A stretch of DNA of 64,000 bases from Gordius sp. MW1. Lineage: Eukaryota > Nematomorpha > Gordioida > Gordea > Gordiidae. Within the stretch, counting starts at the first letter, position 1, and every line of letters begins with the position of its first letter. The position numbers and the translations under genes are program-made. Shown piece by piece: positions 1-64,000 of this stretch. The stretch lies in contig OZ038533.1 in NCBI GenBank assembly GCA_964036665.1, positions 5,478,413 through 5,542,412 of the forward strand, written 5' to 3'. The notes below the pieces were generated by a model. The model was not told the origin of the DNA. It was given only the letters and a program-made list of their open reading frames with translations, and searched no databases.

Positions 1-174
1 TTAGGAAATTTTTGCTCAGTAATTAAAGTTTTTCAAGATAAAATTAAAATTTAGGCTAGATTTGAACCAGCAATATCAATTCATAGATGTCAAAAATGTT
101 ACGCATGTGGTAATAAGGCAAGTTGTTTAGTCTTAAGTGTTCGACTAAGGAAAAGGACAGAATTTATTTTTGTC
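1..174. other. AT-rich flank, no gene seen
   Basis: No open frame, repeat end or RNA motif is visible in this short AT-rich flank. Confidence 0.5.
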
Positions 175-648
175 TGTTTTGGGGACAATTGTCATAATTG
201 TTTTTTCAGCGTTAAATAAACTCTTTAAGCGACAATTGGTGGGCTAGGGTGTCTCAAAGTTGTTACAAGTAGAAAATTTAAATTCAACGTCCTAACTTGG
301 TGATAATTGTCATAATTGTCGTTATAGAGCCAAATAAGTTATTTTAACAAAATTCGCTGGTTGAGGGTGTCGTAAAGTTGTTAAATATATTAAAGATAAA
401 CTAGTCAACCTATCTTGACAATTGTCATAACTTTCACTTATAGATAAATATATAAATTTATAAAATTTACTGTGTAAGGTGCAAAAAGGTATCATAATAA
501 TTTTTATTAGTCAAACCCACCTCAAAACATCTAAACCAAACCAAAGGTCGACTTATAAATTAGAATAATTTTTAGTATATTGTAATAATTGTGAAAGCCT
601 AAAAGTTGACTTAAAAGAAACCGACCTATGGGATGTTTAAATTTCGAA
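175..648. repeat. Direct repeat A, left copy
   Basis: This block is closely matched, in the same orientation, by 4798-5268. Inside it a motif around GACAATTGTCATAATTGT recurs three times about 125 bp apart, so it looks like a degenerate satellite-type repeat. It has no coding content. The two copies bracket the first gypsy element. Confidence 0.75.
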
Positions 649-743
649 TTACAAATAAAATAATCTAATATTTATAATTTCATATTTCGAAATCCAGTAT
701 AAACTTAACATTCCCGCGTAAGCTTATCCTTTACGTCGCCACT

Positions 744-937
744 ATTAAAGCTTGGGGATCTTTATTTACTACAGACAGGTTTCGGAGCGATACAATAATA
801 GAAAAGTGAGTAAAAACGTGCAAATCCAACGTATATAATACATTCCGCATAAAACCAATAAACGATAATTTGATTGACAACACATCGGTAAATAACATAT
901 CCCCTGAGGTACTTCGCACTCCAATTACATCTCTACA
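744..937 (-). repeat. 3' LTR of gypsy element 1
   Basis: This 194-bp repeat matches 4604-4797 and the solo copy at 44451-44641. It is flanked on the inner side by a polypurine tract. Confidence 0.85.
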
Positions 938-1238
938 GTTCCCCCCTTTTACAGACAAATTCCTAAAGGAATGCTGGCGGTTTCCGACTACGCTGCGGGT
1001 ATCTCGGTTTTCTCTAGGCGTTCCTAACTATTTTTTGTTCCCTTCTAGGTTCTTCTCTGGGCGTTCCTGACTGGTTTTGCATTTGTTCCCTTATAGCACT
1101 TGTTCCCGCTTCCCTTTCTATCCTTTGCGGCCACCCGTTCTCTTGTCCCAGTGTGGTGCAATTCAAGATTTTCCGTTTCATTACTTGATCCAAGTGTCGA
1201 TGGTGTTTTCTTCCCTGTGCCCATCATCGTAGGACCGA

Positions 1239-4082
1239 CTACCGTGCTTGGCTATCGTGCCTTCTACCCATTTGCTTGGTCCTAAAAACATACGTACCCA
1301 AACCAAGTCTTCTACGTTGAACATCCGCGGGTTCCCAGTCTCTACCCATTGTTGTGGTACGGTTTCCCTCTATACCTCCCAATCGGTTCGCATACGCCTT
1401 TTTAGCATCACCTCTGCTGGGCTTTATTGGTTGTGGGGTGTTTTGTAGAACGTTTTCTAAAAATCTACTTAGCCCTACTTCCGACTCGTTTCTAATAATG
1501 GCTTCTTTAATTAATCGTACATATCTTTCTGCCAGACCGTTAGACGCAGGATGGTAAGGAGCTGTCCATCGCTGATTAATCCCTCTCATCTTGCAAAAAT
1601 TCTGTAATTCCTGCCCTTTGAATTGCGGGCCGATATCTGATATTAACCATGGCGGATTTCCAAATCTAGCAAACGTTTCGGCAAGTTTTTTTATAATGGT
1701 GGTCGCTGTGGTGTCTTATTTAAACACTTCTACTCATTTTGAGCTATTGTTTACCATCACCAGGTATGACTTACCCTTGAGAGGACCCATGATATCGATA
1801 TGTACTTGAACCCACGGTTTATGGCTAGGTTGACACTCTATCAACGGTGCCTTCTTCGCCGCCGTTACAGTGTAATTGCAATTCCGGCACCCTTTCGCTA
1901 CGCTTAATAAGTCATCGTCGAGAGTAGGCCACCATATATACTGCCCCGCCACTTCTTGCATCCGCTTGATACCCACGTGGCCCCTATGTAATCTTTGGGG
2001 TACCGTTCCTCGTAACTTAAAAGGAATTAATATTCGTCGTCCTTTTTAAAATATTCTTTTGGCTTCGTGTCACTGGCAGGTGTTTTTCGTAGGAGCGTTT
2101 TAGCCCATACGCGACCATTGTGTTTTGTTTACCTCTAATCGACTCTTTAATTGTCGCAGCCCCGGGTCGTCCAAGTTGTGTTGTCTTACTACGTCCAATG
2201 ATATAAACGGATTCGTCGAGTCTTCTGGCATTTCCTCGCTAACAGGATACGCGTTTTCGTTCGGTTTTCTAGACAAGAAATGCCTCGTTTTCGGATCCCT
2301 TGTTGTACACAAACTTGGTCGTGTAGCCTGATACCATGAGCGCTCACCTAGTTAGACGTGATGACCATTGTTCCTTGCCCCTTTCGCTCTGATCGAATAT
2401 ATAACTAGGGGTCTATGATCCGTCATGATTGTAACGCTTCGTCCTTGATATATTCATTGAACTTTTTTAGTCCATAAACCACCGCAAGGGCCTCTCGTTC
2501 GATCGTCGAATACAGGCTTTCGCTATCGTTTAACGCTCTTGAAGCATAGGCCACCACTCTCCAATTCTCCCCTGGTGCTCGTTGCTGTAAGATGGCCCCT
2601 AACCCTGTACCAGAGGCGTCTACGACCAGGCCAGTCTCCCAATCTCCATTAAAGTATGCCACGGGGGCTTTAGTAAGCGCGGACTCGATGGCTTCGAATG
2701 CATCTTGTTGTTCTCCACCCCAGTGGTACAGCACGTTTTTTCATGAGTTTCTGAATCGGGTGCACGATTTTGGCGTAGTCCTTAATATACTTTGAAAAAT
2801 ATGCTGTTAACCCCAGGAACGATTTTATTTCATTATTGTTTGTTAAATTTTTCCACTGCTTGACCAGTTCGGCTTTATTGTCGTTGATTTGAATTCCCTT
2901 GTTACTTATTACATATCCCAAAAATGTTACTTCCTTCGCCCACAAGATGCTCTTGGAAATGTTTGGCACGAAAACCCATTTTTGTAACGTTTCTAATACT
3001 TTGAGTAACCGCTCGTTGTGGATTTCTTCCGTTTCCCCCGCGATTAGTATATTATCAATGTATACAGCTACCCCCTCCATGCCTCCTAATATCTGATCCA
3101 TTGTTTTTTGGAAAATCGCCGCGGCGCAATTTAAGCCAAAAGGCATTCGGTTAACTTTAAATAGGCCCTTGTGCGTGGAGATAGTCAATCGTTGGCTCGT
3201 TTCTGGACCTAATTCGAGTAGTAAGTACGCTTTCGTTAGGTCCAGCTTAGACAACACGCGTTATCGAGTTTATTTAACAAATCGTCGATTTTGGGTAAGG
3301 GGTACAACAATCCTTGAGCGTATTTGTTTATAGTAAACCGGTAATCAATACATAATCGAAAAGTCCCATCGCTTTTTTTCACGGGTACCACTGGACTGGC
3401 CCATCTTGAGAAATCGATCGGTTCTATCACCCCGTCTCTGACCCATTTGTCGAGCTCTTCTTCTACTTCTTTCTTCCACGCCATCGGCACCCTTCGTGCG
3501 GGGATAAATACGGGATCTATGCCCTCTTTTAAAGGTACTTCCACCGTTATTCCCTTGACTGCTTTTGAAAATTCGTTTAGCTGGCACTCCCATTGCTTGA
3601 TCACGTGCCGGATCGCGGACTTGGAATCCTTCGGTCTTTCTACGTAATTTACCGCGAACCGTTCCGCCGCAGCTCTGGAGTTCCAACGAATTCGTCGCCA
3701 AATTTCGGGCTCAAATTCTTGGATCCAATCGATCCCACACAATAGCGGCCCAGCTACGTCTGCTATCAATAACGACAGCTGTTTTCTCATGTCCCCCAAC
3801 ATCAGCTTGCACCTTGGCTACGATCTTTATTTCCTCCTGGCCCTACGCGTACACCGTCGGGACGGGCTCTTTGTTGCGTGAGATCTCCTTCGCCCATCTT
3901 CGTGCCGGTATTATCGATACCCTGGCGCGGGTATCTAAGATGCATTGGAATAATTCGTTATTAATATATATATCTACAGTTAACACATCTAAAGCATGTT
4001 TTAACCTGGGAATTCGGACCGGCCCAGGCCACGCGTCTCGTCCCGCCACTACGCTCCACGCCTCTTCGGACCCGTCTTGCAA
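1239..4082 (-). pseudogene. pol remnant (protease, RT, RNase H, integrase), gypsy element 1
   Basis: Reading on the minus strand, 4082-3843 is an aspartic-protease-like segment whose expected DTG is DTR. 3802-3236 and 3257-2670 form the reverse transcriptase in two frames. The fingers/palm block (SRWASPVVPVKKSDGTFRLC) is clear, but the catalytic YxDD is YIDN near 3055. 2734-2423 is RNase H with its first aspartate in VVDASGTGLGAIL. 1976-1734 carries the integrase zinc-binding and core start, and 1589-1239 holds the later core (PYHPASNGLAERYVRLIKE) before frame loss. Frameshifts separate the segments, so no intact polyprotein is encoded. Function is that of the Ty3/gypsy family; this copy is judged dead. 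Confidence 0.85.
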
Positions 4083-4568
4083 AGTGCCTAGCCCCCCGTG
4101 TATCGTCTCGGCCGTTAACGCCAGCTCGCGTAGGCGGTCCTATTTGATGTCATTTTCTGCCAACAGTCGCCTGTAAGCTTCTATCGCGTAATCCAATAAT
4201 GAATTGGTCGACTATTCTGTTCTGCAATTCTTCGTTTCCGAAGTTGCAGCTGTTAGCTCCGGCCTTGAGTCTATTAGCGTACGTGTCTATGAGTCTCTCC
4301 CTGGCCTTGTCAGACTTTTGAGATTTCATCCTCTTTGCCCGCGCGCATGAATTCCTTTAGAATAATTTTTTTAACCGATTTTTAGCTTCTTCATATGTAA
4401 TTCCTGTCAACTCTTGCGGTCTATAATCCTCTAGTATTAATTGGAATGCCTACCCATCAAGGCTGGTTAATAATAGAGCTGCTTTTTGCTCATCTGTCTA
4501 TTGCTCCTTAGGAATAGCTCAAATTGTGTTATAAAAGCGTCAATGTTAGCCGTTGTTTTATATTTCTG
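4083..4568 (-). pseudogene. gag remnant, gypsy element 1
   Basis: On the minus strand an ATG lies about 35 bp after the primer-binding site (complement of 4566-4568). The frame opens with ANIDAFITQFELFLRSN, a sequence style typical of gypsy gag N-termini, and then breaks at several stops. The later half is recognisable only in pieces. In an intact element Gag would form the particle shell. Confidence 0.6.
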
Positions 4569-4603
4569 CATTCCCGCGTAAGCTTATCCTTTAAGTGGCC
4601 ACT

Positions 4604-4797
4604 ATTAAAGGTTGGGGATCTTTTTTTACTACAAACAGGTTTCGGAGCGATACAATAATAGAAAAGTGAGTAAAAACGGGTATATCCAACGTATATAATA
4701 CATTCCGCATATAACCAATTAACGATAATTTGATTGACAACACATCGGTAAATAACATATCCCCTGAGGCACTTCGCACTCCAATTACCTCTCTACA
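4604..4797 (-). repeat. 5' LTR of gypsy element 1
   Basis: This 194-bp repeat is nearly identical to 744-937. It is followed on the minus strand by the probable primer-binding site and, about 35 bp on, by the gag start. Confidence 0.85.
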
Positions 4798-5268
4798 GTT
4801 TTGGTGACAGTTGTCATAATTGTTGTTTTTAGCGTTAAATAAACTCTTTAAGCGACAATTGGTCGGCTAGGGTGTCTCAAAGTTGTTACAAGTAATTTAA
4901 ATTCAACGTCCTAACTTGGTGATAATTGTCATAATTGTCGTTATAGAGCCAAATAAGTTATTTTAACAAAATTCGCTGGTTAAGGGTGTCGTAAAGTTGT
5001 TAAATATATTAAAGATAAACTAGTCAACCTATCTTGACAATTGTCATAACTTTCACTTATAGATAAATATATATATTTGTAAAATTTACTGTGTAAGGTG
5101 CATAAAGGTATCATAAAAATTTTTATTAGTCAAAGCCACCTCAAAACATCTAAACCAAACCAAAGGTCGACTTATAAATCAGAATAATTTTTAGTTTATT
5201 GTAATAATTGTGAAAGCCTAAAAGTTGACTTTAAAAGAAACCGACCTATGGGATGTTTTTTAAATTTC
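4798..5268. repeat. Direct repeat A, right copy
   Basis: This repeats 175-648 in the same orientation and starts immediately after the outer end of the 5' LTR of gypsy element 1. It differs from the left copy by scattered substitutions and small indels. Confidence 0.75.
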
Positions 5269-5746
5269 GAATAAGCCGAAACGTCGACTATAAAAAACAT
5301 TCGTCTTTTTTATAACACTAATAACCATACACTCATAGTATTGTTTGGAATAAACTTTTTTTGTTAATATATAAGAAAATAAAATACTGTATTCCAAGCG
5401 CAAAATAAACTAATATTGAAAATTATGAATGTTCATTTTAGAAAAAACTGAGCATCATTAGTTTAAAGCTAAACATATTAAAATTAATATAATGCAATTT
5501 TGAATATTTAATTGGGCACTTAATAAAATAATGAGCAACTGAGCATTTCTTAGTTTTTTTGAGCATTTAAATAACATCCTTTTTTGATAATTTTTTTATG
5601 AAGACAATATTGCAATATATAAATAAAATCGAATTTAAAAAATATTCAAATTTATTTAAAATAAATACTCAAGATACGCGGGAAAGTGAAGGAATGTGTT
5701 ATAAAAATATAACACAATGTAGATGGCAGCATATTTTTATCTACTA
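5269..5746. other. AT-rich spacer, nothing recognised
   Basis: The stretch is AT-rich with several GAGCATTT-like words and no open frame or terminal repeat that I can support. Confidence 0.45.
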
Positions 5747-7124
5747 CTAGCTGACCCGGCAAACGTTGTTTTACTATATGTACATTCGTTAGTTATGTAT
5801 TTTATAACATCTTCTAATTTCGAGTCAGGATCTTATAATTTTAAATAAAAAATGGAATGCTGGCCAGCAATTTCCAAAATATAAATTTAAAATTATTATA
5901 TTGATAACAACATAATTAAACATAATTAAATAATGTGTTAATATACTTAACTAACAAATACCTGATCACCCTAATATTACGAATTCATCGTTGAAACTAC
6001 AAAATATATTAGAAATCTATTAATTGCTCTGTTATCAGGATTTAAAAAAATTTACCTTGATTAAAGGCCTTTATACGTTATTTTCATATTTAATAATTAG
6101 AAGTAAAATATATTAGAAATCTATTAATTGCTCTGTTATCGGGATTTAAAAAAATTTATTTTTCGCTTTGGCATTTGTATATTAACCTTAAAAATTCTTT
6201 AAACAAAAAAATAAACAAATAAACATGCAATAATATTAAGACTTCATCTTTAGAACTACAAAATACATTAAAAATATTTTGACCATTATGCAAGGTGACA
6301 TGTAGAAACAATTAAACATGTAATAATATTAAGAATTCATCGTTGAAACTACAAAATATATTAGAAATCTATTAATTGCTCTGCTATCGGGATTTAAAAA
6401 AATTTACCTTGATTAAAGGCCTTTATAAGTTATTTTCATATTTCATATATTTTCAATTATATTAATTGGGTATTGTAAAACTTATTAATTTTAACGCTAA
6501 TCAAATAAGTGTGAATATATTTATTCTAGAAACTTTAAAACTTGTAGCTTTTACATTCTCGAAGCCCCTTGTTAGGTTTAGACACGATAGTGTACCAGGG
6601 AAAGCTAAGATCGATGTATCATAGTATGTAACTTTAACTGAAAATTGAAAATGAAGTTTGAACATATAAAAAACTGACGTTAGAAATCTTTTTAAAAAAT
6701 ATATATATAATCTCATAATTATCTTTTAAGCCATGGAAAAAAGAATTAAAATTATCCAAGAATGAAAGAAATTTTATTTATTTCAGGTTTAATTGATAAA
6801 TTTTATGTTGTCACCGTTAACCGTTCTCGAAAACTAATGGACCGATTTGGCTCGAACAAATCTTAAAACATGCTCCGGAGTGTCAGGAATAAACTGTGAA
6901 ATTTTGAGCCAAATCGATTTGGTAGTTTTTACAAAAGTTGAGAATCAGGCACTAAACCGTTCTCAAAAACTACTAGACCAATTTGGCTCGAACAAATCTT
7001 AAAACATTCTCCGGAGTTTGGGGAATAGTGAAATTTTGAGCCAAATCGGTCCGGTAGTTCTCCAAAATTGGTGGCGGTATATATATATATACATACATAC
7101 ATAGTTTCATTTTTATATATAAGA
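5747..7124 (-). mobile_element. Non-autonomous Helitron (minus strand)
   Basis: On the minus strand the element starts TCTTATATATAAAAATG after an A and ends CTAG before a T, the Helitron A|T insertion rule. A short hairpin followed by GGGTCAGCTAG forms the 3' terminus. The same two ends occur at 9299/9804 and 10798. There is no Rep or helicase coding. Near the 5' end, 6821-6930 and 6957-7061 are tandem copies of a segment whose own ends are inverted (CCGATTTGGCTC and GAGCCAAATCGG). Confidence 0.8.
5981..6445. repeat. Three partial direct repeats inside the minus-strand Helitron
   Basis: A segment containing AATATATTAGAAATCTATTA recurs at 5981-6091, 6101-6165 (partial) and 6330-6445. It explains most of the internal sequence of this 1.4-kb Helitron. 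Confidence 0.75.
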
Positions 7125-7306
7125 TATATGCATTAATTCTATTAAATAAAATAATGAATTATTATAAAGTAAAAATTTATAGATTATATACATAATTTGC
7201 TATTAAAATAAATGTATTTAAACTATTTTTAATATGTATATATATACTTAATAAATTTTTTTATAAGCGACTATAATTTAGTCGTAAATTTAGATATAAT
7301 AAATGA

Positions 7307-7505
7307 ACCATACATGTTGAACTTGAGGTGACCTAAGCTCGGACCGTAGGTTTTAAGGTTAGTTAAAAAAACTGGAGGTCGTTTTAAACCTCAAACCTAA
7401 CCTCAAGGTTAGGTTTAAATTGTTTAATAACCTCGAGGTTTTTCAAAAAACCTAACCCAAACCTGACCTCAGGTTGACCTGGTTCACCTAACCTAAGGTT
7501 TTCCC
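7307..7505. repeat. Degenerate CCTAA/TTAGG-rich palindromic tract
   Basis: The words AACCT, CCTAACC and GGTTAGG recur irregularly on both strands. Around 7400 there is a perfect inverted repeat, AAACCTAACC / GGTTAGGTTT, with a 4-base loop. It resembles decayed (TTAGG)n-type sequence, but there is no regular array. Confidence 0.5.
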
Positions 7506-7554
7506 CACCATTACTCACTATGTATTTTGCGAGTACGCACATTGAGTTGCACGA

Positions 7555-8097
7555 TGAGCGCCTAGCACATTTTGTGCTTGCTACTCGGTGCACAGACAGA
7601 ACAGTATCATATAAAAATGCTCGAGAGGCGGAGTCGAAGCAGCAAAGTCTGTTTAAGCAATGAGCAGATTGCCCGAGCAGTAACTCAAGCAGAGCAATTG
7701 CTAAGAGTTAGCAACTTTAAAGATCTGCTCATATTATATATAAATAAATTAAGAATTTGCCCCCTCCCTCCATCCTCTCTCTTCTAGAGGGGGCGGTGAT
7801 TGCCCCCCCCCCCTTTTTACCCCCTTTTTTAGCCTCTCCCTTACCAAAACCCTGGGCAATGCCTCCCCCTTTGCTTCCTCCCTTGCAAAAAAATATGAGC
7901 AGATATTTAAAGTTCTAACTCGTAGCAATTGCTTTTAATAAATCTGCTATCTGCTCGAGTTTCTACTGGAGCAATCTGGTACTTGCTCAAACAGATTTTG
8001 CTGCTTCGACTCCACCTCTAGAGCATTTTTATAATGCTACTATTCTGTCTAATGCCGAGTAGGAGTGAGAAGCACAGATTATGCTTTACGCGCTTAT
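7555..8097. mobile_element. Fold-back (long inverted repeat) element
   Basis: 7555-7735 and 7895-8097 are imperfect inverted copies of each other; GTCGAAGCAGCAAA on the left pairs with TTTGCTGCTTCGAC on the right. The centre holds pyrimidine runs, including a C-run near 7804. There is no coding capacity. Exact outer ends and a target duplication are not clear. Confidence 0.65.
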
Positions 8098-9298
8098 TAA
8101 ATAACTCCGTGTGCATGCTCACGTCTGGAGTTGAACGTAATTTAAATCATTAGGTGTAAATTTCGAATCGAATATTTACTTTCCGAAATTCGAAAATCAT
8201 ATTCGAAAATTCAATTATTTTAAATTTTATAGACGAGACGAATATGATTAAGCTATTTTCCTTAAATTGATTATTTTCTCATCTCATTAATTTTAATCTT
8301 ATAAACATACACAATATATTAAAAAAATTTCATATTATAAGCATCCACGTCCATAAATTTTTAATATATTTGCCAACATTTTGGATTAATCGTTATTTGT
8401 TGTTTTATATTATTTTTTTACTTATCCATTATACTTTAACATACATTATTAAACTATAATTGATATATTTTGATATATATTAGCCTTATATGCCGAGATC
8501 TCATTTATATACATTACTATAGATTTCTAATTAAACAAGATAATAACTCGTTGTACGAGTATGGTAAATAATAAGTAATCTCTAAAAAAAGGGGAAATTT
8601 TTAAATAGAGTCTATGTTAAATTAGATCATTTTGATATTGAAGAATAAAAAAGTTAATGGTTTGGGACCATTTCACATCTAACAAATTATAGAATAATGA
8701 TACCTGGTAACATTGTGAAAGCTTATTATATATAACAAACAAACTAAGATACAATTCTTAATTGCTTTAGAAATATGAATATTTTATCCTTTTGTTCCCC
8801 TTTAGTATTTTTATATTCGATCTTTGTATTTATATGATTAAGTTATTTAAATAAATTGATGCTATATCTAGTAATTAAAAAAACTTGAAAAATATTCAAA
8901 TCTATTTTCAATCGAATTAGAATTATTATTTTATTATTCGACGAATCTCAAAGCGATTTTTTTTTAAATTCTAATTTGAATCGTCGGCCAAATATTTTAA
9001 GTTCGAAATCCAGAGGCCTAGTCCTTATATAACATATTATATACGAAATACAAAAGCAGAGAGGCTTTGTCCCACATTAAATCAAATATTGCAAGATCAA
9101 ATGTATTTTATTCATTTATTAATACTACTTGAATCTAAAAATATTGCTCTGAATTAAAGAAAATAGCTTGATATATATATTCGTTGCTTGAATTTGTCAC
9201 AAGTCTAAAATCCGGGATTTTGTATCTCAAATTTTTTTGTCTTGAAAACATGTGCATGTATATGAGACAACAATGCATATTGATTCGTTTATAATTAA
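8098..9298. other. AT-rich stretch with TTCGAA-rich patches, no gene
   Basis: Patches near 8165-8215 and 8880-9010 are rich in ATTCGAA and AATCGAA words on both strands and may be ends of an old inverted-repeat element. Between them I see only AT-rich sequence. Confidence 0.4.
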
Positions 9299-10798
9299 TC
9301 TTATATATAAAAATGAAACTATGTGTGTTTGTTTGTATGTTTGTGTGAATGCCACCACCAAATTTGGAAAACTACCAGACCGATTTGGCTCAAAATTTCA
9401 CAGTTTATTCGCCATACTCCGGAGCATGTCTTAAAATTTGTTCGAGCCAAATCGGTCCAGTAGTTTTCGAGGGGTCACGTTTTTTTGTTTTATACGTTGT
9501 TTTATACGTTTTAGCACTTAATAATGACGTCATATGACGTATAGTATATGAAGCTTAAATGTTTTATTGCTGCATAAAAATTTTCTTTCATATTAAATCA
9601 GGTCAGACCCGTTACTATATGAATAAACCAGAGGAATATAAACATTAGATTCTACAAAGTATTTTAGGTCATGGTTATGCGTTTATTTTGTAGAAGAAAC
9701 TTAAATTACATTTAAAACTCAGTGACATTTCTTTAAGGCTTATGCTAAACTTTACCATAAATAAATTGCTTAGCAAATAATATTAATATGCTCTTCCCCA
9801 ATATCTTATATATAAAAATGAAACTATGTATGTTTGTGTGTATGCCGCCACCAATTTTGGAATCAGACCGATTTGGCTCAAAATTTCACACTTTATTCCT
9901 GACACTCCGGAGCATGTTTTAAGATTTGATCGAGACAATTGCTCCAGTAGTTTTAGAGATATTTTGTTTTATACGTTTATTAAATCGTCAATTAAACGCA
10001 ACCTAATGACGTACTGAGTATCTAAATGAAACTATGTGTGTGCATGTGCAGCATGCGTGTAGGTAGTGTTGTGATAAATGTAGTCATATGCTGTGGAAAA
10101 TGGAAACTTTTTACGATTTAAAACATTAAATTACATGGGCGTACGCAGAGGGGGCGGGCTGCCCCCCCCTAATTTAAAATAAAAAAAAAATTTCAATACA
10201 AAAAACCTTAAAAATTAAAAAAAATTATGTTTTGCCCCCCCCCCCCAATTAGTCACTGCCCTTTCTTAATTAGCCACTGCCCCTCCCAGCCACTGCCAAA
10301 ATTTTGGATAGTCGATTACCTTTTTTTGCCCTCAGGTAAATTATTGGTAAGGACAATTTTTGGATGTCGGGACCTTTTTTTTGCTCGCTAAAAAATTTTT
10401 AAATTATTTTTTTTTGGTGTCAGGAAAATTTTTTTTTAATTCTGCCTCACCCTAATTCAAAACCCGCGTACGCCCATGTTAAATCAAAGTCATTTTTTTG
10501 CTTATTTTTTACGTCAATTATTATTATTATAGGACGGTCGTGTCCCCTCCTGCGTGATTATAAAAATACATATTTTATGAAGATGAAAGAAAGAAATCCC
10601 TCCTGCGTGGCTAAATAAATTAAAGTGGGCCTGGGCCTTGGACCCTTTTTAACTATCTGTCTAAAAAATTTTGCATACTAAACACTTACCAATTATATTT
10701 GATATATTCTTAATCTATTGAAATTTATCTATAAGATGATATATATTCTGCTAATACACCGGGTAAATGGCAAAACAACGTTTGCCGGGTTCATCTAG
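9299..10798 (+). mobile_element. Non-autonomous Helitron with two 5' ends
   Basis: The 3' end is clear: a hairpin (GGCAAA...TTTGCC), then GGGTTCATCTAG ending at 10798 before a T. Two 5' termini with the same start (TCTTATATATAAAAATG after an A) occur at 9299 and 9804, both followed by the CCGATTTGGCTC / GAGCCAAATCGG inverted segment. The minimal element is 9804-10798 (995 bp). 9299-9803 is either a second 5' end acquired by the same element or a remnant of another copy. It carries a nested miniature element at 10134-10478 and no coding. Confidence 0.75.
10134..10478. mobile_element. hAT-like MITE, GCGTACGCCCATG terminal repeats
   Basis: The termini are inverted (CATGGGCGTACGC and GCGTACGCCCATG) and are flanked by TTAAATTA and TTAAATCA, an 8-bp target duplication with one mismatch. 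C-runs and T-runs fill the inside. It lies within the plus-strand Helitron and so was inserted after it. Confidence 0.75.
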
Positions 10799-12991
10799 TA
10801 TTTTATACCACTCATTTTAATAACAATTATAGTTCAGCCGCATTCTAAATGATTATGATGAATCATCTAACAATTTATAATTTAATATGAGTTTTCATTT
10901 ACCATTATTAAAACGTTAATCTTATATTAATCAAATGATCACATATAGATGTTTAATAAAAACAAATGTATTATTGAAAATTTTGAATGGTTCCTTACTT
11001 AATACTAAGTGCATTAGACATCAAAAAGATTTTATAATCTTAAGCTCTTTATGCATAAAATTTATTTTTAAAAGATATTTCATTAAGTAGGAAGTATTTT
11101 AATTTTAAAAAATATAATTATAAAAAATAAGAGAGTCATCTAGATATAATATATGCAACAAATCAGAGGCTAGAAAATCGACTAGCTCAAACTAAATTCA
11201 TTAAAAACTATTTTTTTAATTTAAAATATTGTTGCTTATCCTGGCTTTTAATTTAAATACTATTAAAAAACAAGATATCTGTTTTAAATTGATTAAAATT
11301 TGGCATGTGTCTCTTTACTATTTTTGTGATAATGTTAAGGCAATTCTCCAAATCAAGGCCCCCTATCCAAGTCCCGAATTTTGACGTATGATGCCTCAGG
11401 AAAAATCGGGACCTTTGCAAACATAAATATAAATAAGTTTTGTTTAGATTTAAGTAAAATATAAAAAAATACATATTATTTTTTTAATAATGAAGCTAGC
11501 CCTTTTTCAATTTTTGATATTGGTTAGCCTTTCCATAATAGATACAAGGATAAAAAATAACAAGCATACAGAACTTACGCTTTTATACCCTTAACTTAAT
11601 ATATTCTTTTAAAGCTAACAATTCTAACACTTTATAGTGACTTAATAAAATTTTAAATGGAATATAGAATTCCCAAATCTTTTGCAATTTATGTAGGTCT
11701 ATAAAAGGTGTAACCTTCTTGGTGACAAATCTTATAAGTTTGAACTAATTTCACATTACATTTGAACTTTACATAACGTAATCAAGATTAAAAAATTTAC
11801 TTCCTACGAATAACTAAATACAATCAAATATGAAAAATATTATTCACTTTTTAAGATATTACCTTCAATGGTATTTCAAAATTTTTATAATTTGATTATA
11901 ATAATATTTAAAACTTAATACTAAAAGCAATTTTTTGTCTATAATTGCTGAGCATGGAATATACTTTTTAATAAGATGTTTTCCTATTATGTTATCGTAG
12001 ATTTATTCGCAAATTGAATGAGAGGCAAGAATTGCTATTTTAAAGAAAGTGATTATAAATATTGTAGGGACAAAATGCAAATATGCAAATATTCTAACTT
12101 TAATCGGCATATTTGATCTTAAGGTGCAATAATTTATATTTAACGAACGAATTATTTTTTAAGTTATATAAACTTTAAAATTTTCATAGGTATGTTTTAA
12201 ACTTTTGTCTAAGTGTTTATGATATAAATGCGGCTCAAAAATAGGAGTATAACAAACTAAAACTCTAACCGTTTAAACGTAATCTTTGTATGATTGTGGC
12301 CAGATATTGTTGAGAATCAATTGAGGCAAATCAAGTAGTTAGATAAATTTTAAGTTTTTTTAGTTTTATCCTTAGTATAATTCTACGCTAATGAAATTTT
12401 TTATAGTCAATGCAGATATCTTTTACCATTTATTTACATAAACATCTTATATTTATAAACATATTAAAACCCTTTCGCATACATTGTAGTTTTGGTACAA
12501 TATGAAATTATTTGACGTATTGACTTTCATATGGTGTAAGTTGAAGGCAAAGTTCCGCACGCCACCAGCCCCTTATATGGGGGTAGTGTTGGTGTTAAAA
12601 TTGAAGAAAAAGATCATAGCCTAGGGGAAAAACGAAATTAATATTTTCGGTTAAAAAATATATTTCTCAAAACTATGCTATGCAGTTTTCTGATTTTGGT
12701 GATTAAAGTAAAACAGTGCTGCTGCGATAATGCGATTATCATATATATCGGTCTTTAATATGAAGCTTGTCTATTGTAAAGATTTTTGGGTATATTTATA
12801 AGTCGCATTGGGTTTAGTCAGGTTAGAAATTAAAAACAATTAGGATTGGATTTGGGTTGGATTAGATCGTCTTTGCAACACTCTTAAAACATTTTTTACT
12901 ATTAATTCTTCCAAAGCCTTTTGGTAATATTTTTCAATTTATTTTACATAAATCAAAGCAAAGCATTCTTGATCTCCCTTGGGCATTACAG
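10799..12991. other. AT-rich non-coding stretch upstream of the neuropeptide exon
   Basis: No open frame with coding character, no terminal repeats and no RNA motif were found here. It is presumably intron or intergenic sequence before the exon at 12992. An upstream signal-peptide exon was looked for and not found. Confidence 0.45.
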
Positions 12992-13286
12992 GATAGCGAG
13001 GATATCAATAATTATATAACCGAGAGCTACGAAAACAAACCTGCCGCCAAGGTATTATCATCCATTCCAGACCATTCCATTAATCGACAGTGGCGAAACG
13101 AGTTAGAAAAGGAAGCACGAAAGGCTATGAATAATGCACGTTTATGGGATAGCATTAAGAGACATAGTAGACCGTTGTCGGCCTTTTTATACAAGAAGAG
13201 AGGTCGAACTAATTCCAGATTATTGGATATGGAAGATGGTGATCCCCTGAAATATATGATATATTCCCGAAACATGATCGCGTCAG
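12992..13286 (+). CDS. Shared exon of a CCAP-like neuropeptide precursor
   Basis: The exon starts after a canonical acceptor (CCTTGGGCATTACAG|GAT, phase 0) and stays open for 98 codons. It encodes an acidic/basic linker with several dibasic or multibasic sites (KR, KKR) and no membrane segment, as expected for the spacer part of a secreted prohormone. The signal peptide must lie in an upstream exon not seen here. At 13286 the sequence CAG|GTAATG is a good splice donor that leaves one base (G) of a codon. The acceptor at 20506 leaves two bases (AT), so the join is in frame (GAT, Asp). Reading through the donor also stays open. This supports one shared exon with two alternative C-termini; RNA evidence is lacking. 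Confidence 0.7.
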
Positions 13287-13435
13287 GTAATGAACCCAGA
13301 CGAGATGAGTCTGGTCTTGCTAAAAGACCGTTTTGTAACGGATTTTACGGTTGCCATAATTATCCTAAAAAGCTGACCCAAAACCCTGTGATTACTTTTA
13401 GAATGGACCCAGCCCAATCTCTGAAACGAGGTTAG
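13287..13435 (+). CDS. CCAP-like precursor, read-through C-terminus (peptide form 1)
   Basis: The frame of the preceding exon continues past the internal donor to a TAG at 13433-13435. It encodes a peptide released by KR: RPFCNGFYGCHN, followed by YPKK. The PFCN-x-F-x-GC loop matches CCAP (PFCNAFTGC-amide) in length and spacing, with five residues between the two cysteines, and also resembles the molluscan conoCAP peptides that extend past the second cysteine. There is no amidation Gly directly after the loop. The remaining tail ends in KRG. A hAT-like miniature element begins 35 bp after the stop, so the original 3' UTR is interrupted. It could belong to a separate gene, but the continuous frame argues for one gene. 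Confidence 0.65.
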
Positions 13436-13469
13436 ACAATTTTGTCTAAATATATTCTATAATATGTAT

Positions 13470-13910
13470 CAGAGACCAGCAATGCCCGGCCCGCTGCCCG
13501 AACCTGTCCGCCCCACCCCGGGCCGGGACCGGGCAATAGTCGTAAGTTTTGAATTTCGGGCGGGCACCATAACGAGATCGGGCAATTCGGGCTCAGTTTT
13601 GTTTTAAAAATAATGTATTGTATGACTTTTGTGTATATTTTGTCACTTTTTGATTTGATTTTATCATGTTTGTTAGTCCTAGTTCTCATTCAAGAAAAAT
13701 CAAAATTTATGAGACAATTTTTTTAAAAAATATAACGATATTAGTGCTAAAACATAGCATTTCGGGCCGGGCAGTTCGGGCAGTTCTGATAATACGGGCA
13801 TTGCCGGGCAGACACATTGAAAGGTATGAGCGGGCTTGGGCGGGCGGATTAATTATAAAATCGGATGGGGCCGGGTTTGGGCACAAACATTTTAACGAAT
13901 CTGACATCTG
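13470..13910. mobile_element. hAT-like MITE, CCGGGC-rich
   Basis: The element runs from CAGAGACCAGC to ACATCTG and is flanked by perfect 8-bp duplications ATATGTAT (13462-13469 and 13911-13918). It is rich in CCCGGCCCG/CGGGC words on both strands, unlike the surrounding AT-rich DNA. It resembles the larger element at 45828-47863, which also starts AGAGACC. Confidence 0.8.
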
Positions 13911-14864
13911 ATATGTATTCGCAACGTTTGTGATTATATTTCTGAGCATTACTTTAAGATTAGATCACCATATAAATAAGCCAACCGGCGGTCATTAGCT
14001 AGACTATATGCGAAAGCGAAACAAAAGTCTTTTTCAGAAGCATAAGTCCACACCCATTTAAAAAATTACAGTTGGACAGGAATGACAGATGGAGGACAGG
14101 ACAACCAAAACAAGCTCATAATTTGCATAGCAAATTATTTTATTAAAGTATGTACTTCAACAACACATTACTTGAATCCTATTTAAAGCCTTATAGGAAG
14201 AACCCTTAATCTTTTAAACAAAAACGGTCAATAAGGCTTTTATTAAACTAAAAAGTATCGCGATAAACTGATTAAATAAATATCTTTTTTTGGTTTTAGA
14301 TAGATAAACCTCAGTTATTTGAACAAGTCTATGACTTTATTATCTAGTGTATAAAGTTCGGAAAGAGGGTACGGTTTGTCAATATAAAAAATAAAATTTG
14401 ATAGTAATTTAGGACAAATAATATAACTGTTTTTAGCCTTAAATTTTTGTAAATATTACAGTTTAAAGCTACCTGAATGAGTTATTTCATAAAAGCATGT
14501 ACCTTATGACAAAATGAAAATTATTATTTAAAGTTTTCCTATAAGATTCTACAACCGACACGTTATGGGGGGGGGGGGTGAAATTAAAATTAAAAAATTA
14601 GAACGCTCTGATTTTTATAACCATAAAAAATTATGTATAAAACAAAACATCATTAAATTTCGTAGCATCTATATAGCAATTAATTTCATTGCAATCGAGA
14701 AAATTAAATTATGAATTTAACTCAATGATGGTTGTTAACACATAACATTGAGACAGACATTTAATGACATTTTGAATTTCTAGAACAGACACGTAATAAG
14801 TTATATTCACACATAACAAAGTGAGATAGCACACATTCATACATCACAAAATTAGATAACACAC
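13911..14864. other. Intronic AT-rich sequence, nothing recognised
   Basis: Apart from a G-run near 14567 I see no repeat ends or open frames. In the two-isoform model this is intron. Confidence 0.4.
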
Positions 14865-15273
14865 AGACAAGCTAAACATTCTCCACTTTTGGGTGACATT
14901 TTTCCTATCGTAAATACGCGTTGCTTAAACGTTCTCCTACCGAACGAAAATAAACAACGCATCCGCGTTCGTAAATTTTTACTTGCTTGATTACAAATAA
15001 ACAAACAACAAGCGCCATTTTTTAATTTTATTCCCATTATAGTTTCACCCATATCATTTTTTTGCTCAATTTAGTTATTGAGCTGTGAATTGTAAGAACA
15101 ATTACACATATTTTAAATATTTTTTAGATACAATATAGATATTATAAGCCTCAATGGAACTTTTAATGGTGGAAATGTTTAATATATTATCTTGCCTCTA
15201 AAATTTAAGAGAAGTTCAGGTTACAACAGAATAGAATTAAGAGAAGTTCAGGTTACAACAGAATAGAAAGTAA
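14865..15273 (-). repeat. Composite repeat; halves also at 16379-16610 and 19326-19483
   Basis: On the minus strand the first half (15273-15018) matches 16379-16610 and the second half (15022-14865) matches 19326-19483, both inverted relative to this copy. The second half has an open frame running through RCLFSFGRRTFKQRVFTIGK in this copy and in the 19.4-kb copy; I do not recognise it. At 15203-15268 a 34-bp segment containing AGAGAAGTTCAGGTTACAAC is tandemly duplicated. The family is probably an unclassified transposon. Confidence 0.6.
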
Positions 15274-15780
15274 TAATAATATTTTGTTAATTTATTTTGT
15301 ACTTAGGGAATAATCACATATTGAACCAAGCTCAAACAATATCTCCTGTGAACAAATCTCTACCACGTGTTTTGAATTTCAACTTATTTAAAATGATTTA
15401 TTTTTTATATAGAATAAACTATTTGTTATCATCATTTGTTAGTTCAAACATGGAAATTATTAAAACTGTATAAATTAAAAAGGTTCTATAAGCTCTGAAT
15501 CTTATAAGCAAGCCTACTAAAAATAGGAGGTCAATAGAGTAGAGATTAAAACATAGATATAAATTGATAACTACAAAACAGGTTTTATAAATCATTAATA
15601 TGCTACATTGTTATTAATAAGTACAAATAACCTAAAATTGCATAGCAATTAGTTGTTTAAATGAGTGGCACAATTTTAAATACTACTTTTTCATTAACAA
15701 TTTTGTATTTAGTTTAAAATTAATGTAACTGACAATTGATTTCTTTTCAACTCTTATCTGACCTTTCTATAGCTGATAAA

Positions 15781-15919
15781 CATGAGCGTAGCCAGCATTT
15801 AAATTAGAGGGGGCAAAAGCAATTTAAAAACTTTTCACAATTTTAGCTGTATTTTTGTAAAATTCTTGCATTTTTTTAGATTTAGAGGGTGGCAGTCATC
15901 CTCCCTAGCTATGCCCATG
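15781..15919. mobile_element. Small hAT-like MITE of the GCGTAGCCAG family
   Basis: The ends are CATGAGCGTAGCCAG and CTAGCTATGCCCATG (inverted), flanked by CTGATAAA and CTGATATA, an 8-bp duplication with one mismatch. It is only 139 bp long and has no coding. Confidence 0.7.
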
Positions 15920-16378
15920 CTGATATATGTATAATCTTATATTTAAAAAAAGATATTTAAATAGATATTAAAATGTGGACATGATTTAAAATTACTTTAT
16001 TAATAATGAGTATAATTTTTATATTACTTTTAATGTATTCTAAAATATAAAATTAATGCAGCATTAAATGTAATTACCAACAATTTGTTTTTCCCATCTC
16101 AAATCTAGCTTTATTATTATATAGGATACTTAAAATAGAATTTAAATAATATAAAAAAGTAGACATGAATCATGAAATACTTTATTAGTACAAAAAAGGT
16201 ATATATAAATTTGCTATATTGCTGTTAAAAAATACAATTAATTGGTAAATATATATTAATTTGAGTAAACACTTTCTTTATTTTCTCTCTTTGCAAGGGA
16301 TCAAAAAATTCCTTCTCTAAAATTTTATGTAAAAATCTTGATTATACATATAATAGTTCTTACCAATGCGCAAAATAG

Positions 16379-16610
16379 CACTTTCTATTCTGTTGTAACC
16401 TTGTAACCTGAACTTCGCTTAAATTTTAGAGGCAAGATAATATTTTTCACATTTCCACCATCAAAAGTTCCATTGAGGCTTATAATATCTATATGGTATC
16501 TAAAAAATATTTAAAATATGTGTAATTGTCTTACCATTGCATTTGCACAGCCCAATAACTAAATTGAGCAAAAAAATGATATGGGTGAAACTAAAATGGG
16601 AATAAAATCA
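16379..16610 (+). repeat. Inverted partial copy of the 15.0-15.3 kb repeat
   Basis: This is the reverse complement of about 15018-15273, lacking the 34-bp duplication and the half at 14865-15022. Confidence 0.65.
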
Positions 16611-17250
16611 CTTCTGCGCAAAATGTGGAAAGCTGGAAATACGGAAAACTAATCAAATGCATTGGCAATTTCGCAGAATATGTGTCAAAATAAAGCCGAT
16701 ATGTATGTTTCGACCATTTGGTACTTTATGTGTGATCACAAATAGTGTTCATATGTATAATTATATTAAGGTATTATATATATTTAAACTCATCTATATA
16801 AGGTATATAAGCATTAAATATATACATTTACACTTATGTAAGCACAATATATGATTATTATTATAGATTTATACCTATATACATAGCTACTTATACAGAC
16901 ACTTTAATAAATAATATTTTTAGTGGATTTGTAAGTACAAATAAGTTTGAAATGTGTTGCTTTATTACTTGAAAGAATCTATTTAAACAGAATTTGTTAG
17001 CACTTCAAATGCAAAAACATAATTATGTCAAGCTTATTAACTGAAGGTAACCATCAAAAATAAAATGTTTAGCATTTTAAAAGCAAAAATTTAATTGTGT
17101 CAAGCAGCAATCATTTTTCACATCTTTATATGTTGTTTATTACCTGAGGGGATCTATCTAAATCAAAGTTTCTTAGCATTTTAAAAGCAAAAACCATATG
17201 TCAAGCAACAATAATTTTTCACAAACTTACAACTGTAGGATATTAAAATG

Positions 17251-17286
17251 CGAGTTGACAATAGAAATGTAGCGGATTGTCAACTC
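17251..17286. repeat. Perfect 11-bp stem-loop
   Basis: GAGTTGACAAT and ATTGTCAACTC form a perfect inverted repeat with a 13-base loop, at the edge of the 53-bp repeats that follow. Confidence 0.5.
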
Positions 17287-17359
17287 CATATGTTATTATT
17301 ATTACATCATTTCCACAAATCGCTTCATCCAAATATTGCATCATTATTCAAAACAAATC

Positions 17360-17540
17360 CATTCGCTTATACTTATCATCGCGTATATTAAATATAACAT
17401 CATTACCGTATTTGCTTATACTTATCATCGCGTATATCAAATATTATACTTATCATCGTATATCAAATATAGCATCGTTACCATATTCGCTTATACTTAT
17501 CATCGCGTATATCAAATACAACAACATTACCATACTAATC
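17360..17540. repeat. Short tandem repeat with CTTATACTTATCATCGCGTA
   Basis: The motif CTTATACTTATCATCGCGTA recurs at irregular spacing with AT-rich spacers. Apparent open frames through it on the plus strand are a product of the repeat. Confidence 0.65.
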
Positions 17541-18589
17541 ATTACCTACTTTTCTTAAAGTTAGACAACCTTATGTTATATTACTTTAAGGAATCTATCT
17601 AAATCAAAATTTGTTAGTATTTTGAAAGCAAAAACCTAATTATGTCAAGCAACAATCATTTTCACACACTTATGTTTTATATTACTTGAAGAAAAATATC
17701 TAAATCAAAATAATACCAATTAAATGCTTTGACCATTTATCACCTTATGGATCACAAATAACATTCAGATGTATAATTATATTAAGGTATTATATATATT
17801 TATACCCATGTATATATTTTTTGGTATATTAGCATTGAATATATACATTTACACTTATATAAGTATGATATATGATTATAAATATAGATTTTTATATTTA
17901 CACCTATATAAAGACACTTAATTAACTGTAATACATGTAATATGTACATATTATATAAGATTTTTAATTGAAATGCACAAATAAGTTTGAAATATGTTGC
18001 TTTATTATTTAAAGAAATCTATCTAAATCAAAATTTGTTAGCATTTTATAAACAAAAACTTAATTACGTCAAACTTATTAATTGAAGATAACTATCTAAA
18101 TCAAGATATTTAGCATTGTAAAAAAACCTAAGTATGTCAAGCAACAATCATTTTTCACACACTTATATGCTGTTTTATTACTTGAAGAGAACTATCTAAA
18201 TCAAAATATTTAGCATCAAAAACCTAATTATGTCAAGCAACAATCATTCTCACAAACTTATATGCTGTTTTTTTACTTGAAGAGAACTATCTAAATCAAA
18301 ATTTTTAGCATTTTAAAAGCAAAAACCTAATTATGTCAAGCATCAATCATTCACAGACTTATATGTTATTTTATTAGTAAAAAGAGAGACACCTTAAAAA
18401 TTTTAGAATCTAGAAATTAAAAAAACCTAACAGATGGTAAGTTATGCCTATTTAATATAAAAATCTGGGCAATAAAAGAGGGACTTTATTTGGGATGATG
18501 CATCTCCCAATAGTATTTGAGAGACCCAGAAACTTTAAAATCCAAACATGATAAACTAATTTACTAGATAGTAAGTTCTATATAGACAT

Positions 18590-19080
18590 ATAATATATAG
18601 AGTACCTAAATATTATTTAAAAGATTAAAATTATGTATATATATATATATATATAAGCATAAATAAATTTGCATAGCATTATATATAGTTCTATATGTAC
18701 AAGTGAATATATATAATGAATAGAAATATTTATAGTATTTCAATACACTATGGCTATTTTATAAAAAATATAAAAATAAATATAGTACTTTTAAACTATC
18801 CTTAATATAAATGTATATATAAATATAATACTTTAATATTATTATTCATATTTTATATGTATCTCTAAAATTATAATCATATATGGTGCTTATATAATTG
18901 TAAATGTATATCTTTAATGTTTATATACTTAGGAATATATAGATGGGTTTAAATATATGTAATAACGATATAATTATGGAATATTATAATGTATGAAATA
19001 TACAGCACATATTTATATATATAATATATTATATATATTGTATATATTTAATTATGTAATTAACTCTTTTTAATTTAATA
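18590..19080. repeat. TA-rich low-complexity tract
   Basis: Runs of TATATA and near-palindromic AT words dominate. No gene or terminal repeat is visible. Confidence 0.5.
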
Positions 19081-19126
19081 TTTTAGATCATATATCTTGT
19101 TTACTTTCGTTATTATCGGTTTTCCA

Positions 19127-19292
19127 GGTGGCCCGTCAACTCGCCGAAAACTATCTCGCCGAAAATAATGTCCCCCAGCTAAAAAAGGTCCCCAAATTTG
19201 TGATTGGTTGATGGGTTAGGGTTAATAAGCTGGGGGACATTTTTCGCACCAATCAGAAAATGTCCCCTGTTTCGGCGAGTTGATAGGGCACT
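19127..19292. mobile_element. MITE with 9-bp target duplication
   Basis: Inverted ends (CAACTCGCCGAAA and TTTCGGCGAGTTG) enclose a second internal inverted pair (CCCCCAGCT and AGCTGGGGG). The flanks GGTTTTCCA at 19118-19126 and 19293-19301 are identical, 9 bp. It is 166 bp long and non-coding. Confidence 0.8.
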
Positions 19293-19325
19293 GGTTTTCC
19301 ACATTATGCGTCAGATTCAATAAAA

Positions 19326-19483
19326 TAAAATGGCGCATTGTTGTTTGTTTATTTGTAATCAGGCAAGGAAAAATTTACGAACGCGGATGCGTTGTTTATT
19401 TTCGTTCGGTAGGAGAACGTTTAAGCAACGCGTTTTTACGATAGGAAAAATGTCACCCAAAAGTGGAGAATGTTTAGCCTGAT
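19326..19483 (+). repeat. Inverted partial copy of the 14.9-15.0 kb repeat
   Basis: This matches the complement of 14865-15022, including the open frame with RCLFSFGRRTFKQRVFTIGK. It ends where the 125-bp tandem repeat begins. Confidence 0.65.
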
Positions 19484-19490
19484 TCTAACA

Positions 19491-19835
19491 CACAGATTCT
19501 TCATATATTTTACATATTATATAATTATATTTTATTATACATATTTTTAGTATATTCAATAAAACTTCCATAATTTACAATAGCACACATTCATACATCA
19601 CATAATTAGATAACACACAGATTCTTCATATATTTTACATATTATATAATTATATTTCATTATACATATTTTTAGTATATTCAATAAAACTTCCATAATT
19701 TACAATAGCACACATTCATACATCACATAATTAGATAACACACAGATTCTTCATATATTTTACATATTATATAATTATATTTCATTATGCATATTTTTAG
19801 TATATTCAATAAAACTTCCATAATTTACATATCAT
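19491..19835. repeat. 125-bp tandem repeat, nearly three units
   Basis: The word CACAGATTCT occurs at 19491, 19616 and 19741, exactly 125 bp apart, with near-identical sequence between; the last unit is incomplete. Part of the unit (TAGCACACATTCATACATCA) also occurs at 14828, beside the composite repeat, so the tandem unit may be that element's terminal part. Confidence 0.85.
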
Positions 19836-20506
19836 TGGTATTTCTTATATCAAAATAAAAGTTGGTCCAGCCGAAGAATAAATTTTTACATAATGTCCCA
19901 CAAAATTATTATAAGTCTTGAGCGGATTTAAAAGTTATCTGAATTCTTTTCAAAGTGGCATTAGCCTTTTCCAAACAAATGTGATAAAATCCATAATCAG
20001 CATTGAATCTCACAAATTTCATTTAATCTGATATTTAATTAATTACATGAATAAATTGATGAAAGTCAAGTGCTTTTTTTCCCCAAATGTACCTAGTAAT
20101 GTAACAAAAAAGTTATTAATATAGAATCATTTCCTGCAAATTATTTCGTTTTGGATATTTAAATATTATGATAAACCTTTGATCTTTTATAAAAAAATAT
20201 TCATGATATAACTATTAGGCTTTATCAATTAATTTTTATAACAAATTAACAAGCGAGTTTTGAAGTAGAAAAATACGAGTAACAGAACCCGAGGTATCTA
20301 CAAAAGTACTTTATCATAATGTTTATAATTTAATAATAAAGTGTTTTTTATTTATAATGAATGGAAATAATTTCTACGGTTAAGGGGGAGGGAATTTTTT
20401 GTCATTATTCTCCCCCTTCTCCGTGCCTGGTATACATTACTAGAACTAAAAGAAAAATTAATTCATCCTATAATTTCAAACGCATTTAAAATTTTATTTT
20501 ATCTAG

Positions 20507-20745
20507 ATTACGATGGATTTAGTCGCAAGAGATTGATTGGAAAAGGGCAAGACAATTTTAACACTGTCTTGAACAAGAAATTTAAACGCAGTTTTGAAGA
20601 TTATCCGGAATTAAATGATCAAGAAGATTGGCTCGGGCAACGGACTTATATTCCCGAATCCGAACCGGTCAAGAGCTATTATAAAGTCAAGCGTCGAGTT
20701 AAAACACCATTTTGCAATTCTTTCACCGGCTGCAATAGCGGCTGA
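20507..20745 (+). CDS. CCAP-like precursor, spliced terminal exon (peptide form 2)
   Basis: A T-rich tract and acceptor (ATTTTATCTAG|ATTACG) precede an open frame of 78 complete codons and a TGA. The encoded tail has RKR, KK and KRR cleavage sites and ends TPFCNSFTGCNSG. The last Gly can donate an amide, giving a Cys-loop peptide ending in Ser-amide. Eight of nine residues match CCAP itself (Ala replaced by Ser). The exon phase (two leftover bases) fits the donor at 13286 but not the phase-0 acceptor side of the first exon, so it is downstream of the shared exon rather than a mutually exclusive replacement of it. AATAAA at 20815-20820 is a likely polyadenylation signal. Confidence 0.7.
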
Positions 20746-21177
20746 TAAATACTTCTTCATTCTTTATTCCGCTTTTTAATCTAAATGTCTTACTTATACT
20801 TAATTCCATTTTATAATAAATCACAAATTGTTAACTGCACACCGTACCGTTATGTACAAAAATTCTTTATTGTTCCATCATATATCCTCGCTACATTTTA
20901 ACACCAAAACCTAATGTAACTTCGACAAATTGCCAGGTGTAATATCCATTTCCACGACGCTCAAAAAAATCGACATGCCAATCAAAAATTTTTCTTAAAA
21001 TTTGAAATTAAATTTCTATAGGCTAACACAGTCGTCAATCAACAGAACAGATGTTCTCAATTAATAATCTATAACATCATAAAAAATATTGATTATAATT
21101 CAACCATGGTTTACAAGCTAAATTAAAATTTATCATATTTAGAACAATGCATTTAATTATCTTTTGATATGTGTTTT
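20746..21177. other. Downstream of the CCAP-like exon, no further gene
   Basis: Beyond the poly(A) signal there is only AT-rich sequence until the dispersed repeats begin at about 21178. Confidence 0.45.
20815..20820 (+). terminator. Poly(A) signal of the CCAP-like gene
   Basis: AATAAA lies 70 bp after the TGA of the terminal exon, the usual distance for a short animal 3' UTR. Confidence 0.55.
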
Positions 21178-21610
21178 TGAGCTTGAGCTGATGATCATTA
21201 TATCTATGTTTATAAGACTATCCTTTTAAATGTAAGTTTGGTAAAGCTTATAACCTGAGCTGATATAGTTTAAAAAGTCAAGTCAATATTGTATTTGATA
21301 CAATTATAATAACCTAAGGGATATTTGAGTGAGTATTTAAATACATTGAGATTCAGCTAATGATTATTATTGATAAACTCAACATTGTATTTGGTACATT
21401 TATAATTACCTAAGGGATATTTGAGTGAGTATTTGAGTACATTGAGCTTGAGTTGATGATCATTATATCTATGTTTATAAGCCTACCCTTTTAAATGACT
21501 TTTTTTAAAGCTTATAACCTGAGCTGATATTTTAAAACTCAACCCAATAGTATTTGGTACATTTATAATAACCTAAGGGATATTTGAGTGAGTATTTAAA
21601 TACATTGAGC

Positions 21611-21856
21611 AAGGCGCGTAGCCAGGATTTTCTCAAAAGGGAGGGAAAATTTAAAAAAATTTTCGACAATCTTATTTATAATGTAACAAAAATAAATTTC
21701 GCGTATAATATATGCGAAACTTCAAGGCGCTATAAACCAGCTTTGGAAAAATCTCTTCTCTTTATTAATCAGAGCATTTACTATCGCTTTTATACCTTAA
21801 AAAAGGACATGAACCATATGCAAGTTATTCAATTGGCAGAAAATATTATCATTTAG
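21611..21856 (+). CDS. Unrecognised open frame inside the miniature element
   Basis: The frame is open from the left terminus to TAG at 21854-21856. It has no convincing start inside the element; the only upstream ATG-like start lies outside it. The interior reads like protein (NQSIYYRFYTLKKDMNHMQV) rather than repeat. It could be a captured exon fragment or part of a former transposase; I do not recognise a family. Confidence 0.3.
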   Translation, partial: KARSQDFLKREGKFKKIFDNLIYNVTKINFAYNICETSRRYKPALEKSLLFINQSIYYRFYTLKKDMNHMQVIQLAENIII

Positions 21857-21869
21857 GTAAAATTAAATA

Positions 21870-22034
21870 ATGGCGGAAACCAAAGCAAAAATATATGAGT
21901 TGATCCGAAAAAATTCTCAAGTTGCTAATAAGCAAAATTATACAGTCACTCAATCTGTTTACTTGACATTATTAGTACAGCTAAATGAACAGTTACAACA
22001 ATCAATGGTAGAAAATTTTTTAGTCGAAAATTAA
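21870..22034 (+). CDS. Unrecognised 54-aa ORF inside the miniature element
   Basis: It starts at ATG 21870, 13 bp after the previous stop, and encodes 54 residues with a Gln/Asn-rich, probably helical tail (VQLNEQLQQSMVENF). No signal peptide, no Cys/His motif and no membrane segment. The tight spacing to the preceding frame might mean a single decayed coding region. Function unknown. Confidence 0.3.
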   Translation: MAETKAKIYELIRKNSQVANKQNYTVTQSVYLTLLVQLNEQLQQSMVENFLVEN

Positions 22035-22780
22035 ATTACAAAAATTGAATGTATTATTATGTTTCCAGGCTTTTATAAGTGTCTCAAAATCTTCTATCCA
22101 ACTAGACTATAATATTTATCCCATTTAATCTAATTATTAATCAAAAATTTTGGCCAAGGGGTTAGAAAAGTCCCGCTTTCTGCCCCCTCGGCTACGCGCC
22201 TGCATTGAGCTTGAGCTAATGATCATTATTGATAAACTCAATATTGTATTTGGTACATTTATAATAACTTAAGGGATATTTGAGTGAGTATTTTAATACT
22301 AATCAGAAGATAATAATAACCCTTTCAGGAGTGCCGCAATTAACTTAAAAGTTTACCCTAATTAGCGCCATCTATCGGCGATTCTAATTAGAGACTAATT
22401 TGAACTATATATATCCCTATCTTTTTTAGCATGTGACTTTGAAAATGATAACAGACACATAACGTTTTCGCTCTTATTAGAGCTCATCAGTATGCCATAG
22501 TTAATCTTCTACACACACTAAGCGAGATAGGTATATATAATGCTCAAATTAGATTTAAACCCATTCTTATGGTGTCTATGAAATAACCCTCATAATTATG
22601 GTAGTAATAATTATTTTGTTTTATTATATAAGAAGTAAGTAAATGAATTGCGGGTTTATCGATAATAATCTGAAGATACTTGAGCCGATGATCATTATAT
22701 CTATGTTTATAAGCCTATCCTTTTAATTATTATTAATGTCTATAAGCTTAAAACCAAGGTAAAGTTTATAACTTAGGCTA

Positions 22781-23694
22781 ATTCTAATCATAAGATTAAA
22801 TTAAAGATTTTTTAATAAGCTTCAAATGATTATGTGCATTTTTTTACAAAATTAGTGATATTAAATGGAATAAAATACATATGCTTGACTAAACTAATAT
22901 TCATAATTTTCTTGATCTAATCTAAATTATAATATGAATTATTTTAATATAATACATGTTAAAAAAAGATTTGATAATATACTTAAATGGCTAAATTGAT
23001 AGTTAATAAGTAATACTCTAATTCTAATTTATAATTTAGATAATTATGCCTAGTAATTACTTGAAATATTTTGAAAGTCTTATGTTGTCATTTTAGTGTC
23101 TTCAAAAAAATACATGTTTTTGTGCCAAAACTAACCTACTGTGCGTTTAGGAAGATCACGTGATATGGAATATAACTCGTAATTATGCCATATTAACCAA
23201 TAAGAATGTTCAATTAAGCGTCGTCGTTTTTTAAATGTCGACGTTTCAGATCATTACACCGTGTCCATAGAAATGTTATTTTTATGAATTAATTTATATC
23301 TTTATATAGTCAATGAGAAGTCGTGTCCCGCTAAATCTTTGAAAAGTTTGTGCATTAAAGTTTTTTATAAAAAATATAAAAATTAGTAATTTCGATTTTT
23401 TAACACTTTTTTAATATTTTTAATAAACCAGGGGAAATTTTTATTCCGTATATATTTTTTTTAAAAGTCGAGACGAGACAAGAATTCTCGTCGAAACGAG
23501 ATCGAGATTTTTCGCCCGAAGGGCGTATTTTAATACGTTTAGAAGATACTAAATCAAAAATTGAAACTAAATCTTTCGCCTTATTATAAAGAATTTGATA
23601 GTGATCCTCATTTTTAATATCATTTAAAGTTAATATTAGGCTATAAACCGTTAAATTGCATTTATTAAACAAATATTTGGGCTTTATATTTTAA
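22781..23694. other. AT-rich spacer left of the large Helitron
   Basis: A fragment at about 23465-23530 contains GAGACGAGACAAG and AACGAGATCGAG words, like the GAGACGAG miniature element at 42933-43350. Nothing else is recognised. Confidence 0.45.
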
Positions 23695-23869
23695 CTAGTT
23701 AAGCCCGGCAAACGTTGTTTTGCCATATACATTATGCCTGGCAAATTAACTAACTTACTATAAGTGTGTGGGGATAAAAAATTTAAAAACTCAACTAATA
23801 AAACTGGCAACAAAATTAATGAGCTGCCATTATAGTCACATGGCCATAGAAGCTTGTAATTTATTTGGG

Positions 23870-24750
23870 GACACGACCTTGCATAAGTTATGTAATAACA
23901 ATGCACATTATAAGAAAGTATTATATAAAAAGATACAAATGTCACACGTATGGGGACGATGTGGGATCCATATTTCGGGTCATCAGGGATGGGAAGGCGA
24001 GGAGGTAAAACGTGGCCTAGGCTAGGGACAATTTTTCCCGGAGGTCCGTTTGAGTGGAAGCTGGGTAAAAATATTTTTGATTGGAGAGACACGACCTTGT
24101 ATAAGTTATGTAATAACAATGCACATTATAAGAACGTATTATATAAAACGATACAAATGTCACACGTATGGGGACGATGTGGGATCCATATTTCGGGTCA
24201 TCAGGGATGGGAAGGCGAGGAGGTAAAACGTGGCCTAGGCTAGGGACGGTTTTTCCTGGAGGACCGTTTGAGTGGAAGCTAGGTAAAAATATCTTAGTTG
24301 ATTGGAGAGACACGACCTTGTATAAGTTATGTAATAACAATGCACATTATAAGAACGTATTATATAAAAAGATACATATGTCACACGTATGGGGACGATG
24401 TGGGATCCATATTTCGGGTCATCAGGGATGGGAAGGCGAGGAGGTAAAACGTGGCCTAGGCTAGGGACAGTTTTTCCCGGAGGACCGTTTGAGTGAAAGC
24501 TAGGTAAAAATATCTTAGTTGATTGGAGAGACACGACCTTGTATAAGTTATGTAATAACGATGCAAATTATAAGAACGTATTATGTAAAAAGATACAAAT
24601 GTCACACGTATGGGGACGATGTGGGATCCATATTTCGGGTCATCAGGGATGGGAAGGTGAGGAGGTAAAAAGTGGCCTAGGCTAGGGACAGTTTTCCCGG
24701 AGGTCCGTTTGAGTGCAAGCTGGGTAAAAATATTTTAGTGGATTGGAGAG
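23870..24750. repeat. 220-bp tandem array, four units, near the Helitron 3' end
   Basis: Units start near 23870, 24090, 24310 and 24530 with ACGACCTTG(C/T)ATAAGTTATG and are highly similar, including CACACGTATGGGGACGATGT. The overlapping long open frames on both strands come from the repeat (its length is not a multiple of three) and are not taken as genes. Confidence 0.9.
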
Positions 24751-24840
24751 ATAAATAATGATGGTAGTTTCCAATACGGGACTCCGGGAAAATCCATTTC
24801 GATGTAGCAAAAAATATAACACGAAAGGTACCTGGTGCTG

Positions 24841-25348
24841 TGTTGTAGTCGCTGACTACATTATGAGTAGAAAGCACAGCTGCGCTTGCAAGAGAGTACG
24901 GGAAATGTATGCTCTTTGTGGAGAATGTTGTATCATGGCACACTCACACAAAACCCCCCCTCTCATCTTAGTTTGCATATTTAGTAAAGTCTGTATACGC
25001 GTAGTCCCTCTCCCCCTCCCCATTGCTCTTACGCATTTTAACTCGGATCTATATATAGACGCGTAGATATACATCACGTGTAGATGTAGATATCCATACG
25101 CGCGTTTTCATTGGTCAATTATAATCTTTTGTTCAGAACATAACATATGATGTGGTTTTTTTCTCGTTATAACATATAATATTCCTCGCCGATTCTTATT
25201 GGGAAAATAAATTATTCTATGAAATAAATTATGAGTAAAGTAATTGTAAGGTAAGAAACAGACATTGTCTTTATAATAATAAATTTAATAACCATCTTAA
25301 TTATACGTAATTCTGTTTAACAAATTCTTGGAAACCTAGGTTATTACA
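24841..25348 (+). repeat. 5' LTR of the nested element
   Basis: It is 508 bp and contains an imperfect palindrome at its start (GTAGTC...GACTAC) and a C-run at about 24953. Confidence 0.85.
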
Positions 25349-26480
25349 GTGGTGTCAGAAAAAATGGATACATTTGAATTTAATAAGCTTTAAATATGAA
25401 AAGATAATGTTTATTGTGTTTATTTATTTTATTTTTGGTTGGTGTAATGTTAATCCAGAAATATTAGGATTAAAATATAAAGAATGCAACGATTTAGATT
25501 GCTATTTTAACATTCATTTTTGGGTATTAAGAAGGGTGTGGCAATATTTTTAATTTTTAAATACGATGAGTATGGCAGTATTTTGAAATTTTATAATTAG
25601 TACTTAAGTCCCAATATAATCGCGCGAAGGTAATCATTTTTTATAATGCATGTTTTATTCCTTCAAATTTTTCGCTTTTGCTTTTTTCGCATGGAATTTA
25701 TTTAATATTTTTTAAATATGATTGACGCGCATGTGACCGTCAATCGCTATCCGTCATTGTCCTTGATTGATCAGCTGGTATCTGACAGTGCGAAATAGAG
25801 CGCCGAGAGTGTGTAATTCCGGTGCTGTAGAACGCTATTGCAGTTCTGGAAAATTCTGTCGGTACCTGCTGGTGGACAAGATGACGCTGTGGTATTTAAC
25901 GTGTAGAACGAGGTTTCGGATATGCATGAGCGCACGTATACCCAGAAGCGAATTTATTAGTTTTTCGACGTAAATCGTCGGTACCCTTCTTGGGTGGCGC
26001 CTACGGGTGCGACGTCTACGGACGTGTTTAATTAATTCGGAGGCTTATTGCCTGTTATGACCTGTTTTTTTGGCTTTATGCCCTATCACCTTTATATTAG
26101 GTTTGATGAGGTCGAGTTTTCTGGGTGGGCAAATTGCCCGTGCGCATGATTGATTAATTTGTTGGAGTTAATTACCTCGCATGTGCGAAGGGAAGTTAAT
26201 ACCATCGTTGTCAGGTCCAAGGTTACCGTTATGGAGTTCATAGCTCCCAGGTGATTATGGTAGGCGGAGTTGCATTTATGCGAGATACGCCTGATGACAG
26301 TTTTTTTACACTTAGTGATGTCGCTGGTGCCTATGTCGGCGCCGATAGCTGATATGTGGTATAGCGACGTCACCTATAATTTACCGGAGATATCGTACGC
26401 TTTGGTCGAGAGGCTAGCGGCTCTTATAGAGGAGCGGCCTGGACGACTTAGAGTGACGAAGATGTTTCTGTCTTGCTCGT

Positions 26481-26797
26481 ATGGGGGAAAATCAAAGAAA
26501 CAATTGGGGTGAAGTATCCTATCCCGAACCCAACGACGCTCAGATGCTCTGGCCAAAACGCTCTCCCCCTAGCAAGCTTGAAGGGTATGGTGCGTTTGCG
26601 TTTCAATTTTTACGGTCAACGGTTTGCGGTTCAATTTTTAAGGTCAACGACGAAATTAAATTGAGAAGACCAATCAAGACCGAACAGGAAAACGATCCTG
26701 GTAATGTTCAATACAAATCGAGGTCAACAACTCAAATTCGACGACAGGGCTTAGAAGTTAACGATCAGGTCGGTGGAGGTTATCGTGAAGGGTATGG
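26481..26797 (+). CDS. Unrecognised internal frame of the nested LTR element
   Basis: An open frame from ATG 26481 enters the 3' LTR and would continue to 27023. The part before the LTR is hydrophilic and rich in charged residues (EIKLRRPIKTEQEND). It might be the remains of the C-terminal end of gag or integrase, or chance. No motif fixes its identity. Confidence 0.25.
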
Positions 26798-27253
26798 TGT
26801 TGTAGTCGCTGACTACATTATGAGTAGAAAGCACAGCTGCGCTTGCAAGAGAGTACGGGAAATGTATGCTCTTTGTGGAGAATGTTGTATCATGGCACAC
26901 TCACACAAAACCCCCCCTCTCATCTTAGTTTGCATATTTAGTAAAGTCTGTATACGCGTAGTCCCTCTCCCCCTCCCCATTGCTCTTACGCATTTTAACT
27001 CGGATCTATATATAGACGCGTAGATATACATCACGTGTAGATGTAGATATCCATACGCGCGTTTTCATTGGTCAATTATAATCTTTTGTTCAGAACATAA
27101 CATATGATGTGGTTTTTTTCTCGTTATAACATATAATATTCCTCGCCGATTCTTATTGGGAAAATAAATTATTCTATGAAATAAATTATGAGTAAAGTAA
27201 TTGTAAGGTAAGAAACAGACATTGTCTTTATAATAATAACGTAGGTTATTACA
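26798..27253 (+). repeat. 3' LTR of the nested element
   Basis: It is 456 bp and matches the 5' LTR but lacks 52 bp just before the terminal AGGTTATTACA. Confidence 0.85.
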
Positions 27254-27326
27254 TGCTGACGGGTCTGAAACGAAGGAGCGGTTCCTTGGTTTAAGTGGAA
27301 ATTTGGCATCAAATTCCATCGCCGGA

Positions 27327-30300
27327 TCATTGCAAGGCCATAGGATATACAACATTTTTGGTTTTACCCTCAGGCGCGAAAATAAATAGGTTGCTAGGTG
27401 TGCCTACACGGGAGCAAGCTACATATAGTTGGCCATGTGAAAAGCATGGATTTTCTAGATTTAAACCAACAACGGTGCTTTATTGATTGTCATTGCGAAT
27501 GCTAGGCGTACAGGAAACTGTACGCGCTTGAATTCGAAGGGCACATCGGTGGGGATCATGGGGATGCTTGGGATCATCACGTCCTCGCCTTTATACGTTC
27601 CGCTGATTATAGTAGCCGCAATTACGTTTGGACGCAGTTGTTTTACGGCAAGTCTGGTGCCATTACACAACTTCGGGGGGTGTAAGTTACGCAGGAGTAT
27701 TATAGGGCAACCAGGTTTTAAGGTTAATTTATGTGGTAGGAGACCCGAAGGTGTTAACGAATTCAAAAATTCAATTGGATAATTTACAATTTGATCGGTT
27801 TCTATAACCGTATCAATAGAGCTGTAAGAGCTGTAAGTAAAAGGATCACCTGGAATGTGCACTTGAATACGATCATTCATACGGGTGACGGCTGCATTTG
27901 TTGGCGCTAATATTGCGCGTTCCCGGAGCCATGTGTGATTGATGTAGTGCGTTGCAATGTCGGGGAAAACCATAGTTTCAACCGCCTCAGGCGATGGTAG
28001 TAGGTGACAAAAGGTTGTTGGAAAGGTGGTTTCATTTGGAGACGGGGTAAAAGGAAATGAACCATTCCCCAAAGCTAGGAGTTGTTGTGCAAATGGGGAC
28101 GTATCCGGGAGTAAATGCACGCGCTTGTTCGTAGTAAGCGTGAGGATCGTAAACTTCCACCAAAGATGTGACGCCTTCAGACAGGCATCCAGCTCATCAG
28201 CCGGTGTTGATCTTGGGATAACAGGTAATGTTTGTCGAAAATCACCGGCTAGCAATAATAAGGCCCCCCCCCATAGGGAAGTCAATTTTCCGCAAATCTC
28301 TGAGAGTACGATCTAATGCTTCGAGCGCTTTTTTCGCCATCGTACATTCATCCCAAATTATGATTGAGCATGTCTTTAGGACTGTCCCACTTCCCGAGTT
28401 CCGACTGATATTACAGATAGGTTTTTCAATCTGATGCAGATTTAGGGGGAGCTGGAAAGTAGAATGCGCCGTGCGGCCTCCATCGAGTAACGTCGCCGCT
28501 ATACCCGATAATGCCACTGCTCTAGCTCGTTATTGGCGCGAAATTTTGCCATACCGGTGCCGCCGGGAGCATCAAGGAAAAGCAGACCGCCATTACCGGT
28601 TGAGGCGTACTGGAGTACGGTGTCGTACGCGGTTTTCTGGTCGACGGTTAAAATAAGTTCGTTTTCCTGTATAATGCTGCGCTGATGGTTAACATCGTAT
28701 TGCAGTTCGAGCCATACGTCTTTCGGTTGTACATCATGGCTGGTGCGGAGGGGTGTAGGTAAACCAAATTGGCATAGCATTTTATTGCTTATGGACATAC
28801 ATTGGTCCTCCAATAATATAAGAGCACGGTTGAAGATGTCATCGGAATAGGAAATATCTAATGCCGGATTTGCTCTCCGAATGCGCAAAAGAACGTCCTC
28901 GCTGAGGCTTTCCTTGTGCCGGTGCCACAGGTCTGATGGATCTGACGGGGCGCAGGTGGTCACAATGAGCGCAAATAAATTACGGAGTTGGTAGGGGAGA
29001 CATATGAGCGACGCCTCCTCTAAAGTCGTATCCCAATGCTGATTATTTTCCAGGAGCTGAAGTTCAAGACAGGCTTGTCTATACGTGGCGCACACGGTGC
29101 CTGAGATCGTTATCAGAGCCTGAAATGATGTCGGGCCTCGGACATTGTGAAGCAGCATGCGCAAATAAAAACATTCGGCCTGATTGGGATTGATTGTATA
29201 CATACGTCCCAAAGCATCAGCCACATGGATGTACGGATAGCCTGCAACGACAGGTCCCTGTTTTCTCCGTTGAAACACCTTCCGTGCCGCGTTCCAAGTG
29301 TAATACGTCGGAATCTCATGGTATAGCAGGGTTTGCGCGAAAGCGTCCGTTTGACACAGCTGGAAAAGGGCTGTCAATGTGGTATTGGGGGGGGGGGGGT
29401 GTTCCACTTTGTGAACGGCGGTCGCCGGAGTGAAGAAGACGCGCTGGCCATTTTCTAAATGAACCGCGAGATGTACTACGGGTGGGTAACGTTCGTGAAT
29501 GGGGAATGCGAGGATTCGCCAAACAGTCTCATTGCTGCTGATATATCGACCCGTTTGAAATTGGGTAATTTCATCCGGGTTAGAACGCGCTAGGCCAAAA
29601 ACTGCCATATCGCTGCCTTTGTTGACATATTTGCATATGTACTTGATAGACTTTACGGAATTGCAGTACTCTACGTTTATATGAGCCGTGAACATTTTTG
29701 CGAGTAGGGAAGAGTAAGGGAATATCCAGGTGTTGTCAATTTCGACTGGGGCATTTTTTACCTGTATTGTGCAGGTGTGACCTCCCTCGCCTGGTGCACG
29801 GCGTCTATATAGTGGGTAGCCGTCGACGCCAGATTTCGTTTCTTGAGTCAGGCGTTTCGGATAACATTTAGAGCATTTACCTTCTTTCATGCACGGGGAC
29901 GCGTTATTTATACCGCCGCAAGGGCCGTGAATCATATGCCGAGGAACAGTGGTAAACAAAACGGGATCGGTTTGCGGATCGGGTAGTTTTGCACAAATAA
30001 TGCTATCTGCGACGGGTAAATGGTGTCTCGGAGCCAAATTAGAATATGAGCATGAGGTAGCCCTCTTTTCTGCCATTTAATCGAGTACATCCAACGTAGT
30101 TTGCCCGAATATATGAGATTTAGCTATAAGATCAATAAGGCAACGAAGTTTTAGGGGGAAAACACGGGCGGTCAGATCGTGACGATGCGATGGTTTCTGG
30201 CCCGCCAACAGTAAATCCGTAATTTCGGGCCAGGCTGGATTGCAGGTGAAAGTTATAAACAGAGTAGGGCAGCCGAATTTACGTACATATGACATCGCGT

Positions 30301-31968
30301 CCTGCGTATATTCATGCATGTGTCGGGGACTTCCCGTATACGTAGCAGGAAGGATGACCATTCGACCAACATCGGACGTTACCATCCTTCGCAATGGCAT
30401 CGCGCAGGTGAATATATTGCTCGGCCCGAAGTAATCCCTGATTAAGGCGGATGTAAAGGAGGCGCTCGCTCTCGATCGGCATACATGTCGACAACATATT
30501 GATGAAATAGTTGCCGGCACCGCAAGATGTGGTTAGGTTGGTTTGCGCGTACCATTAGCCGATATGCGTAAAAATTCATCGCCGATACCTAGTAGACAAA
30601 TACACGGATCATATAGGGGCACAAGCACAAAGAATGATACGCTTACCTTTTTTTGTGTAGGAGCTCGCGTAGTGGAATCTAGGTTAGATTTAGGTGGTAG
30701 CCATCCTCTCCTTGGCAACAATATGGGGTATTGCAGGGCATCGTATGATCTGTGCGTGGCATCGATGTTCTTGAGGGTTTCATCTCTTCGGCTTATAATA
30801 ATATCGCGACGCTCAAATTCGCTTCCAACCATGACGATCGCTACTTCGTCTATCGTAGGCGCGTTAAAGCGTCTTTCATGTTCACCAGGTGGCGTCCTAT
30901 CAGCCTTGATAACGACCTTGTAATCGTCAGTGGGCATGTGCTCCAACACGAATTTGAACAGGTTAACCAAATGATTTTTAGCGTGGAATAACTGCTGCAA
31001 CGCGGTGACTATATCTCGGCGGATAACGGGATGCATCCTGCACCGTTGATCAGTTTCAGCGTCGCCCATGAAATATTTGAAGAAAGCCGTGGGCAGCATC
31101 AGGTACCGGGAGAAGGGACCCTATTAGATGGTAAATTTGCCCTTGTACTCTAAATGTGGGCATAAAACCACCATCATTAATAATGCGCGTTGCTCCAAGA
31201 TGTCATTTGAAAGCAAGCGTTGTATTGTCGGATGTGTTCGATGAAAGTGTTTGGACACTGGGTAGTACCAGAAACGTAACTTAAAAGCGGTTCCGGTGGC
31301 TCTTCCATAGGTGGTAAGTTGACCTTCCCATTCAAACAACACATTCCACCATGTTCTGTTCGGAAACGTAGAGCCTGACAATGTACACACAGTGTATCCA
31401 TTCTGCCAATTGTGACGGAGGGATGGAGTGTGTAATCATACGCCGAATCATACGCGAAAGCGGCTAAGGTTAAATTGGCTCCCGAGCTATTTCGTGTAAG
31501 CCTGGCTCAGTTCCTAGGGTCGGCCAGCCGGGCGTTGCGCTTTTCGCCAGTTTCAGCTGTTCTCGACGTGGAGGCTCGGTTCCTAAGTGCGGCAAGCCGG
31601 GCGTTGCGCTTTTCGCCAGTTTCAGCTGTTCTCGACCTGGAGGCTCGGTCCCTAAGGTCGGCCAGCCGGGCGTTGCGCTTTACGCCAGTTTCCGTTGCTA
31701 TCGACGTGGAGGCTCGGTTCCTAATTGCGGCAAGCCGGGCGTTGCGCTTTTCGTCAGTATCAGCTGTTCTCGACGTGGAGGCTCGGTCCCAAAGTCGGCC
31801 AGCCGGGCGTTGCGCTTTCCGCCAGTTTCCGCTGCTCTCGACGTGGAGGCTCGGTTCCTAAGTGCAGCAAGACGGGCGTTGCGCTTTTCGTCAGTTTCAT
31901 CTGCTCTGGTCTTCTTTGCGGTTTTTGTAGTACGTAGAATTTGTTAAAGTTTTTTTCCGCCGGGGCAT
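27327..31968 (-). pseudogene. Helitron Rep/PIF1-type helicase, frameshifted
   Basis: The probable start is ATG at 31966-31968 (MPRRKK), followed by six 23-residue repeats. Then comes a Cys-rich N-domain with HPSVTIGRMDTLCVHCQALRF at about 31420. The Rep domain has the HUH motif in PHAHIL (HAH codons, 30046-30054) and the two-tyrosine motif in KYICKYVNKG near 29630. The helicase has Walker A remnant DAPGGTG near 28560, IIWDECTMA near 28350, AGDFRQTLPV near 28230 and the final SHGQLYVACSRVG near 27420, ending at TGA 27327-27329. At least six frame breaks and a stop near 31510 disable it. In the family, Rep nicks and joins single-stranded DNA and the helicase unwinds it during rolling-circle transposition. 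Confidence 0.9.
31510..31925 (-). repeat. 69-bp tandem repeat coding a 23-residue repeat, six units
   Basis: GCGTTGCGC occurs at 31532, 31601, 31670, 31739, 31807 and 31876, spaced 69, 69, 69, 68 and 69. On the minus strand the frame gives repeats around AETGEKRNARLAALRNRAS, in frame with the following N-domain except for one TGA near 31510. Comparable ExRxxRLA repeats are known at the N-terminus of animal Helitron helicases. The long plus-strand open frame is its antisense. Confidence 0.8.
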
Positions 31969-32147
31969 ATAAGCCTGTTGGTTATAATAGGGAACAGGGG
32001 GGGGGGGTGTTAACACGTAACAGTAGTAAAGTAGGTACACCAATTTTAGTCTTAGAACCATTGTAACTACAAAATTATTTAAGTAAGTTATTAAACTAAG
32101 CTACCATAGAGATGTTTATCTTCAAAACACTAAGGTAGTCTGAAAAA

Positions 32148-32337
<190 letters not shown>

Positions 32338-32943
32338 CATGTCAAAGCTTAGTAAGTTATTACTAAGCTTAAAATATAAAAAAATAAATAATATAAAAAA
32401 ATTTTAAAACTAACCTGTAGATGAGATAGCGAATGGCAGTAAGAAATGAAGGTCGATTCGAGCGTGTTTTGACGGTAATGGGCAAGGTAGTCTGAAAAAT
32501 TATAAAAAACAGAGTAAGTTATTACTAAGCTAAAAATATAGAAAAAAAAAATAATATAAAAAAATAAACCTGCAAGGGAAATTTGGATAAAGGGTCATGG
32601 TGAATAAGGTAATACACGTACAGCAGTATTATAGAAGTATAGGTAGGTACCCAATTTTATTTGAAGCTGGCTAAGTAAAATGGCCGATATTTTTAAAACA
32701 AATAGGTATTCAAATTTGCAAACGATGAAATGCGTTTGATTGACATTTTATTGAACGTCAAAACGTATAAAACCCAATATCTCGAAAATTAAAAGGAATT
32801 TTAGGATTCTGAAAAGCTATTTTACCCTGGCCGCCTTGAGAACCTAGGGGTAAATTTTCGCGCGAATCGGACCGGTAGTTTCAGAATTTAGCTCTTACAT
32901 ATATACATATATACATATATACACTTTACTTTATATATATAGA

Positions 32944-34580
32944 TTAAAAGTTATATTCAAAAACAAATAATTATAATCTTCATCTTTTTTCTTAACTAAG
33001 ATAAAATAAAAAAAATGGCGTACGGGGCCCAGGGGCCAGGATTGGGGCCCAGTTTTTGCTCTTGGGGGGGGGGGCCCGGGCCCCTTTGGCCCCCCTAGCT
33101 AGGCCAGTATATGACGTACAAATAATTTTGTTCAGTTTAGGGATCTTGTATGCCTCAAAAAACACATGGAATATATTAAAGTTGTAATAGCATTACCAAA
33201 TTGGTACCACATAACAAAAGAATACTTGTGTTCTTTATCAAATATTATTATTTTATTAATAATTTTTAAAATTAGAGATTATTAAATATACATTCAGCTA
33301 GATTGTGATAAATAAGATAATAATAATATTGTAAATGGTGATGTTTAATATTACTTTTTATAGGGCTTAAAGAAACGTATAATATTATTTGTCATAAATT
33401 ACGAAGTTACCTCTATATGTCTTGTCCATTCTGTATATTAATTTTCTATGATTATTAAAATAAATTATGTTAAAAATAGTTGTTAAAATTTACTATATAG
33501 ATATAATGATCTATTCTCGTAGCTTGGTTATTGATATAACAAATTTTAGATTATTTAATTAATTGTTTGTTGTAATAAAGGGGTGAAGAATGTGTAAATA
33601 TGTTTTTAAATTTTAATCACACATTTATGCCATTATTTATATTGTAAAAATATTTGAATAATACGAATAGCTCTTTTAGCAAAAGAACCCTCAAATAATA
33701 TGTCATGTAATAATATTTATGACATTAAAAATATTCAAATCCAAGCATACAGAATTAAATTTTTTTCATAAAATTATATGCCTAAAGTGTAGTTAAGAGT
33801 TACTTGTATATTAAAATAATTTTAAGGAATTAATAGTCTATATAATCAATCATAATTTTTTCGCAGTAACAACGGATATTTTGTCGGAAATGGTAAATTA
33901 AATTAAATTATGTCAGAAATATAGTTAGCTTTCTTTCAGATGTGACAAGGCTTTTAATTAGTAACATTAAGTTAAGTATCTTTATATCATCAATATTGTT
34001 CGACATTAATTAATTTAACACTCTCTTTTCGTTTTACTTAAAAAGAATTAATTATGAATAAGATTTAATTAAGAGGATAAAGATACCCTACCTCACTGTA
34101 TGATTTCTTTATTAAATGTATTAGTAAAATTTTTTTTGACATATTCAAAAGCTCTCTCGAATCTCGGGGTAGCATAAATGCAGTTGAGAGATGGAAATAA
34201 TTGTGGATTTAAGATATAGTGATATTGTTATAAATAAAAAGACATGATATTTGGGAGGTTTTAAGCAATTCCATCTTTGAAATAAGACTTAATGACTTTG
34301 TCGAAAATCTCAAAGGCGGCTTGCCACGAGCCCAGGTGGGTAATATTATTTATGGTACAACGAGTAGAGAATATGCTGATTTTTAAGAGTCTAATGTTTC
34401 TTGTATTCAAAAGACTAGTTAAAAAATAATAAAGCGGCATAGGCGAAGGGTACATTTACATGAGCTGGTCATAAATATAAATGGTGGTAGTATTGAACCC
34501 TCAGAGCAATTTGGACAATGCATCATCAACGTAAAATGGACCACTAAACGAATTAAGGTGACCGAGTTGTGTTTTAAAAC
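32944..34580. other. AT-rich stretch with one GC-rich island
   Basis: 33015-33110 is GC-rich with GGGGCCC and GGCCCCC words and a G-run, possibly a decayed miniature element (it ends CTAGCTAGGCC). The rest is AT-rich without open frames. Confidence 0.4.
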
Positions 34581-35065
34581 TGTTGTGGATACAATGCACT
34601 GCACCACATTTACCCACTCGTCCCCTCTCTCTCGCTTAATATAATTGTTGCGTTTGCAAAATGCCGCTTGCAAGCGCAGATCAAGTGCTAGCAAGCGCAC
34701 ATTATCATTTTCTCTGTATTTTCATAAAGTCTTATGGTTTTTGTAAAACCCTAAAGAATACATATTTTCATTATGGAATTCGCTATATATGCGCATCATT
34801 AAAATTTCACAGGTTTTAATATATTCAATATTTTACATAATTGTTATTACATAATTTTGTTTTCTTAATTCTCGATATCGGTGGGACTTATATCGCTCGA
34901 ATAGGGGAAAAAATTAAAAGTCACGAATAAATAAAGTTATAAAACTCTCATCAAATAATAATGTATGCTTGCCTGCACCACCTGCGCTACAAATGTATTA
35001 GTTATATTAATCGAGAGAGAGGGGGGGAATGGGTAAATGTGGTGAAATGAATTGTATCCACAACA
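34581..35065. mobile_element. MITE/fold-back element, TGTTGTGGATACAA ends
   Basis: About 120-bp inverted arms begin TGTTGTGGATACAATGC on the left and end TTGTATCCACAACA on the right. AAAAC occurs on both sides (34576-34580, 35066-35070), a possible 5-bp duplication. No coding. It shares its first ten bases with the element at 59412-59776. Confidence 0.7.
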
Positions 35066-36240
35066 AAAACTAAGATGAATAACATGGCATAGACTCCTCA
35101 ACGTGGTTGCGCTTAGTTGAAAAAGTGAATTTCGAATGGCCTTAGATGATACATTTGGAAGAATAGAAATAAAGTCGCGGCTACGGTTCAATTATGAAGA
35201 AGCAACGGAGCAAATTGCTCAACTTTTTATCTATTATACATTCTTTAATAGAGGAACATTTATTAAAGTATAAAGAGGTGGTCGTGCCACTTAGGTCGAA
35301 TTCTTTCTCCTCAACATAACGCACCTTAGGCATGTTCAATGTAAAGGTGGTTACGGGGGAAATAATGGTACCAATCTACCAATGCAGCCTTTTAGTGCTG
35401 GAATATAATATGGGGCGCTTATAGGCGGAAAGTACAAAGAAATTTAATAAAATGGAGGAACCGGAAGGAATGTTTAAGAACTTAAAAGGAAGTAGTAAGA
35501 AATGCACTAATAAAGAAAGATATTGAAGATTCGTAGAAACATGTGATATTTACAATGAGGACAGTGGGACGAATTGCATTAAGTGTAGTTAAACATTCAA
35601 AGAAGTCGTAGTGCTGTAATGAAGAAATGCAAAAATATATTAAAAAAGGAAATCGTTGTACAATTTTTAAAATCGAAGATCTTGCCCATATATAGTCATG
35701 CAAAATAGAATAGCCCGAGGTGTGCATGAGCCCGACCCGCCTTCTTTGCTTTTTATATTTATGGCCCTACCCGAGCCCAACCCTTTTTTAAAGACAAATT
35801 TATAAGCAATTCATTATTCATTATACCCTATAAACATACAATATATTTTATTTTTAACTTAAGGATATTTTTGGGATGAGACACAGATTTCTCTTACTAC
35901 AATTTTTTTGGCTCATAATCCCTCAAAATAAATTTTATATAATAGTTTAAAGCAAGCGTTTCGAGATATTTAAATAAATTTTAAAGCTTTAATAGAATGG
36001 TTTTTATATAGATAGAAGTTTATTTCCCAATAATTACGTATGTTATATGCTAAAATATATTAAATTAATAAGTTGGCATCGAGCCATGGATTGAAATTGT
36101 AATAGATTTTACAATTTCCATGGTGATTTTCTGCTTGATGTAGAAAAATTTTTTGGGATCGTGTGTGATGGAGGTTATAAATTTTGATGTTTGTTTAAGG
36201 ATGGCTGCCCTCGGGACCTAAATTACCGAGGGCCGTGGCT
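35066..36240. other. No gene recognised
   Basis: Only AT-rich sequence, with a short GC-rich patch at 35710-35790 (GTGCATGAGCCCGACCC) that looks like one end of a hAT-like element. Confidence 0.4.
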
Positions 36241-36493
36241 ACTATTTTGCTACAAAAATAATATTGCTGAGGTATTTGTATTTTTCCACTTTCTTTCTCT
36301 CAGTAGAAAAGATCAAGTCGGGAGAGGCGTTAGATTTGGCAAATAAATCCACTGTAGTGAAGTCCCAGCAGACGTTTAGGCCACGAGCTTACATGACTGT
36401 TACACCGTCGGGTCTTTTGCCGTCAGTGGAGCTTAGGCCAGTGGGTTTCATCGAATTGGGAAAGCCGGCTTTTTTCAAAATTATCCGATTATT

Positions 36494-37480
36494 TTATTTA
36501 TTGTGGCATAACGGGGATGCCACCCCTTGCTGTATTGGCAGTGTAGACAGAGAATGATGGCCGTTTGCTAGAACGGGTTGGCGACAGAGGTTGCAGTTGA
36601 ATGGGGACACAATGTCGCAGCCGAGGCTTAGGCCTACAGCTATTCGAAGTTCTTCGCTCGACAAGTGTAACCCTAGGTTTTGGCTTGGTAGGGCCTCGAG
36701 CAATTCATTACCCCCGAAGGATGCCCAATTGAAGTGGAGATTTCCCAAAGATAGGTTGTTCGAAGAGAGGTAAGCTACGGAACGTGCTATCAGTGGTATC
36801 CCATTCCATTTGGGTGATTCCAGTTGGGTGAGTTGCGGAATCAAGTTTGAGATCTTCCTATATCTGAAGGGCGCTGTCGAGACGCGGATCTTGGGTGTGA
36901 GTAAATTGTTTGATTCACTCATCCGTTGATAAACGGGATGAGATAAACCCTGCTAGTAAAAGTAAATGGGGGGGGGGCGGATGCCTATACCACCACTCTT
37001 GGAGGGAAGGGTGGCCTGGAGCCAAGAGGGCTAAATTTAAGGTTTAGGCACCTTTAAATTAGCAATTGGATTTTTTCCCATCGCGTGAAGTAGGCTAACG
37101 CTTAGGAGACGGGCGAAGCGCGCAAAGGCATAATTAACTTTGGGTATTAAGAACGAAAAAAAGCATGGTGGGGAGTAAGACGCTTCAGGGTGTGGGTTAT
37201 GGCCATGAAGTCGGAGAAATGCTCTAAGAATGTTTCAGTTTTTTGACGCCTCCAATGAGGGTGCCTAAGTAGTGAAGGTCATCTCTTATATGACTGGAAA
37301 TGGAAGGGAGAGTTTGTCGATCGTGAGATCTTTGGTGAAGATCTCACATTTCGCTGTGTTTAGGCTGAGCGATATTTTGTCTGCGTAGCAATTGTGAAAC
37401 TTTCCGGATTGCTTCGGCTGGGCCGACCAGGAATCCGTCATTAAGGTACCATAGATTGCGTGAGAAGGTTCCTAGAGAGG
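36494..37480 (-). pseudogene. Non-LTR retrotransposon fragment (RT and C-terminal domain)
   Basis: On the minus strand 37480-37344 carries an RT palm remnant (NLWYLNDGFLVG, where the usual motif is YLDDG). 37343-36923 is readable only in pieces. 36922-36494 is open for 142 codons and holds the C-terminal part: SSEELRIAVGLSLGC followed by a zinc-knuckle-like CNLCRQPVLANGHHSLS. This order is that of non-LTR polymerase proteins; the clade is not certain. The 5' part is missing, consistent with the usual 5' truncation. Confidence 0.7.
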
Positions 37481-37499
37481 AGAGATTATTGATGATTGT

Positions 37500-37575
37500 T
37501 TGGATCGCCACGATCGCTCCTGAGACGAGACGAGATTTTGTTTTCGAGACCGAGACGAGACGAGATCGAAACACT
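37500..37575. repeat. Fragment related to the GAGACGAG miniature element
   Basis: GAGACGAGACGAGAT and GAGACCGAGACGAGACGAGA words match the element at 42933-43350, but no terminal repeats are present here. Confidence 0.55.
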
Positions 37576-38081
37576 ACCTACCGTTGCCTCGTGTTCTGAG
37601 ACTTTTGGTCCTGCCGCCATTAAGCTTTTTAAAGATATCAACTGTCGCTGCTCGCAATCTAAATATTCCACCAATTTTTACTTAAACAGAAAATTGATAT
37701 TTTTATAACAAAGTACAATTCTAGATCCCTGGTCGACAGCTAACCACTTTTAATAGATGACACATGCGACGGTTTTTAATTATTTTTTTATTTTGATTTA
37801 TACCCGCTCTTATATTTTTCGAATTTTAACACTTCGTTTTTATAATGTTCTTACATTCAATTAAACAATATATACAAAAACTACTACAATGTTCTAAGTT
37901 TGAAGTCAATAAATTATAATAGGTCAAACTGGATATTAGAAAGTAAATTCAATGTTTAAGTAAACTTAAGTCCGGAAAAGCACTTAGGCCGGGCAACACA
38001 AAAGGCTTAGTGTGGAAAAATATGGTTGTACAAATCATCACCCTACTGACACTTAAGAAGCATCTTAAAAACTGAGATAAT

Positions 38082-38522
38082 CATAGACTAGATAGACTGC
38101 TCATGTCATATGTTGCATATGGTTAACTGTTTATCAAATTTTCCTCCATTTTGAAGAAAGCAACTGGTGTATTTTAACCATGTAATTTTGCCCTATAACA
38201 GTCAATTTACCTTCCTAACTAGTTTATAAATTAAGACGAACGTCAATAAATTTTTATTGTACAAAATATTGATGGCGCTATATTATTTAACAATCTTTAA
38301 TCGCAGTTCTTACATTTTTAATTTTTATGTATTGTGTAATTAATATTTATTTTAAAATGTGTAATTGATATCTACCCAATTCATTTTTTTTTTACCTTTT
38401 TAAGAGTATTTAATTTTCAAAATTACTAATTACTATATGATCCCCACTGTACCATGTTTACATCAAAATGGTGGAAAAGGGTACACAATTTGTGCGTTGG
38501 TAAGCAGTCTATCTAGTCTATG
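38082..38522. mobile_element. MITE with perfect 20-bp terminal repeats
   Basis: CATAGACTAGATAGACTGCT at the left is the exact inverted copy of 38503-38522. The flanks GAGATAAT and GATAAAAT are similar but not identical. Interior AT-rich, no coding. Confidence 0.75.
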
Positions 38523-38801
38523 GATAAAATACCTAACAAACGGAGAATTCTATAATGCCAATATACCAGGTGAAAGGTGATAGGATCGTGATACAATAAA
38601 GGGATAAAACTCAAGAGACACAGTTTTATAAATTTAACAAAAAAGATAAAAAAACATAAATGGAGTTTGGTGAAAATTCGAGACGCCAATTTGAATGAGA
38701 GGTCAATAGAAGATGCCTTGTTTAATGTCAAAAATTTAAAGATAGATTTAACAGGTATTTCATCCATCAAGAAAAGCGGTTTAAAAAGAATTAGAGAAAA
38801 C

Positions 38802-38902
38802 TATACGAATTCACATAAGTCTTAAATCGGAAAACAAAATTATATATTTTCATCCACATGGTATATACAAAACTGATATTACAAATTACGCTATATATTA
38901 CA
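38802..38902 (-). repeat. 3' LTR of gypsy element 2
   Basis: This 101-bp repeat matches 42466-42566 with scattered differences and lies beside the purine tract. Confidence 0.85.
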
Positions 38903-39202
38903 TTTCTCCCTATATTAAATGTGAAATTCCTCGTAGAACCGTACAGGTGGTTTTGACGTTCTAGTCGATCGTCTTAACGTAATCGGATTTGCAACTTTTT
39001 CAACATCAGACTAGTATTCGGACTAGCAACTTTTTTAACATTCGGTTCCAGACTAGTATCGTTAGTTTCGACGAACTGGGATTGCATCCTAAATTTTAAC
39101 TGATCCGCGTGTTTCCTTTTAATTCCTTTATCAGTGCCAACATTATATGAATATGGGCCTTTACGTTGTCTGATAAATCCTTTGTACTAACCCGCTTTAA
39201 TT

Positions 39203-41683
39203 TTATTCCGAACCATACTGGATCTCCAAAATTAAATTCCCTATAACACGCTTTTCGGTCATGGTACTCTTGTGTTTAGATAATCTCTCCTTCCACTTTT
39301 CTTGCGGATCAGGTCGAATAAGGTCCAACGCTGCTGTCCTTACTCTTCTTCCCAGCAACAATTCCCCCGGAGCTTTACCCGTGGTTGCCTTAGGTGTATT
39401 CCTGTATGTCTTAATTATTTGTTGAAGGCATAGTTCTTTCTCTCCCCCTGATTTTCTTGTTGCCCAGTATCTTGATTTTAGCGTTCGAATCATCCTCTCA
39501 GCTAATCCATTTGTTTTGGGGTGGTATGGAGTAGATGTTACGTGCTTAATGTTATTGTTGTCACAAAATTTTGTGAATTTTTCATCGAAAAATTGTGGTT
39601 CATTATTTGATACTATTTGCAAGGGAATACCGAACCGCAAAATTAATTTCGTTATTGCCTCACAATTTGTGGTCCTTTAATCGACGATAGTGTGGCTACT
39701 TCCACCCATTTCAATAATGCATCAATTAAAATCAACCAATAATTTCCTTCGACATGTCCGTAAAAATCTAAATGGACTCGATCCCAAGGACGGTCCGGTA
39801 CGGACCAAGAATATAAGGGAACTTCTTGTTCGGCTTGTCGGCCTTCTTGACAACCGTCACATTCATACAAACAAATCAATACTCTTGTCCATTTCCGGCC
39901 ACCAGCCATAATATCGGGCTAAATTAAGCATTCCTGTGATCCCGGGGTGTCCTTGGTGTAATATTTTTAAAACCAACTTTTATAAGTTCCTCGGTATTAT
40001 TAACCGATTGCTACGCAATAATAATCCATCTTTAAATGACAGTTCCTTCCTGTGATTGTAGTACGTTTTCATGTCAAAACGGCATTTTTTTAAATCCAAC
40101 CGCCATTCTCGGTTGATCGCTAAAATTAATTCACGACACAAAGGATCTTGTTTAATTGATGTTTTTAGCATTTTTTATCTAACTTTAATTCATCTATGAG
40201 TAGTCCTACGTGATTGACCTGATCCGTCTCAAGGTATTTTGGATCTGGCAGTCTCGACAATGCATCAGCGCATTGATTGTTTTTTCCTGATCGGTATTTT
40301 ATGTCGTAATGATATCCATTTAAAAATAAAGCCCACCGAATTAATCTATTATTGATCACTTTCGGTAAATCCCGATGATTTCCCGAAATCTTTCTAGAGG
40401 TTTGTAGTCCGTCATCAATATAAATTTTCGACCACGTACGTATTGATCAAATTTTTGAACACCGAACACAATGGCTCGCGCTTCCCGATCAATTGTAGAG
40501 TATCGTTTTTCGGACTCGCTTAACGTCCTGGATGCGTATGCAATAGCTCTTTCAGACCCGTCTGCATATAAGTGTGATAGTACAGCACCTACACCAGTTT
40601 CAGAAGCATCTACCGCTAGGTATAACCAATGAGGTTGAATACGGTACCAATGTATTGGACGTTGAAAGCATCAGTTTAACATCGTTAAAAATCTTCTGCT
40701 CTTTAGTCGTCCATTTCCCACCTATTGATGAGCCCGTCAATGCATGCAAGGGTGCGCATTTATCGTTAGCATTGGGATGAACCTTTCCTGATAATTAACT
40801 AGTCCTAAAAAGGAACGTAGTTCTTTTTTTCTTTGAAAATAACAATGGCTTCCACTAGCTCTTGAGTCGGGTGGACCCCTGTTGCATCGATCATGTCCCA
40901 AGTATTTAACTGAATTTTGGAAAAATTTAACCTTTTCCTTCTTTGCTTTTAGACCAGCGTCTTATACCCTCTTTAGTACTTCGTTCAGATTTTGCAGGTG
41001 GTCATTTTCATTTACCTCTGTAACTATGATATCGTCGAGAAGTACGCCGGTATAGGGACCCCTCTAATAATTCCTCCATATAACGTTGGAATAAATTTGG
41101 TGCTTTCGAAAGTTTAAATGGAAGAGGTCTATATCGATAGTAACCTAAATTTGTTGCGATAGTGAGATACTGCCGCGACTTTTCTTCGACCTTCATCTGA
41201 AGATAGGCATCACGTAAGTCAATTACTGTAAATTTCTGCCCTCCTGCGATCTTCAGAATTAAATCGTCAAATGTCGGAAATAGATGGTTGTTTAAAGTTA
41301 GGAAGGGATTGATAGTAACTCTAAAATCGCAGCAGATTCTAATGGAATTATTTGATTTTAATACATTTACTATTGGAATTGCCCATGTTATTGGTGTTGT
41401 GTTGCTGCAGGATTAACATGTTCAATTATATCTTCGTCCAATAATCTTTAATTTCCTCTTTAACCTTATTCCTTAAAGGAAAAGAAACTCTTTGTGCAGG
41501 AAATGCTATGGCTTTGGCTTCTTCCTTTACAAAAAGATTTAACTCATAGTCTTTAATACAGCCAGTGCCATCACTGAACACATTGGTATACTTTTCAACT
41601 AATTCCTCTTCTATGTTTTTAGGTTTTTCTTTTATGGCATAAATCTTAACTTGATGAGGAAGTTTTAGGTTAAAAGCTTGCAT
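39203..41683 (-). pseudogene. pol (RT, RNase H, integrase), gypsy element 2
   Basis: 41683-41426 is the segment before RT, with the typical FPAQRVSFPLRNKVKEE. 41196-41008 is RT palm in broken frame, with the catalytic stretch disrupted. 40359-40165 is the end of RNase H/connection (YRSGKNNQCADALSRLPDP). 39909-39652 holds the integrase zinc-binding end and core start (RVHLDFYGHVEGNYW), and 39640-39203 the rest of the core. There the second catalytic Asp region reads SNNEPQF instead of the usual SDN, while the Glu lies in GLAERMIRTLKS. Several frameshifts inactivate it. Confidence 0.85.
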
Positions 41684-41754
41684 CCAATTTAACCCAAAGA
41701 TGGGGTCTTCTTCTACAGTTGTTACACTAGCTGTTAATTTTAAAGTTTTATTGT

Positions 41755-42465
41755 TTAAATTGACATAGACTTGTGTTTCTCCACATATAGGAACTGGATG
41801 TTTCTAAAAGCTTTTATCTTGGGGCATGGTGTTAATTGAGGTGTATTTAAAATGTTGTAGATATTCTTGTTAATTACAGATACTGATGAGCCAGTATCAT
41901 ATGACATTTTGAAAATTTTCTGATTTATCCTTACATGGATGTATGGTTTAAGGTGAGTTACATAATTTAAGTCATAAAATTTTCCAATTGTATTAATAAT
42001 CTGGTTTACTTTGTTTGAGGTTTTGCACATTTTTGCAAGGTGTCCTCTATGATGACATATGGAACATTCTTTTAAAATTGCTGGACATTGCTTCATTGCA
42101 TGTGACTTACCACATCTATAGCAATTCCTTATGAATGATTGTTAATGTTCATCCTTTTTTGTAGCAAATTGTTTTATTGATTGCTTATGCTTTTGATTTA
42201 AGTACATTGAATTTGGTTTTTTATAATTTGAATTTTGTATAAATCTTGTGATGTGTTAACTTTTATCATCTCCATTGATTCAGCTAGATTAAATATATCA
42301 TTAAATGTTACCACATCACCCTCTTTCTTTAAAGCTTCAGGCCATCTCGTCCTGCCATCAATTTCCAATGATATGTTTTGATACCCATTTAACAGTTGGT
42401 GTTTAAAATTAGGTATTCCCACAGACTTCATTTTCAAAATAGGTTTTTTTCCTTGACCGCGCCAA
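41755..42465 (-). pseudogene. gag/nucleocapsid and protease, gypsy element 2
   Basis: 42470-42198 is a gag segment. 42096-41755 contains a CCHC zinc knuckle (CSICHHRGHLAKMC) followed by the aspartic protease with an intact active site (YDTGSSVSVI). A frame break separates the two. In the family these give the particle protein and the processing protease. Confidence 0.8.
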
Positions 42466-42566
42466 TACACTAATTCATATATGTCTTGAATCGGAAAACA
42501 AAATTATATATTTTCATCCACATGGTATATACAAAACTGATATTACAAATTACGCTATATATTACA
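42466..42566 (-). repeat. 5' LTR of gypsy element 2
   Basis: This 101-bp repeat is followed on the minus strand by the probable primer-binding site. Confidence 0.85.
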
Positions 42567-42699
42567 AAAACAGGAAGACAAAAATGAAGGGCTTTCAAGA
42601 TTTGTATAATGTAAATAGAACGTTTGTAAAAACGAATGGGGACTGACATAACTACAGTTGTGCATCGTACAATCCTTATTCTCTTCCTTTTCATAATAA

Positions 42700-43520
42700 T
42701 AATGGATATCATATCAAGGGTTTGGGGGAAGAAAACTTGGGAATGATGTTAGCAGACGATATATACTTTGTGCCAAAAGTAGCATTTGGTTAGTACTTTA
42801 AAAAGGTCAATAAATGCAATAGAAGAAAGTTAGCCAAAATATAAAGAAAACAGAGCATGAAAACTTAATATAAATTAAAGAAATACATCGCTATTAGGTG
42901 GATGGGAATTTACAAATGAATTGTTTAAATATTAGTGATGCGGACGAGACAAGAAAAATCTTGGTCTCGTCTCGTCTCGAAAAACCGAGACAAGACGAGA
43001 ATTTGAAAAATGGAGTCGAGATCGAGACGAGGATCTTGATGTCGAGACGAGACGAGACGAGACGAGTAGTGTTTTGATCTCGTCTCGGTCTCGAAACCAA
43101 AATCTCGTCTCGGGTGCGATTATTAAGATCTCGTCTCGGTGAGAATTCTCGTCTCGTCTCGACTTTTAAATATAATTATACCTTATAATATTTTTTTCTA
43201 GCTTTTATAAATTATTATTTAAGATATACATAGGTCATAATGATACCAATTTTGATCTCCTTCTCGACTTAATTTTTCAAATTCTCGTCTCGTCTCGGTT
43301 TTTCGAGACGAGACGAGACCGAGATTTTTCTCGGTTTCTCCGCATCACTATTAAATATCTAGGATCTACACTTCAATCGGATGAAAGAAGTACAAGCATT
43401 GGTAAAAGCTGGTTGGATTAAGTTAAAATATTTATTTGGAATTATGTGAGACAACAGTATTCTGACAAAATTGAAAGGTAGATTGTTCTGCCAAAGATCG
43501 TATAACAGTTAAACACAAAG
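42700..43520 (+). pseudogene. RTE-like non-LTR reverse transcriptase remnant, split by a MITE
   Basis: Plus-strand pieces read as RT: an active-site relic MMLADDIYFV near 42750 and, after many stops, NELFK at 42915-42930, interrupted by the element 42933-43350. The sequence then continues as LGSTLQSDE at about 43360. The downstream half resembles the post-palm region of RTE elements. It is older than the insertion. Confidence 0.65.
42933..43350. mobile_element. hAT-like MITE rich in GAGACGAG, with 8-bp duplication
   Basis: The ends TAGTGATGCGGA and TCCGCATCACTA are inverted. TTAAATAT is duplicated exactly (42925-42932, 43351-43358). Subterminal CTCGTCTC/GAGACGAG words recur on both strands. 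An apparent 68-codon minus-strand frame comes from these repeats. Confidence 0.85.
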
Positions 43521-44450
43521 ATATTGTTCATTCTAGAAATTTTATTTCCATAGTAGCTACCTTCTGCTAATTGGCAAGAAAGCATTTGCGTTTTTTAAAT
43601 CGATAGAAAAGAGATCCCCTAACAGCATTATACATTCAAAGCGTTTAAATAGCGAGATACAATTATAAATCTTATCTGACACAGGGCCCTTGACTAATAT
43701 GATGAATAGTTTTTATTTATATTACTTGCTGTTCCCGGCCAAGCTTTCCTTTGGCTTAGCTCTTTCTATTTAAATGATTGGTACCTATCACTAGGCAATA
43801 TATGAAAAATTTGGGTCAGCTGAAAGAGAGTTTATGATATGAAAAAATATTGTTATATATTATACAAATAAATATTAACTAAATAGGAAAAGGCATGTTT
43901 ATTATTACTTAAATAGATTTATAGCAGTTTTAAATACTTTATAGGTAGCGATGTTTAGCGATAATATGCATAATTGGGAGACACTAATATACAAAAGTCA
44001 ATGATAATTTTTGACAATGCAGAGAAAGATTTTAGTATAGCTTGTATAGTAGGGTATTGTCATAGCCTAAAATCTACAGTAATAAAATGAAGAGATAGTA
44101 CAAAGGCACCTTCAAATTTGGTTTAATTAAGTATTTTTTAATCCACGTGAACCCCTGAAGTAAACACTCAAAAGTGTTGGAAATGGCGCTTCGGTAGAGG
44201 AACTTTCAGCGCCTAGGAGCTTAGCTTGACGCTCAGGTCACGAATAGCCCGAAGCTTTCCTAAGTCGTAACCTGTCTACTCTTATCGAACAACGATATAC
44301 GCATCGCTGTAGGCCTAAAATTAGGATGATATGGTTGCTGAACAAATTTTTTCACTGCAATAATTCCCTAAAATCATTTTAGCCTGGGACGATACATGTA
44401 TTGACGTATTTGCCCCAACCCAACTTATCACAACTGTTGTATAGTAATAT
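43521..44450. other. No gene; one shared low-copy motif
   Basis: A segment at 44385-44420 (TGTATTGACGTATTTGCCCC) has a relative at 58832-58856, so 44150-44430 and 58720-58920 may be decayed copies of one repeat. The rest is AT-rich. Confidence 0.4.
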
Positions 44451-44641
44451 ATTGGGGTTGGGGATCTTTATTTACTACAGACAGGTTTCGGAGCGATATA
44501 ATAATAGAAAAGTGAGTAAAAACGTGTATCCAACGTATATAATACATTCCGCATATAACCAATTAACGATAATTTGATTGACAACACATCGGTAAATAAC
44601 ATATCCCCTGAGACACTTCGCACTCCAATTACCTCTCTACA
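44451..44641 (-). repeat. Solo LTR of the gypsy element 1 family
   Basis: It matches the LTRs at 744-937 and 4604-4797 and has TAATAT directly on each side (44445-44450, 44642-44647). No internal region is present, so LTR-LTR recombination removed it. Confidence 0.85.
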
Positions 44642-45827
44642 TAATATGTATCATTTTAATCTAATAAAAGCTTTAAAATAAAAAAAAATTGCACAACCAG
44701 CAGTGTTGTATAGCTAGGAATCATGCGCCAACGGTAAAAGAGTAGAAGCAATAGCTCGATGGAGATTAAAGGGTAAGATATATATTTTAAATTCCACAAG
44801 TACAACATAATCTTAAAGAGAGCAGAAACCCAAATGGTCTTCGAAAACAATATCACATCTACAAATTTATCAGGTCACAAAGGTTGTAAAATATTTGTTG
44901 CAAAGTGAATACGTATGACTACAATCTGATAGAAAAATAAGTATATGTGGAAAATGGGTTATGAATTATCGTTATTTGTATAAAAGTCATAAAAACCTAT
45001 AAGATGCGCGCTAATTAATTTAAACTAACAATTATAAAATTTTGCAGTTAAATCCAATGATTGAAATCTTATTTTATAAATATTCATTCATATATAAGTT
45101 ATAATTTGACCGCCTACGATAGTAATAAGTGGGTATAAAGTCTGTTATAGGGTGAGTGATAAACACTAATTAGAGAACATTTCGCAAAATATGGTACAGC
45201 TTACTACATAGTTTATTCCGAATCTTGAAAAATATGGGGCGTCTTATTATAAGATTTTTAGTTAATAAAACATTAATTTTTGCGAGAACGCTTAGACATA
45301 TACACATTTCATGAATATTAACCTCAGTCTTCAGTTTATTTATTCCATTTTTATTTTTAAATTCCCTTTTATGCACGATGGGAGCCTCTTACCATCCCAA
45401 AACAATGGTCTTGCGAAAAGGTGATTTATAACAATATAAATAAAATTGCTAGTAAAAAGTCGGGCTTAAATTACTCTCTAAGTCTACTACAAGTGCTAAT
45501 GACCATGCAAATTAGCCAAAACTTAACTACAGGCATTATCCTGGCTGAGACAATTTCTAATCGCAGCCTCGCCCGACGCTAATCCAGCCAAAAAAAAGAC
45601 ACGCTTAGTATGCTGGAAAGAAAAGTATTACAAGAGAAGGTGGGAACCCGAGCAATAGGTATGGATACACAGCGACACACACAAGTCAGTGATGGAGGAA
45701 AGGGCTTATAGATGCACACACTAGCGCGACAACACATGACGTAAATGGACGGAACAACAAGATCTAAAGAGGGCGATGTTGAGGGAAAGATAAATAATTT
45801 AATGTGCGATCCCTGAATGAGACATTA
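44642..45827. other. No gene recognised
   Basis: AT-rich sequence with short chance frames only. 45560-45820 is less AT-rich but I cannot assign it. Confidence 0.4.
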
Positions 45828-47863
45828 TAGAGACCTGCAGGGCCCGGCCCGGCACGCTTGCTGGGCTTGGACGGGCTTATGCTTAAAAATAAAACAACGG
45901 GTTGGGCTTGGACGGGCCGTTATATAACTTAACGGGCTCGAACCGGGCCTAGTTATACTTAAGGCCCGTTAAAAGCCCGTTACAATATCAATTAGATTTA
46001 GTAAAAAAGAAGATTTTTTATAATGTTCTAATTAATTGCTATGCAATTTATGGGCTCGTTTTTTGTTGTCCGTTGTCCGTCCGTTGTCCGTACCAAGTTA
46101 TTTGCCCCAGACTTCTGACCTAAAGGTTCGAGTTCAAGCCCAGGAGAGGACGAATTTTTTTTTTAAATTAAATAAATATTTTGTTCTTGTTAATACAATT
46201 GATAATATGACTTTTTGACCTTCCGCTGGCTACTGACCAATTTAAAAAATGACCATTGGCCAAATAAATCGAAATTTTTTTGTTTCGTTTTTGAATTGGG
46301 TATATTAGGTTAACATTGATAATCACCCTATGCCCATCCGTAGAAGGACCTATGTTTTTTTTTGTTTTTGGATTGATTAACATTGATAATTACCCTATGC
46401 CCTTCCCTACAAGGGCCTATAAATAATTAACTAGTTATTTTGCATTTAATACTTGCCCCCCCCCATAGGCATTCTCGCCTCTTCCCACCTTTATCGCCCA
46501 TAAATTGCATAGCAAATATGCTACTTTTATACGGAGTATAGATGAGTTTCGTTCCCCCTTTCCTTCCCCCCTCCCCCTTCCCACCAGGGCCGAAGGCCCG
46601 AGTTTATAATTATTTTATGTATATTAAATCAACAAAGAAAGTTAAATTTTAGTCCCATCCTAGTTCATTAATTTATCAATATCTTCACCCGCATTATAAA
46701 TGTTAAAGATAATTATACACTTGATCCCATGGGCGGAGCCAAATCTAGATGGCGGGCAGTTTAGATAGGGCAAAAAAAGTTTTTACATCAAGAATTTTTG
46801 GATTGAGGGGGGCAGATGCCCATCCTTGCCTCCTCATTTATATCCTCTAGAAATATTGAGTGAATTAATTTAATATTATTTAAGATTATTTATATTAATT
46901 TCTATGCAATTTATGGGCTCTCTTTTGGTTGTCCGTCCTGTTCTGTACTGTCCAACCTATAATATTTCAATAATTGCTGTGGATCATATACGGATTTTAA
47001 TGGCTGTGGACTTATACTTCTGTAAAAGACTTTTATATTGTTTTCGCAAATAGACTAGTTAATGGTCGCATTGGCTTTACTTTTTTCGACCTCGCCCGAC
47101 CTCAAACTCCATTATTGTTTTTGTGCCCGACTGACCTTTTTTATAAATTTCTTCGCGTAACTTGTTGTTGCTCTGTATCGAATAATTGCAAAACTGGCTA
47201 TAATTCCGTGCAAATTAATGCTGACCGTTGCTTACATCTACTTTATCTGACCCCGGCCAATTGCCCAAATTTATGCACTCATTATCATTAACAAATATAA
47301 AATCAAATTTGAAAATTTATTTTTTCAATATACTTTTGTAAAATATCAATGGTTTTTTATTTTATATTAATAAATTAATTATTTAAAATGGTGGAAAAGC
47401 AAAGAAGCCAAGTAACTTTATTAAAAACATTATAACCATAAAAAGGGTTTAAAAATTTACTTGGCTTATAAGGATTTGTGTATTCCAAAGTGCTACCTGC
47501 AAAAAATTTCCCATGTAGGTGGTTTCTTAAAGATAGAAGAACGCGACTGACCGAGAATTATCTATTTATTATTTCTACAGTATTTATCAACATTTTTAAC
47601 ATATACTGTTTACCATATTTATTATTTCTACAGTATTTATCAACATTTTTAACATATACTGTTTACCATATTGATAAAAATATTAAACAAAAGATATAAA
47701 AAAATTTAAGGGCCCGGACCGGGCTCGGGCTTTGTATAAATTAGCGGCCGGGCCCTGGTTTATAATTTAATAATTTGACAAACCCGGGCCGGGGCCGGCC
47801 GGACTTTCTAATTTTTATTAAGGGCGGGCAGATTGACCTAAACAGGCCCGCTGCTGGTCTCTA
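45828..47863. mobile_element. TIR element with CCGGGCC-rich ends, possibly composite
   Basis: The ends TAGAGACCTGCAGGGCC and GGCCCGCTGCTGGTCTCTA are imperfectly inverted and related to the element at 13470. The flanks AGACATTA and ATACATAC match at only 5 of 8 bases. Inside lie a duplicated TTAACATTGATAAT(C/T)ACCC segment (46310, 46378) and a remnant with CATGGGCGGAGCC at 46728. I see no transposase. The span may include other insertions. Confidence 0.5.
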
Positions 47864-48707
47864 ATACATACCAAATCACAAAAGGATATCGAAACCACCT
47901 ACGCATTATAATGGGAGTCATCTCTAATGGGGGGGGACAATTTAATGTATTTTAATTAGTATCGTTTAGTGTGTTAATTTGATAGTAATTGTTTTGTGGT
48001 GGTTATGAAATGTGTATTTAATTAACAAGGTTAACTCATTATGTTTTACCTATAAATACTACACTCTGTTACCCCAATAGAGATGTCATCTTTTCCCCAG
48101 AGCAAACATAGGAAGTTTTCAGGGAGAAAATAGAAAAAAGTAATGGGAATATAATGGGAAAATAATTAAAGAGACCAATTTAGAGAGACTTAAAAATTTG
48201 AGTTAATTATATAAACACAAAAACTAACCCATACATTAAATTTATAAAGATTTATAGGGAGTTTTACGATAAACGGTAAAATAATTTAATATATGGATCC
48301 AAAAATTAATTTAATGTATATATAATAACAGTTTAATTAACCTGAATCGCTATTAACTGCTATATGTTTTTCTATATCCTCATTTGTAGACTCTAAGAAG
48401 GACTCAGCTTAATAATTGGCAAGTTACGGGATTGGTGAGATTTAAGTTGTATTAAGTTGCCATTATTATGTATCTTGTGGTTGGCTTATTTGTTTCTTAG
48501 TTTAATATGAATTTAGACGCTGACCACAGCCTTTCGGAAGCAGCATTAGGAGGGGGCAGTGAAAAAATTCTCAATGAAAGTGCACTTATTGATTCTAGCA
48601 ATCCCTTTCCACCAAATTAGGGGCGTTGTGTAATTAACACTAGCGGATATCCCATACTCGGACCTAATTCCTACTCTACCATTAAATTCAGCAAGATACG
48701 CCATAAC
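47864..48707. other. AT-rich spacer, no gene
   Basis: Nothing beyond chance open frames and a short G-run near 47929 just inside the next spacer. Confidence 0.4.
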
Positions 48708-49499
48708 GAGCTGTTAAAGGAACTAGTTTAAGTTCCTTTTTAAAATGAGGAACTGGTACTGGAACTAGTTCCTTTTATTCTCAATTTATTGCAAAAGGAA
48801 CTATTTACAAGTTCCTTTTAAGTTCCTTTTGCCAATTTCAATTTACATTAAAATTTTTTAAATTAATTTATAATTTAAATATTATTTAGTATTTTATTCA
48901 CGGTAGTGTTTGTTAAATAAATTTTTTGACTTATGGGAATTTATATAAAGTTCATTTCCTTTAATTGGTTTTTATTTTTTAATTTTTATCATATTCCTAG
49001 TCCTAAATCTCAACAGGCTGGACCTAGTTTATTAGAAATGGATTTTTTTGAATTAAAAAAATGATGAAAAACTTTTTTTGCTCTTTAACAACCGGAATTT
49101 AAGTCTTTTAGACAGTTTTCACCATTTAAAAAACTATTTATTAAATATAATACGCCATTACCATTAAGTGCCCCAGTGGAAAGATTATTTAGCTTGGGCA
49201 AAATTTTATTTGGAGACAAGCGAACATGTCTTTTAGATGACAACTTTGAAAATAATATTTTGTTTAAATCAAATAAACATTTATTACCTGATGATTTTTA
49301 TAAATTGTAATATATAATATATTGGTTTTACGAATTAATAAAAGATGTTAAAAAAAAATTAAGAAAGGAACTTCAAAGAACTGAACTGGAACTAGTTCCT
49401 TTTTAAAATGAGGAACTAGGAATTGGAACTAGTTCCATTTTAGGCAAAGGAACTGGAACTTGACAAGTTCCTTTATAAAAGGAACTTTTAACAGCTCTA
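48708..49499. mobile_element. hAT relic with GGAACTAGTTCC subterminal repeats
   Basis: GCCATAAC is duplicated exactly on both sides (48700-48707, 49500-49507). The ends GAGCTGTTAAAGGAAC and TTTTAACAGCTCTA are inverted. AAGGAACT and AGTTCCTTTT words crowd both subterminal regions, likely transposase binding sites. It retains the 3' end of a transposase gene and was deleted internally. Confidence 0.85.
49089..49310 (+). pseudogene. hAT transposase C-terminal dimerisation segment
   Basis: An open frame of 73 codons ends at TAA 49308-49310 and contains SAPVERLFSLGKILFGDKR, the hallmark of the hAT C-terminal dimerisation region. The DDE catalytic part is missing and there is no start codon, so this is a fragment. 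No stop has accumulated in it. Confidence 0.8.
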
Positions 49500-49865
49500 G
49501 CCATAACCTTTCCAAGATTTTATATTAACGCACCGGCGGGTAACACAGCTAATCGCTTACCTAAATCTTTGCCTCCTAAATTTTTCCCACAAAAACGTGG
49601 ATCAGCCAAGTAGGCGACCAAAACATTCTTAGACAAAATAACTGGTTTTTTTAATAGATAGAATAATGGTTTTGCCACTATTTCCAGGATAAATTTTTTT
49701 TCTATCAGGCGTTTATCAAATAAAATGCTTTAACAACATCAGATAAAAATGTTAGGTCTTCCTCCAGGTCCATTATTATCGAATTTTTATGCCTAAAATT
49801 GTAAGGTGGTTTAAATCAAACCCCTAAAAGTTATCATTGTCTAATAAAATTTGCCTTCGTCTTTA

Positions 49866-52023
49866 TCATCGAAATTGGTCCCACATGGTGGGGTTTGTTT
49901 TGATGAGTCTCTTCCATCTTGACCGGGTGAGTGCCATGTCTTGACTAATGTCTTTAGTTTTCATAACTTTATCGACTTGCCCTTTCCACGTGACACGGGG
50001 TCGTCCTCTTCCTCTCTTCCCCGGTATTTCCATGTCTAGCACTTTTCGATTTACGTCATCCGTGTCCCTTCTTAGTATATGCCCATACCACCTTAGCCGA
50101 TTTTCGTTAATCATGTCCACCATAGGTTGAATACCCATTTTTGTCATGAGAAAGTCATTTGTCATATGATCGAGCTTAGTATACCCCAAGCTCCAACGTA
50201 TCATTCTCATCTATGGGGCTTGTAATAGCTTTCCTTCCGTGGTGTTTAATGCCCATGTTTCACTTCCATACAGTAACACCGGTCTTACGATGGATTTGTA
50301 AGCTTTGCTCTTCAACCATATTGGCATTTTCTTGTCCCACTTTACATCGGATATACTTCGCCATTTAAGCCAACTTTTATGAATCCGGGCATTGACTTCC
50401 GTTGCGCAACCTCCCTCTTGATGTAGCATCGAGCCGAGGTATGTAAACCTGTCTACTTTTGGGTACTTTAGATGGTCATCCAGGGATGGGGTGTCTGTAC
50501 CGTTCATTTCCATGTATACGTTTTTGATCGATGACCTTTAAACCATATCCAGCCAAGCGCTTTGACCACTTTTCGGCTTTTTCGAATACTTTCTCCCTTG
50601 TTTCCTCGCATAGTACTATATCATCGGCATATAGCATACGCCATGGCGATGACTTTTGAATGTCCCTCGTTATCGTGTCTATAATTATAATAAATAAAAA
50701 GGGACTTAAAGCAGAGCCTTGATGTAATCCAATATTAACCCGAAAAGGTTTAGAGTCTCCAACTGTCGTCCTAACGCAAGAGTTTGAGGCTTCATAGATA
50801 TATTTCATAAGCCGTATATATGCGTCAGGGATATTTTGTTTCCTCAGGCACCACCATATTAAATCGCGGGGGACCGCGTCATAAGCTTTTTCCAAGTCGA
50901 TAAAAACCATATGTAGGTCTTTCCTTTTTTCACCATACTTATCCATTATTTGTCTTAGTGCGAAGATTGGGCGATTGTGGATTTGCCGGCCACAAATCCG
51001 ATTTAGTTAGCCGATATTTCCACCTCGTAAGCCTTGTTACTAAGATCCTTTCCATAAGTTTCAAGGAGTGGTAAATTAGCTTGATACCTCTGTAATTGCC
51101 ACAGTCTTAAGGGTCTTCTTTGCCTTTAAATAAGGGTATAATCGTGCTGCTCTCCATTGATTAGGAATACGCTCTTCTACCAATATCTTGTTAAGGAGGT
51201 TCGTCATGGTGGTGACTCCTTCTTCACGACATCCGAGCAATGCTTCCATAGGTATTCCATCTGGGCCATTTGCTTTTCCTATTTGCATCTTGTTCATTTG
51301 TGTCCTAACTTCTGAAAGAGTTCGACCATACTTATATTTGGCTCAATTTTGTGAAGGGAATTTCTGTCATTTGCAATATTCATAAGTTTCTTAAAATATC
51401 GTTTCTACCTTTCCATCACTTCTTTCGGCTTGAATAAGGTTTGACCCTTCTCGTTTTTGACTATTTTAAGAATTCCGACATCGCGACTTTTCTTCTCCCT
51501 TATCTTGGCCAATTTGTACATAATCCGATCGCCCCCTTTATGATCCAATTTGTTTGCCATCTCGGTGTACGCGGCATTCTTCGCTTTTGCAACCGCCTTT
51601 TTTGCGGCCCTCTTTGCGTCCCTATACACTTGATAATCCTCCGACTTTTTTGATTTATGCCACCGTCTATATAGATTTTTCTTTCTTGCGATAAAATCCC
51701 TGACCGATTTATCCCACCACCATAGTTCCCTATCCATAGCTTTGCCTCCTTTGGTCCGTCCTAGAACACGAATCGCTGTTTCCTTAATGTCCTTAGATAG
51801 CGCCTCCCAATCGTCGTCTACGTCCCTTTGCAACTTTCTTGCACCCAAGAGTGAGTAGGCTTTTTGATGCTATTCTTCGTTCGTCGACGTATGCTTTAGC
51901 CTTTCGTATCAAATTCGAGATTCATATACCTTTCTTCTTTCGGGAAATACTCTTCTGTCAAGATCCATAACAAGGGGACGATGTTGCCTGGCGATTTCTT
52001 CTCCCGGTATTACATCTTGAACT
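49866..52023 (-). pseudogene. RTE-clade non-LTR retrotransposon, 5'-truncated
   Basis: Reading on the minus strand: 52023-51960 is the end of the apurinic endonuclease-like domain (VIPGEEIARQHRPLVMD). 51848-51405 is the linker. 51297-51076 and 50946-50476 form RT with FIDLEKAYDAVPRDL, GLHQGSALSPFLF and the intact active site MLYADDIVL. 50513-50211 follows with YLGSMLHQEGG, and 50210-49866 is the C-terminal segment with RLRWYGHILRRD and KRGRGRPRVTW. Frame breaks near 51300-51400, 50950-51070, 50500 and 50211 inactivate it. Most of the endonuclease is missing, the usual 5' truncation. Confidence 0.9.
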
Positions 52024-52620
52024 ATACTTATAAATACATTAAGAAATATAAGATTGTAGGATGATTATAATAATAATTCGATCAAAAGAATTAAGATTAT
52101 AAGAAATGTATGTATTGATGATAATTATGAACTAAGTTGAATAGTGATCAAGAACTAATAAGAAGAAGAATTATAATATATCTTTATTAAATAATAGTGC
52201 CAGGGAGGGAAAATCGAACGAACAAGGGAATTTAATATAATGAAATCATATGGTTTTTTCAAACTCTGTTTGGCTTACAATAATATATAATCATAGCAAA
52301 AATATAATTTGTAGAAAATGATATAATACTAAATTAAACTATTCTTCTTTCACGTGTTCCCAATACGACATATAGATTTATTTAGGTATAAGTTTTCAAG
52401 CATAATAACAACCCCATTCCTTTTTTTGTCATTGCTATAAAGTTATAGTTATTATAAATAAAGGTATATTTGACATAATAATTTACCTACTTAGTGACAT
52501 TTATCTCACTTTTAAGTACAGTTAAACTTTTAGCATCAATATGTTTTGTAAAAATTGACTTTAAATGAATCAACAAATATTTGAGGTGATAACATATTTA
52601 GTCATTATTTAAAACTAGAT
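52024..52620. other. AT-rich spacer, no gene
   Basis: No repeat ends or frames recognised between the RTE truncation point and the next miniature element. Confidence 0.4.
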
Positions 52621-52754
52621 CATGGTACCTAGGAAAATGACAAAAAAATCGATACAAAAACCTTTAAAAATTTGTGTATTGCCCCCCCCCCCCCCCTAAT
52701 TAAACTTAAGACCCCCCCCCCCCCCCCCTATTCCAAAACCTGGCTACGCCCATG
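52621..52754. mobile_element. Small MITE of the GCGTAGCC family with C-runs
   Basis: It starts CATGGTACCTAGG and ends CTGGCTACGCCCATG. The flanks AACTAGAT and ATCCAGAT match partly. Two long C-runs fill the inside. Confidence 0.5.
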
Positions 52755-52799
52755 ATCCAGATGGATTTTTATTTGTCATAGTAAAAATTAGAAGCAATG

Positions 52800-53051
52800 T
52801 GTGGTGAGCTGCGTCGTTTATATATGTATATGCGCCTATTTTATTATGTAACCTCTAAATTCCTTGTGCCACCGTATCGCAATATCTTGTTTACCGTTTC
52901 CTTCATTACCTTTTTCCGCTCACTCACTTCAAACGCTTTTTTCCTCAACACTAACATCGCGTATTATCTCAATACATTCTCGTATGACCATTATTGTTGA
53001 TATATCATCATTCCTATTATAAACTAACAAAATAGGACCTAAATACCTATA
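52800..53051 (+). repeat. 5' LTR of gypsy element 3
   Basis: About 252 bp, matched by 56802-57043. Confidence 0.8.
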
Positions 53052-53170
53052 GTGATTATCCCGAGTAAGGAGCAAATTTTCAAACTTCCCGATTTTGACG
53101 CAGATATTCCAGAGCTTGGTTTGCAAGGATAGAAACATTTCGTCTGCGCAAAGTAAGCAATCCAAGTAAG

Positions 53171-53671
53171 TTGGCCCTGGTACTAAAGGCATTACCTCAA
53201 CACGTTTGTACAGAAGTACAAGTTCTTTTTGAAGACATTACCAAGGAAGATGCTTTCGAACGTATCAAGCTAGCAATAATACTTCGTACATCAAACTCAG
53301 ACCAGCAGCAATTGAATCTTTTAAACAATTTGGAATTGAGGGATCGATCACCATCGCAGTTGCTGCGCCAGATGAAACAGCTGTTAGGTAATTATACCAC
53401 ATAGGACGAGATTTTAAAGCTGATGTGGCTTGATAAATTGCTTAGTCATTTCACTAACATTCTCGCAGTTTTCGCTGCTGAGCAATGTGCGTCAAAGTTA
53501 GCTGAAACGGCTGATAGGATTGCCGAGGCTAATCTGGGCAACACGGTACATAGCGTATTTACTAACAACCAAATTTCAAGTCTAAAAAAGATGGTGGAAA
53601 AGTTATCGGAAGTGCAAAAACTAACGGCAAATTCTGCCAGGTCCCCCACTCGCCGGCTGTTCCCCCTATAA
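53171..53671 (+). pseudogene. gag remnant, gypsy element 3
   Basis: Two plus-strand frames (53171-53404 and 53423-53671) give a gag-like protein: ELRDRSPSQLLRQMKQLLG in the first and an alanine-rich helical stretch (KLAETADRIAEAN) in the second. This is the arrangement of the capsid part of many arthropod gypsy elements. A stop at 53402-53404 divides them. Sequence 53672-54370 must contain protease and linker but is too broken to read. Confidence 0.7.
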
Positions 53672-54378
53672 TTCACGTCGCTCTCTCTCCTATAACGATA
53701 ATAACGCGAGCGACGGATGCTGGTACCACCAAAATTTTAAAAGCAACGCCAAAAAATATACCCCTCCCTGCTCCTTCACGTCGAGCTTTTCGACAAACGC
53801 CTAGACCAGCTGGGAAAGGCGACGCCCGAGCTCTGTCATATTCATCGTAGTCGCCTATTTTATATAATCGCCAAAGTTTTCGGGCACCGTTGGCAGGCGC
53901 GGACGTTAGCGTCCTGTCATCTAAATTAACCAACGTTCCCTACTTGCCCCTTTCGAATTACAAGCTGCCAACAACAGCTATATCAAAACCTACGGTCAAA
54001 TTCTTGTATCGCTTGATCTCGGTTTGCGAAAACGTTCAGGTGGATTTTTACGATCGCAGACGTTAAAAATTTTTGGGGGCGAATTTCCTCGATTTCTTCA
54101 ATCACACAGTAAAGGAAAAGATTGATAGACCCACAGACAGCAACAATATCAAATGGTGTACCCACCTTAACAACATCTTTAAGAATTTAGTCTTGCTCCC
54201 AACCGTTAGAGAAGGAATTCGCAAGTTTATTAAACAAATTCCTGGAAATAATAAAACCTCCGGTCTACAGAAAGCAGGTGTATGGGGCCGTGCATCACAT
54301 TCCCACTAAAGGACCGGCATCTTACGCCAAGCCTCGGACCTGAAAAAGCTTACAATTGCAAAGGAGGAGTTCGCACAT

Positions 54379-55562
54379 ATGTTGGAGCTTGGAATTATTC
54401 GACCATCACAAAGTAGCTGGGCTTCTCCTTTGCACATGGTTCCAAAAAAGACACAGGGTGATTGGCGACCCTGTGGAGATTATCGTCACCTAATCAATCA
54501 AACAATTCCGGATCGTTATACCCTACCCCATATCCATGATTTCTCGATGAACCTAGCCGGAACCACAATATTTAGCAAGCTTGATTTAATAAGGACGTAT
54601 CATCAGATCCCTGTTGCCCACGAAAATATTCACTAAACGGAGGTGATAACACCATTTGGACTCTATAATTTTTTGAGGATGCCATTCGGTTTACGGAATG
54701 CAGCTGAGACGTTCCAGCGTTTCATAGACCAAGCATTCCGAGGATTTCTTTTTACGTTTGCATGCCTGGAGGAGGTTTTGGTCGCAAGTAAGTCTAGAAA
54801 AAAGCATAATCATTATCTCCGTCAGGTATTCACACGACTAAAATAATATGACTCATAAATCAACACTAGCAAGTCAATGAGGACTAAATGCTGTAGATTG
54901 TTTGGGTATAAGGTTTCTCCGACAGGCTTAACTCCGCTACCAGAGAAAGTTAAACCAATAAAAAAAATTCTATTCCTAAATCTATGACGCAACTTAGAAG
55001 GTTTATAGGCATGCTAAATTTTTATCGGCGTTTCATTCCCCAGTGTGCTCACCTCCTCAAACCGTTAACCGTCTTATTGGACGATAAGAAAGGGCCAATC
55101 GTCATGACGAAAAACTCTTTAGACGCTTTTGAGAAGGCGAAAGAAGCTCTTGTGGGCGTTGCTCATTTGGCACATCTTGAGGAAGGCGCAACTTTTTCGT
55201 TGACAACAGACGCTTCAAACTCAGCTGTCGGAGCCGTCCTTAAAAATGAAATGACTTTTGGACGAGAACTACTCGCCATTTATTTATCAATAAAACATTT
55301 TAGGCATCTGTTTGAAGATCGTGACTTTGCAATTTATACTGATCATAAGCCTTTGACACCTGCCTTGTTTTCCAGACCTGACAGGTATTCCCCCCGAGAA
55401 ACTAGACATCTGGATTATGTATCGCAATTTATGTTAGATATTAGGTTTATCAGTGGCCATACTAATAGTGTAGCCGACATGTTGTCCCGCGTGGACATAG
55501 ACAGCATTGACCTTAAAAGTTTATCCTCGGAGCAGATAGCTAGATCTCAAGAATTAGAATAA
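54379..55562 (+). pseudogene. RT and RNase H, gypsy element 3
   Basis: 54379-54636 has the RT fingers ([19 protein letters not shown]) and palm start ([15 protein letters not shown]). After a stop, 54643-54846 continues (RMPFGLRNAAETFQRFID), but the catalytic block reads CLEEVLVAS instead of YLDD. 54984-55562 is open for 192 codons and covers the RT thumb (LRRFIGMLNFYRRFIP) and RNase H with TTDASNSAVGAVL and YTDHKPLT. The catalytic loss and stops show it is inactive. Confidence 0.85.
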
Positions 55563-55792
55563 AGCCCCGACCAACTTTCGTCGCTTAAAGTTTCAGATTT
55601 TCCTATTCCCGGTTCAAATTTGACGATTAAATGTGACGCCTCTTGAGCCACACCACGCCCGGTTATACCTACATCAATGACGTGGAAGGTATTCGACCTC
55701 ATACATAATCTCGCACATCCCGGAATCCGTGGAACCCTTAAGCTGGTGGCTAAACGATTCGTATGACCACGGATGAATAAAGACGTACGGTC

Positions 55793-56548
55793 ATGGGCAA
55801 GACAACGCCTTCAATGCCAAAAAGTGTAAGGTCAACAACCCCTGGTAGTTTTGCCAATCCGGATGCAGGATTCAGCCATGTGCATCTAGATTTAGTTGGC
55901 CCTTTACCACCTGCTAACTTCTGTACCTACTTGCTTACTGCTGTCGACAGGTTTACCTGCTGGCCAATTGCAGTATCCATATCTAAAATTACCGCTGAAC
56001 ATGTGGCCCAAGAGTTTGTAAAACACTGGTCAAATTATGAAGTTCCAGTAACGATTACTATTGATAGGGGGGGGGGTACAATTTGAGTCTTGACCTTTTT
56101 CCGAGTTGGCGCGTCTTTTGGGCTTTCATCACAGTAGATGGTGGAACCTTTTCACAGGCAGCTTAAGGTAGTCTTAAAAGCCCAAGGCGATACAACGGAA
56201 TGGGGTAAACTAGTTACACTGGTTATGTTAGAAATTAGGTCGGCTATCAAACAAGATATTGGCTGTTCAGCGGCTGAGTTGGTTTACGGGACAACGTTGC
56301 GTCTTCCAGGCGAATTTTTCAAACCATCAAAAAAGATCAAATTTGGCTCACCTACCATTTCATCCAACTCGCCTTCAGGCTACCACTCAAATTTATCTAC
56401 TGCTTTAAAAACAAGTAACTTTGTTTTTATACGGAACGATGAATCCCGTAAAAGTTTGTACGTCGCGTTCAATGGGCCATTCAAGGTGCTTAAGAGTGAT
56501 TATAGATATTATATAGTGGAGAAGAACGGTAAGGCTGAGACGATTTAA
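55793..56548 (+). pseudogene. Integrase, gypsy element 3
   Basis: 55793-56086 carries the core start (HVHLDLVGPLPP, AVDRFTCWPIA). The second catalytic region follows as TIDRG, where a run of ten G near 56067-56076 throws the frame. The sequence resumes as a 136-codon frame at 56138-56548 (EPFHRQLKVVLKA, SAAELVYGTTLRLPGEF). The zinc-binding end upstream (about 55670-55790) is broken. Confidence 0.85.
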
Positions 56549-56801
56549 ATCGACAGGATAAAACCAGCACATTTGGATTTTGACCCGGACGTTAGTTTAT
56601 CACCATCTACACCGCAAACGGGCAAGACGGAAGCTGTTTCAGTCGACATGCCTAAATCGCCAGGTTCGGTTCTTAATTCAGGCACTAATTTATCAGCATC
56701 CCCCTGACAAATTAAGTGCACTAGTAAAAGTAGTCGGAAAGTCCATTGGCCAAAGAAGCTATCCGAGTTCATTTAACACCCGTATTTAGGAGGGGGAGTA
56801 A

Positions 56802-57043
56802 TGTGGTGTCGTTTATATATGTATATGCGCCTCATTTTAATATGTAACTTCTATATTTCTTGTGCCACGCGCCGTATCGCAATATCTTGTTTACCGTTCC
56901 CTTCATTATCTTTTTCCGCTCACTCACTTCATAGCTTTTTTTCCTCAAATCGCATATTATCTCAATACATTCTCGTATGCCATAATTGTTGATATATTAT
57001 AATTTCATATTATAACTAATAAAATAGGACATAAATACCTATA
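56802..57043 (+). repeat. 3' LTR of gypsy element 3
   Basis: About 242 bp, next to the polypurine tract. Confidence 0.8.
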
Positions 57044-57269
57044 AATTTAATATAGACCTTAAAAACTCAAAATATAATTGTCATGATAATAACAAGTGAT
57101 TATTCAAATCAAATAGGAACCAGATGTTAAGCGCCAACATTAATTACAAATTTAATAGGCTCCAGGTTTAGTGGAACATCAATTTAAAAACAAAATATAT
57201 GAAATATTACATAAGAATAAATTTTAAAAAAAATCCGAATACATTCTAAATTTTGAACCTCGAATTGAG

Positions 57270-58356
57270 TAGAGCTGTTAAGTAACTAGTTATATATAAC
57301 TAGCTCCTGGATAATCAGTTACTTTTATTTTAGAGGAAATTAGTTAGTTATATTTGTTCAGTAACTATTTAACAAAGTTACTGTTACTTTTTATACAATT
57401 ATTTAAAAATCATTAATTAAATTAAATAATATAGTTACGCCTAATTTTTGTTAGTGGCTGTAAATTTAAATTTTCTTCGCGTATTAAATTTAAATTTCCA
57501 TGGCTTATTAAATTTAAGTTATTTTTAAAAATAAAATTTTAGAAAATGTTAATTAAATATGTCAAATTTTAAGTAATCTTTACAGCATATCCTCTCAAGC
57601 TTTTGAATCAATTAAAAAGCATCTAGGGTCTTAATTAATTTGTCTGTACCAACAAGGTGGAATAGTTTTTTGATGCACTGATAAAGATTTTGGTTTACAT
57701 GTAGGAAAATTCGTCAGAATCGCTTTGTGATGAAATAAATTTTAAAAGGTCTCTTAGGCGTGACTGTGAGTTTATCGCTGAATAATACAAAGTTAATTTT
57801 AATGAATATCTAATTCATTAGAAGTTTTTTTTTATTATAGTTATGGAACCTACAAGCAAAGACAATTGAATTTCTTAAAGGCCAAGATTAAATGTTTTAA
57901 AGTTTCGACACTCCCATATCTAAGGTTGTAAATGAATAAGAAAAGAAGACACCTTAATTTATATTAATTTATTGATCCCTCACCAGGAGGAACGACAGGA
58001 CCTAGTTGAATCTACTAGGAAGATTTTTTTTTAACTTTCGAAATTGAAAAAGATTTAAGAGTGCATTTATACTTTTATTAGTAATATTAATAATGATGGA
58101 TCTTTAAAGATATAGGATAATTTTCCTGAATTGAAAAAACTTTTAATTTTACATGTACCCCTACCATTCAGCGACCCCGTCGAGCGTTTATTTGTCTTGG
58201 TAAACTATTATTAAGTGAAAAGCCGACAAGCGTATCAGACGACTCGCCATTAATATGTAAATTATATTAATTTTTTTAAATTTATCTTACATTTTTTGAA
58301 AGTAACTGTAACTTAACTAGTTATAGTCAATGTAAAAAGTAACTTTAACAGCTCTA
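57270..58356. mobile_element. hAT relic with GTAACTAGTTA subterminal repeats
   Basis: Ends TAGAGCTGTTAA and TTAACAGCTCTA are inverted, the same terminal sequence as the relic at 48708-49499, but the subterminal words here are AGTAACT/AACTAGTTA. The flanks GAATTGAG and AATTGGAG suggest a decayed 8-bp duplication. A decayed transposase end (FSDPVERLF near 58175) lies inside. Confidence 0.75.
58100..58262 (+). pseudogene. hAT transposase C-terminal remnant
   Basis: Pieces reading FPELKKLLILHVPLPFSD and PVERLF are homologous in position to the hAT dimerisation domain at 49089-49310. Frameshifts follow within a few codons. Confidence 0.55.
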
Positions 58357-59411
58357 AATTGGAGTGATGTCTGGACGTATTTAAACATATTTATTTTAGA
58401 TGTAGGTTTCTCAAAATTTTAAAATTAATCAAATTGTTAATTTAGACATTGAGAAGTTATAAATATGAATAGATCTTTATCATCTTCATTATATTGTCAT
58501 GATGCTTAAATATTAAAACATTCTGTTATTTAAAAACCATATGGACCAAAACTAATTTGATCAATCTCTTATTATTATTGTTAAAACATTGAAAATTTAT
58601 AAATATATTAGATCCTCAATTTGCATTTTCGTACTATTGTCATAATGCTTAGACATGTTAAAACATTTTATTTTTTGGATAATTATGAAGCTTTTGCGAT
58701 TCAATTTCCCTTAAAAAGGCAAACACCCCCTCAATCCTTGAGGCGTCAGATCCCTGTCTTGAAGGTAGGATGCGCCCTGACGGCTCTTCTCTAGTTCCCT
58801 GGCAAAATGGCCTATCCCTCAAATGGGATTTTACTTGTATTGACCTATTTGCCCCTTCCCATTTAAATTACGACCCTAGCTACAGCAGAAGAGCGTAAAA
58901 CTACAAAGTACTCAGCCCTTTTGGCATCTATTTTATCCCTGTCATTGCGTCGTGCTCCGGTTCCTTTGAGGCAATTGGTTTTTTAAAGAAATAGGAAAAC
59001 GCTCACCAAAATCTAAAGTTTCTGCGTCCTTTTTACTCAGGCAGCAACTAGGGATTCTTGTTGTACGTACAACTTTAAATCCTTTGCCGACTGGCCCATT
59101 TTAGAAGGTAATGATATAAATCTTTGTTTTAACTAATATGTCCATATTTTTGTATTTCACTTATTTATGTAACTTTGTTTCGTGAAAATAAACTTTTTAA
59201 ACATTAAAGAAAATATTTACTGTGAATTAAGAAATCAAATCAAAAGGACCGATTGAAAGACCGAGCCAGAAGACGATCAAACGGTCAATGTAGTTCTATA
59301 CGTACGCCCAAACAAGAAACAAAAGAAAAACGTATGCAGAAATTCAGGCCTGACGACCTTGCTGAGAGAGGTCAGCACTTGGGTCAAAGGAAGTTATCTT
59401 AAAGAGGATGG
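58357..59411. other. No gene recognised
   Basis: 58720-58920 is GC-richer and partly resembles 44150-44430; otherwise AT-rich without repeats or frames. Confidence 0.4.
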
Positions 59412-59776
59412 TGTTGTGGATGCACGCACGCTTCTTACCCCCTTTTTTAATAGATTTTAGGTGTACTGTGACCCTGTCGATATAAATATTATTCCCCCAG
59501 TTAATCGCATTTTTTCCCTATTTATGCAATAAGTAGATTTTTTCGCATTCTTTTGTTATTATGGAAACTCGTGCGATTCTAGGAGTTGTTCGGAAATTCT
59601 TTTAAAGTATCCTGAACCCAAATGAGGGGAATAATATATATCGACGGGGTCATAGTACGTAGAAAATCCCATTAATGCTTGCTTGCTAGCGCAGATAGAG
59701 TTGGCGCGGGGTATCTTACAGAGACAAAGGGGGGGGGGGGGGGGTAGGGGGGAAAAGCGTGGATGCATCTACAACA
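59412..59776. mobile_element. MITE with nested inverted repeats, TGTTGTGGAT ends
   Basis: The left end TGTTGTGGATGCACGC pairs with GCATCTACAACA at the right. A second inner pair (GACCCTGTCGATATAAATAT and ATATATCGACGGGGTC) makes it fold on itself twice. A run of 13 or more G interrupts the right arm near 59730. Flanks show no duplication. Confidence 0.65.
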
Positions 59777-60370
59777 GTTCAATTTTTGATTTGATCAATG
59801 CATGTTATTATGATATTGAGATGTTATATTCATTCCTAAATTTTCATCATTTACCTAATGGAAATATGTTAATAGAACATTTTGAGTTAAAGTTTAAAAC
59901 ACATTATCAACTTTTAATTATTGAGACATTGAAGTTATAAATATCGTTAGATCCACAATTTAAATCTTCTTACTATTGTCATGATGTTTCATATTGGAAA
60001 ATTTTGATTAATCTAAAATACATGTGGTCTTTAACTTAAATACTGATCAAATTTTTCTGATTAAGTAGGAAGTTATATATTCTTTACATCGATTTGAAAA
60101 AAATTAAGAGATATGATTTCATTTGACTGTGAGGGGTGAGATGCCTGGTCCCTTGCTTTTTTAGATTTAATTAAGTTGGTATAAATAATAAAGGTGGGAG
60201 CCGTATTGCATAAACAAACTGATTTTTTTGGAAATTTTAATTTTTTGGCTGTGAGGGGTGGAGTGCTTATAACTTTATACAAATATATCAAGTTGCTTTA
60301 CTAAATACTGAAAACAGGGTAACCTATTCTGGCCGTGATGATTGTTTTACCAAAGGCCTTTAGAATATGC
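59777..60370. other. AT-rich spacer, no gene
   Basis: CTGTGAGGGGTG occurs twice (60127, 60250) about 120 bp apart; nothing else is recognised. Confidence 0.4.
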
Positions 60371-60809
60371 TTAAAACATACAAGTTATTGATATAAGCGA
60401 ATTTTTGGGGAAGGTGTAAAAAAGGTGGCGGATCGACACCCGATACAAGGTGTCCTTATCACATGCCGTTATTCCAGTACGGTAGATTAGGCTTGCAATC
60501 CTTTGCGTTTTTCTATGGTTTAGAGAATCAAAATGAATCCCATAGGCTTTGATGGGACCCACGTCCAGAGGGGCTCAATAATCTTAAAGGCAACCTACAA
60601 AGTGAGGGGGCATATAGGAGATGATGCCTTAAATAGGCGTGCTTGCGCCGAGTTACCGTTGCGGGTGTTTGATGAGGATTGCTTGGACCATTGGGTTTTA
60701 TGAGATTGCTGCAATGATTCCTTCCACCATTAAAATAGATCCGATGGAGCGAATGTAATTCGGAGATATGGAATCTGCCTACCTCTAAGTTGTATACCGT
60801 TGGAAACAC
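60371..60809 (-). pseudogene. Unassigned decayed coding-like segment
   Basis: Two overlapping minus-strand frames, 60809-60528 and 60562-60371, are open in DNA that is clearly less AT-rich than its surroundings. The second reads AYGIHFDSLNHRKTQRIASL, a style seen near the C-terminus of non-LTR polymerases, but no decisive motif is present. It may be a short non-LTR fragment. Confidence 0.3.
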
Positions 60810-60966
60810 ATAATAATTATTCTAATCTGTCCCTAATAAATTGAGCGATTTACGTAAAAAGCTGGAGGATCAATATTTTCCTCATTGCATAAAGTCGGTA
60901 AGCTCTGACGCCAGGATGGCGTTTTTCTTGACATTTCGGCTTTTGACATCGTGGTTTTCACCGGAT

Positions 60967-61190
60967 CCGATTGTACGTCTTTGTAGTCATCGCTGTTAAA
61001 GCAAGTAATCAGGAAAGACGTACATGGACTTGGTGATCACCTTCTTTGCCCAGGCGCACACGACTGTTTCTGAAACGAAGGGTGAGAATAAGGATCCATT
61101 AGGACATCGTAATTTTATCCTCCAGGTCCGATTGTACGTCTTTGTAGTCATCGCTGTAAAAGCAAGTTATCAAGAAAGACGTACGTGGAC
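60967..61190. repeat. Direct repeat of about 64 bp abutting an LTR
   Basis: 60967-61030 and 61127-61190 are near-identical, each starting TCCGATTGTACGTCTTTGTA and containing an inner inverted pair GTACGTCTTT / AAAGACGTAC. The right copy ends exactly where the LTR at 61191 begins. Confidence 0.75.
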
Positions 61191-61461
61191 TGTAGTGTAG
61201 CGTCATTAAGGTTGCATTTTGAATACCCGCGTTTTTCCTACTTGAGCGCGGTTACAGACATTTGATTATACGCGTAGCCATTTGGATACACCTTAGTTTA
61301 CACCGTACTCAGTATCTCTTATTTGATTTCTACTTTTATATATGTCCTTCGTTATGTGTATAAAAAGCCCTATCCACCTAATAAAAGAGTCTCTGTCTCT
61401 TGATTTAGTCTCTTGGTTAAGAATCTGAGTTTAGTGTTATACCCCCGGCCACTTCATCACA
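61191..61461 (+). repeat. 5' LTR of gypsy element 4
   Basis: It starts TGTAGTGTAGCG and ends ATCACA, 271 bp. The assignment rests on the primer site and promoter signals, as the other LTR is outside the window. Confidence 0.75.
61359..61366 (+). promoter_or_regulatory. TATA box in the LTR of gypsy element 4
   Basis: TATAAAAA lies about 95 bp before the LTR end, with AATAAA at 61380-61385 downstream, the usual promoter and polyadenylation arrangement of an LTR. Confidence 0.55.
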
Positions 61462-61527
61462 TTTGGCGACGAGATAAACACTTCCACACCTAATATATTC
61501 TGATTGTTCTAGCAATTATCAATTAAG

Positions 61528-61949
61528 ATGATGGAGAAGAAGCCGGACATTGGGGCAAAATCCGAATTAGATTCTGGATATTCTCTTGATAAGGTTAGAG
61601 ATATACCACCTTATGATTCAACTAAAAATATCGATGATTATCTTTATCATCTAAAATTACTTTTTCGCCTTAGAAATATTACAGAAAAATAGTTTTACTG
61701 TCGTACATAAGAAGTTTACATTTGAGTAAAATTAGATCTCAAATATATCCTAAGGATGTTGATAGTGTTACTTATGAGGAAATAAAGGAATCTTTGATGA
61801 GGATATATTCAGATAAAAGTTCCATTTACCATTACAGAGAAATATTATTTAAATCAGAGACAACTAGCGCGAGCATAATAGATTTTTTAATAAAACTTAA
61901 AAATATTATAAGCCGGTGCAAATATAAATTACCCACTGACAAAATTTAA
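61528..61949 (+). pseudogene. gag remnant, gypsy element 4
   Basis: ATG at 61528 opens a 54-codon frame (PPYDSTKNIDDYLYHLKLLF) ending at a TAG. A second frame at 61722-61949 continues the capsid-like part (EEIKESLMRIYSDKSS). One or more indels lie between them. Confidence 0.7.
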
Positions 61950-62194
61950 CGTGATATATTTTCCTTGGGGTCAAATACCTAGATTAAATATTGAATTAAG
62001 GGCCAAATACCCCATAGGTAACATAACGTTTGATGAAACGGTAAATTTAGCGCTGGCTCTTTCATCAATTGAAGGTGAAACGTCCAACGAATTGGATATA
62101 AAAATTAAGACGGGATAAAACATTCGGGAATTGGAATTATAATTTTTCTAAAAACGTTCCTAATTTTAGCACTTTTAGGAATAGGAAAGTCGTA

Positions 62195-62609
62195 TGTTAT
62201 AGTTGTGGAAGAGCAAATCATCTGGCCCGAGACTGCTGGCCGAATTCTCCTTTTCCGCCAAGAAACATATCCGCTCTCAAAAAATAAAGACGAGATAACG
62301 AAAGCGGAGATTGATGTTTTGATCAATGAGAGACCATATACGTTTCAATTCGATACGGGTGCCGCTTGCACAGTTATAGTTGAACCAACGTGGCGTAGCA
62401 TAGGTAAGCCACCACTAACACCGGGTTCGGAGATATATGGTTATGGCAAAACCAAAATTCAAACTTTGGGGAAATGCAGTGCCAAGGTAGAAGTTAACAA
62501 TAAATCACATATCATCGATGCACATGTCGTAAAGGTAAAGGAAATTCAATTTTCGGTATCCCTCACATTTTTAAATATAAATTATCACTTCCACCAATCA
62601 TTAAATTAA
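62195..62609 (+). pseudogene. Zinc knuckle and protease, gypsy element 4
   Basis: 62195-62236 encodes a CCHC knuckle (CYSCGRANHLARDC) in one frame. The overlapping frame to 62609 contains the aspartic protease with an intact active site (FDTGAACTVI) and a flap-like GYGKTKIQTLGK. The frame change between the two may be an ancestral frameshift or decay. Confidence 0.75.
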
Positions 62610-62711
62610 ATGTTATTCCCGATGAAGAAAAGTATTTAACGGAAGACGATATTTTCAAACAGTTTTCAAAGTTTTTAGTCAAAAATTGGTAAAGTTAAAG
62701 ACCTTAAAGTA

Positions 62712-64000
62712 GTGATTGAGGTAGAAAAAACAGTAAGTCCCATAAGCTACAAGTCGAGACGGGTACCATTTCCCATGCGCCAAGCTATCGAAAAAGAATT
62801 GAAACGTTTAGAGAGCGAAGGGACTATTAGAAAAATCGATCCAACTACAACTCCAATCAAATGGGCAACACCTACGGTTAACATAAGGAAGAAATCCGGT
62901 GACGTCTTCAGAGTGACGTTATATAAGTATCTATCAAAGGATAACGTCTTCTTCCAACGTTCAAGGACGTCGCAAGTGAAATATCGGGTGTAAAATATTT
63001 TCGATCATTGACCTAAAAGAGGCATTTTTGCAATTACAAGTTTCGGAGAAAAGTTCAAAAACATAGCCACACATATAGGGTATTTTCAATATTTAAGGCT
63101 TCCTTTCGGTTTAACAACAGCGCCAATAATCTTTCACCGTTAAATGAGAAACTTGTTAAAAGGCTTAAAAGGCGTAAGTGTTTTTTGGATGATATTATAA
63201 TAAGTGGAAAAAACAAGGAAGACCATAATAAAAATTTACTAGAAACACTAAATTTAATTAAAAATGCCGGATTAACAACGTCATTAAACAAATTACAATT
63301 GTTCAAAAAATCTGTTAAATTTTTAGGCCATACAATAGACGCTAATGGCATTCACCCTAGTGAAGGTAAGGTGGAGGCAATTAAAAATTTTAAAAAACCA
63401 ACTAATCGCAAAGAATTAAAATCATTCCTTGGCCTAGTTAACTACCTTGAAAGTTTTATTCCAAATTTTCAATCTAAAAGTTCAGTTTTGTATAAATTAA
63501 CATCTACTAAAGTCAAATGGAATTGGACTATAACAGAAAAACAGGCATATTGCGTTCCATTTCCCTCTACCTACGCTATCAATCCAAATCCACCGTATTT
63601 ATACAATGAAATTTATAAATTACAATTGTTCAAAAAGTCTGTTAATTTTTTAGGTCATACGATAGATGCTAATGGCATTCACCCTAGTGAAGATAAGGTG
63701 GAGGCAATTAAAAAACTTAAAGAACCAACCAATCGCAAAGAATAAAATCATTCCTTGGTCTAGTTAATTACCTTGAAAGTTTTATTCCAAATTTGCAATC
63801 TAAAAGTTCAGTTTTGTATAAATTAACATCTACTAAAGTCAAATGGAATTGGACTATAACAGAAAAACAGGCATTTAACAATATATAAAACTTAATCTCA
63901 ACAGATTAAACAATAATTCCATATCAAAATAATATACCTATTATAATTTCATGCGACGCTTCCGTAACAGGTTTAGGAGCAGTTATCTCACATAAATTTT
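62712..64000 (+). pseudogene. RT and RNase H start, gypsy element 4, with duplicated RT segment
   Basis: 62712-62993 gives the RT entry (YKSRRVPFPMRQAIEKELKR). A broken palm follows near 63000-63180 with LRLPFGL, then an intact FLDDIIISG at about 63180. The thumb/connection (FLGHTIDANGIHPSEGKVEA) occurs at 63290-63548 and again at 63617-63874 with a 68-bp unrelated spacer. RNase H begins near 63945 (CDASVTGLGAVIS) at the window edge. Confidence 0.85.
63290..63874 (+). repeat. Duplicated RT segment, two copies of about 259 bp
   Basis: 63290-63548 and 63617-63874 are homologous and in the same orientation. Differences are mostly at third codon positions, plus a 1-bp deletion in the second copy that breaks its frame. 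The 68-bp spacer is not found elsewhere in the window. Confidence 0.85.

Follow-up and report, generated by a model that had tools for sequence, protein, structure and literature searches.

Can a single neuropeptide precursor gene encode two different CCAP-type Cys-loop peptides and select between them by splicing? A locus in a stretch of 64,000 nucleotides from the hairworm Gordius sp. MW1 (contig OZ038533.1; hereafter the window) raises this question. A first-pass annotation of these letters had proposed a two-ended switch, in which a coding exon is either cut at an internal donor and joined to a distant exon ending in one loop, or read through that donor into a different loop. We consider it reasonably probable that the locus is a neuropeptide precursor gene of the CCAP family, in which the 5' part is shared, two loops are encoded separately and the internal donor makes a cassette optional. 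The layout of the gene, its loops, its tandem copies and the competing readings are taken in turn below.

Gene layout and splice sites

The coordinates of the gene copy in the window (copy 1) are collected in Table 1. Exon A comprises 98 codons and one base, and the acceptor between 20506 and 20507 supplies the two bases that complete a split GAT codon with donor 1, so that exons A and B would be joined in frame. The exon, donor, acceptor and phase proposed by the first-pass annotation were all borne out by these positions (13286, 20507, GAT). When donor 1 is ignored, the frame stays open for 49 further codons (the split codon counted), to the TAG at 13433-13435, and encodes LAKRPFCNGFYGCHNYPKK. 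The loop with its flanking sites, KR-PFCNGFYGCHNYP-KK, is coded at 13322-13372 (the A loop), and the KR-released loop claimed for the open extension was also found. The exon B frame in copy 1 terminates in KRRVKTPFCNSFTGCNSG (loop end PFCNSFTGCNSG).

Table 1. Features of the gene copy in the window, with its candidate first exon
Feature	Position	Strand	Details
Exon 1, signal-peptide exon	C7:5467717 = window coordinate -10695		MKTVLFLNITFVIYIYLVSSLLQQ/GTAAGT; in phase with exon A
Exon A, shared coding exon (propeptide)	12992..13286	+	acceptor ...GGCATTACAG/GAT, phase 0
Donor 1, CAG/GTAATG	13284..13292, cut after 13286	+	phase 1
Cassette A, in-frame extension with KR-PFCNGFYGCHNYP-KK	13287..13435	+	stop TAG 13433-13435
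Possible donor 2, GAG/GTTAGA	13428..13436, cut after 13430	+	phase 1
Interspersed repeat, part	13792..13917	+	in intron, or 3' UTR of the A end
Exon B, terminal exon	20507..20745	+	acceptor ATCTAG/AT; stop TGA 20743-20745
AATAAA polyadenylation signal, exon B	20815..20820	+	

The first-pass annotation omitted two elements, the second in-phase GT between 13430 and 13431 and exon 1, which lies outside the window, 10.7 kb before its start. A scan of 31 kb passed eight rows, of which exon 1, an ATG exon of signal-like character, was the only one with a 9/9 donor. By hydropathy, which was the only measure of its signal-peptide character, and by phase, it provides the candidate N-terminal signal peptide required of a CCAP-type precursor. 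Exon 1 ends in phase 0; it fits exon A and is out of frame with exon B, and therefore cannot feed into exon B in frame. Phases also fit from exon A to exon B through either donor. Donor 2 sits 144 bases beyond donor 1 and in the same phase, and as a result its use would place both loops in one precursor. The earlier interpretation thus holds in part: a single gene with upstream exons in common, a CCAP-type loop in each of two separate 3' parts and, as a possibility, an in-frame splice from A to B are supported, whereas the products need not each carry exactly one loop.

We compared the potential donors by predicted U1 pairing. Donor 1 has the best pairing (-8.1 kcal/mol) of any GT in the first 700 bases counted from the exon A start in all three copies of the gene described below, and is identical in the three; pairing as good was found for 1.2% of the 3,216 plus-strand GTs in the window. 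Donor 2 pairs at -5.7 kcal/mol in copies 1 and 2 and at -4.1 in copy 3 (AAG/GTTCGA). Exon A contains further phase-1 GTs, ATG/GTGATC or GTG/GTGATC at offset 247 (-5.2) and, in copy 3, AAG/GTGGTG at offset 244 (-5.9), and these count against the mechanism proposed below. At the 3' ends, AATAAA lies 72 bases from the first base of the exon B stop in copy 1 and 76 in copy 3, and copy 2 has TATAAA. In none of the three copies do the 700 bases past the A-loop stop contain AATAAA; the variants there were AATATA, TATAAA and, at 678 bases in copy 2, one ATTAAA.

The region behind the cassette also contains part of an interspersed repeat, which in our judgement is MITE-like. A query of 13792-13942 gave 41 matches in the best 40 of 431 genome candidates scored, three in copies of the CCAP-like gene and 38 elsewhere at 80-86%.

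Loop peptides and family membership

As the first-pass annotation had stated, there are only two PFCN-type loop peptides in the window: a search of its six frames for FCN-x-[FY]-x-GC returned the A loop and the B loop. A degenerate DNA pattern for the loop matched 12 places in the 212 Mb assembly, six of them within the three gene copies, which is more than chance would give, since its reversed control matched one. We read all six other places, and none of them belongs to a frame resembling a precursor: in one the loop is interrupted by a stop, four sit in frames 14 to 32 codons long (RR immediately precedes F in one of these), and the last is in a 38-codon frame that has no dibasic pairs at the loop. 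The pattern for CCAP loops of shorter spacing, CCNTTYTGYAAYNNNTWYGGNTGY, matched 0 places in the genome.

Both loops have the form PFCNxFxGC with one Cys pair. The A loop is PFCNGFYGC in every copy, flanked by dibasic KR and KK. The B loop reads PFCNSFTGC in copy 1 and, past a stop, in copy 2, and PFCNAFTGC in copy 3, where KR stands before it and the chain ends after it; copy 3 exon B terminates in KR-PFCNAFTGCSNG, with the chain end KRPFCNAFTGCSNG. In copies 1 and 2, T precedes the P of the B loop and the nearest dibasic site is a KRR three residues upstream (VKT after KRR). Neither loop has an amidation glycine immediately past its second Cys. The A loop is followed by HNYPKK, in which glycine is absent, and the B loop by NSG, NNG or SNG and the stop, so that a B-loop amide is possible two residues past the loop. 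To our knowledge, the CCAPs known so far carry an amidation glycine, and the A loop differs from them in this respect. Extended CCAPs are reported in Collembola, for example TFCNAFTGCQa (PMC4770511).

We scored the predicted precursors against the Pfam CCAP family (PF11105; gathering cut-off 27 bits). The A form of copy 1 (24.9 bits, E 2.1e-5), its B form (23.2 bits) and the A form of copy 3 (25.0 bits) fell under the cut-off, and the B form (30.5 bits) and two-loop form (45.7 bits) of copy 3 were above it. An exon-by-exon scan of the whole genome with the same family found one place, copy 3 exon B, at 24.2 bits and hence under the cut-off, and did not recover the A loops or the remaining B loops. 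Compared with PDB sequences, the B form of copy 1 had no match up to E 1.

Tandem copies and conservation

Exon A with its extension, and exon B, each occur three times, in order, on contig C7; the copy search scores best candidates only, and here all three were scored. Protein identity of exon A with its extension across the copies is 100, 99 and 92%. Exon 1, exon A, donor 1, the A loop and the B acceptor are kept in all three copies, and the exon B frame is intact in two, copy 2 having an internal TAA stop. Copy 3 does not have the A-loop stop TAG, and its frame closes 27 bases further on. Of six non-coding stretches compared between copies 1 and 2, five show a difference of 0.3-1.3% and the sixth one of 5.8%; judged by these sequences, the two copies could be two haplotypes of one locus set in tandem by the assembler.

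Copies 1 and 3 differ at 7.1% of 12,142 aligned columns, and positions 13283-13394 form the second-longest invariant run among them. Because this run of 112 bases spans donor 1 and the A loop, we conclude that the A loop is very probably translated. At the 7.1% rate, the 87 bases that run from the donor codon to the KK site would stay unchanged with a probability of 0.0016. The chance of at least 114 unchanged bases somewhere in the aligned blocks is 0.16, and the run-length test is thus not significant unless the place is named beforehand. Donor 1 lies inside codons of the constrained stretch, so its conservation is inseparable from that of the peptide, which likewise counts against the proposed mechanism. 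At the cassette end beside donor 2 there are four changes, all non-synonymous, within the last 12 codons. Exon B of copies 1 and 3 has pN 0.052 and pS 0.066, with too few changes for a dN/dS decision, and appears to evolve almost freely between them.

Alternative readings and related systems

In the mechanism that we propose, donor use, the joining of exon 1 to exon A, peptide processing, amidation and function are all inferred from sequence. The signal-peptide exon 1 and propeptide exon A would form the shared 5' part. With donor 1 used, exon A would be joined to exon B, and the precursor would finish with the B loop, which is the CCAP proper and has a terminal glycine available for amidation; the copy 1 product is expected as VKTPFCNSFTGCNS-amide and that of copy 3 as PFCNAFTGCSN-amide, each with one disulphide, as is the A-loop peptide. 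With donor 1 skipped, the 144-base cassette would be retained and the A loop KR-PFCNGFYGCHNYP-KK made, non-amidated. Such a transcript may end at its in-frame stop, which is the two-ended switch of the first-pass annotation and which we put forward tentatively, or, more doubtfully, continue from donor 2 into exon B with both loops. Further points against this mechanism are the missing AATAAA past the A stop, the loss of that stop in copy 3, the apparently almost free evolution of exon B between copies 1 and 3 and its broken frame in copy 2, the chance of 0.16 for a long invariant run, and the absent amidation glycine of the A loop. A real switch would be a compact example of a single donor determining the loop hormone that a cell produces, and three copies could be compared within the same genome. 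Its boldest form, in which one donor in a tandemly triplicated hairworm CCAP gene picks either an amidated CCAP-like end or a second loop type that lacks the amide, the copies are starting to split these ends between them, and the PFCNAFTGC copy could also act on receptors of the arthropod host, strikes us as very unlikely.

The same exons could form an ordinary two-loop precursor in which splicing always uses donor 2, both loops occur in every product and donor 1 is a decoy lying within codons. Donor 2 matches in phase, no further GT lies between it and the stop, and its GT persists in copy 3 despite the loss of the TAG; the two-loop product of copy 3 reaches 45.7 bits, and multi-loop precursors are known from Theba pisana, in which each of two transcripts is reported to have three CCAP moieties (PMC4408573). 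However, donor 2 pairs with U1 more poorly than donor 1 in all three copies and, in copy 3, also more poorly than three other phase-1 GTs in exon A, and the four changes in the last 12 codons of the cassette, beside it, are all non-synonymous. We regard this reading as unlikely.

We think it quite improbable that the copies have divided the labor, copy 1 making the A loop only, exon B being in decay in both copy 1 and copy 2 since the duplication, and the B-loop CCAP coming from copy 3. The internal stop and lost AATAAA of copy 2 exon B, the T in place of R before PFCN in copy 1 compared with an intact KR-PFCNAFTGC in copy 3, and the identical A loop throughout would all be expected, yet copy 1 exon B retains its frame, acceptor, loop and AATAAA, and copies 1 and 2 may be haplotypes. 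Least credible is that exon B belongs to an independent or nested transcript with its own upstream exons, a result that the first-pass annotation had named as contrary to its proposal. We scanned the intron of the three copies for such exons at set thresholds of hydropathy and donor score. One weak ATG-plus-GT candidate (two overlapping ATGs, donor 6/9) appeared in copies 1 and 2, but nothing passed in copy 3 over the 1,943 bases between cassette end and exon B, and exon 1 has the wrong phase for exon B.

Like the arthropod CCAP precursor (PF11105, PFCNAFTGC-amide), the predicted hairworm precursor would be secreted and has PFCNxFxGC loops near dibasic sites, and copy 3 exon B shares the identical nine-residue core. 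In contrast, the hairworm gene codes loops at two places rather than one, and its loops have no immediate glycine, with two residues between in B and none available in A. The B loop also stands at the C-terminus of the chain, and in the arthropod precursor the loop is placed differently. In mollusks, conoCAP-a, -b and -c share one precursor. All three are reported from one cone snail (PMC5100318), and the molluscan CCAPs and conoCAPs resemble the hairworm gene in having more than one CCAP loop per gene (PMC4408573, PMC5100318); conoCAP-a, PFCNSFGCYN-amide, has residues between loop and amide as hairworm B would (PMC5100318). Molluscan loops lie together in one precursor, whereas the hairworm loops are in different exons and the cassette is possibly optional.

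For Carcinus maenas CCAP, one cluster with three transcripts that differ at the precursor C-terminus is reported (PMC6158917); all these variants yield the same nonapeptide and only related peptides vary, whereas in the hairworm the loop itself would vary. The first-pass annotation knew of no description of a two-ended switch, but its kind is already known: in arthropod CNMamide (PMC4888303), which has alternative last exons, and in calcitonin (PMC11673531), alternative exons after common first exons give different Cys-loop peptides. Those are other peptide families and, as reported, use whole alternative exons, unlike a donor inside the first loop's exon with a distant second exon. Since both loop-ended alternative precursors and multi-loop CCAPs are known, we regard the hairworm arrangement as a variant of them.

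A search of paper listings on Nematomorpha and crustacean cardioactive peptide showed no work on CCAP, and no CCAP gene, in the phylum; two papers had a single mention of each subject. RNA-seq libraries of hairworms are described for Gordionus alpestris and Parachordodes pustulosus (PMC10380579). Nematomorpha and nematodes are sister groups. If hairworms have a CCAP gene, the signal survived in Nematomorpha, and its absence would therefore be a loss within nematodes; C. elegans is reported to be without CCAP signaling (PMC6660194).

The mitochondrial contig of the assembly also bears on the identity of the animal. Its cox1 is open in table 5, and outside cox1 there are perfect inverted repeats that measure 108, 95 and 53 bases. 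Ahead of cox1, the minus strand has a long open nad1-like frame (nad1 and cox2 were recognized by eye) that includes arms of the 108- and 53-base repeats. Thus nad1 is on the minus strand beside cox1-cox2 on the plus strand, with repeats in nad1 and none in cox1 or cox2, and the same gene order and repeats are described for hairworms (PMC10380579, PMC6649704).

Exon structure and probable membership of the CCAP family

We recomputed the exons, donor, acceptor and frame that the first-pass annotation had given for the CCAP-like neuropeptide precursor gene, and its arithmetic was correct. The A loop is a Cys-loop peptide coded in cassette A, the extension read when donor 1 (GTAATG at 13287) is ignored, and the B loop ends exon B. 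A six-frame scan for FCN-x-[FY]-x-GC found no third such peptide in the window. As far as sequence goes, the loop arrangement is real.

Features of the window and of contig OZ038533.1 (C7); positions without a prefix are those of the window
Feature	Position	Strand	Details
Exon 1 candidate	C7:5467717		MKTVLFLNITFVIYIYLVSSLLQQ before donor GTAAGT; 10.7 kb before window, 23.7 kb before exon A
Exon A	from 12992	+	preceded by GGCATTACAG; 98 codons beginning DSEDINNY, 1 base left before GTAATG at 13287
Cassette A, donor 1 ignored	13287-13435	+	frame continues GNEPRRDESGLAKRPFCNGFYGCHNYPKKLTQNPVITFRMDPAQSLKRG, then TAG 13433-13435
Exon B	from 20507	+	after ATCTAG; with leftover base reads DYDGFSRKR..., ends KRRVKTPFCNSFTGCNSG, TGA 20743-20745
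Exon A plus extension, copies 1, 2, 3	C7:5491404, 5594403, 5688569		protein identity 100, 99, 92%
Exon B downstream of each exon A	C7:5498918, 5607836, 5690952		identity 100, 95, 87%
Tandem segmental duplication containing the CCAP gene	C7:5464659-5525573, 5567618-5624999, about 5655000-5700000		exon A copies spaced 103 and 94 kb; long insertions vary between copies
Broken retrotransposon frames	1239-4176 (-), 39203-42141 (-), 53099-56548 (+), 61674-63745 (+)		four pieces tested, rest by eye
Helitron-like element frames	27461-31120	-	PIF1-like helicase domains (PF05970, PF21530) in 27461-28312
LINE-like reverse transcriptase frames	49866-51869	-	PF00078 in 50476-51006

No ATG occurs in the exon A frame between the preceding stop and the acceptor. 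We scanned the 31 kb upstream of exon A for an ATG with a hydrophobic stretch and a phase-0 donor matching at least 6 of 9 positions. Eight rows passed. One of them has a perfect donor, and this candidate for the signal-peptide exon (exon 1) recurs in all three gene copies, altered by no more than one amino acid. It is in phase with exon A but not with exon B, so the B loop requires exon A, or another phase-1 exon, ahead of it.

Against the Pfam CCAP family (PF11105, cut-off 27 bits), the copy 1 precursors carrying the A loop (E 2.1e-5, 24.9 bits) or the B loop (E 7e-5, 23.2 bits) both matched, with scores below the cut-off. In copy 3 the B form reached 30.5, the A form 25.0 and a form with both loops 45.7 bits, and an exon-by-exon search of the genome hit a single place, exon B of copy 3 (24.2 bits). 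Both loops lack the glycine directly after the loop, which is one of the defining features of classical CCAP. Described relatives depart from that form as well: the CCAPs of Collembola are extended (PMC4770511), and conoCAP-a has the sequence PFCNSFGCYN-amide (PMC5100318).

Conservation among three tandem copies

Copies 1 and 2 share 97.6% identity across 29 kb of flanking DNA. Of six non-coding stretches near the exons, five differ between them by 0.3-1.3%, and the one that follows the B stop differs by 5.8%. Either a recent duplication or the tandem placement of two haplotypes by the assembler may account for this pair. The eight blocks in which copies 1 and 3 match amount to 12,142 aligned columns and show a divergence of 7.1%; the third copy is clearly distinct.

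The longest unchanged run between copies 1 and 3 (127 bases) ends 14 bases into exon 1. The second (112 bases, 13283-13394) begins one base before donor 1 and spans the A loop, and the third (83 bases, 13153-13235) lies within exon A. Because an unchanged run of at least 114 bases anywhere in the blocks has a probability of 0.16 at a uniform rate, only the test at a named place carries weight: for the 87 bases starting at the donor codon and ending at the KK site, zero change has a probability of 0.0016 at the 7.1% rate. All four changes in cassette A are confined to its final 12 codons, and each is non-synonymous. Exon B, with 10 non-synonymous against 3 synonymous substitutions (pN 0.052 vs pS 0.066), is under less constraint. 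Exon B of copy 2 has an internal TAA and an altered AATAAA; that of copy 3 terminates in KRPFCNAFTGCSNG, which is the arthropod CCAP core. Within exon B, invariance extends furthest not in the loop but in the spacer around EDYPELNDQEDWLGQ (59 bases, 20614-20672), and the spacer peptide may itself be functional.

Splice choice and transcript ends

Of all GTs in the first 700 bases counted from where exon A starts, donor 1 has the best U1 pairing in each copy (-8.1 kcal/mol), a strength reached by 1.2% of the 3,216 GTs on the plus strand of the window. A second GT, donor 2 (13430|13431), follows after another 144 bases and, like donor 1, leaves one base over. Its pairing energy is -5.7 kcal/mol for copies 1 and 2. 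For copy 3 it is -4.1, and there three other phase-1 GTs within exon A outpair it. Use of donor 2 would place both loops in one precursor. In all three copies the 700 bases after the A stop lack AATAAA; they contain AATATA, TATAAA and similar variants and, in copy 2 alone, an ATTAAA 678 bases on. Past the start of its stop codon, exon B has AATAAA at 72 (copy 1) and 76 bases (copy 3). The A stop is altered in copy 3, and the frame closes 27 bases further.

The first-pass annotation had proposed a switch in which each product carries exactly one loop. The frames allow it, but its strict form is weakened by the in-phase donor 2, the lack of AATAAA after the A stop and the altered A stop of copy 3. 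We tentatively consider a two-ended switch, with the transcript either ending at the A stop or being spliced from donor 1 to exon B, quite possible. Cassette A could instead be optional, both loops being present in the precursor when it is kept; the phase of donor 2 would permit this, and we hold it to be rather unlikely. A constant two-loop precursor would use the same donor, whose pairing is weaker than that of donor 1 in every copy, and seems unlikely. That copy 1 makes the A loop alone is improbable; its exon B keeps an open frame and an AATAAA. Independent exons for the B loop take, together with explanations outside those considered, the small remainder: a search of the intron before exon B for a signal-like phase-1 exon turned up a single weak candidate, present in copies 1 and 2, and copy 3 yielded nothing. 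These weights express our judgement and were not computed.

Comparable systems have been described: different CNMamides from alternative last exons (PMC4888303) and two calcitonins from one gene (PMC11673531) in arthropods, three Carcinus CCAP transcripts that differ in their C-termini and share an identical nonapeptide (PMC6158917), and land snail CCAP precursors with three loops (PMC4408573). Among the matches listed in the open-access literature, mostly titles and abstract openings, we found no description of a CCAP-loop switch or of a hairworm CCAP.

Mobile elements and mitochondrial sequence

The element at 27461-31120 is one that we take to be Helitron-like; a Pfam search with its 525-codon frame (28499-30076) returned no match. 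Among the retrotransposon pieces, RNase H (54954-55562) and reverse transcriptase (63017-63745) scored above the cut-offs, integrase (39203-39676) fell just under, and piece 3236-3817 matched no such domain.

The twelfth contig, L037, is mitochondrial. It carries cox1 and cox2 (the latter recognised by eye) on one strand and, beyond a non-coding stretch, a long nad1-like open frame on the opposite strand, also seen by eye. Its perfect inverted repeats (108, 95 and 53 bases) all lie outside cox1, and arms of the 108- and 53-base repeats are inside the nad1-like frame. This gene order and these coding hairpins match published descriptions of hairworm mtDNA, where cox1 and cox2 are without hairpins (PMC10380579, PMC6649704), and on this basis we take the genome to come from a hairworm. 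The non-coding stretch before cox1 holds 21 exact tandem copies of an 11-base unit (L037:1106-1336). Pieces of mitochondrial cox1 also occur on nuclear contigs, at C8:2829490-2830827 and in 22 further rows, and either represent nuclear insertions of mitochondrial DNA or reflect errors of assembly; one is full length and scores 408 bits, against 410 for mitochondrial cox1.
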